The notes under the pieces were generated by a model, which did not search any database, was not told the origin of the DNA, and saw nothing but the letters and a program-made list of their open reading frames with translations. A DNA stretch of 40,927 nt. Source: a bacterium. GTDB lineage: Bacteria; Chloroflexota; Chloroflexia; Chloroflexales; Kallotenuaceae. Below, piece after piece: positions 1-40,927 of the stretch. The DNA lies in contig JADDQF010000056.1 in NCBI GenBank assembly GCA_016781505.1, forward strand, positions 1 to 40,927, given 5' to 3'. Positions within the stretch are counted from its first letter, which is position 1. Every line of letters begins with the position of its first letter. The position numbers and the translations under genes are program-made.

Positions 1-168
1 GCTGCTTGCCCTGGGCTGCAGAGCGTGGCTGAGCTTGGTGTGTCACCTGGCATTCCCGAGTTGCGCAAGTCTCCTCAATCCGCCATACTGTTGCCGTCGA
101 CACTGCCCGTCGATGAGTTCGTGAGGCTGCCGTTCGCCGCGTACACGTTGCTCAGCCCCCAACGGTAG
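1..168 (+). CDS. C-terminal end of an unrecognised protein (partial, uncertain)
   Basis: The frame beginning at base 1 is open for 55 codons and ends at TAG (166-168), 22 bp before the kinase start at 191. Its translation has ordinary amino-acid composition (ends in YTLLSPQR) but matches no family I recognise. The start lies outside the window if the gene is real. The position just upstream of a same-strand kinase fits a small operon, but a chance open frame in GC-rich DNA is also possible. Confidence 0.3.
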   Translation, partial: AACPGLQSVAELGVSPGIPELRKSPQSAILLPSTLPVDEFVRLPFAAYTLLSPQR

Positions 169-190
169 TCACTGTTCGATCCGAGGAACC

Positions 191-1042
191 ATGATCGCTT
201 CGCAGCCCTGTGCCTTTTGCTCGGCGGATGTGACCGCGTCCGCGCGCTTCTGCCCGTAGTGCGGCCAGCCATTAATCCTACGTGAGCGCTACCGTCTGCT
301 GCGTCAGCTGGCGCGTGGTGGTTTTGCGGTTGTTTATGAAGCGGCTGATCGCTTGTTGAACCGCTCGGTGGCGATTAAGCTGGTATGCTCGCTCACCCAG
401 CCGGAGCAGCGCCAGGTGGAGCGGGAAGTTCACATCTTGAGCCAATATGCCTCCCTCCTCCCGTTTATTCCGGATATTTATGACGTTTGGAGCGAGCAAG
501 GTCAAACCTATCTGGTGATGGAGTTCATTGCGGGACCGACCCTCGATCTGCTGCTGCAGCGGCGTTGGTCCACCGCGCACACCATTCGCTTCCTGCGCGC
601 GATGCTGCGGCAACTGGCGGAGCTCCACGCCGCCGGTATTGTGCACCGGGACCTCAAGCCCACGAATATCAAGCGCACGGCCCGCAATACCTATGTTTTG
701 CTTGATTTCGGCATTGCCAAACAGAACAGTGGAACATTAGCCCTGGCGCGGGCCGGATCGCTCGACTACGCGCCGCTGGAGCAGCTGCAAGGCCTGGAAA
801 CGGATGCGCGAAGTGACCTGTTCAGCCTGGGTGCGACGGCCTATCATCTGTTGACCGGCTGTGCGCCAACCAACGTGCCGGAGCGCTTAGCGAGTGGCGA
901 TCTTCTGCCGGTGCCCAGCATGCTGGTGGCCGGCGTGCCACCCCATCTCGATGCGGCGCTTATGGAGCTGCTTGCGCTCGAATCCGCTGATCGGCCTCCG
1001 GACGCCAAAACAGCGTTTAAGCTGCTCCGTGCCGCCGCATAG
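191..1042 (+). pseudogene. Zinc-ribbon Ser/Thr protein kinase interrupted by an in-frame TAG
   Basis: From ATG 191 (GAGGA at 183-187) the frame encodes a short treble-clef zinc ribbon, CAFC about 13 residues before FCP-stop-CG, then a Hanks-type kinase domain to TAA-type end at 1042. Codon 23 (257-259) is TAG, exactly at the variable residue between C-P and C-G of the second zinc knuckle. Downstream everything is intact in the same frame: glycine loop LARGGFAVVYEA, VAIK lysine (about 371-376), HRDLKPTN (about 643-666), DFG and the SLDYAPLEQL activation-segment end. No ATG or GTG occurs in frame between the stop and the VAIK motif; only TTG at 353 would restart, and that loses the glycine loop. 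I read this as a recent nonsense mutation in a soluble kinase that would phosphorylate Ser/Thr residues. A sequencing error or amber suppression are the alternatives. Confidence 0.75.
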
Positions 1043-1109
1043 CCCGGCGTGCGCTGGTGTCGTCGGAGCCGGTGTTATTCGTGCTGGCAACCTGGTTGCC
1101 CAGGTCTGA

Positions 1110-1259
1110 CGAGCAGTGTGCTGTGTTGGCGTATTTGCAATCGTGGATGACCTGACGTTTAATGGGCAGCAGGTTAGCTGGTTGTACCCGCTTCGGCAGT
1201 GTCTCACCACCGCGACTGGTGGAAACAATCTGCTTGTCGTTCAGGTGTTTACTACTTGA
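1110..1259 (+). other. Protein-like open stretch, possible gene tail remnant
   Basis: Within the 286-bp gap between the kinase and the first dehydrogenase, one plus frame is open from 1110 to TGA 1257-1259 and reads like a protein C-terminus (FAIVDDLTFNGQQVSWLYPL, then a TATGGNNLLVVQ segment). It has no start codon with a ribosome site. It may be the eroded end of a lost gene. A perfect GGCAAC-CTG-GTTGCC hairpin lies at 1086-1100 just before it, without a T-run. Confidence 0.2.
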
Positions 1260-1328
1260 CGCATGCCAGGACACGCTCGACGTATGTCGTTCACAGTTTG
1301 ACTTGATGCTTAGCTGGAGGCTTTCCAC

Positions 1329-2324
1329 ATGCGGATCGGCATTATTGGCGCTGGGACGATGGGCGGGATGCATGCTACCGCCCTGCGCCAGATCGAAGGT
1401 GTCCAGGTGGTCGCGGTGGGCGCGCGGGAGGTTGGAGCGCCAATGGCTGCACACATCGCCGATCTGGGCTGCGAGTCTTTACCGTCCGCAGCTGCGGTCT
1501 GTACCCATCCTGATGTGGATGCGGTGGTGGTGGCCGTGTCGACCGACGCGCACGCCGAGGTTGTGATCGAAGCCGCACGCGCCGGCAAGCATATCTTCTG
1601 CGAAAAGCCGCTTGCCCGCACGTTGGAGCAGGGCGAGGCGTTGCTCGCGGCGGTAGCGGAGGCCGGTGTGAAGCTGGCCGTCGGGCATGTCGTGCGCTAC
1701 TTTCCCGAGTATGCCGCCGCGCATGCGATGGTGCAGCGGGGTGAGCTGGGCGCGCCCGGTGTGGCGCGGACCACCCGTGGTGTGGGCTTTCCGCAGGTGG
1801 CCGGCAACTGGTACGCGGATCTGGAGCGTAGTGGCGGTGTTGTGCTCGACATGATGATCCACGATTTCGACTGGCTGCGCTGGACGTTCGGCCCCGTGGA
1901 GCGGCTGTACGCCCGAGGACTTGCTTTCCGTGGTCTCACCGGCAAAGATGGCGCTATGGCGATTGTCCGCTTCGGCAGCGGTGCGGTGGGCTATGTCGAA
2001 GGCAGCTGGTCGTATCCGAGCGGCTTCCGTACAACACTTGAGGTTTCAGGCAGCGCTGGCCTCATCCGCACCACCAGCCAGGGAACGGCGCCGCTAACCT
2101 TTGAGCTAGCGCCGACCAATGGCGGCCCGGGCGTGGCCGTGCCGAGGGGCGGATTGCAGGAAGATCCATACCTGCTGCAGCTACGTGACGTTGTGCGCTG
2201 GTTCAGCGGTGGACCCCCTCCGCGCTCCAGCGGCGAGGATGCGCTCCATGCGCTGCGATTATCTCTAGCTGCGCTGGAAAGCATTCGTAGCGGCCGTCCG
2301 ATCAGCTTCGTCGATGCGCGCTGA
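1329..2324 (+). CDS. Gfo/Idh/MocA family NAD(P)-dependent oxidoreductase (1)
   Basis: Predicted cytosolic dehydrogenase of 331 residues that would oxidise or reduce a sugar, inositol or sugar-acid hydroxyl using NAD(P). The N-terminal Rossmann fold has GIIGAGTMG (residues 4-12). The family CEKP motif is at about 91-94, with K93 the conserved nucleotide/substrate lysine. The C-terminal GFO_IDH_MocA domain carries the catalytic-type DMMIHDFDWLRW (D174, H178). Length is normal for the family. ATG 1329 follows AGCTGGAGG at 1312-1320. It is followed after 19 bp by a second family member, so the two are probably co-transcribed. Paralogous pairs like this usually sit with sugar ABC transporters; here only a possible permease tail remains downstream (3354-3425). 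The substrate cannot be told from sequence. Confidence 0.93.
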   Translation: MRIGIIGAGTMGGMHATALRQIEGVQVVAVGAREVGAPMAAHIADLGCESLPSAAAVCTHPDVDAVVVAVSTDAHAEVVIEAARAGKHIFCEKPLARTLEQGEALLAAVAEAGVKLAVGHVVRYFPEYAAAHAMVQRGELGAPGVARTTRGVGFPQVAGNWYADLERSGGVVLDMMIHDFDWLRWTFGPVERLYARGLAFRGLTGKDGAMAIVRFGSGAVGYVEGSWSYPSGFRTTLEVSGSAGLIRTTSQGTAPLTFELAPTNGGPGVAVPRGGLQEDPYLLQLRDVVRWFSGGPPPRSSGEDALHALRLSLAALESIRSGRPISFVDAR

Positions 2325-2343
2325 CCAGTCAAGGAGTGTAGGC

Positions 2344-3345
2344 ATGGAAACCAGTCCGTTGCGGGTCGGAATTCTGAGCTTTGCCCATGTTCATGCGGCG
2401 GCCTACGCCCACGCCCTCAACGACATTGCGGGCGCTACGCTTGCGGACATTTGGGATGACCAGGTGGCGCGCGGTCGGCAGGCGGCGACCTCGTATAGCA
2501 CCACGTTCTTCGCCGACCTCGAGCAGCTTCTGTCGTCGGTTGATACGGTCATTGTCGCGTCCGAGAACGTCCGGCACAAGGAGCTTGTGCTCGCCGCAGC
2601 CGCAGCGGGCGTGCCGGTCTTGTGTGAAAAGCCGCTGGCCACCACGGTCGAGGATGGGCTGGCCATGATTCGGGCATGTGCTGCCGCGGGAGTACAGCTT
2701 GGCACGGCCTTTCCGGTGCGCTACAGCGCGCCGGTGCGCAGCCTACGGGCAGCAGTGCAGAGCGGCATGCTCGGCGAGACCCTGATGATTCGCGCGACGA
2801 ACCGCGGGACGTACCCCGGCGGTTGGTTTGGCCAGCGCGAGCTTGCGGGCGGTGGGGCGATCATGGATCATACGGTGCATGTTGCAGACTTGCTGCGGTG
2901 GATCTGGCGGCGCGAGTGTGTGGAAGTGTACGCCGAGGTGGCAGCTCGTCATCACGCGTTGGAGGTCGACGATTGCGGCCTGCTGCTGATCACCATGGAA
3001 GATGGCTTGTTCGCGAGCCTGGATCCGAGCTGGTCGCGGCCGGTTGACGCCTTTCCTACCTGGGGCGACGTGACACTGGAAGTGACGGGCACGCTGGGCA
3101 CCGCCGCCATCGACGTTTTTGCCCAGAATATCGAGTTTTATAGCAATCAACGTGGCCGGACTGAGTGGCGCAATTGGGGCGACAATCTGAACCGGTTGAT
3201 GATCGCGGATTGGCTGAGTGCGGTTCGTACGAACGCGCCCGCTTCGATCACCGGCGAGGATGGCCTGCGAGCCGTCGAGGTTGCACTGGCTGCGTACCGA
3301 TCAGCGGAGGCCAACGCTCCTGTGCAGCTGTCCCGTGCCGGCTAG
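2344..3345 (+). CDS. Gfo/Idh/MocA family oxidoreductase (2)
   Basis: A 333-residue protein. ATG 2344 is chosen over upstream in-frame starts because AAGGAG lies at 2331-2336 and the Rossmann strand begins at once (LRVGILSFAHVHA). The glycine-rich GxGxxG loop is replaced by GILSFAHVH, a variant seen in one branch of the family, so cofactor binding may differ from its neighbour. CEKP is at about 94-97 and the catalytic-type segment GGAIMDHTVHVADLLRW keeps the D...H pair. It follows gene 1 by 19 bp on the same strand and ends 148 bp before the convergent histidine-kinase gene. The two proteins are distant paralogues rather than a recent duplication, so they may catalyse successive steps. A hexose, inositol or amino-sugar derivative is a plausible substrate, by inference only. 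Confidence 0.92.
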   Translation: METSPLRVGILSFAHVHAAAYAHALNDIAGATLADIWDDQVARGRQAATSYSTTFFADLEQLLSSVDTVIVASENVRHKELVLAAAAAGVPVLCEKPLATTVEDGLAMIRACAAAGVQLGTAFPVRYSAPVRSLRAAVQSGMLGETLMIRATNRGTYPGGWFGQRELAGGGAIMDHTVHVADLLRWIWRRECVEVYAEVAARHHALEVDDCGLLLITMEDGLFASLDPSWSRPVDAFPTWGDVTLEVTGTLGTAAIDVFAQNIEFYSNQRGRTEWRNWGDNLNRLMIADWLSAVRTNAPASITGEDGLRAVEVALAAYRSAEANAPVQLSRAG

Positions 3346-3353
3346 CCGCTGCG

Positions 3354-3425
3354 CTATTTGGTGGCGCCCGCCGTTAATCCGCGAATCAGCTGCCGCGAAA
3401 AAATGGCGTATCGGCTTTCAGCTTC
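3354..3425 (-). pseudogene. Possible C-terminal tail of a carbohydrate ABC permease (MalG type)
   Basis: Reading the minus strand, the frame ending at TAG 3356-3354 gives RYAIFSRQLIRGLTAGATK, closely resembling the extreme C-terminus of carbohydrate ABC permeases of the MalG type (...QRYFVRGLTAGAVKG). The hydrophobic segments expected upstream are absent; the frame runs back into the end of the histidine-kinase gene. I infer a gene stump left after loss of a sugar transporter that once accompanied the adjacent Gfo/Idh/MocA genes. The match is short and could be chance. Confidence 0.35.
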
Positions 3426-3492
3426 CGGCAGCCACGTCAGCAGGGCGGAAGTGTCGGTCGTTGAGTAACCCTGATTAATCCAGGCTACGCCC

Positions 3493-5094
3493 TTATTCAA
3501 CGATGGTCTTGGAGCGAACGCCAACATCCGCCAGGGAATGGCTGCTCGCTGTGGGCGACTGTCCTGCCGTTGGGGTATCGTCGGCAGCGAGGGGGAAGCT
3601 GAGGGTAACGGTGGTTCCGCTGCCCGGGGTGCTGGTCAAGGTGGCCGTGCCGCCGTGCGCTTCGACGATGCCTTTAACGATCGCCAGCCCAAGCCCGGCG
3701 CCGCCACGGGTTCGGGTGCGTGCCTGATCAACACGATAAAAGCGATCCCATACATGCGCCACGTCGTCCGCGGGAATGCCGACGCCGGTATCGCTGATGG
3801 CGACGCTAGCCTCGCCTGCACGCTGTTCGACCGTGACGCGGACGCTGCCGTCAGGGGGCGTGTATTTGCGGGCGTTGTCCAGCACATTCAGGAACACTTG
3901 CCGGAGACGGTCGGGATCGCCGATGACTCGCACCGACGGTGTGGCGTTGATCGTGAGCTGATGATCCGGCGTCGGGAGGTGCTCCTGTTGGGCTACATCC
4001 TGGGCCAAGAGCGCCAGATCAACCACCTCACGCCGCAGCGCAGGCCGCGCATCCAGACGGGAAAGCGTCAGGAGATCGTCAACCAAACGGCCCATGCGCT
4101 CCAGCTCGCCGTTCATCCGCTGCAGCGTGCGGCGCTGTTGGGTCGGATCGCTGACCGCGCCCAGCATCAGCAGCTCAAGCTGGCCACCTACCGCCGTTAA
4201 GGGTGTGCGCAGCTCGTGGGCAGCGTCCGCAATAAAGCGGCGTTGGACCGCAAAGGTCGCTTGCAGCCGCGCCACCATCTGATCAAACGCCCGGCCAAGC
4301 GCGCCGATCTCGTTATGGCTGTGGAGGTTGCTGCGGGCCGCCAGATCGCCTTGCCCAACCTGTTGGGTAACGCCCACCAGTCGGCGCAGCGGGTCGATAA
4401 TGACGCGGGTCGCCCACAAGCTCAGCACCAGCGCCGTCAGGCTCACCAGCAGGGTTCCGCCAATCAGCGCAGCCACCAGCCAGCGCAGCAGCGCGTCGGT
4501 CGGGCGGAGCGATGTGGAGATTTGCAGCACACCGATAAGGTAGGAGCCGTCATAAACCGGCATCAGCACTGCGAGTTGCCGCTCCATGGCATCATAATCC
4601 CGGAAGCTGACATCCGCGCCGCGCAGCACCTGGTCAAAGGCTTGATCGTTGGGCCGCGGGGGCGCGGGAGGTTCGGGGGGCGCGGGAGGCTGCCGGGGCT
4701 GGCCCCGGAGTCCGTGTCCTGGCCGCCAGCCATGCCGTCGCTCTTGAGCGGGCGCACTTTGCGCGAGCACGGTGCCATCAGCCTGGTACACCACCACACT
4801 GGTGGTGCTGCTGGTAAGTGCTGCGGCCAGCTCTTGCAGCTCGGCGCGCTGTACGTCGGTAGGCGCGGCGGTTGGCAGTGGCTCATGTGAGCCGGAGCTG
4901 GTTGGTCCGTCGGCGCGTTCGCGCAACAATGCCCGCGCTTGGAGCTGCAGCTGCGTCGTCGTTTGAGCATTAATGAACGATCGGACCGAGACATACAGCG
5001 CCATGCTGAACAGCGTGAGCAGCAGCAGCATGATCGCTGCAACGGCGAGCGACAGCTGGGTGCGTAATGACCAGTTAGACCAACGACGACCCAT
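3493..5094 (-). CDS. Membrane sensor histidine kinase (HAMP-HisKA-HATPase)
   Basis: A 533-residue sensor kinase. TM1 is at about residues 11-36. A periplasmic or extracytoplasmic domain of about 160 residues includes a Pro-rich stretch (PPAPPEPPAPPRP, near 137-147). TM2 is about 202-226, followed by HAMP. HisKA has AAHELRTPLT with phospho-acceptor H293. HATPase has the N box NVLDNARKYT (N407), G1 DTGVGIP, F box WDRFYR and G2 GAGLGLAI. It autophosphorylates on H293 and passes phosphate to the adjacent regulator. ATG at 5094 lies 2 bp after the regulator's TAG, so translation is probably coupled. Family knowledge: similar EnvZ/BaeS-like kinases sense envelope stress or metals; the signal here is unknown. 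The two-helix membrane protein at 5905-6438 may be part of the same circuit. Confidence 0.95.
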   Translation of the reverse strand: MGRRWSNWSLRTQLSLAVAAIMLLLLTLFSMALYVSVRSFINAQTTTQLQLQARALLRERADGPTSSGSHEPLPTAAPTDVQRAELQELAAALTSSTTSVVVYQADGTVLAQSAPAQERRHGWRPGHGLRGQPRQPPAPPEPPAPPRPNDQAFDQVLRGADVSFRDYDAMERQLAVLMPVYDGSYLIGVLQISTSLRPTDALLRWLVAALIGGTLLVSLTALVLSLWATRVIIDPLRRLVGVTQQVGQGDLAARSNLHSHNEIGALGRAFDQMVARLQATFAVQRRFIADAAHELRTPLTAVGGQLELLMLGAVSDPTQQRRTLQRMNGELERMGRLVDDLLTLSRLDARPALRREVVDLALLAQDVAQQEHLPTPDHQLTINATPSVRVIGDPDRLRQVFLNVLDNARKYTPPDGSVRVTVEQRAGEASVAISDTGVGIPADDVAHVWDRFYRVDQARTRTRGGAGLGLAIVKGIVEAHGGTATLTSTPGSGTTVTLSFPLAADDTPTAGQSPTASSHSLADVGVRSKTIVE

Positions 5095-5096
5095 AC

Positions 5097-5783
5097 CTAG
5101 CCCCGGATCGCGTAGCCAACGCCACGCACAGTCTGAATACGCTGCCGGTCCCGGTCGCCGATCTTGTCCCGTAGCGCCGAGATATGCACTTCCACAACGT
5201 TGGTGTCGCCGATGTAATCGTAGCCCCAAACCCGATTCAACAACGTTTCCTTGGTCAGTACCTGGCCGGGATGCGCCAGGAGCGCTTCGAGCAGATCAAA
5301 CTCACGCGGCGTGAGATGCACGGTCTCGGCGCCAACGCTGACTTGTCGGGTGTCACGATCAAGCCGCAGGTTGCCGCTCTGCAGCGTATGCGGCAGCGCG
5401 ATCCGGCGGCGGCGGAGCACGGCACGTACACGAGCAAGCAGCTCTTTGAATTTGAACGGCTTGACCAAATAATCGTCCGCGCCGACTTCCAGGCCGCGCA
5501 CGGTGTCGTCCAGCTCATCGCGCGCCGTAAGCATCAGCACCGCCATGTCGTCCTGGCGATGCAGCCGCTGCAGGACTTCAAAGCCGTCATAGCCGGGGAG
5601 CATCACGTCGAGGATCACCAGATCGGGCCGAAACTCGCGGGCAACCGCGAGCGCGGCCACGCCGTTCGCAACGGTGCGCACCGTGTAGCCCTCGTAGGAA
5701 AGGCCCGTTTCTAAAAACTCGGTGATCGTCGGCTCATCGTCGACGACCAGAATCCGTACATTGCCCTCGGTGCCTTCGTCCAT
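5097..5783 (-). CDS. OmpR/PhoB-family response regulator
   Basis: A 228-residue regulator. The receiver domain has VRILVVDDEPTITEFL near the N-terminus (acidic pocket), phospho-acceptor Asp in PDLVILDVMLPGYDGFEVL, and the conserved Lys in DYLVKPF. The C-terminal winged helix has the usual LTPREFDLLEALLAHPGQVL and TVRGVGYAIRG. ATG 5783 is preferred because GAGGAG lies just upstream and the receiver starts within about 9 residues; an in-frame extension upstream has no family similarity. The cognate kinase follows 2 bp later. It probably binds DNA as a head-to-tail dimer on direct repeats, and 11-bp-phased repeats of the expected kind are present at 6510-6553 ahead of the neighbouring membrane-protein gene. 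Confidence 0.96.
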   Translation of the reverse strand: MDEGTEGNVRILVVDDEPTITEFLETGLSYEGYTVRTVANGVAALAVAREFRPDLVILDVMLPGYDGFEVLQRLHRQDDMAVLMLTARDELDDTVRGLEVGADDYLVKPFKFKELLARVRAVLRRRRIALPHTLQSGNLRLDRDTRQVSVGAETVHLTPREFDLLEALLAHPGQVLTKETLLNRVWGYDYIGDTNVVEVHISALRDKIGDRDRQRIQTVRGVGYAIRG

Positions 5784-5823
5784 GCCGGCGCTCCTCAGCC
5801 CTGCCCTTGCTTGTGCCATATGT

Positions 5824-5851
5824 ATTGTAGCGCTTGTGCAAAACTCTGCAC
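5824..5851 (-). promoter_or_regulatory. Putative promoter of the two-component operon with a small inverted repeat
   Basis: On the minus strand TACAAT occupies 5829-5824, a good -10 box about 40 bp before the regulator ATG. The -35 area has no good consensus but contains the inverted repeat GTGCA-N6-TGCAC (5836-5851), suitable for a repressor or activator. This places a separate start for the two-component genes just after the hairpin that ends the upstream gene. Confidence 0.4.
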
Positions 5852-5855
5852 CCGA

Positions 5856-5878
5856 AGCACCTTCACATTGAAGGTGCT
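5856..5878 (-). terminator. Perfect 10-bp hairpin between membrane protein and regulator genes
   Basis: AGCACCTTCA and TGAAGGTGCT form a perfect 10-bp stem (5856-5865 and 5869-5878) with a 3-nt loop. On the minus strand it lies about 27 bp past the stop of the 5905-6438 gene and is followed some 9 nt later by TTTT, so it looks like a weak intrinsic terminator or an attenuator reducing read-through into the two-component operon. Confidence 0.55.
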
Positions 5879-5904
5879 CCGGGCTCCAATCTTCCAGCTT
5901 AGCT

Positions 5905-6438
5905 TTACAACATGCGGGTTGGGCCAGTTGTTGGGCCTGGTGGGGTGGGATCAACGTGTGGAGCTGGCTGCGGCGGCGCTGGATTGCCTGGTGGGGTGTT
6001 CCAGTCGGCCTGCTGCTCCGGGCCGTGCCAGCCACCTGCTCCGCCCGAACCGCCCGAGCCTCGGTTTCGGCCCGAAACGAGCCACAGGCCCGCGCCGATC
6101 AATGCGAGTGGGAGCAGCAAGCCGCCAATCCCAAAGCCGCCACGCTGCCAACCAAAGCCAAACGGACCGTGACCATGATCGCGCTCAAAGCCCGAGCCGC
6201 GCGCATGTTCACCGCGTCGCGTCGCCGGGGCTTGGGGTGCCGCGGGGGCTTGGGGTGCTGCCGGCTGCTCCCGGCGTGGACCTCGCTCTCGGCCATAGCT
6301 GCCGGGACCAAAGCCGCCAAACATACTCCAGCGACCGCCAAATACCAATACTCCCAGCGCAAGCCCAATAATCAACGGCAGCAGCCAGCCGCGTGGGCCG
6401 CGTTGCCCAAAACCTGGTCCTTGGGAAAACGGATTCAT
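5905..6438 (-). CDS. Small Gly/Pro-rich protein with two membrane segments
   Basis: A 177-residue protein I cannot assign to a named family. ATG 6438 is preceded by GAGGAG. The N-terminus is short and cytoplasmic-like (MNPFSQGPGFGQRGPRG), TM1 is about residues 17-34 (WLLPLIIGLALGVLVFGG), then comes an Arg/Gly/Pro/Ala-rich region including APQAPAAPQAPA, then TM2 near 105-122 (LLLPLALIGAGLWLV), and a Gly/Pro-rich tail. It lies next to the two-component genes on the same strand, and its promoter region carries phased repeats. I infer that it is a target of that system and possibly an accessory or feedback membrane protein. Low-complexity composition makes distant homology unreliable. Confidence 0.7.
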   Translation of the reverse strand: MNPFSQGPGFGQRGPRGWLLPLIIGLALGVLVFGGRWSMFGGFGPGSYGRERGPRREQPAAPQAPAAPQAPATRRGEHARGSGFERDHGHGPFGFGWQRGGFGIGGLLLPLALIGAGLWLVSGRNRGSGGSGGAGGWHGPEQQADWNTPPGNPAPPQPAPHVDPTPPGPTTGPTRML

Positions 6439-6493
6439 ACTGATCTCCTCCATGATGCCTGCAATCAACGGTGTGCAGCGCTGTGATGGTTGT

Positions 6494-6553
6494 AGTGTAG
6501 GGGGCACAGCTGAAGAAATCGGCGGTGAATCCTGAAGATTGGCTGAAGATTGG
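6494..6553 (-). promoter_or_regulatory. Promoter with 11-bp-phased direct repeats, probable response-regulator site
   Basis: On the plus strand CTGAAGATTGG occurs twice in tandem (6532-6542 and 6543-6553), CTGAAGAAATC at 6510-6520, and a degenerate unit between them at 6521-6531, giving four units in exact 11-bp phase. A minus-strand -10 candidate TACACT is at 6499-6494; with a 17-bp spacer the -35 falls inside the repeats. Established knowledge: OmpR/PhoB-family dimers bind head-to-tail direct repeats spaced 11 bp and activate from -35-overlapping positions. The adjacent regulator (5097-5783) is the obvious candidate binder. Confidence 0.5.
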
Positions 6554-6564
6554 CGCCGGGGGAG

Positions 6565-7668
6565 TTAAGGGTGCTGCTCTGTTGGCGGTTGGATTTCCCC
6601 GTCGGTCCACAGCGACAGGCGCTTCAACGCGTCAACCTGTTCGCGCTGCCCGATACCCGCTTTTTCAACCGCCGTGTGCAGTGTTTGGATCACCTGATCA
6701 TACGTAGGGCGATCCACCGGGTAAGGATGCCGATCCTTGCCGCCGTGCGCGAATGAAAAGCGGGCCGGATCGGTGATGCTGACGGGTGCCCCGTACACGA
6801 GCTCGCCGACCAGACTGAGCGCCCGCAGAGTTCGCGCGCCGACGCCTTCCATGCCCAGTAGTGTTGCGAAATCTTCGGGCTGGCGCTCGTATGTTTTCAG
6901 CAGGATGCGATGGAGCCGCTTTGGATCGACATCGGCGCCGCGCACGTCATGATGCGCCGGCAAAGTCAGCTCGCGCAGCTTGGCCACCTCGGCCACGATC
7001 TTTTCGGGCTGCTCGCGCGCCAAGGCCGCGGTAACATCGCGCGCTGCCGCGCTTTCGTGCGCCACCAGATTCCAAACATCGGCGGTTGCTTCGGTTGCGA
7101 TGGCCGTGTGCGGCGCATCGACAAAGCTGTGCACGTCGGCGCTGAACCAGTGGTAACGGCGCGCGTAGCCATTGGCGTCGTTCATGCCTTGCTGGATCAC
7201 CGCCCAATGGCCGGTGCGGTCGAGCAGAAAGACATGGTGATAAATTTGATAGCCGTCTTGCAGGGCGTTGTTGTCGACTTTGGCCGCCAACCGGCTAGCC
7301 TGGACAAATGGATCGGGATCGAGGCCGAGCCATGCTCCGGCTGCCGTCAGCTCCGCCGGTGTTTGGCGGGAGGTGCGGCCTTTGCCGCCCGCGATCACCA
7401 GCCCGAGCTCCCGCTGCCGCGACTGCAAGCCCTGCTTCAGTGCGCCGCAGACCGTGGTAGTAACGCCGCTCGAATGCCAATCCATGCCGATTACGGCGCC
7501 AAAGGCTTGGAACCAGAGGGGATCCGACAAGCGCCGAAACAGCTCGACCGTGCCCTGCTCCACCACGATCCAGTTCGCAATCTCGGCGGACAGCTTCACC
7601 ATTCGCTCAAAAAGCCAACGTGGCGCATGGCCTCCGTGCAAGGGCAGATTAGCGGTTCCACTGCGCAC
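6565..7668 (-). CDS. DUF763 domain-containing protein
   Basis: A 367-residue protein matching the DUF763 family (COG1415) by its opening GTANLPLHGGHAPRWLFERM, the segment AVIGMDWHSSGVTTT, the GGKGRTSR motif, and the helix-hairpin-helix-like GMEGVGARTLRALSLVGELVYG followed by DPARFSFAHGGKDRHPYPVDR. GTG 7668 is chosen because the family begins at this point and AAAGGAG lies 7 nt upstream. The family is scattered through archaea and thermophilic or environmental bacteria. Its function is not established; the HhH-like segment and conserved His/Asp suggest a nucleic-acid-related activity, by inference. It stands alone, with 175 bp before it and the membrane-protein promoter repeats after it. Confidence 0.93.
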   Translation of the reverse strand: MRSGTANLPLHGGHAPRWLFERMVKLSAEIANWIVVEQGTVELFRRLSDPLWFQAFGAVIGMDWHSSGVTTTVCGALKQGLQSRQRELGLVIAGGKGRTSRQTPAELTAAGAWLGLDPDPFVQASRLAAKVDNNALQDGYQIYHHVFLLDRTGHWAVIQQGMNDANGYARRYHWFSADVHSFVDAPHTAIATEATADVWNLVAHESAAARDVTAALAREQPEKIVAEVAKLRELTLPAHHDVRGADVDPKRLHRILLKTYERQPEDFATLLGMEGVGARTLRALSLVGELVYGAPVSITDPARFSFAHGGKDRHPYPVDRPTYDQVIQTLHTAVEKAGIGQREQVDALKRLSLWTDGEIQPPTEQHP

Positions 7669-7843
7669 AGCGCGACTCCTTTATCCGTTAGCACTTCACC
7701 ACATTGCGCCTGCATGGTCCGTGCCAGCTCTGGGACCCGACAGGTTGGCTTGGCAGACGAAAGTCGGCCTGCGCAGGCTAGACATGAGGCCGCGCAGATG
7801 GCCTACGCTCCCGTGTAGCCTGGGGCTTGGGTCCCACAGCCGC
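7669..7843. other. Intergenic region with palindromes
   Basis: No gene is seen. The stretch holds a perfect 12-bp palindrome GCCTGCGCAGGC (7767-7778) enclosed by distant complementary arms TGGGACCC (7731-7738) and GGGTCCCA (7829-7836), so its transcript could fold into an extended structure between the decarboxylase stop and the DUF763 start. No known riboswitch is recognised. Confidence 0.3.
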
Positions 7844-9127
7844 TTAAAAATCGGAGCCAGGAAAGCGCAGCGTTGCGAAATAATCGTCCAGTGTTTCGGC
7901 GCGGCGAATCAGCTCAACGCGACCATCCACGCGTCGCAGCAGCTCGGCCGACCGCAGCTTGCCGTTGTAGTTGAAGCCCATCGCCTGCCCGTGCGCCCCT
8001 GTATCGTGAATCGCCACCAGATCGCCAACCTCAAGTACCGGCAGCGGTCGGTCGATGGCAAACTTGTCGTTGTTTTCACACAGCGAGCCGGTTACATCAT
8101 AGGTTTCCCCAGCCGGCTGCTGCTCCTTGCCCAGCACCGTAAGCTGATGATACGCGCCGTACATGCCGGGTCGCATCAGGTCGGCCATGGTTGCATCCAG
8201 ACCGGCATAGCGCTTGTAGGTGTGTTTGAGATGACGGACCCGCGCGATCAGCACGCCGTTCGGTCCTGTCAGCAGTCGTCCACATTCCATGCAAAGCTTG
8301 ATCGAATCAAGACCGTGCGGCGTCAAGATCGACCGGTACGCGCGCTCAATTCCCGCGCCCAGGGCGGCGAGATCGACGTGGGCTTGCTCGGGCCGGTAAG
8401 GAATGCCAATCCCACCGCCAAGATTGATAAAATCGAGCCGGATGTCGAGCATCGTGGCAAGCTCGACGGCAAGCTCAAAAAGCATTGTGGCCGTTTCGAC
8501 GATGTAGTCCGGGTTGAGCTCGTTCGAGGCTACCATGGTATGCAGGCCAAAGCGCCGAACGCCGCGTTCGCGGGCCAACCGGTAGCCCGCCAACAGCTGT
8601 GGCCGTGTCAAGCCAAACTTCGATTCGACCGGATTGCCGATGATCGCGTTGCCGACGCGCTCAGGCCCAGGATTGTAGCGAAACGACAGAACCTCCGGCA
8701 GACCCGCATGCTGTTCCAAGAATCCAAGATGCGCCAGATCGTCCAGGTTGATGATTGCTCCAAGCTCCCGGGCGGCGCGAAATTCGGCCGCAGCGGTGTT
8801 GTTCGAGGTAAACATCATGTCGCTGCCGGTTAGGCCAACGCGTTCGGCGAGCAGTAGCTCGGCCAGCGAGCTACAATCGGCGCCACAGCCTTCCTCGCCT
8901 AGAATGTGGAGGATAGTGGGATTAGGTGTTGCTTTCACCGCGAAGTATTCCCGGAAACCAGGACACCACGCAAAGGCGGCATTTAGTCGGCGTGCTTGCT
9001 CGCGCAGCCCCCTTTCGTCGTACAGATGAAACGGCGTCGGGTATTGGGCGCAAATCGCCTCGATGTCGGCTTTGCTGAACGGGAGCGACTTGTTTGGCAT
9101 GGTGGTGTTGTGTTCGATCACATTCAT
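7844..9127 (-). CDS. lysA: Diaminopimelate decarboxylase-like PLP enzyme
   Basis: A 427-residue fold-type III PLP decarboxylase. YFAVKATPNP carries the Schiff-base lysine (K65). GADCSSLAEL, NLGGGIGIPY (phosphate-binding glycine loop), ECGR and the subunit-crossing CEN motif with GAHGQAMGFNYNG near the C-terminus fit diaminopimelate decarboxylases, which make lysine from meso-DAP in the cytosol. Related carboxynorspermidine or amino-acid decarboxylases cannot be fully excluded. Starts at 9127 or 9100 are both possible; neither has a clear ribosome site. The first lies 9 bp after the upstream serine-hydrolase stop, suggesting co-transcription and translational coupling. Pairing with a cell-wall-type serine hydrolase may be coincidental. 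Confidence 0.85.
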   Translation of the reverse strand: MNVIEHNTTMPNKSLPFSKADIEAICAQYPTPFHLYDERGLREQARRLNAAFAWCPGFREYFAVKATPNPTILHILGEEGCGADCSSLAELLLAERVGLTGSDMMFTSNNTAAAEFRAARELGAIINLDDLAHLGFLEQHAGLPEVLSFRYNPGPERVGNAIIGNPVESKFGLTRPQLLAGYRLARERGVRRFGLHTMVASNELNPDYIVETATMLFELAVELATMLDIRLDFINLGGGIGIPYRPEQAHVDLAALGAGIERAYRSILTPHGLDSIKLCMECGRLLTGPNGVLIARVRHLKHTYKRYAGLDATMADLMRPGMYGAYHQLTVLGKEQQPAGETYDVTGSLCENNDKFAIDRPLPVLEVGDLVAIHDTGAHGQAMGFNYNGKLRSAELLRRVDGRVELIRRAETLDDYFATLRFPGSDF

Positions 9128-9136
9128 CTTGTTCGG

Positions 9137-10618
9137 TTATGCTGGTTTGGACGGGCGCTTGAAGTGGAGCTCGCTGAAGTCCACATCCAGCAGCTTCGGC
9201 TGCGCGAACTGGAGCTCGGCAACCTGGCCATTCGCGTTGAGCGGAAACGTTACCAAGCCCTTGGGCACGACCGGGTCGCGCCAGGTAATCTGGAACGTGT
9301 TGTAGTGCCAGTGTTGGAGGTCGCCGGTAAAGGCCGGCGTGGCGTCGAAGCGCAGCACCAGCCGTGCGTCCTCAAGCGTCACCGTCGCGGTGCCATACAG
9401 CTGATCCACGTAGGTTCCCGCGTAGCCTGCCAGGTCAAGCGCTGGGCTTGTGCCAGGAACGCGGGCTGCTTTCCGCTGCGTCTCGGCTGCTTCTCCTTTG
9501 GCGATGCGCTCGGCGCGAAGCTGGAGGTACGCCGGCAGCCAACTTATTTGCGGTCGGCCAAGATAGGTGTCCAGAAGCTGGTACGTGATCGCCGCCATCA
9601 GCGCTTCTTCCGCGTTGGTCAGGACGACCACGCCAAGCTGAACATCCGGCAGCATGGTGACCAGCGCGGTCATGCCATCCACTCCGCCCGCGTGTGTCAC
9701 CAGCTTATGGCCGTGGTAGTCGCGCACGAACCAGCCCAGGCCATACGCCATCCATTGGGGCGCAAGCGCGGCTAGCGGAGGAGGCGGAGTCTGAATCGGC
9801 ACCACCATCTGTGCTGTCCATAGCTCCCGCGCTTGGGCTGGGCTAAACAGCTGTTGTCCGCCGTAAACGCCACCTCCAAGGAAGAGCCGCACATACTGCG
9901 CCAGCTCGATGACGTTGGAGTTGATCGAGGCGGCCGGGCCAACATTGTCGTAGTTGCGATAGGCAATCGGCTGCACTGTTCCGTGCACGCGGGCGTGCGG
10001 AGTGGTGACATTGGCGGCATGCGCAAGCGCGGTGATGCTTGTGGTGCTGGTGGTCATCCCCAGTGGTCCGAAGATCCGGTCGTGGACGAAGGTATCCCAG
10101 GAATGGCCCGTGACCGCCTCGATGATTTGGCCGGCCACCAGATACGTAACGTTCTGATAGGCATAGTGGCTGCGAAAGCTCGACACCGGCTGGAGCCAGC
10201 GTAAGCGCCGAACCACTTCACGTCGGTCATAGTTGGAGCCGTACCATAGCGTACCGCCGCTGACATCGGCCAGCCCGCTGCGATGAACCAGCAGATCGCG
10301 CACGGTCAGCTCACGCGTCACGTAGGGATCGGCCATTTGAAACCCGGGCAGCTGGTCGAGCACACGGTCGTCCCAGCCGAGCTGCCTCGCGTCGACCAGC
10401 ATCGCCAGGCTTGTAGCGGTGAACGACTTCGAGATCGACCCGACTGCAAACAGCGTATGCTCATCAACCGGCGCTGAATCCCCTCGTTGGCGCACACCAT
10501 AGCCGCGCGCAAAAACGACCGCATCGTCCTTGACCACGGCGACCGCTAGACCGGGAATTTCAAAGTCGGCTAAAGCTTGTGTAACTAACTCTGGCGGCAA
10601 AGGCAGACTCTGCGGCAT
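9137..10618 (-). CDS. Beta-lactamase-family serine hydrolase with C-terminal DUF3471-like domain
   Basis: A 493-residue protein. ATG 10618 follows TTGGAGC. The N-terminal beta-lactamase/esterase domain has the SxxK motif SISK (S61, K64), the YxN motif Y154-Q-N156 and an HAGG segment in the position of the KTG box. About 100 residues after the catalytic domain resemble the DUF3471 lipocalin-like domain common in class C-like esterases. No signal peptide or membrane helix is seen, so it would be cytosolic. Likely activity is hydrolysis of an ester or D-amino-acid peptide; antibiotic hydrolysis cannot be inferred. It precedes the decarboxylase gene by 9 bp. It is not closely similar to the other serine hydrolase at 30322-31482. 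Confidence 0.9.
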   Translation of the reverse strand: MPQSLPLPPELVTQALADFEIPGLAVAVVKDDAVVFARGYGVRQRGDSAPVDEHTLFAVGSISKSFTATSLAMLVDARQLGWDDRVLDQLPGFQMADPYVTRELTVRDLLVHRSGLADVSGGTLWYGSNYDRREVVRRLRWLQPVSSFRSHYAYQNVTYLVAGQIIEAVTGHSWDTFVHDRIFGPLGMTTSTTSITALAHAANVTTPHARVHGTVQPIAYRNYDNVGPAASINSNVIELAQYVRLFLGGGVYGGQQLFSPAQARELWTAQMVVPIQTPPPPLAALAPQWMAYGLGWFVRDYHGHKLVTHAGGVDGMTALVTMLPDVQLGVVVLTNAEEALMAAITYQLLDTYLGRPQISWLPAYLQLRAERIAKGEAAETQRKAARVPGTSPALDLAGYAGTYVDQLYGTATVTLEDARLVLRFDATPAFTGDLQHWHYNTFQITWRDPVVPKGLVTFPLNANGQVAELQFAQPKLLDVDFSELHFKRPSKPA

Positions 10619-10897
10619 GGATGTGCTCCAACTGCACAGTGATTGATCCAGGTGTCGCCAAGAGCATACCACACCTGCCATGCTTGGACCTAGCCCAACC
10701 TGAGCTGTGTTTGAGCTGCCTCCTATGCCCCTCAGTTGCGTCACGATCTATGCTTCTAGATAATGCCAAACGCCTACGAATATACCAACCTTTGGAAGAG
10801 CTGATAATGGGTCAGAATGGCTCAGCAAAGACCAAAAGGTGGTGTGGCCGCTTGTCGCAAGGCGCCGCTGGTGCTGGAACGCGCTCCTACGAAGCGT

Positions 10898-11833
10898 CTA
10901 CGACTCGGCCGGTACCGGCGAGCGCGACATGCGGCGAGCGAGCGCAACGAGCACCAGAATGCCTCCAAGCAGCACGGCGCTGACCACAAGCCCACCTTCA
11001 GGGCCAAACCGCCCGCCGGTGATCAGATCTGGTCCGGTTTCCTGCAGGTTAAGCAAGCTGCCACCTTCGGGCGTCGTGCCGCTGACCTCAAACCCGAACA
11101 GATTGCCTTGGGCCCAGTTCCACACCGAGTGCAGGGCGAAAATGCCCCACAACCCACCTTCGTACAACGCATACAGCGCGGCAAAGATACCGAACAGAAA
11201 CAGGTTGACCATGGCCAGCACACTCAGGCCTGGATTGAGGGAGTGCAACAGCGCGAATACCAAGGCAGAGATAAAAACGCCAAGCCACGGTCGGTAGCGC
11301 CCGCCGATGGAGGGCAGCAGCCACCCCCGGCATAAAACTTCTTCGGAGGCGCCTTGCACGATCCAGCCCAGCGTAATCAGCAGCACTCCGCCGAGCGCTG
11401 CCAGGCCTTGCTGCTGGGGATCGCCTTGTTCATATGCAACATAGCCGAAGGCGGCCGCAAGCCCAACAGCTGCCGCAAACATCAACAAGCCGACCAGCAA
11501 GCCGCGGGCATATTTGCCAAGCGCTCCCCGTGGTTCAAGTCCCAGCGTCCAGTAAGGACGTTGGTCGAACCAGCGCAGCCAGGCCCAGATAAAGGCAAAG
11601 ATCAACGAGGTCGAGCCGATCAGCAGGATGGCGCCGCGGGCCGCGGAGGCTAGCGCTGAGTTGTCGCCAGCGCCCAACAACTGCAGCACCAGCAGCGCTG
11701 GAATAATGCCAAGAATCTGCATCACGAACGTAGCGATGATGCTCACAATCAGCAGCAGCACCAGATGGGGCAGGCGTTTGCCCTGGCGAGCGAGCGCAAT
11801 GAGATGGTTGTTGGGCGCAAGTAAGGCGTTCAT
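10898..11833 (-). CDS. CPBP-family intramembrane glutamic endopeptidase
   Basis: A 311-residue polytopic membrane protein with about eight hydrophobic segments. It has all CPBP (Abi/CAAX-protease-like) motifs: SEEVLCR (EExxxR, motif 1), FALLHSL (motif 2) and HSVWN (motif 3). These residues form the intramembrane catalytic site in Rce1-type proteases. ATG 11833 has GAGGCAG upstream. Bacterial members cleave membrane peptides or confer self-immunity to bacteriocins; the substrate here is unknown. It is on the same strand as its neighbours but separated by more than 150 bp on both sides, so it is probably transcribed alone. Confidence 0.92.
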   Translation of the reverse strand: MNALLAPNNHLIALARQGKRLPHLVLLLIVSIIATFVMQILGIIPALLVLQLLGAGDNSALASAARGAILLIGSTSLIFAFIWAWLRWFDQRPYWTLGLEPRGALGKYARGLLVGLLMFAAAVGLAAAFGYVAYEQGDPQQQGLAALGGVLLITLGWIVQGASEEVLCRGWLLPSIGGRYRPWLGVFISALVFALLHSLNPGLSVLAMVNLFLFGIFAALYALYEGGLWGIFALHSVWNWAQGNLFGFEVSGTTPEGGSLLNLQETGPDLITGGRFGPEGGLVVSAVLLGGILVLVALARRMSRSPVPAES

Positions 11834-11986
11834 CTGCCTCGTGTTGGTCTAGGCTGATGCCTACATAATCATGGTGGAACCTGTTGCCGCTGTCGCCCTA
11901 GGCCCATGTTGCGAAACACCAGCACGTGCGAGGGTGACGCAATGACCGCGGCAGCGCCAAGCCACCGCTGGCACGACTATGCTCAA

Positions 11987-12319
11987 TTACATATGCTCGT
12001 TGACGGCGCGTTCAACGGCCGCGGCGGTGATGGCATGGTGCGACGCCGACCACACAGCTTGGCCATTGCGCAGCACAATAACCTGCGGTGACTCATGCTT
12101 GACGCCGGTCTGCCGCGCGATGGTCTGCGAAACAGGGCCGGCGCGCTTCACGTCGATCATGGGAATGGGATCGTTGAGCTGTTTCATTTCACGATAGGCC
12201 ATGATGCTGATCGAACAGACCGGATCGTGCTTGAATAGAATGACCGGCTCGTTCTGCGAGCGCTCAACCAATTCACCTAAGGTCGTTTCATCCGCAACCG
12301 GTATGAATTGTTCGTCCAT
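11987..12319 (-). CDS. ytxJ: YtxJ-like (DUF2847) bacilliredoxin-type protein
   Basis: A 110-residue single-domain thioredoxin-fold protein. The segment ILFKHDPVCSISIMAYREM matches the active-site region of YtxJ/BrxC, in which one cysteine reduces bacillithiol mixed disulfides in the cytosol; the usual TxCPIS reads DPVCSIS here, keeping the Cys. PQVIVLRNGQAVWSASH fits the cis-Pro strand and C-terminal half. ATG 12319 follows GAGGAGAG. A TACAAT on the minus strand at 12474-12469 is a possible -10 box. Presence of this protein hints at bacillithiol or a similar low-molecular-weight thiol, although no biosynthetic bsh gene is in the window. Confidence 0.85.
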   Translation of the reverse strand: MDEQFIPVADETTLGELVERSQNEPVILFKHDPVCSISIMAYREMKQLNDPIPMIDVKRAGPVSQTIARQTGVKHESPQVIVLRNGQAVWSASHHAITAAAVERAVNEHM

Positions 12320-12512
12320 GATGCTCTCTCCTCATCTACCCTGCTGCTAAACATGATTGCGCTGCATCCATGCACAGCACCATGCGTACCGTCACTGCAA
12401 CGGAACAGGCCGGGAGGCAGGTTATGGGCGCGCATCCACTCCACCACGACCTGCCGCGACCCTCGTCAATTGTAGCAAGGCGGGCACAAGGGCTGTGTTT
12501 GCTCGGCGTAGC

Positions 12513-13337
12513 TTAGGCACTTGCAACAAGCGCTACAGTGGCCTGCATGTATCCCTGGAGCATAGCGCCTAGCTCGGCGGATGTAACAGGCGCCAGGCGG
12601 CGCGCCTGCTGCTCTGGCAACGCGGTCATCAGCCACGCTGCCTGGGGCGTATGCAATACTGTGAGCTCTCGCATCCGGGCTGTGGAGTCCGCCTGGCTGT
12701 CATACACCGTTAGAATGGAAAGGGCGTGCGGCTCGGCCAGCGCCGCCGCAACAGCTGCCGCTGAAGCTGCATCGTTGTCGACGGCGAGCAGTGCTGCTGC
12801 TTCGGCTGCCATGCCTTGTTCGGCAAACTGCCGAGCCTGGCGCAGCACATCATCCCCTATCGTGAGCGCTGCGCCAGAAGCGGGCATGAGGCTCAGGCAG
12901 TCGCTGCTGGCCAAGGCTTGCGCGATGAGATCGGCTGCGTCTTGCAACACAGCCAGTTGGTACAGCCCTGGCTCCGGCTGCGATTGCGTGACAACCGCTC
13001 CGTCTTTGAGCGCGCCGTAAAACTCGACCAGCGTATGATCCGGCTTGATATGCTGGACCAGCAATGCTTGGTCGGCATACGCACATACGCTAACCGCCGA
13101 CAGCAACGCTTTGTGGACCACAAACTGGCCTTCCGGCGTGAGACGCGCCAGCTCCCGCGCGCGTAATGAGCGCTCTGCGTAGCCCAAAGACTGCGTTTCT
13201 TGCTCGGCGGTACACGGCTCTGCCTGGGGCGGACGTAATCCAGGCAGCGTGGCGGCGTTGACGAGCTTCAGCGCAAATGCAAGCTCCTCGTAGGTGAGCA
13301 ACAGCTGCAGCAGAGCGGGGTTCGGTGTGGATTCCAT
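12513..13337 (-). CDS. Hypothetical protein of the T7SS-like locus, possibly EspG-like
   Basis: A 274-residue soluble Ala/Leu-rich protein at the 3' end of the secretion locus. ATG 13337 has GAGGAA 9 nt upstream. No named family is certain. Its order of features resembles EspG: an N-terminal helical part (LTYEELAFALKLVNA; AERSLRARELARL), a middle beta-rich part, and a C-terminal segment RELTVLHTPQAAWLM followed by SAELGAMLQGYM, like the DT-P-GR strand and final helix of EspG. Established knowledge: EspG proteins are cytosolic chaperones of PE-PPE substrates of ESX systems. If correct, it would chaperone the WXG-hydrolase (14059-15372) or WXG100 protein. The spacing of 17 bp after the previous gene supports one operon. 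Confidence 0.6.
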   Translation of the reverse strand: MESTPNPALLQLLLTYEELAFALKLVNAATLPGLRPPQAEPCTAEQETQSLGYAERSLRARELARLTPEGQFVVHKALLSAVSVCAYADQALLVQHIKPDHTLVEFYGALKDGAVVTQSQPEPGLYQLAVLQDAADLIAQALASSDCLSLMPASGAALTIGDDVLRQARQFAEQGMAAEAAALLAVDNDAASAAAVAAALAEPHALSILTVYDSQADSTARMRELTVLHTPQAAWLMTALPEQQARRLAPVTSAELGAMLQGYMQATVALVASA

Positions 13338-13354
13338 AAACGTATTTCCTCATT

Positions 13355-14059
13355 TTATTGCTGTGTTGGTGAATATCCGGCGAATTCGTCGCCGACGGGA
13401 ATGAACAGACTTTCAATGTCGAGCGGCGGATCGAAGCGCTCGACCCAGTCGCTGTCGAGGTCCTCGTCAATATCGGTGTACCTAACACCGTTTGCCTTAG
13501 CCCGCTCCCATGCTTTATCCATCGACGTTTGTGACGAGATGTACACTTTGGTGAGGCTGGGCCATCGTTCGGCTTCATCCTCATGAATGGATATGCTAAA
13601 CGATCGCTTTACCTCCTGACCTGGAAGAGAGGCCAACTGGTTGTTCCGAGGATTGATCTGCGACGAGACAAAGGTAATGTACGGTCGGTTTGGGCGAATG
13701 GTATCGTCAAACGTGCCCATGACTACACGTTCGTTACCGGCACGGACAAAGATCGTTTGCACAGGCGCATCGCCAAGCTGGTGTTTCAACGGTCCAAGGT
13801 ATTGTGGTGGACGGTCATCGTATGTAACATAAGCGCGCATTTCCCGTGTGCCGTCGTGGAGCGTAGCTTCAAACACCTCAACTGTTACACCCATAGGAAC
13901 ACCCGGGCCTTTGCTGAAAGGGTAACCGATTACATGCCGAGCACCTCTGTATCGTACTCCAACCATTGCTACATCCGGTGGCTGGGGAATAATGAACCAG
14001 GTAATCGAGAAGAAGGTGCCAACAAGCAGGGCGAACGCGGCGTAAACTCGGCGATCCAT
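13355..14059 (-). CDS. Membrane-anchored protein coupled to the WXG-hydrolase; candidate immunity protein or partner
   Basis: A 234-residue protein of no recognised family. MDRRVYAAFALLVGTFFSITWFII is a signal-anchor (about residues 5-24); the remaining 200 residues would be outside the membrane and are rich in charged and aromatic residues (for example DIDEDLDSDWVERFDPP). ATG 14059 overlaps the TAA of the upstream hydrolase gene by one base (TAATG), so the two are translationally coupled at near 1:1 ratio. In antagonistic secretion loci a membrane-anchored protein encoded directly after a toxic enzyme is often its immunity protein; that is inference here. It could also be an adaptor or a structural component of the secretion apparatus. 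Confidence 0.75.
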   Translation of the reverse strand: MDRRVYAAFALLVGTFFSITWFIIPQPPDVAMVGVRYRGARHVIGYPFSKGPGVPMGVTVEVFEATLHDGTREMRAYVTYDDRPPQYLGPLKHQLGDAPVQTIFVRAGNERVVMGTFDDTIRPNRPYITFVSSQINPRNNQLASLPGQEVKRSFSISIHEDEAERWPSLTKVYISSQTSMDKAWERAKANGVRYTDIDEDLDSDWVERFDPPLDIESLFIPVGDEFAGYSPTQQ

Positions 14060-15372
14060 TATCTTGCTGCTCCCGATGCCGAAGCACATGCTGGTGTCGT
14101 TGGCTGATTGGCTGCTCCGTAATACTGCCCGAGCATATGGGCCACCACAGGATTGGCATGATACGAGGTATGGCCTGTAACCGTGTCGTAAACGCGTGAG
14201 TCACTGTATGTTGTGGTATGGGTGCCATTTGGATTGGCATTGCGCTGCAGTAGCTCGCTGCCAACGAGCGACACCAGCGGATTGAAGGTATCCATCACGT
14301 CCGTGCCTTCGGCTGAGCGAACGATGGGCAATCCAATGTAATCATGATGATCGCGGATTTGGTGAATTTGCGCATATTGGCCTGCCTGGTCGTAGTTCGC
14401 CACGGGCGAGCCCATGGTTACGACCGCCTGGACATCGATGTTTTCCGTTTCCAGCATCGGCGCCAAATTCGCCACAACCGCTCCGCCGCCGCTGTGACCC
14501 ACCAGCACAACTTTTTGTCCCGGTAGCAGAGGATGTGCGTCCAGCTTTTGCTTGATCCACTGCATGGTTTGCTGGGTGTACTTCCCGTCTTCGCCTTGGA
14601 CGTATTCCTTAAACACCTCCGCAACCCCGACATCCAAGTTAAAAGCTTGGGTGACGCCGTTGATAACCGGTCCTAGCCCCCACCAATCGCCGGCTGCATA
14701 ATGCGTTTGCAAGTCCGTGTTATACGATGCCGGCGAGAGCCATAGTTGGTTGGGGTCATAGCCTGCTGCGGCGAAGGTCTTTTGCAGGGTCTTTCCGCTG
14801 TCATCGGGGTCCCCATTTACCGTACTGCTGCCAATACCGTTTACATAAATATAGATCGGTGGCGGTCCATCCTCGGGCAAAGCCGTATGTGTTGCCGCTA
14901 GCTCTGGAGGGTAGCTGCCATGACCTGCCCTCAGCAGCGCCTGACCCCAGGGTGTGTAAGGCAGCGCCGCCAAAAGGTTGGCGGGACTACTGACAGCCCA
15001 GCCCAGCATCACCAATTCAGACGGCGACATGTCGGCCAGCATCGTGCCCAAGTTGGCTAAAAATGAACCGGGGCTACCTAGCGCCGCACCGTCTCCAAAG
15101 GTGAGCGCGGCGGCATCAAGCGCTTCAGCGGTACGGGTGAGCCGCCGGGCAAGATCGTCGAGGGTGCTGGTTGTGGGCTGAAATTGGGCGTTGATCGCGC
15201 TCCAGCGCTCTTCAATCGCCAGGCGATGATTGCCGCTCCAACGCGAACCCTGCAGGTTTTGCATCGCTTGTTGGGCAGCGGCAAATTGCTCAAGCATTGC
15301 CATGCTCACGCGCTGCATCTCCTGGGCAGCGTGCAGCATGAGCGCCGTATCGGCGCGGACGAGACCTGTCAT
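14059..15372 (-). CDS. WXG100-like domain fused to an alpha/beta hydrolase; candidate secreted effector
   Basis: A 437-residue protein. Residues 1-95 form a WXG100/LXG-like helical hairpin (W45-S-G47 between two long helices, followed by LDDLARRLTRTAEALDAAA). Residues from about 170 form an alpha/beta hydrolase: IYIYVNGIGSS, the nucleophile elbow VGHSGGG (S294), TMGSPV, and later HHDYIG and GHTSYH that could supply the acid and histidine. This resembles lipase/PE-PPE-type esterases. No Sec signal is present, so export through the EccC system by the WXG module is the natural reading. ATG 15372 has GGAG upstream. It overlaps the next gene by one base. Likely role is lipid or ester hydrolysis outside the cell or in a rival; target unknown. 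Confidence 0.85.
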   Translation of the reverse strand: MTGLVRADTALMLHAAQEMQRVSMAMLEQFAAAQQAMQNLQGSRWSGNHRLAIEERWSAINAQFQPTTSTLDDLARRLTRTAEALDAAALTFGDGAALGSPGSFLANLGTMLADMSPSELVMLGWAVSSPANLLAALPYTPWGQALLRAGHGSYPPELAATHTALPEDGPPPIYIYVNGIGSSTVNGDPDDSGKTLQKTFAAAGYDPNQLWLSPASYNTDLQTHYAAGDWWGLGPVINGVTQAFNLDVGVAEVFKEYVQGEDGKYTQQTMQWIKQKLDAHPLLPGQKVVLVGHSGGGAVVANLAPMLETENIDVQAVVTMGSPVANYDQAGQYAQIHQIRDHHDYIGLPIVRSAEGTDVMDTFNPLVSLVGSELLQRNANPNGTHTTTYSDSRVYDTVTGHTSYHANPVVAHMLGQYYGAANQPTTPACASASGAAR

Positions 15373-15429
15373 AACCGTTAGCTCCTAGTTTGATGTCGTG
15401 GTAGGGCGTAGCTGTGGTCGGCGGAAGGC

Positions 15430-15963
15430 TTATGGACTGCTGGTTTTTAGAATATAGGTGTTGATGCCGGCAGTGGACTTGGCAAATATGTTGATGCGGA
15501 TCAGGTATGTCGTTGTCACGCCGCTGGTGTTGGTGTACGAAAGATGTTCGCTGGCACTCCCCTGCTCGTTCGATGAGGCCACAAGCACCGTCTCGCGATA
15601 CAGCAGCAGGTCGTAATCCGCGCCATCCAGCATGCCGGCAAGATCAATGGTGATGGATTGGCCTGGGTTAAGCGTCACGCTGTAATAATCGTCTTCTCCA
15701 ACCGGGTCATCTTCAAGCGAGCCGATACACTCGCGCCCGACAGTGATCAGCTGCTTGGCTTGAGCGGGAATGTCGTTGTCTTCGCTGTCATTGCAGCTTA
15801 CCGGTAGGTTCAGCACCAGCGGCAAGTACGTGGTGGTAGTGGCCACATTCTGGATCGGCGTTGCCAGCGCGGTCGGATGTGACCACCAGCCGCAGAGTTG
15901 GAAACAACCGATCAGTGCAGCTGCTATGCTGAGTGTGGCCATGCGGCTGCGCAGGTTGGGCAT
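15430..15963 (-). CDS. Secreted PPC-domain (bacterial pre-peptidase C-terminal-like) protein
   Basis: A 177-residue protein starting at ATG 15963 with a probable Sec signal peptide (MPNLRSRMATLSIAAALIGC...). The mature part has the pre-peptidase C-terminal beta-sandwich pattern: DSEDNDIPAQAKQL, EDDPVGEDDYYSVTLNPGQS, then ITIDLAGMLDGADYDLLLY. Such domains are usually appended to secreted proteases and help folding or binding; here it stands alone. It lies between the phosphatase and the WXG-hydrolase on the same strand, with gaps of 57 and 163 bp, so membership in the secretion operon is likely but not proven. No good ribosome site is seen before 15963; longer in-frame starts to 16071 exist but would bury the signal peptide. 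Confidence 0.75.
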   Translation of the reverse strand: MPNLRSRMATLSIAAALIGCFQLCGWWSHPTALATPIQNVATTTTYLPLVLNLPVSCNDSEDNDIPAQAKQLITVGRECIGSLEDDPVGEDDYYSVTLNPGQSITIDLAGMLDGADYDLLLYRETVLVASSNEQGSASEHLSYTNTSGVTTTYLIRINIFAKSTAGINTYILKTSSP

Positions 15964-16126
15964 GTGATGTGTCACGGTAAATGTCCTTGATGATCCAAAA
16001 CTAAAACAGGCTGCTGGACGACAAGTTTTTGATGAGTTCGTAGCTAACAACGTTGATGCTGGCCGGAACACCTTGCTTGGACCTAGTCAGGACCATCCGC
16101 GCCAGTCTGTGAAAAGATACCATTAC

Positions 16127-17686
16127 TTATTCTGTTTGCGGTTGAGGCTTCGGCTTGGGTTTCGGTTCGGGTTCCGGCTCGGGCTTGGGTTCCGGCTTGG
16201 GTTCCGGCTTGGGCTCGGGCTTGGGTTCCGGTTTTGGTTCCGGCCTGGGTTCGGGCTTGGGCTCCGGTTCAGGCTCTGGAACTGTTGTTGGCGGCGGACT
16301 ATCAGTTGGTCGTACAACAGGCACCTGCGGAACATCCGTTGGTTGCGGTGCCGGCGCTTGCGGCACTTCGGTTGGACGAGCTGCCTGCGGGATGTCAGTT
16401 GGCCGTGGTGTGGCGACCTGAACTTGCGCTGGTCGTGGCTGCTCGGTTGGTGGTGGTGCATCGGTTGGGCGTGCAGTTGGTGGCGGCACGTGCTCGGTTG
16501 AGCGTGCAGTTGGCTGGGCTTGCACGCGCTGCGCTGTCGGCGTGGCCTGGGCGCTAACGGAAACAGCCGTCCGCCCCGGTAGGGGCGTCGTGGCGACGCG
16601 TGGTGTCGGTGCTGGCGCTTGTGCCGCACGAGGTGGTTTTGCGGCCATGGCTGGTTGTGCGACCCCCGGGCTGAGGGGTGAAGATGATGGTACGGCCGGC
16701 ACGGGAGCTGTTGGCGCTGGGGGCAGGGCCGTAGGCGTAATGGTAGCCTGCACCATTTCCGTCAAGCCCGTCGTCGGGTTAAGCCGCGGCACCGCGATGC
16801 TCATGCCGGTGAACGATACGCCGGAGGTGCTTTTGCCGGCAGCATTGAATGCGGCGTCCGCCAGCAATGCAGGCAACGTCCAGGCAAGGAGCGCGCACAG
16901 CAGCACCACCCCCAGGCCGGCGCCTACTACCTGCCGAAACCATGTTTGCGCTGCCAGTGGCAGCTTGCCATATCGCACCACTAATGCTGAAATATTGTCG
17001 TGGCCACCGTAACGGTTAGCGCGCTGAATCAGTTCCGTTGTCGCGCGCCGGGCACTGCTACCCCCGACCACCCGCTTGATCTCGTCCGGCTTGACCAGAT
17101 CGGACAGCCCGTCGGAACCAAGGACGACGGTGTCACCCGGACGCCACGGGAGGGTCCGAAACGCCACGCTCACCTCCGGGTCCCCCAATGCTTGGGCAAG
17201 ACTTTGGCTGCCATCGGCCTCGCGACGGAGGTGATCGACGGTCAGCTTTTGAGCGGGCTCGCCCCGGCGGATCAAGAAGGCGGGACTGTCGCCGACATTC
17301 GCGACGATCAGCTGCTCGTTTGTAATGAGCGCGGCTACCAGCGTGGACGCCATGTTGTTACGACGGCGGCAGGCTTCAACATACACATCCGCAGTAGCGC
17401 GCTGGATCGCGTCGTCGAGCCGGTTGATTGGGTTACTTAATACTGGATCGGCGGTATAGAAATAAGCCATGACGTTGTCAACCACCATCCGGCTGGCAAC
17501 ATCGCCGTCGTCATGACCGCCTACTCCATCGGCTACCAGGTAAAGCCGGCCGTACTTGCCCAATGCTGCGGGCTCCAACGCGCCGCTCCACGCCTCGACA
17601 TGGAGCACGCTATCCTGATTATCTGCTCGGCGGCGGCCCACATGGGTCAGCGCTCCAACATCAAGGGTACTGGTTAGTGGGGTCAT
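16127..17686 (-). CDS. Transmembrane PP2C-type Ser/Thr phosphatase with Pro-rich extracytoplasmic tail
   Basis: A 519-residue protein. The N-terminal PP2C (PPM) domain, about residues 8-240, has metal-binding and catalytic motifs RRRADNQDS, VADGVGGHDDGD, VGDSPA, GSDGLSD and GGHDNIS. It should dephosphorylate pSer/pThr in the cytosol using two Mn/Mg ions. One helix at about 255-278 (VVGAGLGVVLLCALLAW) anchors it. The roughly 240 residues outside are Pro/Thr/Ala-rich and end in an EPKP repeat rod. The ATG at 17686 overlaps the TAA of the upstream kinase by one base, so kinase and phosphatase are made together. With the FHA and EccC genes upstream, it probably resets phosphorylation states controlling secretion. 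Most bacterial PP2C proteins lack such an outer rod. Confidence 0.93.
   Translation of the reverse strand: MTPLTSTLDVGALTHVGRRRADNQDSVLHVEAWSGALEPAALGKYGRLYLVADGVGGHDDGDVASRMVVDNVMAYFYTADPVLSNPINRLDDAIQRATADVYVEACRRRNNMASTLVAALITNEQLIVANVGDSPAFLIRRGEPAQKLTVDHLRREADGSQSLAQALGDPEVSVAFRTLPWRPGDTVVLGSDGLSDLVKPDEIKRVVGGSSARRATTELIQRANRYGGHDNISALVVRYGKLPLAAQTWFRQVVGAGLGVVLLCALLAWTLPALLADAAFNAAGKSTSGVSFTGMSIAVPRLNPTTGLTEMVQATITPTALPPAPTAPVPAVPSSSPLSPGVAQPAMAAKPPRAAQAPAPTPRVATTPLPGRTAVSVSAQATPTAQRVQAQPTARSTEHVPPPTARPTDAPPPTEQPRPAQVQVATPRPTDIPQAARPTEVPQAPAPQPTDVPQVPVVRPTDSPPPTTVPEPEPEPKPEPRPEPKPEPKPEPKPEPKPEPKPEPEPEPKPKPKPQPQTE
16139..16278 (-). repeat. Tandem 6-bp/12-bp repeats encoding (EPKP)n
   Basis: The plus strand shows alternating GGCTTG/GGTTCG/GGTTCC-type hexamers for about 140 bp. 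On the coding minus strand they give alternating Glu-Pro and Lys-Pro dipeptides (about 20 EP/KP units). Synonymous third-base variation shows selection for the peptide rather than very recent slippage. An extended Pro-Glu-Lys rod of this sort spans cell walls in TonB-like and surface proteins. Confidence 0.9.
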
Positions 17687-19098
17687 TAGCGCCCTCCCCC
17701 AAGTGGTTGGCAGTAGCTGCTGCGGCACCAACCGGTGCGCCCGCCATAGGTGACCTCGTACCAGGTAAACAAGCGCTGCGGTTTTTCACGGCCTGTTCGG
17801 ATCGCCTGTGCGCCAGGCGGAATGCGGAGCAGAATCAGGGCATCGGTTGAGGGCGTGGCGCGCAGTGGTTCCGCGCTCCGCGCCTTGATCGTGACGGCCG
17901 GTTGTGTCTGCGCAGCCACGGTGGATAGTTTGCGCGAGGCTATGGGTGCTGATGATGGTGTTGGCATACTCGCTGGCGCATCGACAAGCACTGTTGTGGG
18001 CACAGGTTGCACCCGGCCCCCGAGCTCCTCGGGTTGGAATAACGGCTGCTGGCTTTCTGATGGCGCCGCTACGCTCGCCAGAACAACACGTGGCAGGGTT
18101 GTTGGTGCTGCTTCCCCGGCGTTAGGCACCGGAGTACCCAAGAGTGTCACCACGAGGACGGCCGCTGCAGAAACTCCGACCGCTCCCATTACGGAGTAGC
18201 CAAGATAGGTGCGTGATCTCGGCGGTGCCGGCGGCATTGTTTCCGCGAGCGATTGTTTATCAGCTTCGAGCGCGCGTTGTAGCTCGTGGGCAAAAGCGGC
18301 GCAGGACGGAAAGCGCCGGCTTGGCTCGAAGGCCAGCGCCGTTTGCATCACTTTGGCGGTGTTGGTTAACGAGCCGAGGAGGGCGTGTACCTGCGCATGC
18401 TGATTGGCACGCAGCGCCTCGAGCTTGCGCTGGGCCTTTTTGACGTTATTCGGCAGCAGAGCTTTGCCCGTGAGCATCTGAAACGCAACAAGCGCCAGCG
18501 CGAACTGATCGGTGGCCGGCTCCTCGCCGCCAAGGTATTGCTCCGGCGCCATGTAGGGAATGGTGCCCAGCCCGGGTTCGTCGTCGATGGCATACCCAGG
18601 ATGACGGGCAATACTCAGGTCGATCAACACCACGTTGCCCGCGGCATCGATCAGCAGATTGCTGGGTTTTACGTCACGGTGAATGATCGGGCTATACTCA
18701 GGATGACCGGTGTGCAAATAATCCAGGGCGCTGGCGGTCTGCTTCACCACTCGCGCAACAAAGCCTGGAGCCAGCGGCCGGCCCAGCAGCGAGTGCAGCT
18801 CACGCGCGCCTTCAACAAAGCGCGTTGCGACGAAATAGGGCGGCCGAACAAGATTGCTCTCCATATACTCAGCGATATGCGGGTGCTGCCGATGCTCTTT
18901 CACGAGCCGGAGCAGGAGCTGCTCATTGGTGAAGTAGCCGAAAACGGTTTTGTCATGCTCTTTGTCGAAGACTTTGAGGGCAACCCGGCTACCATCTTTG
19001 TAGCGGGCTTGATACACAGCGCCACACTGGCCGGAGGCGACATAGCGTTCAAGCTCGAAATGCTGATGGAAGCGGGCCGGGACAGCCAATCTAGGCAT
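17686..19098 (-). CDS. Transmembrane Ser/Thr protein kinase with extracytoplasmic SH3b domain
   Basis: A 470-residue PknB-like kinase. The catalytic domain (about 12-275) has a modified glycine loop VASGQCGAVY, VALKVF lysine (K42), HRDVKPSN (D142 catalytic, N147), and GTIPYMAPEQYL. The metal-binding DFG is replaced by DLS (160-162), keeping the Asp. A helix near 300-320 leads to a Pro/Thr/Ala-rich linker and a C-terminal SH3b-like domain (about 405-466; LRATPSTDALILLRIPPGAQ, then TWYEVTYGGRTGWCRSSYC) with two cysteines that could pair. SH3b domains often bind peptidoglycan, so the kinase may sense wall state. It overlaps the PP2C gene by one base and follows the VWA gene by 12 bp. In Actinobacteria and Firmicutes similar kinases phosphorylate FHA-domain partners, here probably those encoded nearby. 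Confidence 0.93.
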   Translation of the reverse strand: MPRLAVPARFHQHFELERYVASGQCGAVYQARYKDGSRVALKVFDKEHDKTVFGYFTNEQLLLRLVKEHRQHPHIAEYMESNLVRPPYFVATRFVEGARELHSLLGRPLAPGFVARVVKQTASALDYLHTGHPEYSPIIHRDVKPSNLLIDAAGNVVLIDLSIARHPGYAIDDEPGLGTIPYMAPEQYLGGEEPATDQFALALVAFQMLTGKALLPNNVKKAQRKLEALRANQHAQVHALLGSLTNTAKVMQTALAFEPSRRFPSCAAFAHELQRALEADKQSLAETMPPAPPRSRTYLGYSVMGAVGVSAAAVLVVTLLGTPVPNAGEAAPTTLPRVVLASVAAPSESQQPLFQPEELGGRVQPVPTTVLVDAPASMPTPSSAPIASRKLSTVAAQTQPAVTIKARSAEPLRATPSTDALILLRIPPGAQAIRTGREKPQRLFTWYEVTYGGRTGWCRSSYCQPLGGGR

Positions 19099-19110
19099 AC
19101 ATTTCTCTTT

Positions 19111-20334
19111 CTAGCGCATCGTTTGGACGCGGCTGATGGAGCGGCTGTGGCGCCAACGCACGCCGCCCGTAAGCAGCACAATCATGAGCGACACCAGCAG
19201 TGCAGCGGGAATGCTGAGTGCAAAATAGTCACGTAGCAGCACCGGTCCAAGCGGGCGGAGTGTAATGGGCTCGCCATGCTTGGCAAAGAACGCAACCTGC
19301 TGACTTGTTGTCTGGCCTTCGGGAGTCGTGACCTGCACAACAAATGTGTGCTGCTTGCCGTCGTCAAGGAGCGCTGTTTTGTAGCGCACGGTGTACAGCG
19401 TGTCAGGTGTGATCGTGGCATAGTTGCGGAAGGCTGCACCGGCGGTCGCATCATCGGGCCGTTGGAAATACGCGCCGTTGGTTGCCGCTGCCAGCTGGCT
19501 AAGCTGAAAACCACCCTTTTGCTTGATCAGCGCCGTATCGGTGCCAATTCCGAAGGTGACAAGCCTAACCTTGCTGGCGTTGGCTTGATTGATGATGCTG
19601 TTGAAGGTGTCGGCGCTGATCTCGTCACCGCCATCGCCGACCACCAGTACAAGCGCTTCGCGGCCGCCTGACCGGGCAGCGGCGGCAGTGTCAACCACGG
19701 CCTCCTGGACTGCGGCATATAAGTTCGTTTTACCGGTGCGCGGCGGTGAGGTCCGCAGATCATTGATCAGCGCGTTGCGATCAACCGTGAACTGCTCGAA
19801 CTCACGGGGCTGTACCTGCTGGTCGGGACTTGAGATGGGCTGGAACAGGCTGACGATCTCGGGATTATTGGGCGCCAGGCTGGGTTGCAACAAAAACTGT
19901 TCAATTGCCCGCCGTCCTTCCGCTAGGTAATCACGGTCGCTGCCGGGCGCATTGAGCATGGTGGTCTTGTCGAAGACAATGCCAATCGCCGCTCCCGAGG
20001 CGAAGAGATCGACCTCAGCCTCCAGATTGGGATTGGGGGCAACCAGCTTGACCTTGCGGCTGGGATTGCTCGTATCCGCGGTTTGTGAGTCTAAGCTTAC
20101 GACCGCATGGCTCCCTGTGCTGTCTTCAAGCACCCGGATGTTGCGCTCGGTTAAGCCCTGCACCTTGCGACCCGCCGCATCTTGAACCTGAAAATCGATG
20201 CCGATTTCGGGGAACTGGCGAGTATCCACGGCCAGAATGTTGATTGCTATGTTTGCCTGACCTTGAACCGTCGAGCGTGGCTGTGTGCTTAGCAGCAGGG
20301 TCAGCGCCCACACAATGGGAAAATAACGACGCAT
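19111..20334 (-). CDS. Secreted/membrane von Willebrand factor A-domain protein
   Basis: A 407-residue protein with an N-terminal signal peptide (FPIVWALTLLLSTQPRSTVQG), a beta-rich N-terminal part (about 30-100), a VWFA domain (about 105-300) and a C-terminal helix (ALSIPAALLVSLMIVLLTGG) followed by a basic tail, so the VWA domain is outside the membrane. The strand-1 MIDAS reads GIVFDKTTM rather than DxSxS, and TGKTNLYAAV and VVGDGGDE supply later metal-site loops, so metal binding may be altered. ATG 20334 follows a strong AGGAGG that overlaps the end of the FHA gene (gap 9 bp). VWA proteins here could scaffold protein assembly of the secretion apparatus; function is inferred from context only. 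Confidence 0.9.
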   Translation of the reverse strand: MRRYFPIVWALTLLLSTQPRSTVQGQANIAINILAVDTRQFPEIGIDFQVQDAAGRKVQGLTERNIRVLEDSTGSHAVVSLDSQTADTSNPSRKVKLVAPNPNLEAEVDLFASGAAIGIVFDKTTMLNAPGSDRDYLAEGRRAIEQFLLQPSLAPNNPEIVSLFQPISSPDQQVQPREFEQFTVDRNALINDLRTSPPRTGKTNLYAAVQEAVVDTAAAARSGGREALVLVVGDGGDEISADTFNSIINQANASKVRLVTFGIGTDTALIKQKGGFQLSQLAAATNGAYFQRPDDATAGAAFRNYATITPDTLYTVRYKTALLDDGKQHTFVVQVTTPEGQTTSQQVAFFAKHGEPITLRPLGPVLLRDYFALSIPAALLVSLMIVLLTGGVRWRHSRSISRVQTMR

Positions 20335-20343
20335 GGCTGCCTC

Positions 20344-21165
20344 CTATGCCGCTTTTTCAAATGTGAGCTCGACCGACTCTTGCTCGTCGGGATGGCCGAG
20401 GTAGATAAGGTCGCCGTGTTCCAGGGGCATACCCTGGCCGTTGAGCTCCAATATGGCCCCGTGCCGCCGCAGATGCGTACCATTGGTGCTGCCTTCGTCG
20501 ATCACACAGGCCAGCTCGTTGCGAATTTCAAAGCGCGCATGGCGGCGTGAAACAATGGCGTCGGTGATGGTCATCGTTGCCTGCTCTTTGCCGATCAAGG
20601 CGCCGTGTTTGATGCCAAACTGGGTGCCTTGCTGCTGCCCGCGGGTGATTTTGACGACGCCGTATGGTGAAGCTGCGCCAGCTTTGGATGCACGCCGATT
20701 CCCGAAGGCACGCGTCATCGCTTTGGTAAAGCGCTGCGAGATTTGTTCGATTACGGGCGGGGTGTAGCCGCCGATCAACAGGCTTGCACACAGCATGGCG
20801 ACTGCCAACGACGCACCGGTTATGCCCAGTGTGGCAAGGTTAGAAAGCTGCCGACCGGCTTGCAAGGTTGTTTCGCGGTTAAGTTGCTGCGCATCGGCCG
20901 CGACCGGAAATCCGACCCGCGTGAGGGCTGCTCGCGGTGCAACGCTGGCATAATACGAAGGCAGAATCAACACCAGGGGCAGGCTGGCCAATGCCAGCCA
21001 AACAAACATCTTAGGCAGATTGGTTTCACGCCGCAACGCAAACCACATCAGCAAATAAGCACAGCCGGCGATGATCGTGGCTGGCAATGCGCCCACGGCG
21101 TACCACCAGGTATTGGTGATCTGGCCGAACTGCGTGAGATAGCTCCAAAACTCAAAATCGCTCAT
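20344..21165 (-). CDS. Membrane protein with C-terminal FHA domain
   Basis: A 273-residue protein. ATG 21165 is selected for the GAGGA ribosome site at 21172-21176. Three hydrophobic segments (about 20-45, 53-75 and 108-132; WWYAVGALPATIIAGCAYLL, then MFVWLALASLPLVLIL, then LGITGASLAVAMLCASLLIGG) precede a cytosolic FHA domain at about 185-265 with the pThr-binding signature: GALIGKE, SRRHARF and STNGTHL. FHA domains bind phosphothreonine peptides. Located between eccC and the VWA-kinase-phosphatase genes, it likely docks phosphorylated partners at the membrane and couples the kinase to the EccC machine. The preceding gap of 141 bp to eccC carries a hairpin. Confidence 0.92.
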   Translation of the reverse strand: MSDFEFWSYLTQFGQITNTWWYAVGALPATIIAGCAYLLMWFALRRETNLPKMFVWLALASLPLVLILPSYYASVAPRAALTRVGFPVAADAQQLNRETTLQAGRQLSNLATLGITGASLAVAMLCASLLIGGYTPPVIEQISQRFTKAMTRAFGNRRASKAGAASPYGVVKITRGQQQGTQFGIKHGALIGKEQATMTITDAIVSRRHARFEIRNELACVIDEGSTNGTHLRRHGAILELNGQGMPLEHGDLIYLGHPDEQESVELTFEKAA

Positions 21166-21272
21166 CCCTACGTTCCTCATATACTGTGATGGATAGCTAG
21201 CATGGTCTGAGAAACAGAAAATGTGGTGCAAGGTTCATGTTGCCGACTACTGGTTATTCGTGCTGCGGTGCC

Positions 21273-21290
21273 GGCAGCTCGGTAGCTGCC
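21273..21290 (-). other. Intergenic hairpin after eccC
   Basis: GGCAGCT-CGGT-AGCTGCC, a perfect 7-bp stem with a 4-nt loop, lies 17 bp past the eccC stop on the minus strand. No T-run follows, so it may be a partial terminator, an mRNA-stability element or simply a processing site between eccC and the FHA gene. Confidence 0.35.
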
Positions 21291-21306
21291 CGCTGTCTAG
21301 GATCGT

Positions 21307-24300
21307 CTATGCCCCTGCGACATGCACCTCCGACGTCGTCAGTGCAAACTGGACCAGTTGCACCTGGCCTTGCAGCGTCAAATAGCCGCGGCCCGGCGGC
21401 ATCTCGAGCTGGGCAGCCTGTCGCGGCAGCTTGATGCCTAGGGTGCTGGCCACGGTGCTGCTTTCAGACGGCTGCCCCAGGTAGATCGCGCACCGCTCCA
21501 AGCGGGCCATTTTGAGCATATCGGTGCTCGTAAAGCCACCATACTCGGCGCCAGTAACCACGAGATGCAGCCCCAGATCACGTCCCTGCATCACGAAAGT
21601 GCCCAGCGGTTTCCACAAACTGTAGGTGTCTTGGAGCAGATCCCAGTTGCTGATAACTAAAACAATCCGTGGACCGAGGATTCCACTGCCGACCCGTCTG
21701 GTCATTTCGCCGGCGAGATCCGTGACGAGTGCCCGAACTTCTTGCTCGTTGGTAATCACCTTCACTGCTCGTTGCTCTGCGGCCGCCCCACCCGCGGCGG
21801 GCAGCGTTAGGGCAGTCGCTCGTACATGCTCCAAGTGGGCAAAGCGTTGTAGCACCCGTCGGCGGTAATCCACCAGTACCAGCTGGAGCTCCCCTGGCTC
21901 GTACCGGGTGGCAAGGCCGGTAATAATGATGCGGAGCAGCTCGGATTTGCCGCTGCGTGGACCTCCTGCAATCAGCAGGTGGGGTGTTTTGGTTGCGAAA
22001 TCGAGCTGTACCGGCTGGAGCGAGATGCTGTCAATGCCGATGGGCGTGCCGAGCTCAACCGCCGCAGGCTCCGACTGAACAAGCAGTTCACTCAGCTCAA
22101 CCCGCGTTGATAACGAGCGCAACGGCTGGGGCCGGCCTGCTACGACCGCGGCACAGCGCTCCACAACCAGATTGATAGCCGCCTGTATGGTGGGGCCCGT
22201 GTCACTGTAGGCCATGCTGGTTGCAGGATCTGCCGTAGCCGTACCGTCCAGGTGGCGCAGCACTGGCAGGGCAATCTGCAACTCGATTGGACGCTCACTT
22301 GTGCGCAGAAATGCCCGACCCGGCTGTTCGAGCGAAATCCGGGCCGCATAGGCTTTGTTGATCACGGCATCCGAGTCGGCTGCATCGTTGAGGCGCAATG
22401 CAATGCGGGTTTCAAAGTTGCTTTGAATTGGTGCAACGTCCCGCCAGGTATAGCCGGTGACTACAAAATTAATGCCGCACTTGCGCGCATCACGAATCAG
22501 CGCCTTGAATGTGTCGACGACCTCAGGTTGTGCTGCTGTCAGCTCGGCAATGTTGTCGATCACCACCAGAATACCCGGCGGCAGCGTATCAAGCGTGGAG
22601 CGGCGCTCATACAGCTGCGCTAAGGTGTCGACGCCGTGCTGCTGGAGCAACGACAAGCGCTGCCGAATGTGATCTTGGAGCTCAATCAACAGCCGTTCAA
22701 CTTTTGAGGTGTGCGCAGCAGTGAAGCTGTCGGCGATATGCGGTAGCCTGCGCGAGCTCGCCGATACTTCCTCGGTCTTGCTGTTGAGCGGCATGAGGCC
22801 ACAGCCTGAGCTGGTCGGATCGATGACGTAGATCCACAGCTCGGCCGGCGAATGCGTGGCCGCCAGGGCCAGCATCAGCGTCCGTACCAACGTGGTCTTG
22901 CCGGAGCTCGCCGAGCCGAGGATCAGAATGTTGCCGTCACGGTTGGCCAGATCAAGCACAAATGGCTGCTGCTGAGCGGTCGCCGGCAAGTCGAGCAGGC
23001 CAATGGGTGCTTGAAGCCAACGCGTAGCGGATGGGTAGCCAAGCAGGTCGGCTAGCACAATCTCGGCGTTCAGCGGCTCAGTCCAGATTGGATAGCGCGC
23101 GGCAGCGTAGCCGACGCCGGTAGACGGATCATTCATCATTGCCTGCGTAATCAGCGCAAGCTCGTGTTCATGGGTGATATCGGCGTGCATCAACGTGAGT
23201 AGCTGCTCAACCAGCCCATCGATATCGCGCCGCGCGCCTTCTCCTTCAGGCTGCTCTGCCCCAACCAGATAGCTGTTGAAGAGCTCACTTATTCGCTGCT
23301 GGAGCTGAGACTCACTTCCTGGATAAGGCTTGCGCCGTTGCATTCCCGTGTGGTCGAAGTTCTGGTACGTTTGGAGAAAGGTCGTTGTCAGCTGCTGCAG
23401 CGTTGCGGGCTGCGGTTGCTGGGCTGCGCCCAACAATGTGCCGAGAGCATCTCGCAGCTTAGCCACGCGCCGATCCTGCTTGGAGATCGGTTGCCAGCGT
23501 CCAGTCACATCGACATAGCCGAGATCGCTGCCGTGCGTTGGCGGCTGGTAGGGCACCGTAATCCGGGCGGACTGAAATTGCACCACCCGTTTGCCCACAC
23601 GAAAAAAGCCGCGGCCAGGTGTTTCTGTGGTCAGGTACGCCGCGTCCGGTATGGTTACCATCGTTTTGCTGTCATCCGTGCCCGTGACCCGCAGCGCAAT
23701 CCAGTACGTCAGGTTGCGGGTCAAGCCCTCTTTGATCAAAGATGGCTGCTGTGTTGCAAACAACAAATGGACGCCCAAGCTGCGACCTTGTTTGGCTACC
23801 CGGACCAATTCGGTTACAAAATCGGGATAGTCGCGCACCATCTCGTCAAATTCGTCGATGGCAATCAACAGGTTCGGCATGGGACCAAAGTGCGGCTGTT
23901 GCTCAAAGCCATGCCTGCGATATTCGCGAATATTCGGCACGTCAACCTTGGGTGTGACCTGGCTGGCCTGGGCCAGCCGTTGCTTGCGCCGATCAAGCTC
24001 GCTGTTAATCGCGATCAAGGCGCGCTCGGCCATGTTGCCTTTGAGGTCGGTGACCACGCCAGCGGTATGCGGCAGGGCTTCGATGCCTTGAAAGGTTGCC
24101 CCGCCTTTGAAGTCGATCAGCATAAAGTTGACACGATCCGGCCCATGCTTGATCGCCAGGGCCAGCAAAAACGTAAGCAAAAACTCGCTCTTGCCCGAGC
24201 CCGTGGTTCCGGCGATCATGCCGTGGACGCCATCAAAGCCTTCGTTGAGATTGATTTCCAACGCTTCCGTTGCATCTCGGAGGCCGCAGGGAATGGGATG

Positions 24301-25737
24301 CCAGCTGTTTTGTGGCAGCTTGTGCCATAGCTGCTGCGGATCGTACGCTTTTGCGTCGTGAATGCCGAGCAGAGGCAGCAGCCGTACGCTCCGCGGCAGT
24401 TCGCGCCGGCCATCGGCTTCGATCTGGGTTACGGGTGCGAGCGCACGTGCTAACCGATTGCTTGATGGCCGGTCTGCACTGCCCGGTGTGAACGGATACA
24501 TGCCACCGCCAGGACCGGCAACGGCCAAGGTTGGCGTTTGGCTAAGGTCAACATACGCGCCACACTCACCTGGAACTTGCCGGACCGCATCGACGAGGCA
24601 GATTGCAGTACTGCCCAGGCGCGCGCCCTGCTGCAATACCTGCACAAATGGTTGGATGGTGCGGCCGTAGTGCTGATAATCGCCAACAACCAGCACCAGA
24701 TGGGCACGCGTAGCGACTGCAGCTGGTTGCTCGGCCCGTTGTTGAAACTCACGCGAAAGTGTGCCCAGCACTTCCTGCAAAGCTTCTGGTTGGCCGTCAA
24801 GGCGAGCCAGTAAACGGTAGTCCTCGCTGCCATCAAGCGACCGCGTGTGCGGTAACCACCTTAACCATTCCCACGAGGTATCAAAGCGCGAGTCCCAAAA
24901 CGCTGCAATTCGCACTTCCTTCGGGCTATGATGCACTGCCAGCTGCCACAGCAGCGCGCGGGTAAATTCCAACGCTTTACCCGACGGTCCTGCAACTCCG
25001 AGCGAGCCCCAGGTCCGCAAAGTTGCCGTTAAGGGCACGTCCGCCACAACGGCAAATTCATTGGCAAGCTCAATTGCACGACGAAGGTCCGCTGTATATT
25101 CCAACAGGTTGCTTTGCGGCGGCTTGATCGTGATTGATGTGGGTACATTGCCGCGTCCAATACGGACGGCTAAAAAGTCATCGTCGGTGGGCCGGCGCTC
25201 CCACAAACGCTGCGCAGGCTGTCGATTGCCGGCTGTGTCGAGCTCGCCCTCGGCAATCCGCGCCAGCGTGGCTAGCTCGGGATCGTTTGCCTCGCGGATA
25301 GCTCGCTGCTGCTGATGCAGCTCCGACAGTCGCTCCCGCAGGGAGCGCAACGCGTCGTCATAGCTTTGCGCTTGCTCGCGCAGCTTTTGCTCGCGCAGCC
25401 GTCGTTGGCGAAAGTAGTTGTGAATGCCGAGCCCAGCACTCGCAAAGGAAACACCGACCATCGGCAGGCTCAGCCACACATTGGCCTGCTGGCCACCGCG
25501 CGCCGCCATGACGATCAGATACATCACCGCCGTCAAGACCGGCAGCACCACCGTCGCAAGCTGTATGTTCATGCTGGGACCAACAGGCCGCGGTGGCGCC
25601 GGAATCACCACTTCTTCCCGCGGGAGCGCGCGCAGAATACGCGGTGGCCGATTGAATAAACTTTCTGGCTCTGCTGGCTGTACGGCGCTTGGGTAGGTAG
25701 GTGATGGATCAATCTGTGGGTCGATGGCGGCCACCAT
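21307..25737 (-). CDS. eccC: EccC/EssC-type FtsK/SpoIIIE ATPase of a type VII-like secretion system
   Basis: A 1476-residue membrane ATPase, the hallmark motor of WXG100 secretion. Two helices lie at about 57-80 and 87-104. A degenerate ATPase-like domain with GPSGKALE (about 250-257) is followed by three FtsK-type domains. D1 has GTTGSGKS (510-517), LLIAIDEFDE (Walker B, D628 E629) and VHLLFATQQPS. D2 has GSASSGKT (941-948) but DN in place of DE at Walker B (LVVIDN, about 1057-1062). D3 has GGPRSGKS (1258-1265) and no clear acidic pair. This fits the known pattern of an active D1 with degenerate D2/D3. No N-terminal FHA pair is present, unlike EssC of Firmicutes, so it is closer to fused EccC. 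ATG 25737 follows AGGAGCG. It follows the WXG100 gene across a strong hairpin. Confidence 0.95.
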   Translation of the reverse strand: MVAAIDPQIDPSPTYPSAVQPAEPESLFNRPPRILRALPREEVVIPAPPRPVGPSMNIQLATVVLPVLTAVMYLIVMAARGGQQANVWLSLPMVGVSFASAGLGIHNYFRQRRLREQKLREQAQSYDDALRSLRERLSELHQQQRAIREANDPELATLARIAEGELDTAGNRQPAQRLWERRPTDDDFLAVRIGRGNVPTSITIKPPQSNLLEYTADLRRAIELANEFAVVADVPLTATLRTWGSLGVAGPSGKALEFTRALLWQLAVHHSPKEVRIAAFWDSRFDTSWEWLRWLPHTRSLDGSEDYRLLARLDGQPEALQEVLGTLSREFQQRAEQPAAVATRAHLVLVVGDYQHYGRTIQPFVQVLQQGARLGSTAICLVDAVRQVPGECGAYVDLSQTPTLAVAGPGGGMYPFTPGSADRPSSNRLARALAPVTQIEADGRRELPRSVRLLPLLGIHDAKAYDPQQLWHKLPQNSWHPIPCGLRDATEALEINLNEGFDGVHGMIAGTTGSGKSEFLLTFLLALAIKHGPDRVNFMLIDFKGGATFQGIEALPHTAGVVTDLKGNMAERALIAINSELDRRKQRLAQASQVTPKVDVPNIREYRRHGFEQQPHFGPMPNLLIAIDEFDEMVRDYPDFVTELVRVAKQGRSLGVHLLFATQQPSLIKEGLTRNLTYWIALRVTGTDDSKTMVTIPDAAYLTTETPGRGFFRVGKRVVQFQSARITVPYQPPTHGSDLGYVDVTGRWQPISKQDRRVAKLRDALGTLLGAAQQPQPATLQQLTTTFLQTYQNFDHTGMQRRKPYPGSESQLQQRISELFNSYLVGAEQPEGEGARRDIDGLVEQLLTLMHADITHEHELALITQAMMNDPSTGVGYAAARYPIWTEPLNAEIVLADLLGYPSATRWLQAPIGLLDLPATAQQQPFVLDLANRDGNILILGSASSGKTTLVRTLMLALAATHSPAELWIYVIDPTSSGCGLMPLNSKTEEVSASSRRLPHIADSFTAAHTSKVERLLIELQDHIRQRLSLLQQHGVDTLAQLYERRSTLDTLPPGILVVIDNIAELTAAQPEVVDTFKALIRDARKCGINFVVTGYTWRDVAPIQSNFETRIALRLNDAADSDAVINKAYAARISLEQPGRAFLRTSERPIELQIALPVLRHLDGTATADPATSMAYSDTGPTIQAAINLVVERCAAVVAGRPQPLRSLSTRVELSELLVQSEPAAVELGTPIGIDSISLQPVQLDFATKTPHLLIAGGPRSGKSELLRIIITGLATRYEPGELQLVLVDYRRRVLQRFAHLEHVRATALTLPAAGGAAAEQRAVKVITNEQEVRALVTDLAGEMTRRVGSGILGPRIVLVISNWDLLQDTYSLWKPLGTFVMQGRDLGLHLVVTGAEYGGFTSTDMLKMARLERCAIYLGQPSESSTVASTLGIKLPRQAAQLEMPPGRGYLTLQGQVQLVQFALTTSEVHVAGA

Positions 25738-25763
25738 ATGCGCTCCTAGAACAATAGGTATGG

Positions 25764-25792
25764 GCGGCCACGTAGCTATTCTGCGTGGCCGC
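25764..25792 (-). terminator. Strong hairpin between the WXG100 gene and eccC (attenuator candidate)
   Basis: GCGGCCACG (25764-25772) pairs perfectly with CGTGGCCGC (25784-25792) and the stem extends inward by three pairs including one wobble, leaving a 5-nt loop. On the minus strand it begins 15 nt after the WXG100 stop and ends about 27 nt before the eccC ATG. No T-run follows. It probably limits transcription into eccC or protects the upstream mRNA, which would favour excess of the small secreted protein over the motor. Confidence 0.55.
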
Positions 25793-25806
25793 TGTCGCTC
25801 ACCCGA

Positions 25807-26088
25807 TTACCCGCCGAATGCTTGATCGGCTTGATCGAACTCGTCCGCTTCCCGGCGGAGACCGCCTGCCAGCCGTTCGAGCTCGAGCATCAGCGCCTGC
25901 AGCTGGTTGGACCAGTTGCTCCACTCATTTTCGAACTGGGTCCGGCTGCCGCCGCTCCATTGAGCCGACACATCGTTGACGGACGACATTAAGCGGCCAA
26001 ATTCACTCTGGCCAATTGAATCGCGGCACGCATCGAAAACGCTTGCGGTGGTCCGGGCCTGGTCGGTATCGAGACTTTTAACTGCCAT
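25807..26088 (-). CDS. WXG100-family protein (EsxA/EsxB-like)
   Basis: A 93-residue helical protein, the typical WXG100 length, without signal peptide. The loop W44-S-G46 sits between two amphipathic helices. Near the C-terminus F84-D-Q-A-D88 takes the place of the YxxxD/E export signal, with Phe for Tyr. ATG 26088 follows AGGAG. Known family role: a four-helix dimer recognised by the EccC C-terminal ATPase and secreted. It is the only stand-alone WXG100 gene here, so it may form homodimers or pair with the WXG-like domain of the hydrolase at 14059-15372. The next gene downstream is eccC. The 181 bp upstream probably contain its own promoter, but no clear -35/-10 pair was found. Confidence 0.93.
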   Translation of the reverse strand: MAVKSLDTDQARTTASVFDACRDSIGQSEFGRLMSSVNDVSAQWSGGSRTQFENEWSNWSNQLQALMLELERLAGGLRREADEFDQADQAFGG

Positions 26089-26269
26089 GGTATGAACACT
26101 CCTGGTTATGCACATTGCATGGTTGATAGATAGGATGACGCACGTCCAGAAACAACATATTGAAGGGCAAGAATCCCCAAGGGTAACAGTGGGCAGGACC
26201 TCTTTTCTCTGTATGGGAACAGAACACAAGGTGGAAAGAATACGGCTCCAATGTGGAGGACGGAAAGTT

Positions 26270-26965
26270 TTATGAGGATGCGAGGCGGACGTTGATCGGC
26301 CAGCCGTTGTGGCCAAGCACAATCGTTGTTGAGCGCGCGAGCATGGTTGTCATGCCCTTGCTCAAACCGCGTCCGTCAACATAGGTGTAGGCATACGCTC
26401 GGAGCAGCCAGTGTGCGCCTTGCTGAACGATCGCACAGTGCTGCTCCCGTGAGACGGCTTGCAGCCGTGATGGAAGACCAGCGAAGCTTTTCGCTTGTTC
26501 AAGCAGGACGAGTTGCTGCGGCAGTGCGGTTAGCAGAAAGTTCCGGCTCAGCTGTACGCCGTCAGCCGCCAGCTCTAGGCTGTATCCAGCGCTCAACTGA
26601 ATACGACAAGCTCGGGGCTGGACGTTAACTGCTTGGGCTGCTGCCTGAGGATTAAGGTGTTGAGTTGCCGCTGAAGGTTGGTCCCACCACGGGGCGCGTA
26701 GATTGGCGAGATACATGAGCTCGCCTTCGACGATCCGGGTCTGCGCCAGCGTGCGCTTGCGAGCCAGGATGGGCTCACGACGCCCTTGGACTGCCTTAAA
26801 CAATGTGTATTCGATGATGGTGTCGGTCTGGTCGCTTTCGGGCAGCCGATCGCCGAGCTGCTCCTTGATCTCCGACACTACTTCACCGACGAGTTGTTCA
26901 CTGTCAACTTTGACAGTCTTGTGGTCGGTTTCACTCCACCAGATATCGAAGCGAATGGGGGGCAT
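26270..26965 (-). CDS. Ubiquitin-like (YukD/EsaB-type) plus FHA-like domain protein
   Basis: A 231-residue soluble protein at the 5' end of the secretion locus. Residues 1-85 look like the YukD/EsaB ubiquitin-like fold: an N-terminal beta-strand RFDIWWSETDHKTVKVDSEQ, a helix LVGEVVSEIKEQL and a TRIVEGELMYLAN final strand. Residues from about 110 read like an FHA-type beta-sandwich (CRIQLSAGYSLELAADGVQL; SREQHCAIVQQGAHWLLRAY; TTIVLGHNGW), but the conserved pThr-binding GR...S..H...N pattern is only partly kept (SREQH). In Firmicutes EsaB is an essential small cytosolic T7SS regulator, and in Actinobacteria a ubiquitin-like domain heads EccD. ATG 26965 is preferred over a TTG at 26989. Fusion with an FHA-like module is unusual; the assignment is moderate. 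Confidence 0.75.
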   Translation of the reverse strand: MPPIRFDIWWSETDHKTVKVDSEQLVGEVVSEIKEQLGDRLPESDQTDTIIEYTLFKAVQGRREPILARKRTLAQTRIVEGELMYLANLRAPWWDQPSAATQHLNPQAAAQAVNVQPRACRIQLSAGYSLELAADGVQLSRNFLLTALPQQLVLLEQAKSFAGLPSRLQAVSREQHCAIVQQGAHWLLRAYAYTYVDGRGLSKGMTTMLARSTTIVLGHNGWPINVRLASS

Positions 26966-27605
26966 GTTCGCTATCTTTCTCTTGTTCAAATAAATTGTAA
27001 GGGCAACGGTCGTACACTGTGTTTATGGAGCACGACAGAAACGGACGAACGCGTGAAGCGAGGCAATCAGGCACAGCGCCTGCGACGCCGAAGCCTCTGT
27101 AACAAAACGTTTTACACCGGCAAACTGATGAGTTGACGAAATACTGTCTGCTTGATCGGCTGTTGGAAGACGCCGGAGATGCAGGTGCTTCATGTCGGGA
27201 ATGCTTTGGTGTAAATGTTAGCAGTACCGGCACTTGTAGAAAATACACCTTTCGCAGCAATCGGTCTCCTCCCCGAAAGGTTGCCTGTCGGGCAACGTTT
27301 AGCCATAGGGTGGCTGGTACTGGAGAACTGCTTATTTCATTATTGCTATATGCCAAAACGCGATACTCATGAAACGTTTAGTCGCCGTTGCAGCTTCCCC
27401 TCACGCTGCACCGCTTCCCCTTGGCCACCACGCTGAACACGAGAAAACGCGCAACGGGAAATAGGCAAATTGCTTGCCAAACCGGTACTGCTGAAGACCC
27501 CTGCCGTAGGTCATTTCGCTGCTTTGACGACGCTTACATTTGTATCTAACAATATGACAGTTCGGCGGGATGGGCCCGTCGCCGACTCAGCAAAGTGTCG
27601 CGTGC
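26966..27605. other. Gene-free region between the secretion locus and the toxin-antitoxin pair
   Basis: About 640 bp without a supportable gene. A minus-strand TACAAT at 27000-26995, about 30 bp before the ubiquitin-like gene start, is a possible -10 for the secretion locus, with no clear -35. A palindrome AAAACGTTTT is at 27104-27113. GTTGCC-TGTCG-GGCAAC (27280-27296) is a small hairpin followed by GTTT. No tRNA, small-RNA family or coding similarity was recognised. Base composition is lower in GC than the flanking genes, so it may be a junction of an acquired segment. Confidence 0.4.
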
Positions 27606-27611
27606 TATAAT
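27606..27611 (+). promoter_or_regulatory. -10 box of the DUF433/DUF5615 pair
   Basis: A perfect TATAAT lies 42 bp before the likely ATG at 27653. No good -35 hexamer is visible at the right spacing, as expected for an autoregulated or activator-dependent promoter. Confidence 0.5.
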
Positions 27612-27652
27612 CGACATAAAACACACAGCAGGATGGGGCGAGGTAGGTGACG

Positions 27653-27982
27653 ATGACGGTATTAGAAGAGGCAGCACAGCTTTTATCAGCGATGACGCCC
27701 GCTGAGAAAGCGCAGTTACTCCAATGGGTCGTACGAGATTTAGGCGACACGTTTCCCAGTATTGAGAGTACATCTGAGGTTGCAGGCGGTGAACCACGGA
27801 TCGTGCGTACACGTATTCCTGTCTGGGTTCTTGTGCAAGCACGACGGTTAGGAACAAGTGAAGCAGACCTGCTCCGGGCCTATCCTTCGCTTCGAGCTGA
27901 AGATTTAGCAAATGCGTGGGCCTATGCGCGCGTCCACCGGGACGAAATCGAGCAACAAATTCGTGAGAACGAGGCTGCGTAA
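27653..27982 (+). CDS. DUF433-family antitoxin-like protein
   Basis: About 109 residues (ATG 27653; a GTG at 27647 is also possible) with AGGTAGG upstream. The N-terminal helical part (LEEAAQLLSAMTPAEKAQLL) is followed by a DUF433 winged-helix domain: GGEPRIVRTRIPVWVLVQ, RRLGTSEADLLRAYPSLRAE, DLANAWAYARVHRDEIE. DUF433 proteins are commonly paired with DUF5615 proteins in VapBC-like toxin-antitoxin modules, as here (stop and next start are 2 bp apart). It would bind the toxin and probably the promoter at 27606-27611. Presence beside an eroded region fits a mobile accessory module. Confidence 0.88.
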   Translation: MTVLEEAAQLLSAMTPAEKAQLLQWVVRDLGDTFPSIESTSEVAGGEPRIVRTRIPVWVLVQARRLGTSEADLLRAYPSLRAEDLANAWAYARVHRDEIEQQIRENEAA

Positions 27983-27984
27983 CG

Positions 27985-28323
27985 ATGCCGCAGCTTTATA
28001 CGGATGAGAATTTTCCGCTACCCACAGTGGACGCGTTACGCCAATTCGGGCACGATGTCATCACGTTAGCTGAGGCAGGTCACGCGAATCAATCGGTACC
28101 AGACGTTGATGTGTTAGCGCTCGCTGTTGCCGCCGGCCGGATTGTGCTGACGCTCAATCGGAAACACTTTATCCGGTTGCATCAGACAACCCCAACACAC
28201 CCGGGCATGATCGTGTGTACCTTTGACCCTGATTTTGTCGCTCTCGCGCAGCGGATTGACGCCATACTTGCCAGTTACAGCAACATGAATAATCAACTCA
28301 TCCGCGTAAATCGACAGGCATAG
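27985..28323 (+). CDS. DUF5615 PIN-like toxin-like protein
   Basis: A 112-residue PIN-like protein beginning with the family signature LYTDENFPLPTVDALRQFGHDV (first Asp of the metal site in TDENF), followed by SVPDVDVLALAVAAGRIVLTLNRKHFIRLH, where the family has acidic residues and TxD/NxxF, and HPGMIVCT near the end. VapC-like PIN nucleases cleave tRNA or mRNA; whether the DUF5615 branch is active as a toxin is not established. The position normally reading D in LT-x-DKDF is N-R-K-H here (TLNRKHF), so one metal ligand may be changed. It is co-transcribed with the DUF433 gene 2 bp upstream. Confidence 0.87.
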   Translation: MPQLYTDENFPLPTVDALRQFGHDVITLAEAGHANQSVPDVDVLALAVAAGRIVLTLNRKHFIRLHQTTPTHPGMIVCTFDPDFVALAQRIDAILASYSNMNNQLIRVNRQA

Positions 28324-28469
28324 CACGAGGTACACCGGCATTCTGCCGAAAAGGCACCGGAGCAGACCGCTTGCAGCGTTATGAACGTGGCAGTTTTTCA
28401 TGATCGTGCCGTCTCCATACGCCGCTTCCAAAGTGTGAGCGGCTCAACTCGGACAATAGGTGGACTGCC

Positions 28470-28882
28470 GTGAATACCAGCTGTCATTTTGCCGATATCA
28501 ATCATGTTTTGGCCCTGCGCGCGCTGTCACCGGACGTGCCGCCGACATGGGAGATGATGGCGCGTAGCGTTCATACCTATCCCGTCGTCGTTGGGGCGGA
28601 TCTTGGGCCAGCTACGAGCGGTGGGACTCGTGGTATCACAGCCGCGGACCGGCGGCGGGTGGCGCCTGGTGCAGGCACCCAACGCGATCACCTTGTGTGC
28701 CGTGTATCGAGCGGTAGCGCCGGAAGCGCTGTTTGGACTGCACCAGCGTGTTCCAAACGATCAATGTCGGGTTGGGCGGAACATTCAAGGACGTGGGGGA
28801 CGCATAGCGCGGGATGGAGCAACAGCTGGAACGCCGCATGCTCGCCGATGTTGTGGCGGGTGTTGTGGGACGTGAAAGCTAG
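28470..28882 (+). pseudogene. Rrf2-family transcriptional regulator, frameshifted
   Basis: Read across frames, the segment gives a full Rrf2-like protein: HVLALRALSPDVPPTWEMMA and RSVHTYPVVV in one frame, then after a lost base near 28590 GRILGQLRAVGLVVSQPRTG (recognition helix and wing), GGWRLVQAPNAITLCAVYRAV and LFGLHQRVPN, then after a second shift near 28790 the C-terminal EQQLERRMLADVVAGVVG with an extra in-frame TAG, ending at TAG 28880-28882. The GTG at 28470 could have been the start. At least two frameshifts and one stop make it dead. Rrf2 proteins regulate redox, iron or nitrosative genes; there is no sign of an Fe-S cysteine triad in the remnant. Confidence 0.85.
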
Positions 28883-28945
28883 CTGGCTTAGGGTCGGCAT
28901 TGATATTGGTTTGTAACTGGCATAAATGCGTAACAGGAGCGGTTT

Positions 28946-29113
28946 ATGGAGCGCGATGAAGGTCCAACACGCGGAAATACCTGGGTGAGCCGGTATATCC
29001 CTGGCATCAGCCCGGAGATGAGCGGGTTGCTGTGGTTATCTAGCCTGAGTACGTACCGCAAACAAGCTGAGCGGACAACATTCGGCTCAATGCTGTGGCA
29101 CGGAGATCAATAA
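28946..29113 (+). CDS. Small 55-residue protein of unknown function
   Basis: ATG 28946 has AGGAG at 28934-28938 (good spacing) and the frame runs 55 codons to TAA 29111-29113, which lies in the loop of a perfect hairpin (29094-29126). A ribosome site at one end and a terminator-like hairpin at the other support a real short transcript. The product has a weakly hydrophobic middle ([16 protein letters not shown]) and matches nothing I know. It could also be the fused ends of a larger gene after an internal deletion, since the surrounding 1.5 kb is full of pseudogenes. Confidence 0.4.
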
Positions 29114-29126
29114 CCTCCGTGCCACA
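29094..29126 (+). terminator. Perfect 12-bp hairpin overlapping the stop codon of the 55-residue ORF
   Basis: TGTGGCACGGAG (29094-29105) is perfectly complementary to CTCCGTGCCACA (29115-29126), loop ATCAATAAC. The sequence after it (ATATGTTTC) has only a short T-run, so termination would be moderate. The stop codon TAA is in the loop. Confidence 0.6.
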
Positions 29127-29194
29127 TATGTTTCGGGAGCTACAAATTACGCCAGCTCGCGGAACGTAATCGCCGGGTTGGAGCGGACGCAGTA

Positions 29195-29575
29195 TTGCAA
29201 GGCCCAATCCGAAACAAACGCCACCACGAGCGCCTGCTGCTGGTCGCGGGCGACAAGGGTGCCGGTGGGCCATTGGACGCACTCAAGCACGGACGGCTCG
29301 GCCTCGACCCAACGCGCGAAGAGAACCGGCGCGCGGTGCGAGCACTTTGGGTGTGGACGAAGTACGTGTGGTACGAGGCCGAGCGCGCTATTTACCGGAC
29401 GGCAGTTGCGCGCCTGTGGCATGAATACCAATTTCGCGCCAGTGCTGGATGTGAACAACAATCCGGCAAATCCTGTCATCGGTACTCGCTCATTTGGCGA
29501 GCAGTCGGCGCGGGTCATTGAGTTTGGCCAGGCGGCACTCCGTGGCTACACCGACACAGACGTCGTTCCCGTATG
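29195..29575 (+). pseudogene. Remnant of a GH3-family beta-N-acetylglucosaminidase (NagZ-type)
   Basis: One frame gives the unmistakable GH3 N-terminal-domain segment [19 protein letters not shown] (about 29419-29475) followed by [27 protein letters not shown]. The upstream part lies in another frame ([12 protein letters not shown], comparable to LLIAADQEGG) and is badly eroded. The alignment breaks off near 29570, before the catalytic Asp region, so at least 60 percent of the gene is missing. In life the enzyme would have removed terminal GlcNAc from peptidoglycan fragments. It abuts the next remnant directly. Confidence 0.8.
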
Positions 29576-29838
29576 CGTTACGGCGCGTCGCGGACGTTCG
29601 CGCAATCTTTGCACCGGAACATGGCCAGTATGGTGTGGCGGGTGCCGGTGAGCATGTCGGCGCCGGTACGCATCGAAGTGGTGTTCCGATTCATAGCTTG
29701 TATGGCCACAACTTTGCGCCGACAAAGGAACAGCTGGAAGCCGGACGCCCAAGGCGCACTTATGCTGGCCAAACGGATGTTGGACAAGTCTTGCTAACTT
29801 TCGTCGTTCCCAACGGTGGGCGGAGTCGTTCGCCGTAA
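29572..29838 (+). pseudogene. Remnant of a NamZ-type (DUF1343) exo-N-acetylmuramidase
   Basis: [20 protein letters not shown] followed by [37 protein letters not shown] is a clear match to the N-terminal part of DUF1343 proteins (known pattern: L-F-x-PEHG-x-G, then GVP-x-SLYG...PT...L). The first about 40 residues and everything after the LYG/PT segment are missing; the frame drifts into non-homologous codons and stops at 29838. NamZ removes terminal MurNAc and works with NagZ in muropeptide recycling. It shares a junction with the GH3 remnant near 29572, apparently through a deletion. Confidence 0.75.
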
Positions 29839-29868
29839 GCCACAGTGTTGTGAAAGGAAGGCAGACAG

Positions 29869-30149
29869 ATGAAACATTTCGTTCGGATGATGTGAGGGCT
29901 GGCGGTGCTGCTTAGCGTCTTGGCAGTAGCTGCGGTGCAGGGACAGACACGGCGCAGCGAATTCCGCGCCTAATGGGTAGATGCCTTTGGCCCGGTATTT
30001 TCAGCGAAGCCAAGATCGACAAGCTAGTGGCGGATGTCAAAGCGGCCAATATGAACGCCACCGTTGCCCAGATTGGACGGCGCTGCGACTGCTTCTGCAA
30101 GAATGCGGCAATGCCGCGCACACAGGCCCGCCTTGCGCCAAGGCCATGA
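29869..30149 (+). pseudogene. Remnant of a GHL10 (DUF187, YngK-like) glycosyl hydrolase
   Basis: ATG 29869 follows an intact AAGGAAGG. The frame would give a signal peptide (GLAVLLSVLAVAAVQGQTRR) after an early TGA (codon 9), then SEFRA-stop-WVDAFGPVF, then after a frameshift near 30000 KIDKLVADVKAANMNATVAQ and the family segment GRRCDCFCKNAAMPRTQ, ending at TGA 30147-30149. The family motif is RG-x-WVDAFGPG...L...A...N-NA...Q-VRRRGD-YY. Two stops, one frameshift and loss of the C-terminal four fifths make it dead. It belongs to the same lost cell-wall or polysaccharide degradation cluster. Confidence 0.8.
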
Positions 30150-30186
30150 AGTTCGCTATCATAGCTTTGTCCTCCCACAGAGATGA

Positions 30187-30218
30187 GTGTGTTCCTGCAA
30201 GAACACACGTGCTATACT
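30187..30218 (+). promoter_or_regulatory. Inverted repeat at the -35 region plus -10 box ahead of the AmiE-like gene
   Basis: GTGTGTTC (30187-30194) and GAACACAC (30201-30208) form a perfect 8-bp inverted repeat with a 6-bp spacer, followed 4 bp later by a -10-like TATACT (30213-30218). The repeat covers the expected -35, so it looks like an operator for a dimeric repressor or activator. The start codon is about 100 bp downstream (30322). Confidence 0.5.
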
Positions 30219-30321
30219 AGAGGCCGTATCATCCATCCATTGGAACTAGCCCAAGGCCTAATAGCGGGTGAAGATCTAGTATCTACGTATTGGTCGAGAC
30301 AATAACAATTAAGAGGTGTGA

Positions 30322-31482
30322 ATGACACCTGATTTGAGCGGCCCCGAAGCCGTGCTTCGCGCAGCAATTCCCGATGTTGCTCCCGCGGCGCAGCTGGTGG
30401 TGCGCTGGCGTGGGCGACAAATTCACGCTGGCGCGTACGGCTGGCTTGATCCGCTGACCTACCAGCAGCCCACGCAGCCCGATACACTGTTTGATCTGGC
30501 ATCGATCACGAAACTCTTTGTTGTCACGACTTTTATGACGCTGGTTGAAGCTGGGCAGGTGGCGATCGATCAGCCGGTGGCGGAGGTGCTGCCGGAATTC
30601 ACCGGACGACGGAAGATTGCACCTTATGAAGATCCGCTAAAGCCCGGAACGTTTGTGCAGCTCGTAACGGACGCGGACGATGTGGATGTAGGCCTAATCA
30701 GCTTTCAACAGATTCTGACGCATACCTCCGGCTTGCCGGCCTGGCGGCCGTTGTTTCGGCAAGGCAACCGCGACGCGGCACGGTCCATGGCGCTCGGCAC
30801 TGCCTGGGCCTATCAGCCGGGAACACGCATCGTCTACAGTGATATCGGCTTGATTACACTAGGCGTCGCGATCGAGCGCCTAACCGGACAAACGCTAGAT
30901 GTGGCCGTAGCCGAACGAGTGACGGCGCCGGCTGGCCTGGTGCATACGCGTTACCTGCCGATCGGCGGTGCCGATGGGCCGGCTCCACAGCTTGTTGCAC
31001 CAACTGAGGAGTGTGCCTGGCGCTGCCGGCGCGTGGTCGGCGAGGTGCATGACGAAAACGCTGCTGCACTAGGCGGCGTTGCCGGACATGCCGGTCTATT
31101 CAGCACCGCGTCTGATGTTGCTGCCTTCGGCCAACTGTTGCTCGACGGAGGCCCGCCGGTGTTACAGCCCGCCACAGTGGCTGAAATGACGCGGGTGCAT
31201 GCTGAATGGGAAGGTACACGACGGGGCCAAGGCTTTGCGCTATGGTCGCCTGATCCCGAGGCGAGTAGTTACCCGTTTAGTCGTCGCACCTTTGGTCACA
31301 CTGGCTTCACCGGTACCTCGCTGTGGGTTGACCCCGATCGTCAGCTTGTGGTTGCGTTACTAACGGACGATGTTTACTACGGTCGAGCAAACCGGGGCAT
31401 CGCGCGGCTGCGGCTGGAAGTTCACCGGGCGATTGTTGAAACGATTGATGCGCTGCCAGATTCATGGGTGAAAACATGCTGA
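30322..31482 (+). CDS. Beta-lactamase-family serine hydrolase, AmiE/YbbE-like
   Basis: A 386-residue protein. ATG 30322 follows AGAGGTG. Active-site motifs: SITK (S61, K64), Y172-S-D174 in place of YxN, and H326-T-G328 in place of KTG. The segment VHDENAAALGGVAGHAGLF (about 242-260) is characteristic of the Bacillus AmiE (YbbE) branch, an N-acetylmuramoyl-L-alanine amidase of muropeptide rescue, and also found in related esterases. No signal peptide is seen, so it would be cytosolic. It is the only intact gene of what looks like a NagZ-NamZ-AmiE cluster; the upstream partners are pseudogenes. An inverted repeat marks its promoter. Esterase or other D-amino-acid amidase activity remains possible. 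Confidence 0.88.
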   Translation: MTPDLSGPEAVLRAAIPDVAPAAQLVVRWRGRQIHAGAYGWLDPLTYQQPTQPDTLFDLASITKLFVVTTFMTLVEAGQVAIDQPVAEVLPEFTGRRKIAPYEDPLKPGTFVQLVTDADDVDVGLISFQQILTHTSGLPAWRPLFRQGNRDAARSMALGTAWAYQPGTRIVYSDIGLITLGVAIERLTGQTLDVAVAERVTAPAGLVHTRYLPIGGADGPAPQLVAPTEECAWRCRRVVGEVHDENAAALGGVAGHAGLFSTASDVAAFGQLLLDGGPPVLQPATVAEMTRVHAEWEGTRRGQGFALWSPDPEASSYPFSRRTFGHTGFTGTSLWVDPDRQLVVALLTDDVYYGRANRGIARLRLEVHRAIVETIDALPDSWVKTC

Positions 31483-31516
31483 CGATGGCGATATACTCCT
31501 GAACATATGTCTAATA

Positions 31517-32616
31517 CCGTTTTGCTATGGTGATAGGGCATTAACCGCATTCATGAAATACGGATAGGCGGTCAGGGAGTGGAGGGTGGGCGCATCATAC
31601 GCTTCGACCAACCGCACGATGTGGTCTTGGAGTGCTGGGAGCGATGGGTAGCGCTCCCAGGCGAGGTCGGTTTTGAGGTCCTCCCACACCCGTTCACTGG
31701 GGTTGACCTCGGGCGCATACGCGGGCTGAAAGAGCAGCACGACGTTCGACGGCATAACCAGGGTCTGCGCCCGATGCGCCCGGCTGTTGTCCAACAGTAG
31801 CACATTCAACGTGTCCGGTCGCGCTTCGGCCAAGGCGTTCAGAAAGAGCTGCATGTACTCAGCGTTCAGCATCGGCAGCACGTAAAAGAAGGCATCACCT
31901 GTTGCTGGCGCCACTGCTCCATACAGCCAGAAATTCTGGTAGCCGTACTGGCAGATGCCCCGCGGCTTGACCCCACAGCTCGTAATGCGCCGCCGCTGAA
32001 TGGTGCGCAACCCAAAGCGGCTTTGGTCGAACGCCCACACCACGACCGGACGCGGCTCGTCAGGCGCTACGGCCGCCTGGACTAAGGCAGGAAACTCGGC
32101 TTGAAACTGCGCCACGGCCTGGTCGTTTTTTTCATGCTGTGGCCGTGGCACTTTCAATTTTGCGCGGAGTTTGCGCCGGACGAGCTTATACACGGCATGG
32201 TAGCCCATTGGCACACCCAACGTGTCGGCGATCCACTGCTGCACGGCGCCATAGGAGGCAAAGCCCTCCGGACGATCAAGTGCGGCGTGCAACTGCGCCA
32301 GTTGGGCAGGGGAAGGCGGGCGCTCGCCCTGGTGGGACGTAGATCGAAGAGTGCGGGGAGTCCTCCCTGCGCATTGGTGTGCAACCAGCGGCCAATGGTG
32401 CCGCGACTGACGCCAAGTAAGGCCGCGACCGTAATCCGGGAGCGGGCCTGACCACTGGCGAGCAAATACAGGGCATGGAGGCGCTGCTGTTTGTCGGGCT
32501 GACGCTCGCGATGAAGGAGTTGCTTCAGCTCCTCAGCGGATTCGTGGATCGGCGGAACGGCGTTATTCATGCTGGAGAGCGTACCATACTAATGGTCTAC
32601 CCGAAAGGCAAAACGG
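31517..32616 (-). mobile_element. Complete IS630-family insertion sequence (about 1.1 kb)
   Basis: The ends CCGTTTTGC (31517-31525) and GCAAAACGG (32608-32616) are perfect inverted repeats, each flanked by TA (31515-31516 and 32617-32618), the target duplication expected for IS630/Tc1-mariner elements. The interior is filled by a transposase in two frames on the minus strand. It lies 34 bp past the AmiE-like gene and at the 3' end of a 50-residue ORF, whose last codons it supplies. The exact outer boundary could be 1-3 bp wider because similarity of the ends continues weakly. Confidence 0.9.
31525..32570 (-). CDS. IS630-family DDE transposase in two overlapping frames
   Basis: The upstream frame (ATG 32570) encodes the helix-turn-helix half (LLGVSRGTIGRWLHTNAQGG); the downstream frame (to TAG 31525-31527) encodes the catalytic half with the DDE triad in VVWAFDQSRFG, VLLLDNSRAH and NPSERVWEDLK. 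The frames join near 32334-32337 at a CCC run, where a -1 shift or one missing C links LFDLRP to HQGERPPSPAQLAQL. Some IS630 elements use programmed frameshifting to join two ORFs; no canonical A6G slippery site is present here, so a simple mutation is equally possible. Total length would be about 347 residues, normal for the family. Confidence 0.9.
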
Positions 32617-32749
32617 TATAACTTGATCCCGCGCGCTTAGGGGGACGTTCCAGTTCCTCGCCGGGATCGTCGTCGTAGTACAGAGGGGTACGGCGTACGA
32701 TACGCATGCCGAGCGCTGGATGATGACGTGCAAACACACGCTGGCCCAT
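32597..32749 (-). CDS. 50-residue small protein whose C-terminus is altered by the IS
   Basis: ATG 32749 is preceded by AGGAGGGC with ideal spacing. The product (MGQRVFARHHPALGMRIVRR, then TPLYYDDDPGEELERPP and a short tail) is charged and soluble. Codons beyond 32617 lie inside the insertion sequence, so the last about six residues and the stop are supplied by the IS. The family is unknown to me. The strong ribosome site is the main support. It stands divergent from nothing and downstream of cutC by 90 bp on the same strand. Confidence 0.5.
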   Translation of the reverse strand: MGQRVFARHHPALGMRIVRRTPLYYDDDPGEELERPPKRAGSSYTVLPFG

Positions 32750-32839
32750 AGTTGCCCTCCTGTTCCACCCAGAACGGTCGGTGTAAGATGGCAGATAGTA
32801 TCCCAAGACCAGATCTCGTACCAGCGCGGGGTGGTGAAG

Positions 32840-33583
32840 CTATGGGCTCGCGCTGTTTACCGCACCGACAAACGCCTGGACCGACTGAACTGTTGTCTTT
32901 CCAGCTTGTTGCGCTCCCGAGTACGCGTGCAGCGCCACCTTGCTTACGTCCAATGGCACCTTTGCGAGGATAGCGGCAATATTCGCCCCATTCACCCCAC
33001 CGCCGATCACTACTTCGATCTGTCCGTTCGCATAGCGAATCACATTCGCCAATCGGTCAACACCATCAAGCGCCGTTCCCGGGTGCCCCCACGGAATGCC
33101 GCTGGTGAGGACCCGATCGACGCCAAGCCGTATGAGGATATCGAGCGCCTCAAAGGGATCCGGCGTCGCGTCAAAGGCCCGATGGAATGTGGTCCGGAGT
33201 CCACGAGCAGCACTTTCTGCTATCAGCCGTTGGACGACTGACGTTGCGACACGCTGATCATCTGGTCGCAACACGCCAAATACAACGCCATCGGCACGGC
33301 ACTCCGCCGCAATCGTGATCTGCCGCAGCATGATTTCCACCTCTCGCTGCGAATACGCGAAATCTCCTCCACGCGGCCGCACCATGACCATCAGCCCTGG
33401 CCGGTCCGGGAAAGCCGTGCGAGCTTCAACGATATGCTGGCGGGCAGGAGTCAATCCCCCGAGATGCAAGGCACGACAGAGCTCAATAGTAGCGGTGCCC
33501 CCTATATATGCTGAGTGGACGATCTCATGTACCGGTTGGCTATCCTCGGTGTTGACACAGACCTCGATATCGACTCGCGCCAT
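32840..33583 (-). CDS. cutC: CutC-family protein
   Basis: A 247-residue TIM-barrel protein. It has the family features IEVCVNTEDS, ELCRALHLGGLTPA, MVMVRPRGGDFAYS, DGVVFGVL, TFHRAFD, VDRVLTSG and VVIGGGVNGANI, with the C-terminal HAYSG. ATG 33583 is used because the barrel starts at RVDIEV; AGGAGA is 11 nt upstream. CutC was named for copper homeostasis in E. coli, but a direct copper role is doubtful for many homologues. Length is typical. It is divergent from the M81 gene, with 114 bp between them. Confidence 0.92.
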   Translation of the reverse strand: MARVDIEVCVNTEDSQPVHEIVHSAYIGGTATIELCRALHLGGLTPARQHIVEARTAFPDRPGLMVMVRPRGGDFAYSQREVEIMLRQITIAAECRADGVVFGVLRPDDQRVATSVVQRLIAESAARGLRTTFHRAFDATPDPFEALDILIRLGVDRVLTSGIPWGHPGTALDGVDRLANVIRYANGQIEVVIGGGVNGANIAAILAKVPLDVSKVALHAYSGAQQAGKTTVQSVQAFVGAVNSASP

Positions 33584-33639
33584 AAAGCAACATCTCCTTC
33601 TCAAGCCAGTGTCGATTATGGTACAGCATTGGAATAGCG

Positions 33640-33645
33640 TATAAT
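33640..33645 (+). promoter_or_regulatory. -10 box for the M81 peptidase gene
   Basis: Perfect TATAAT 53 bp before ATG 33698, in the divergent cutC/M81 spacer. The -35 is weak. Confidence 0.45.
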
Positions 33646-33697
33646 CAACGATGCTCCGTCGTTAATACTACCGGTAGACATAAAGGGAAGCACCCGT

Positions 33698-35188
33698 ATG
33701 CACGTAGGGATAGGCTTGCCGAAACACTACAGAGTTGGAATTGGCGGCATCGCCATTGAGAGTAGTACCTTCTCGCCGTTGCCGAGCGGCAAGGACGACT
33801 TCACCGTCTTGCGGGGCGAAGAGATGATCACGCGGTACCCTTTCATGCCTGGCTGGAGCTTCCGTGGCCGCACCGACATCGATTGGCTTCCGTGTTTGCA
33901 CGCCAGATCGATTCCTGGAGGCCCGGTTCTTTCGGAGACTTACGTCGAGATGAAGCAGGAGTTACTTGGCCGTATTCGTGCCGCCTTGCCGCTCGATGGC
34001 TTTTATCTCGATATTCACGGGGCGATGAATGTCCTGGGCATGGACGACGCCGAAGGCGATTTGGCCGTGGCCATTCGTGAGCTCGTTGGATCGGATTGTT
34101 TGATCTCGGCTGGGATGGATCTGCACGGCAATGTATCGGCCCGGCTGGTCGAATCTGTCGACATGTTCACTGCCTATCGGCTCGCGCCCCACGACGATGT
34201 GCTCGAGACGCGTGAGCGAGCCTGTGCCAACCTCATGCGGTGCCTGGACGAGCAGCTCCGGCCTATCCGTGCGTGGATGCGTATCCCGGTTATTTTACCG
34301 GGCGAACGTACCAGTACACTTGTCGAGCCTGGCAAGAGTGTGTATGCCAGCCTCCGGGAATCCGATGTGGTACCTGGGATCATCGACGCGTCCCTATGGG
34401 TTGGGTATGTGTGGGCCGATGAGCCGCGCAGCGGAGCCACAGTCGTGGTAACCGGCACCGACGCGACCAATGTACAGCGCGAGGCCGAGAAGATTGCCCG
34501 GCGTTACTGGGACACGCGCAAAGATTTTAATTTTGTGGCGCCTGCGGGCAGCGCGGACTGGTGTATCGAGCAAGCGATCGCCTTCCCGGACAATGCAGTA
34601 ATCATCAGCGACTCAGGAGACAACCCGACAGCCGGCGGCGTTGGTGATGTGCCCTATTTGATCGGCCGGTTGTTGGCTCAGCCCGCAATTGCCCGGGGCG
34701 AGATCAGCGCGATTTACGCCAGTATTCCCGACCCAGCGGCCGTAGCCGCATGCTTCGCAGCTGGCATCGGCCGCGATGTCGAAGTCTCGATCGGCGGTAA
34801 GCTCGATCCCGTACATGCCGAACCACTGGCGGTTACCGGCACAATCAAAACCCTGTTCCCAGACGATCCCGTGGGTGGCAATATCGCCGTGCTATGCGTC
34901 GCCGGTCTGCATATCATCCTTACCAGTCGGCGTAAGCCCTATCACTTCATCAAAGACTTCACAAACCTTGGGCTTGACCTTGCGGAGCATAAGATTACTT
35001 CCGTAAAGATCGGATACCTCGAGCCGGAGCTGCGCCACGCCGCGCGGCATGCCTTGCTCGCGCTCACTCCGGGAGCTGTAAATCAAGACATTCCAGCGCT
35101 CCATTACGAGCGCGTGGTTCGTCCCGTCTACCCGCTCGATCCGGATTTCGACGCGCCCGATCTGCGCGCCCGGTTATTTGGAAGCTAA
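33698..35188 (+). CDS. M81 family metallopeptidase (MlrC-like)
   Basis: A 496-residue protein of the M81 (microcystinase C, MlrC) family. The opening VGIGGIAIESSTFSPLPS is the family start. Predicted zinc ligands lie in FYLDIHGAM (D105, H107) and SAGMDLHGN (D141, H143); the C-terminal half has SDSGDNPTAGG, a signature of the family. MlrC cleaves the linear tetrapeptide from microcystin degradation, but most M81 members act on unknown small substrates and many sit beside Opp/Dpp-type ABC transporters, as here. No signal peptide is seen, so it is cytosolic. With the two dehydrogenases that follow and the opposing ABC operon it probably belongs to a catabolic block for a peptidic or amide-linked compound. 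Confidence 0.92.
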   Translation: MHVGIGLPKHYRVGIGGIAIESSTFSPLPSGKDDFTVLRGEEMITRYPFMPGWSFRGRTDIDWLPCLHARSIPGGPVLSETYVEMKQELLGRIRAALPLDGFYLDIHGAMNVLGMDDAEGDLAVAIRELVGSDCLISAGMDLHGNVSARLVESVDMFTAYRLAPHDDVLETRERACANLMRCLDEQLRPIRAWMRIPVILPGERTSTLVEPGKSVYASLRESDVVPGIIDASLWVGYVWADEPRSGATVVVTGTDATNVQREAEKIARRYWDTRKDFNFVAPAGSADWCIEQAIAFPDNAVIISDSGDNPTAGGVGDVPYLIGRLLAQPAIARGEISAIYASIPDPAAVAACFAAGIGRDVEVSIGGKLDPVHAEPLAVTGTIKTLFPDDPVGGNIAVLCVAGLHIILTSRRKPYHFIKDFTNLGLDLAEHKITSVKIGYLEPELRHAARHALLALTPGAVNQDIPALHYERVVRPVYPLDPDFDAPDLRARLFGS

Positions 35189-35495
35189 GCGTTCGCTCAG
35201 CAGTCTTCGCGCTCAACTGGATCAGTGATAGTGGCGTGCGGCATATGATCGCTGTCGTGCTGATTGTACTAGGTCTGAGCTTGGTCGCCGGCATCAGATT
35301 GCTCTGGTAGGCTTTCTTCCGCAGTGCAATCGTTGAGGTTGCATACGGTGATAAGCTACCCGTGGCACCATCCCGCACACGATCGAGGTGGCTGATATCA
35401 GCGCTCGACGGAAGGCAGAAGACACAGCGTAGCGGCTGAGCGTTGCGTCGTAGCTATGATATGCCTCCATGGACTTCGACCAAAGGAGTTTCGGC
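35189..35495. other. Intergenic region with a 21-codon hydrophobic ORF
   Basis: 307 bp between the M81 gene and the third dehydrogenase. ATG 35245 to TAG 35308-35310 encodes 21 residues, nearly all hydrophobic (IAVVLIVLGLSLVAGIRLLW), a single membrane helix; the frame continues open after the stop for about 40 codons (AFFRSAIVEVAYGDKL...). No good ribosome site precedes it. It may be the stump of a membrane protein or a very small membrane peptide. Nothing else is seen. Confidence 0.3.
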
Positions 35496-36536
35496 ATGAC
35501 CACTTCCCCGATTCGCGTCGGTATTATCGGACTTGACCACTGGTACTGGGCATTCTCGTTCGCCCAGGCAACGGTCTCCAGCAGCCGAGCTGAGATCGTC
35601 GCGATTGCGGATAGCGATTTCGGACGCGCGCAGGAGGCGGCGAAGCGCTTCGGTGTCGAACGAGTTACGGCAGATCCGCGCGAGTTGATCGAGGACCAGG
35701 ATATCGATGTCATCGCCAGCTTCGTCAGTATCGATCAGAATCCGAGCATCTGCATCGCTGCAGCCGAGCGCGGCAAGCATCTCTTCTCCGTCAAACCGAT
35801 GGCCCGGACGCTTGACGAGGCAACTCGGATCCTCGACGCCGTTCGCCGCGCTGGCGTTATCTTCCTACCTGCCGAGTCTACGAGCCGGGATGCGGCGCAG
35901 CCCCAGCAGATCAAGCGTTGGATTGCAGAAGGGAAGCTGGGGCGGATCATTACGGCGACCTACAGTCAGCATGCGGGCCTTCCTCAGCGCTGGCCTGGCG
36001 AATCTGATTCGGGCTGGTTTATCGACCCTGAGCGAGCACCTGGAGGTGGCTGGATCGACCATGCGATTTACCACATCGATATGCTGCGTTGGCTGCTAGA
36101 TGACGCAGTCCAGTCCGTCAGCGGTCGAACTGAGCAGTTGAAATATCCCGAGCTGGGCATGGAGGATTATGGCACTGCGACGATTCAGTTCAAGAGTGGA
36201 GTTATCGCCACGATCGAAGTGACGTGGGTAGCTCCGCCGCAGGGTGGGCGTACAAGCTGGACGATTATTGGCACTGAGGGCGCCGTAGCCTTCGATAGCA
36301 TGGCCGGTCGCTTTTCGGTCGTCGGCGACTTTCCCCCGTTCAACGGCTGGGTGCAGACGAACCCACGTGGCACGTTTAGCGAGGGACTCGACGCGCTCGT
36401 CTCGGCGATCCAGGGTGAGACAACTCCGATCGCGACAGCGGAAGATGCCTGGCACAACCTTGCGGTTTGTCTGGCCTTCTATGATGCAGCCAGCGCAGGC
36501 GCTGCCCGGAGCCCTGCCGCTCTACCGTCAGCATAG
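35496..36536 (+). CDS. Gfo/Idh/MocA family oxidoreductase (3)
   Basis: A 346-residue protein. ATG 35496 has AAAGGAG at 35482-35488, preferred to an ATG at 35469. The N-terminus VGIIGLDHWYW lacks the usual GxGxxG pattern after the second glycine, and the family EKP reads SVKP, keeping Lys and Pro but not Glu. The catalytic-type segment GGGWIDHAIYHIDMLRW keeps D and H. The variant motifs place it in a different branch from the other three, so cofactor or substrate may differ. It starts about 300 bp after the M81 gene and 96 bp before the fourth dehydrogenase, all on the plus strand, and is likely part of one catabolic unit. Confidence 0.9.
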   Translation: MTTSPIRVGIIGLDHWYWAFSFAQATVSSSRAEIVAIADSDFGRAQEAAKRFGVERVTADPRELIEDQDIDVIASFVSIDQNPSICIAAAERGKHLFSVKPMARTLDEATRILDAVRRAGVIFLPAESTSRDAAQPQQIKRWIAEGKLGRIITATYSQHAGLPQRWPGESDSGWFIDPERAPGGGWIDHAIYHIDMLRWLLDDAVQSVSGRTEQLKYPELGMEDYGTATIQFKSGVIATIEVTWVAPPQGGRTSWTIIGTEGAVAFDSMAGRFSVVGDFPPFNGWVQTNPRGTFSEGLDALVSAIQGETTPIATAEDAWHNLAVCLAFYDAASAGAARSPAALPSA

Positions 36537-36632
36537 CCCTGCCGCTAGCAAACACCTTGCTGCCCTGAATGCAGTTGTACACACCATCTCAGACGCTGTG
36601 TTTGGCACCTATATCGACAAGGATGAATCACA

Positions 36633-37751
36633 ATGGATCACCGACCGATCAAACTAGGCGTTTTAGGCTGCGGTATGATCGCAACGTACTCATACGGCGT
36701 CATCCCCAACCTTCGCTATATCCCGGAAAAAGTCGAACTGGTTGCCGTTGCCGATCCTGTCTTCGAGCGTGCGCTGGAAGCCCAGCGCGCCTTTAACATA
36801 CCGTCTGCCTACGCAAGCTTGACAGAGATGCTCGCGGATGCAGATATCGACGCCGTTGCAAATCTGACACCAATCCCGATGCATGGCGAGACATCACTTC
36901 AGATCCTGCAGGCCGGCAAGCATCTTGTGTCCGAAAAGCCGATCGCGACCTCGATGGAGGAGGCCAATCTGCTGATCGAAACCGCGGCAACGCGCCACCT
37001 GACCTTCGTGTGTGCGCCGCCTGATATGCTGTCGCCTTTCTACAGCGAAGCTCGCCGCATGATCGGTGAAGGTGCTATCGGGCGCGTTGCATTCGCGCGC
37101 GTCCGGAGCTCGCACGGGGGGCCTGCTTCCGGCGCCTGGCCCAACGATCCGAGCTGGTTCTACCAAAAGGGCTCCGGTCCGCTCTTCGATATGGGCGTCT
37201 ACGGCATCCATGAGATCACCGGTATGCTGGGGCCGGCACAGCGGGTGGTTGCGTTCTCGGGCATTACCGAGCCGACGCGAACCGTCCGTGGAGGACCGTA
37301 CAAAGGCAAGCAGATCGCAGTCTCTGCCGACGATAACACGCTCTTCATGCTTGATTTTGGTCAGTCGACCTTCGCGGTAATAGACGGCACGTTTAACGTG
37401 AACGCCGCAAAGAGCCCAAAAGTCGAAGTCTTCGGGCGCGCCGGGACGCTCAATATCGCCGATTACCGCTCGATCCGCGCTGGAGCGCCGCCGATCGAGG
37501 TCTACCGCGTCGACGCCGTCCCGGGCATCGGCGGCTGGATCACGCTCGATGCGCAGCGCCTGCTTCAAGAAGAGGAGCGCCAGGTGCGGCTCCAGCGCGC
37601 GATCCTCGTCGATCACCTGGTTGACTGCATCTGGCACAAGAGCAGGCCCGTACTCAGCGCAGAGCATGCGCGCCATGCGCTTGAGATCATGCTGATGGCC
37701 ATGGAGTCGGCGCGCACCGGACGTGCGATCGACTTGACGACCAGCTTCTAA
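36633..37751 (+). CDS. Gfo/Idh/MocA family oxidoreductase (4)
   Basis: A 372-residue dehydrogenase with a canonical GVLGCGMIA nucleotide loop, VSEKPIATSMEEA (EKP motif, about 100) and the catalytic-type GPLFDMGVYGIHEITGMLG with D and H. The C-terminal beta-sheet domain is standard. AAGGA about 10 nt before ATG 36633 is the likely ribosome site. Members of this type oxidise sugars, inositols or unsaturated uronates with NAD(P). It ends 101 bp before the convergent solute-binding-protein gene, with a GC-rich hairpin between the two stops. Confidence 0.93.
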   Translation: MDHRPIKLGVLGCGMIATYSYGVIPNLRYIPEKVELVAVADPVFERALEAQRAFNIPSAYASLTEMLADADIDAVANLTPIPMHGETSLQILQAGKHLVSEKPIATSMEEANLLIETAATRHLTFVCAPPDMLSPFYSEARRMIGEGAIGRVAFARVRSSHGGPASGAWPNDPSWFYQKGSGPLFDMGVYGIHEITGMLGPAQRVVAFSGITEPTRTVRGGPYKGKQIAVSADDNTLFMLDFGQSTFAVIDGTFNVNAAKSPKVEVFGRAGTLNIADYRSIRAGAPPIEVYRVDAVPGIGGWITLDAQRLLQEEERQVRLQRAILVDHLVDCIWHKSRPVLSAEHARHALEIMLMAMESARTGRAIDLTTSF

Positions 37752-37801
37752 ACAGGGGGCAGCTTAGCGCTGGCTCGGATGCCGGACGGCCCGGACAACA
37801 A

Positions 37802-37838
37802 GCGGGGGCGGCAAGCCTTCAAGGCTCGCCGCCCCCGC
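37802..37838. terminator. GC-rich hairpin between convergent genes
   Basis: GCGGGGGCGGC (37802-37812) is perfectly complementary to GCCGCCCCCGC (37828-37838), with inner pairs in the 15-nt loop. On the minus strand it is followed by TTGTTGT, fitting a terminator for the solute-binding-protein gene; it may also stop the convergent plus-strand dehydrogenase transcript. Confidence 0.75.
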
Positions 37839-37852
37839 GCTTCGGGGCTGTC

Positions 37853-39742
37853 TTACTGCTGGACGCCCTTGAGCGTGCCGTCAAGGATCATCAACACGAC
37901 GAAGGAGTCGGCATACGGGCTGTTGTTGTAGATCGGATCGCCCTGGGCCGGCCAGCCGGTCACACGAGCATCACGTAGGACCGGGTTGTTGCCATAGCGC
38001 TCCCAGAGCGGGATGATCGGCAGCAGCTCGTTGAATGCCGTCGCCAGCTTGGTGACGGTCGCCTTCTGCGCCTCCTCGTCCAACCCGGCCGCAGACTGAA
38101 CGGTCAATTCTTGCAAGTCAACCTCGCCGAGCGACTCGGTCTGCTGCTTGAGTGGGAAGGCCATGCCCGGACCTGGCGCCTGCGGCGCGTTGTGGGTCAG
38201 CACGTCGGCCACGTACGAGAAATGCGGGTGCGGGTTGCCAGCGCCCCAGGCGTTAATGCCCAGTTGGAACCGGCCATTGTCCATATCGGGTGTCCACTGG
38301 CTGAAGGTCACCGGACGTGGTGTCGTCTTGATACCGAAATTGGTTAGCTGCGTCGCCAGATTCTGCCCTGCTGCCGACCAGTCGGCGAACTCGGCGGGGA
38401 AGCCAAGCTCGTACTCAAGCCGCGTACCGTCCGGCGAAACCCAGACATCGCCGTCCTTCTTGAACCCGAGGCTCTCCATCATTCTGGCAGCTTCTTCCGG
38501 ATTGTAGTCGTAGGCGTTGAGCTTGGTGCGATCTTCTTCGCTGACCCAGCGCTCAAGGATCCGGTCGGCGACACCCGCCATGTACTGAGACTTCTTGGCC
38601 GACTCGCCCAGGGATACGGTGGCGTTCTCGTCCTTGTTGATCGCCATCGCGATCGCCTGACGAACCTTCGGATCCGCGAGCGGCTTTACTACATTATAGT
38701 TGATGAAAAGCGCGGGGCCCGAGTACACCGGGGGTCGAACGATGTCAATGCCCTGCTGCTGATACGCCTTCTCCGTAGCCGGCGGGAAGCCGTGCGTCGC
38801 GTAATCGACCTCTTTGGAGAGAACCAGTGGCGTGATTGCCGGCGTCTCACCATTGTACAGCACGACTCGGTCGAAGTTGACCGTATTGGCATCCCAGGCG
38901 GTTGGTACCTTGGTGAGTGTCAGCTGCGCCTCGGTGATGCTGGCCGGATCGATTTGAAACGGCCCGTTGACGACCATCGCCTCCGGACGGAACGCCTCGA
39001 ACTCCTGGCGCAGATCCTTGACCTCCTGGGAGTCAGAGGTGGCGCCGCCCTCGAAGAGCGTCCTGGCTTTGTCGGCCCATTCCCCGTAGACCGAGTCGGA
39101 TCGAATGCGCTCGCGGAGCACATAGCGCTGCACAACCGTGGATGGTTCCTTCATCTTGAAGTTAACGGTGTTGTCCCCCTCAGCCGCTACTGATTCGAGA
39201 TACCTCCAGACAACCGTATTCTGCAGCCGCAGCAGGTTGAACGTATCGACAACATCCTCCGCGTTGAAGTCTGTGTTGTCGTTGAACTTGACACCCTCGC
39301 GCAGTTGTACCCTGAAGGTGTCCGGCTCGATGACCTCCCACTCCGTCGCCAGCATCGACACGAACTCGTTCGGATCCCACTTGTAAAGTGCTAAAGGCAT
39401 CTCAAGCAGATCGTGGTAGATCGTGCCGCCAAGGATCGAATCAGTGGCGAAGGTGTTGAAGTGCCCCTTTGGCGGTAGCTGGTACGGGTACGCTCCGTGG
39501 AACTCTCCACCGCTTGCTTGCGCACCAGCCGCTGGCGCTGCCGCGGTGCTTGCGGCAGCTGCTCCGGCCGCCCCTGCGGACGCGGCCGGAGCTTGAGCTG
39601 AGGCAGCCGGAGCAGCCGTGCTAGCCTCCGTCGTTTGACCTCCCCCGGCTGGCGCTCCGCCACATGCTGCAAGAATCGGCAGAAGCAGAACCAGGAAGGC
39701 TACAAGTAATAGTTGTCTGTGAGCGAGCGAATGCTTGGGCAT
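37853..39742 (-). CDS. Family 5 ABC solute-binding lipoprotein (Opp/Dpp type)
   Basis: A 629-residue extracytoplasmic binding protein. ATG 39742 follows GAGGAG. The signal peptide ends in the lipobox LAAC (C27), so it is lipid-anchored, then comes an Ala-rich linker (TAAPAASAQAPAAS type) of about 50 residues before the SBP_bac_5 domain. Typical features are WEVIEPDTFRVQLREGVKFN, DFNAEDVVDTFNLL, VRQAIAMAINKDE and EEAARMMESLGF. It captures peptides or similar oligomers for the transporter whose ATPase lies upstream. The long Ala-rich linker probably spans the wall or keeps the domain off the membrane. It is 223 bp from the small membrane protein gene upstream. Confidence 0.94.
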   Translation of the reverse strand: MPKHSLAHRQLLLVAFLVLLLPILAACGGAPAGGGQTTEASTAAPAASAQAPAASAGAAGAAAASTAAAPAAGAQASGGEFHGAYPYQLPPKGHFNTFATDSILGGTIYHDLLEMPLALYKWDPNEFVSMLATEWEVIEPDTFRVQLREGVKFNDNTDFNAEDVVDTFNLLRLQNTVVWRYLESVAAEGDNTVNFKMKEPSTVVQRYVLRERIRSDSVYGEWADKARTLFEGGATSDSQEVKDLRQEFEAFRPEAMVVNGPFQIDPASITEAQLTLTKVPTAWDANTVNFDRVVLYNGETPAITPLVLSKEVDYATHGFPPATEKAYQQQGIDIVRPPVYSGPALFINYNVVKPLADPKVRQAIAMAINKDENATVSLGESAKKSQYMAGVADRILERWVSEEDRTKLNAYDYNPEEAARMMESLGFKKDGDVWVSPDGTRLEYELGFPAEFADWSAAGQNLATQLTNFGIKTTPRPVTFSQWTPDMDNGRFQLGINAWGAGNPHPHFSYVADVLTHNAPQAPGPGMAFPLKQQTESLGEVDLQELTVQSAAGLDEEAQKATVTKLATAFNELLPIIPLWERYGNNPVLRDARVTGWPAQGDPIYNNSPYADSFVVLMILDGTLKGVQQ

Positions 39743-39834
39743 GTTGGTCTCCTCATCATTGTGGAACCATGTTCAAGGATGACTCCATCCATTCGGTCAA
39801 TGTCATTGGTCGACTGCACGCGATTTGAGCCTGC

Positions 39835-39859
39835 GATCAGCACCTCCTTTGTGGTGATC
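39835..39859 (-). promoter_or_regulatory. Orphan Shine-Dalgarno inside an imperfect hairpin, upstream of the binding-protein gene
   Basis: On the minus strand AAAGGAGGTG (39850-39841) is a near-perfect complement of the 16S 3' end, but no ATG, GTG or TTG follows at normal spacing. The flanking GATCA (39835-39839) and TGATC (39855-39859) can pair around it. It may be a leader structure or a ribosome-standby site for the lipoprotein mRNA, whose own start is about 100 nt downstream. Confidence 0.3.
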
Positions 39860-39965
39860 ATATACATTTGAGCGAAGTTCCGGGCCAACTATCCTGGGAG
39901 ATGGCCCGCCTACGCCGCCTACCCAATGACCTGCCTGGTCTCGGTAGATAGATTGGTGCGCGCTG

Positions 39966-40148
39966 CTAACGTTGGCTCCACCATGCCAGGAGGGCCAGGG
40001 CACCTGTAAAAATCAGCCCCATGAGTAGGGTGAGAAGCGTAATGCTGTGCTCGGCGCTCCCCGGCTCCAGGAACACGAGCAGAAATGCCGATGTCAGAAT
40101 CAGCAGGCAACCGATGCGAAAGCCGGCACGTCCAGCTTCTGGCGTCAT
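39966..40148 (-). CDS. Small two-helix membrane protein in the ABC operon
   Basis: 60 residues with two hydrophobic helices (about 12-28, GCLLILTSAFLLVFLE, and 36-56, ITLLTLLMGLIFTGALALLA). Its ATG at 40148 overlaps the TGA of the ATPase gene in an ATGA tetranucleotide, a classic sign of translational coupling and of a real gene despite the short length. The family is unknown. It may stabilise the transporter or act as a small accessory subunit. Confidence 0.75.
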   Translation of the reverse strand: MTPEAGRAGFRIGCLLILTSAFLLVFLEPGSAEHSITLLTLLMGLIFTGALALLAWWSQR

Positions 40149-40927
40149 AACACTTCCTGCTTAGCTTTCCGATGGTCCAGCGGAATTGTGGCTGGGAGGC
40201 GCTCTTCCTGTCCCAGCTCACGCGCCATCACAAAGCAGGCCGCGAAATGGTCCCCCTGGTTGACGACATCGAGGGCCGGACGATCAACCTCGCACATGCC
40301 CGCCTCGTACAGTGGACAACGCGGATGAAAAGTACAGCCCGCCGGCAAATGGAGCAGACTTGGGATATCGGGGCTGCGGAGACGCATACGTTCTTTGTTG
40401 CGCGTTATCTCGGGGTCCGCCTCGGGTAATGCCGCGATCAGCGCGCGCGTGTAGGGATGAACCGGCTCGCGAATCATCTGCGGCGTGGGACCCAGCTCGA
40501 CCATCCGCCCCAGATACATCACGCCGATCCGCCCGTGCCAGGCAAAGTGCTTCGCGACGGCAAGATCGTGAGTGATGAAGAGAAAGGTCACCCCAAGCTC
40601 ATTTTGCAGCTTGAGCAGCATGTTCAGCAAGCTGACGCGGAGCGATACATCCACCATTGACACCGGCTCGTCGGCCACAATAAACTCTGGATTGACCGTC
40701 AGCGCCCGAGCGACGGACACACGCTGCCGTTGGCCGCCGCTGAGCTGATGCGGATACTTGCGCAAAAAATCCTCAGGTGGCGTGAGGCCCACGATCTCCA
40801 GCAGCTCCACGAGCCGCGTCTGGAGCGCGCGGCGGGAGTTGACTAACTTGTGGTGAAGCAGCGGGGCGCTCAGAATTTGCGAGATACTGCGCGTCGGGTT
40901 GAGCGACGCGTACGGATCCTGGTGAAT
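40145..40927 (-). CDS. Opp/Dpp-type ABC transporter ATP-binding protein (partial, 5' end outside window)
   Basis: 260 C-terminal residues are visible, open to the window edge. Present are the Q-loop QDPYASLNP, signature LSGGQRQR, Walker B FIVADEPVS, H-loop FITHDLA, and the C-terminal oligopeptide/dipeptide extension with HPYTRALIAALPE and the cysteine-rich CTFHPRCPLYEAGMCE, which coordinates an Fe-S cluster or metal in related OppF/DppF proteins. Walker A is missing because the gene begins beyond 40927. It energises import of peptides or similar compounds with the binding protein at 37853-39742. The Asp after DEP is Val in PVSMVD (usually PVSALD), a mild change. Confidence 0.94.
   Translation of the reverse strand: MHQDPYASLNPTRSISQILSAPLLHHKLVNSRRALQTRLVELLEIVGLTPPEDFLRKYPHQLSGGQRQRVSVARALTVNPEFIVADEPVSMVDVSLRVSLLNMLLKLQNELGVTFLFITHDLAVAKHFAWHGRIGVMYLGRMVELGPTPQMIREPVHPYTRALIAALPEADPEITRNKERMRLRSPDIPSLLHLPAGCTFHPRCPLYEAGMCEVDRPALDVVNQGDHFAACFVMARELGQEERLPATIPLDHRKAKQEVL

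Follow-up and report, generated by a model that had tools for sequence, protein, structure and literature searches.

A phased CTTYAR repeat array as the probable operator of an autoregulated OmpR-type two-component system in Chloroflexota

An array of CTTCAG hexamers in 11-bp phase lies upstream of a small gene-regulator-kinase cluster in the window, which is the whole stretch of 40,927 nucleotides analysed here and corresponds to contig C8 of a 4.18-Mb genome in 159 contigs (G000). The array is beyond chance. Quite probably it acts as operator for a promoter that depends on an activator: here the co-encoded OmpR-type regulator would bind and activate the small gene, its own gene and the kinase gene. 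Because the array is conserved at the same place in relatives, it is very probably a docking site for the system's own regulator, and its position 10 nt before the -10 element, with no -35, fits activation. The regulator and kinase genes lie downstream in the same direction, and the circuit is therefore probably autoregulated. The best reading of the element is an autoregulatory, activator-dependent operator of the PHO-box or PmrA-box kind, which is a known type.

Table 1. Features of the array locus in the window.
Feature	Positions	Strand	Remarks
DUF763 gene	6565-7668	minus	
Array unit 1, CTTCAG at 6548-6543	6543-6553	minus	CTTCAG also in G003, G004 and G005
Array unit 2, CTTCAG at 6537-6532	6532-6542	minus	CTTTAG/CTTTAA in relatives
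Slot 3, in phase, degenerate in the window	6521-6531	minus	Filled (CTTCGG, ATTCAG) in G026, G034, G049 and G127
Array unit 4, CTTCAG at 6515-6510	6510-6520	minus	
Candidate -10, TACACT	6494-6499	minus	10 nt after unit 4
Probable ribosome binding site of the small gene, GGAGGAG	6445-6451	minus	Precedes the ATG at 6438
Small protein gene	5905-6438	minus	177 aa, two hydrophobic segments, Gly/Pro/His-rich
Intergenic stretch with strong hairpin	5784-5904	minus	
OmpR-type response regulator gene	5097-5783	minus	228 aa, Response_reg and Trans_reg_C
Sensor histidine kinase gene	3493-5094	minus	533 aa, HAMP, HisKA and HATPase_c

The array occupies the 126-bp gap that separates the DUF763 gene from the small protein gene. 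On the minus strand the gap sequence runs CTTCAGCCAAT CTTCAGGATTC ACCGCCGATTT CTTCAGCTGTG CCCCC TACACT, with CTTCAG at phases 0, 11 and 33 and a degenerate slot at phase 22. The sequence-only reading had claimed four units in 11-bp steps together with a minus-strand -10 candidate. The units at 6510, 6532 and 6543 stand in exact phase and the -10 candidate was confirmed, but the weak unit at 6521 matches CTTYAR at none of six positions, so that the array in the window consists of three units and an empty slot. The roles assigned earlier to the regulator, kinase and small protein genes agree with the open reading frames and the domain search; the small protein had no Pfam match in the family search. 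A two-hexamer sigma-70 promoter was not found within 5700-6700, where the -10 candidate stands without a -35. When step sizes from 7 to 15 were tried, only 11 fitted the 0/d/3d layout. For a shuffle test a window-only pattern of 24 fixed bases was used, against which G003, G004 and G005 score 2, 4 and 4 mismatches; this level was reached in none of 1000 dinucleotide shuffles of each intergenic region (G000, G003, G004 and G005). The exact CTTYAR-N5-CTTYAR pair occurs once in the whole window, and the full array is the sole match in the genome at up to three mismatches. The locus combines head-to-tail repeats of 11-bp period, as in OmpR/PhoB-type operators, with an OmpR-type regulator (receiver and winged helix) encoded alongside and an array that covers the -35 region at a constant distance before the -10; outside family f1 this constancy comes from the search pattern.

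The sequence-only reading would have been refuted by a lack of conservation where gene order is retained. This did not occur, which supports its interpretation: the array is kept at the regulator locus in all four family genomes with upstream DNA (G000, G003, G004 and G005), each with the same 55-bp layout of 0/11/33 plus a -10 at +49. The remaining two were not judged because their contigs end there: that of G001 stops 153 nt before the regulator (L026/L106), and in G002 the small gene is at the beginning of a contig, and a search at E 1e-70 gave no match to the regulator. The closest named relatives of the regulator come from a Chloroflexota MAG (L026, 85% identity) and a Herpetosiphonaceae MAG (L027, 73%). 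A family pattern built from the arrays of G000, G003 and G004 and run on six family genomes gave 0 mismatches at the regulator orthologue in these three and 2 in G005, with no control matches in any of the six; the units alone gave one exact match in each of the four genomes. Over the 55-bp array G000 and G003 are 80% identical, as against 25% in the preceding 60 bp and 31% in the following 55 bp. The relatives differ in spacer letters and keep the hexamers and their phase, and a -10 lies at the same distance (TACACT in G003, TATAGT in G004, TAGGCT in G005). In G003 both the array and the order small gene-regulator-kinase are retained. The first gene differs in the other two: the array of G004 immediately precedes regulator and kinase, and that of G005 is directed at a divergent exported-protein gene adjoining the regulator.

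Two extra matches to the family pattern were present elsewhere in G004. The one with 2 mismatches (G004:C150, L169 1106) has TATAGT at the usual distance and stands in front of a gene for a receiver-domain protein, with an OmpR-type regulator-kinase pair close by on the opposite strand. The other, with 3 mismatches (G004:C191), was set aside as being at the false-positive level, since 54 genomes of the order outside the family gave eight 3-mismatch matches. Matches to the small protein in G004 (L024, not on the contig of the regulator) and G027 (L025), at E about 1e-5, are probably due to low complexity and were left out of the comparison. In G002 the small-gene homologue adjoins a convergent HtrA-like protease gene (L023 624-1904), and the G004 regulator locus includes a gene for a DUF1800 protein that bears a Tat signal (L027 7182-8675).

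In the proposed mechanism, the phosphorylated co-encoded regulator would bind head to tail on the 11-bp-phased CTTYAR hexamers, with one dimer on units 1 and 2 and a second on slots 3 and 4. The most promoter-proximal subunit would then lie over the missing -35, 10 nt from the -10, and the bound regulator would recruit RNA polymerase, after which the small membrane protein, regulator and kinase would be transcribed. Since solved relatives bind such direct repeats as head-to-tail dimers, the array most likely takes two dimers and activates. The outcome would be an autoregulated two-component circuit with an envelope protein as its first product. We infer not only binding and activation by this regulator but also read-through along the operon and an envelope signal. 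At other loci exported proteins or an HtrA-like protease are encoded where the small gene would stand, which suggests that the signal concerns the envelope and that the first gene acts there.

Direct repeats of 11 bp are a documented site type of OmpR/PhoB regulators (PMC4832192, PMC4415409, PMC10927774). The PHO box bound by PhoB of Escherichia coli and relatives consists of two 11-nt head-to-tail direct repeat units (PMC4415409). The array resembles it in this arrangement but has CTTYAR in place of CTGTCAT repeats, and phosphate genes were not noticed beside the arrays. The PmrA/BasR box is also similar, being in Acinetobacter a 6-bp direct repeat with a 5-bp gap, TTTAAG-N5-TTTAAG (PMC10927774), and unit 4 of G003 reads CTTAAG. 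The spacing thus fits YTTAAK-N5-YTTAAK, the Salmonella form, whereas the window has CTTCAG, and the arrays have mostly C or T at the fourth base and up to four slots. By sequence the regulator is nearer mycobacterial PhoP, its closest solved relative, than BasR. The box of Mycobacterium tuberculosis PhoP is likewise a tandem direct repeat, of 7 bp with a 4-bp spacer, with tandem dimers and also trimers and tetramers, and PhoP binds three and four tandem motifs too, with higher affinity (PMC4832192); its letters are TCACAGC, unlike CTTYAR. In GraXRS an accessory gene is co-transcribed with regulator and kinase, but the GraR site is palindromic, so direct repeats are not universal in the OmpR family (PMC3128592). 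The likeness to such a three-component system lies here in gene order alone, and the membrane protein encoded here is a putative accessory protein.

Three other explanations can be considered. The array could be the operator of a different OmpR-family regulator, giving cross-regulation instead of autoregulation. The genome encodes at least eight further OmpR-type paralogues of the regulator, and in family f5 a related CTTYAA array precedes thiol/sulfur genes and also a regulator that falls outside the main group of the tree. Such an arrangement is unlikely, however, as the array stays with the regulator orthologue despite the changes of gene order in G003, G004 and G005, and it was absent from the examined DNA of the eight paralogues. 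It is about equally improbable that the bound regulator represses the promoter. OmpR-family regulators are able to repress, and the array is situated within the promoter, but a -35 at the 17-bp position was found in none of the 12 arrays listed and the 10-nt gap to the -10 is fixed. A missing -35 with such a gap is what one would expect if an activator stood in for the -35. The two perfect tandem copies of CTGAAGATTGG in the window could also resemble a simple duplication, either recent or by chance and without function; this we consider scarcely credible, for it is refuted by the conservation of hexamers and phase among relatives with different spacers.

The link between array and regulator covers part of the regulator's homologues. 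Among 80 homologue loci the array was present in three (L027, L028 and L036; control 0), which rules out that all homologues carry it; 77 were without it in the DNA examined, some of them, such as L026, with little upstream DNA. In a quick tree, from which the truncated regulator of G086 was left out, all array-linked regulators except that of G082 fell in one group of 22 rows (SH-aLRT 87), which also includes one paralogue from the window's own genome and several array-less loci. The 77 loci without an array include four near relatives in the tree (L029 and L032-L034). A search of G000 for the pair of units only, at up to one mismatch, gave 17 matches against 5 in the control and was too loose for naming targets. 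One site, at C156:30028 (L112), has a pair of CTTCAG units in 11-bp phase upstream of a gene for an exported protein; it was rejected as a second target, since the pair was absent in the five homologous loci from G001-G005 (L184-L188).

Beyond the family, a first search, which covered 60 genomes including that of the window, detected the family pattern at 1 mismatch in four members of genus g10 (family f4). In one of them, G026, 774 bp separate the array from a regulator with 53% identity that follows it, and an exported-protein gene lies in between. A looser, class-wide pattern that held no information on the regulator was run on 158 genomes and matched 19 sites in 15 of them; the control had 3 matches, all in one genome. 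At this threshold the array was seen in only 4 of the 8 g10 genomes covered. Of the 19 sites, 15 lie outside the family, and an OmpR-type regulator follows within 1.5 kb on the same strand in eight. The arrays of G026, G034, G041, G049 and G072 precede exported protein-regulator-kinase, that of G127 HtrA-like protease-regulator-kinase, that of G082:C57 regulator-kinase, and that of G086:C129 a DUF302-like protein (named by eye) and regulator, then a kinase fragment. The chance of eight of 15 lying beside regulators was estimated at 1e-14, assuming a generous density of 40 such regulators per 5 Mb. As four of the eight are from sister g10 genomes, a figure near 5 of 12 is closer to an independent count. 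No regulator was found downstream of the remaining seven (G063 twice, G046, G082:C23, G085, G086:C242 and G086:C560); at the G063 sites one contig ends, and L141 lay outside the regulator search.

Across the phylum (400 genomes) another pattern matched 20 sites, spread over 17 genomes, against 1 match in the control. A regulator homologue was found within about 1.5 kb on either side of four of the 14 new sites: downstream at L172 and L181, divergent at L174 and convergent at L176. Two further new sites adjoin only a kinase (L171 and L177). The first gene after the array often encodes an exported or membrane protein, and several phylum sites precede exported-looking genes, including those for a DUF1800 protein (L182) and a secreted-repeat protein (L174). 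The DUF1800 gene (L182 1617-3026) comes directly after the array of G328, which is only distantly related within the phylum. In family f5, CTTYAA arrays (L168 1244, L164 1286, L166 65 and L167 1474) precede genes of thiol or sulfur type, namely OsmC-like/rhodanese/MBL, DUF302-glutaredoxin and thioredoxin reductase-like, named by eye from their translations. These f5 arrays may possibly mark a thiol or sulfur stress regulon.

A wider proposal, which we put forward tentatively and regard as rather doubtful, is that CTTYAR-N5 arrays define a phylum-wide envelope-stress regulon in Chloroflexota, in which one OmpR-type clade would control its own operon and exported proteins (two-TM protein, DUF5666/OB-like proteins, HtrA, DUF1800 and secreted-repeat proteins) and the first-gene product would act as a third component through feedback on the kinase. 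Neither the motif, its spread nor a candidate Chloroflexota regulon was found in the literature searched, which lay outside subscription papers. The array provides this regulator clade with a testable DNA code, and the pattern makes it possible to list, by sequence only, the genes that an unstudied sensor system targets. Because the arrays are repeatedly paired with exported proteins, DUF5666, DUF1800 and the two-TM protein become candidates for one envelope response.

The stretch between the small gene and the regulator gene folds into a hairpin of -47.7 kcal/mol in G000 (shuffles -37.0, sd 3.4). Hairpins are also present at this place in G003 (L022 2116-2269, -61.9 kcal/mol) and before the regulator in G001 (L026 1-153, -51.5 kcal/mol); they differ in sequence, and each of the three is about 2.6 to 3.1 sd below shuffles. 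Possibly the hairpin is an attenuator or a processing site, and its effect may be that mainly the small protein is produced. It could also uncouple the regulator from the array promoter. On the upstream side, the 3' end of the DUF763 gene lies only 16 bp from unit 1 on the same strand, so that transcription from this gene could possibly run on into the small gene-regulator-kinase operon.

Follow-up and report, generated by a model that had tools for sequence, protein, structure and literature searches.

Remnants of a probable second muropeptide-salvage operon upstream of an intact S12 serine hydrolase gene in a Chloroflexota genome

Layout of the remnant array and its surroundings

The window analyzed was a stretch of 40,927 nucleotides (contig JADDQF010000056.1, positions 1 to 40,927) from the assembly GCA_016781505.1 of a Kallotenuaceae bacterium of the phylum Chloroflexota. 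Fragments of genes coding for an Rrf2-family regulator, a GH3 hydrolase (NagZ), NamZ and a GHL10 protein were confirmed at 28509-30146, and an intact serine hydrolase gene was located downstream (Table 1). These contents had been recognized in a first-pass annotation, and Pfam matches, the comparison with an intact operon of a congener (G055, same genus) and shuffled controls agreed with it. Its list of the array was incomplete, however, as an antisense 3' piece of prfC had been missed. The region was dinucleotide-shuffled 200 times, and no shuffle reached the scores observed for NagZ, NamZ, GHL10 or prfC. No matches were obtained when the window was scanned for Rfam families and tRNAs.

Table 1. 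Features of the remnant array and the adjoining genes (window coordinates)
Feature	Position	Strand	Basis
Rrf2-family regulator remnant, three frames and one stop	28509..28876	+	PF02082, E=5e-14 with frames joined
prfC (peptide chain release factor 3) 3' fragment, last ~62 codons	29150..29335	-	Match to the genome's own prfC
nagZ (GH3) remnant, residues 110-170 of the intact protein (61 of 524 aa)	29385..29567	+	PF00933, E=1.6e-12, 48 bits (Pfam cut-off 27)
namZ (DUF1343) remnant, N-terminal, from ~residue 33 (~60 of 377 aa)	29551..29748	+	PF07075 (NamZ_N), E=1e-9, 38.2 bits (Pfam cut-off 26.9)
Probable last codons of a BadF-type kinase gene (nagK)	29740..29799	+	Position-specific shuffle test
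GHL10 remnant, first ~91 codons (~91 of 558 aa), two stops and a frame change	29869..30146	+	Comparison with GHL10 of G055
Intact AmiE/PBP4B-type S12 serine hydrolase, 386 aa	30322..31482	+	PF00144 (Beta-lactamase), E=2e-49
IS630-like element, bystander	31514..32619	-	30-base terminal inverted repeats; DDE_3 and HTH_33 matches

The Rrf2 remnant was composed of three pieces (28509-28622, 28582-28791 and 28751-28876), and two frame changes were needed to join them. The prfC fragment was 95% identical at the DNA level over 150 bases to the prfC gene found on another contig of the same genome (C52), with a protein identity of 84-87%; the C52 protein was identified as PrfC (739 bits). For the source of the stretch 28934-29110, no relative was found among the loci examined.

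The nagZ remnant shared 74% protein identity with an intact NagZ encoded elsewhere in the same genome, on contig C90. The namZ remnant was 61% identical to the C90 NamZ over 62 aa and 54% identical to that of G055 over 81 columns. The GHL10 remnant gave no Pfam match, and it was recognized by its resemblance to GHL10 of the intact G055 operon, with 54% identity over 41 columns followed by 75% over 51 aa, and 81% DNA identity over 171 bases. Both stops were situated within the GHL10 start region, and the resemblance to the intact operon extended 5' of the GHL10 start codon. A nagK tail was probably present just 5' of GHL10, placed as in the intact operon; at that position only 1 of 1000 shuffles scored as well, whereas the tail was not significant in a shuffle test of the whole-region search.

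Several other features of the window were noted. Adjoining DUF433 and DUF5615 genes, which looked like a PIN-like toxin-antitoxin pair, were located just left of the remnants (27647-28323). The IS630-like element stood directly behind the intact hydrolase gene; its transposase was split by a frame change, and it was a single copy in the genome. Judged by eye, the minus-strand run at 12500-27000 included a 1476-aa FtsK/EssC-like ATPase (21307-25737), together with small WXG100-like ORFs and others resembling kinases and phosphatases, which suggested a type VII-like secretion locus. A strong match to this run was found only in G053 (57%, the small ORF at 26270-26989), and the ATPase was 29-32% identical in G054. 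A second PF00144 protein, with a DUF3471 tail, was encoded on the minus strand at 9137-10744, a placement unrelated to the remnants. A binding protein encoded at 37853-39742 was related to an SBP_bac_5 protein of G055, at only 37% identity.

The intact hydrolase and its relatives

The hydrolase carried the motifs S61-x-x-K64, Y172-S-D and H326-T-G, in which S61, K64, Y172, S173, D174, H326 and G328 were invariant over 33 homologues and T327 varied. Orthologues with 65-68% identity were found in G055 and in a Herpetosiphonaceae genome (G051). The first-pass annotation had treated this gene as the survivor of the array, for which dN/dS should be estimated; values of 0.12-0.21 were obtained at a dS of 1.4-2.1, which is close to saturation. 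As far as substitution rates can tell, the gene is under purifying selection. The next homologues in the same genome were only 29-33% identical, hence it was the sole AmiE-type gene found there.

The neighborhoods of the homologues were compared over 56 loci. Many of them were located beside anmK, murQ, nagK, SIS, nagZ or namZ in Chloroflexota, and similar surroundings were seen in Actinoplanes (murQ-nagK-namZ-nagZ) and Paenibacillus (namZ-nagK-nagZ-anmK). Linkage to nagZ, namZ and murQ was therefore found for the clade, and in the window only remnants adjoined the hydrolase gene. Two gene fusions were also recorded. In G051 (MAG MGR_bin415, JACDGP010000005), the hydrolase and MurQ formed one 698-aa protein (L076, 6223-8319; the same locus as L134), and in an Anaerolinea MAG the hydrolase was fused to a BadF-type amino-sugar kinase (L148, 4092-6146). 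The possibility that insertion of the IS630-like element had separated the amidase from a MurQ domain once fused to it was rejected, since the stand-alone G055 orthologue was of about the same length.

A structural model of the hydrolase (pLDDT 93) matched S12 folds, and the nearest solved structures were EstG, family VIII esterases and the R61 DD-peptidase, as expected for S12. AmiE belongs to the same superfamily as the window hydrolase, PBP4B and these esterases, therefore fold and profile matches do not discriminate between them. These matches would also suit a DD-carboxypeptidase of the PBP4B kind or a general esterase of family VIII rather than a MurNAc-L-alanine amidase. The best NCBIfam match of the hydrolase was indeed PBP4B (NF002968), at 119.6 bits far below the cut-off of 385, and PBP4B is encoded in the murQ operon of E. 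coli (PMC5061867). This assignment was nevertheless considered rather unlikely, as the steady linkage or fusion of the clade to cytoplasmic MurNAc enzymes, together with the N-termini of the hydrolase and its homologues, at which no signal peptide was evident by eye, points to a soluble muropeptide step. The AmiE-branch identity proposed in the first-pass annotation was thus supported by neighborhood and by the fusions to MurQ and the kinase. In the best reading, the hydrolase is a predicted cytoplasmic muropeptide amidase serving an operon kept elsewhere in the genome.

The intact operon and the origin of the array

In G055, an unbroken operon was found on contig C215 (locus L083) in the order GntR, nagZ, namZ, sugar-binding lipoprotein, two permeases, anmK, murQ, BadF-type kinase (nagK), GHL10 and SIS. 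The families of the array had been expected to occur together in relatives, and this held for G055, from GntR-nagZ-namZ through to nagK-GHL10, while amiE stood beside nagZ, namZ, anmK, murQ or nagK in many genomes. The window pieces followed the same order, nagZ, namZ and GHL10, on the same strand. At least two large deletions are required to derive the window array from an operon of the G055 type. No trace of GntR, the ABC transporter, anmK or murQ above shuffles was found in the window, which deletions could explain. The operon kinase (PF01869) sits between murQ and GHL10; its nearest NCBIfam family was NagK_SO3507, for which it scored 107 bits, far short of the cut-off (370).

The regulator of the relatives' operon is GntR, and no relative of the Rrf2 remnant was found in any recycling locus examined. 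By sequence comparison, the Rrf2 and prfC fragments are foreign to the recycling operon in every relative examined.

The genome containing the window was assembled into 159 contigs (96% complete, 1.9% contamination). Uninterrupted GntR, nagZ and namZ genes were found on contig C90, the permease genes, anmK, murQ and most of nagK on C119, and SIS and nagA on C152. The NagZ, AnmK, MurQ and NagA proteins each scored above at least one NCBIfam family cut-off, and both domains of NamZ were found by Pfam. GHL10 was the only operon gene with no other copy in the assembly. These genes lie on separate contigs, and we infer that they form one continuous operon. The first ABC permease gene of C119 (L114) contained an in-frame stop (VGNAT*TVV, compared with VGNSTQTIV in G055), possibly a sequencing error, a polymorphism or an early decay of the retained operon.

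The nagZ remnant differed from the C90 gene with a pS of 0.58 and a pN of 0.14. Its divergence was mostly synonymous, which indicates that the copy was constrained through most of its history and broken late, and the first-pass view that the breakage was recent holds relative to the age of the copy. The nagZ piece was about equally distant from C90, G055 and G054, which points to an old copy. Judged by distance, the nagZ and namZ pieces could have arisen either by duplication within the lineage or by import. The flanks were not conserved in the congeners, hence the site before decay is not visible.

It is improbable that the decay is only apparent, with the array misjoined or contigs of a related organism binned in. 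Such an artefact would be consistent with the fragmented and slightly contaminated assembly, and with C52 stopping inside the prfC match, C90 just past namZ and C119 inside nagK. However, DNA identity to C90 is as low as 78% for the nagZ piece and 68% for the namZ piece, which therefore were not copied from that contig, and a misjoin leaves the internal stops and frame changes of Rrf2 and GHL10 unexplained. The G+C content of C90, C119 and C152 (0.60) also resembles that of the window, while tetranucleotide correlations, by which the membership of C119 was examined, were widely spread between contigs. Slightly less probable still is the first-pass proposal that the recycling set existed only at this site and was lost by the lineage except for one amidase: this would agree with the genuine, recently broken remnants and with the lack of a second GHL10 copy, but since C90 carries an intact nagZ-namZ and C119 carries anmK-murQ-nagK, a loss of the whole pathway is refuted unless both contigs are contaminants.

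We concluded that a second copy of an operon for cytoplasmic MurNAc/muropeptide salvage has probably decayed here, leaving an array that also contains unrelated Rrf2 and prfC scraps and precedes an intact gene for an AmiE-type amidase. As nagZ-namZ, anmK-murQ-nagK and SIS-nagA are present elsewhere in the genome, a second copy decayed and the pathway was kept; this is mostly ordinary gene decay and not pathway loss. Pseudogene remnants in one window thus need not mean that a pathway was lost, and they have to be interpreted together with the remainder of the genome. No amiE was seen with the genes on C90, C119 and C152, so selection plausibly retained amiE while the redundant nagZ, namZ and GHL10 decayed beside it. 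In G055, the hydrolase orthologue was located outside the nagZ-namZ operon, behind an oligopeptide (SBP_bac_5) ABC transporter (L077, 3775-11020). Its tie to the nagZ operon there is functional rather than positional, and the link between amidase and remnants in the lineage of the window may accordingly be due to chance.

Proposed salvage route and comparison with known systems

The following route may be suggested. Cell-wall disaccharides or muropeptides would be imported by the ABC transporter, the non-reducing GlcNAc would be removed by NagZ and MurNAc by NamZ. The stem peptide would be stripped in the cytoplasm by the AmiE-type enzyme, with Ser61, Lys64 and Tyr172 serving an acyl-enzyme mechanism. 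Phosphorylation of anhydroMurNAc and free sugars would fall to AnmK and the BadF-type kinase, MurQ would cleave the lactyl ether, and NagA and the SIS protein (NagB-II-like) would feed the products into central metabolism.

More tentatively, Chloroflexota may possess a wholly cytoplasmic muropeptide route of their own type, in which ABC import is followed by NagZ, NamZ and an amidase of the AmiE type that is not secreted and, in some species, forms one protein with MurQ or with the amino-sugar kinase; the window might then show a duplicated operon trimmed beside the gene that the other copy lacks. The data suggest that this phylum has a peptidoglycan salvage operon that is supplied by an ABC transporter and probably works in the cytoplasm. 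Of the side results, the most interesting are the gene fusions and an AmiE clade that appears to be cytoplasmic; the AmiE-MurQ and AmiE-kinase proteins give a direct, testable hint at the role of that clade.

Among the papers searched, none combined NamZ, AmiE, NagZ and muropeptide. The B. subtilis cluster is given as murQ-murR-murP-amiE-nagZ-ybbC(namZ) in PMC5061867, which cites Litzinger et al. 2010. As in the cluster described there, NagZ, NamZ, MurQ and an AmiE-kind S12 hydrolase co-occur in relatives of the window protein. That paper describes a PTS transporter (MurP), the regulator MurR and extracellular AmiE and NagZ for B. subtilis, whereas here the genes code for an ABC transporter, GntR, AnmK and a BadF-type kinase, no signal peptides were evident in the proteins, and the set looks intracellular. 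The operon kinase resembles MurK and NagK in belonging to the BadF/BcrA family (PF01869), to which the MurNAc kinase MurK of Tannerella forsythia is assigned in PMC10465942.

The E. coli operon murQ-murP-yfeW(PBP4B) (PMC5061867) likewise links an S12 protein to MurQ, and PBP4B was the best NCBIfam match of the window protein. The window protein, however, scored far under the PBP4B cut-off, and its Chloroflexota clade is tied to AnmK and the kinase and is fused to MurQ or the kinase.
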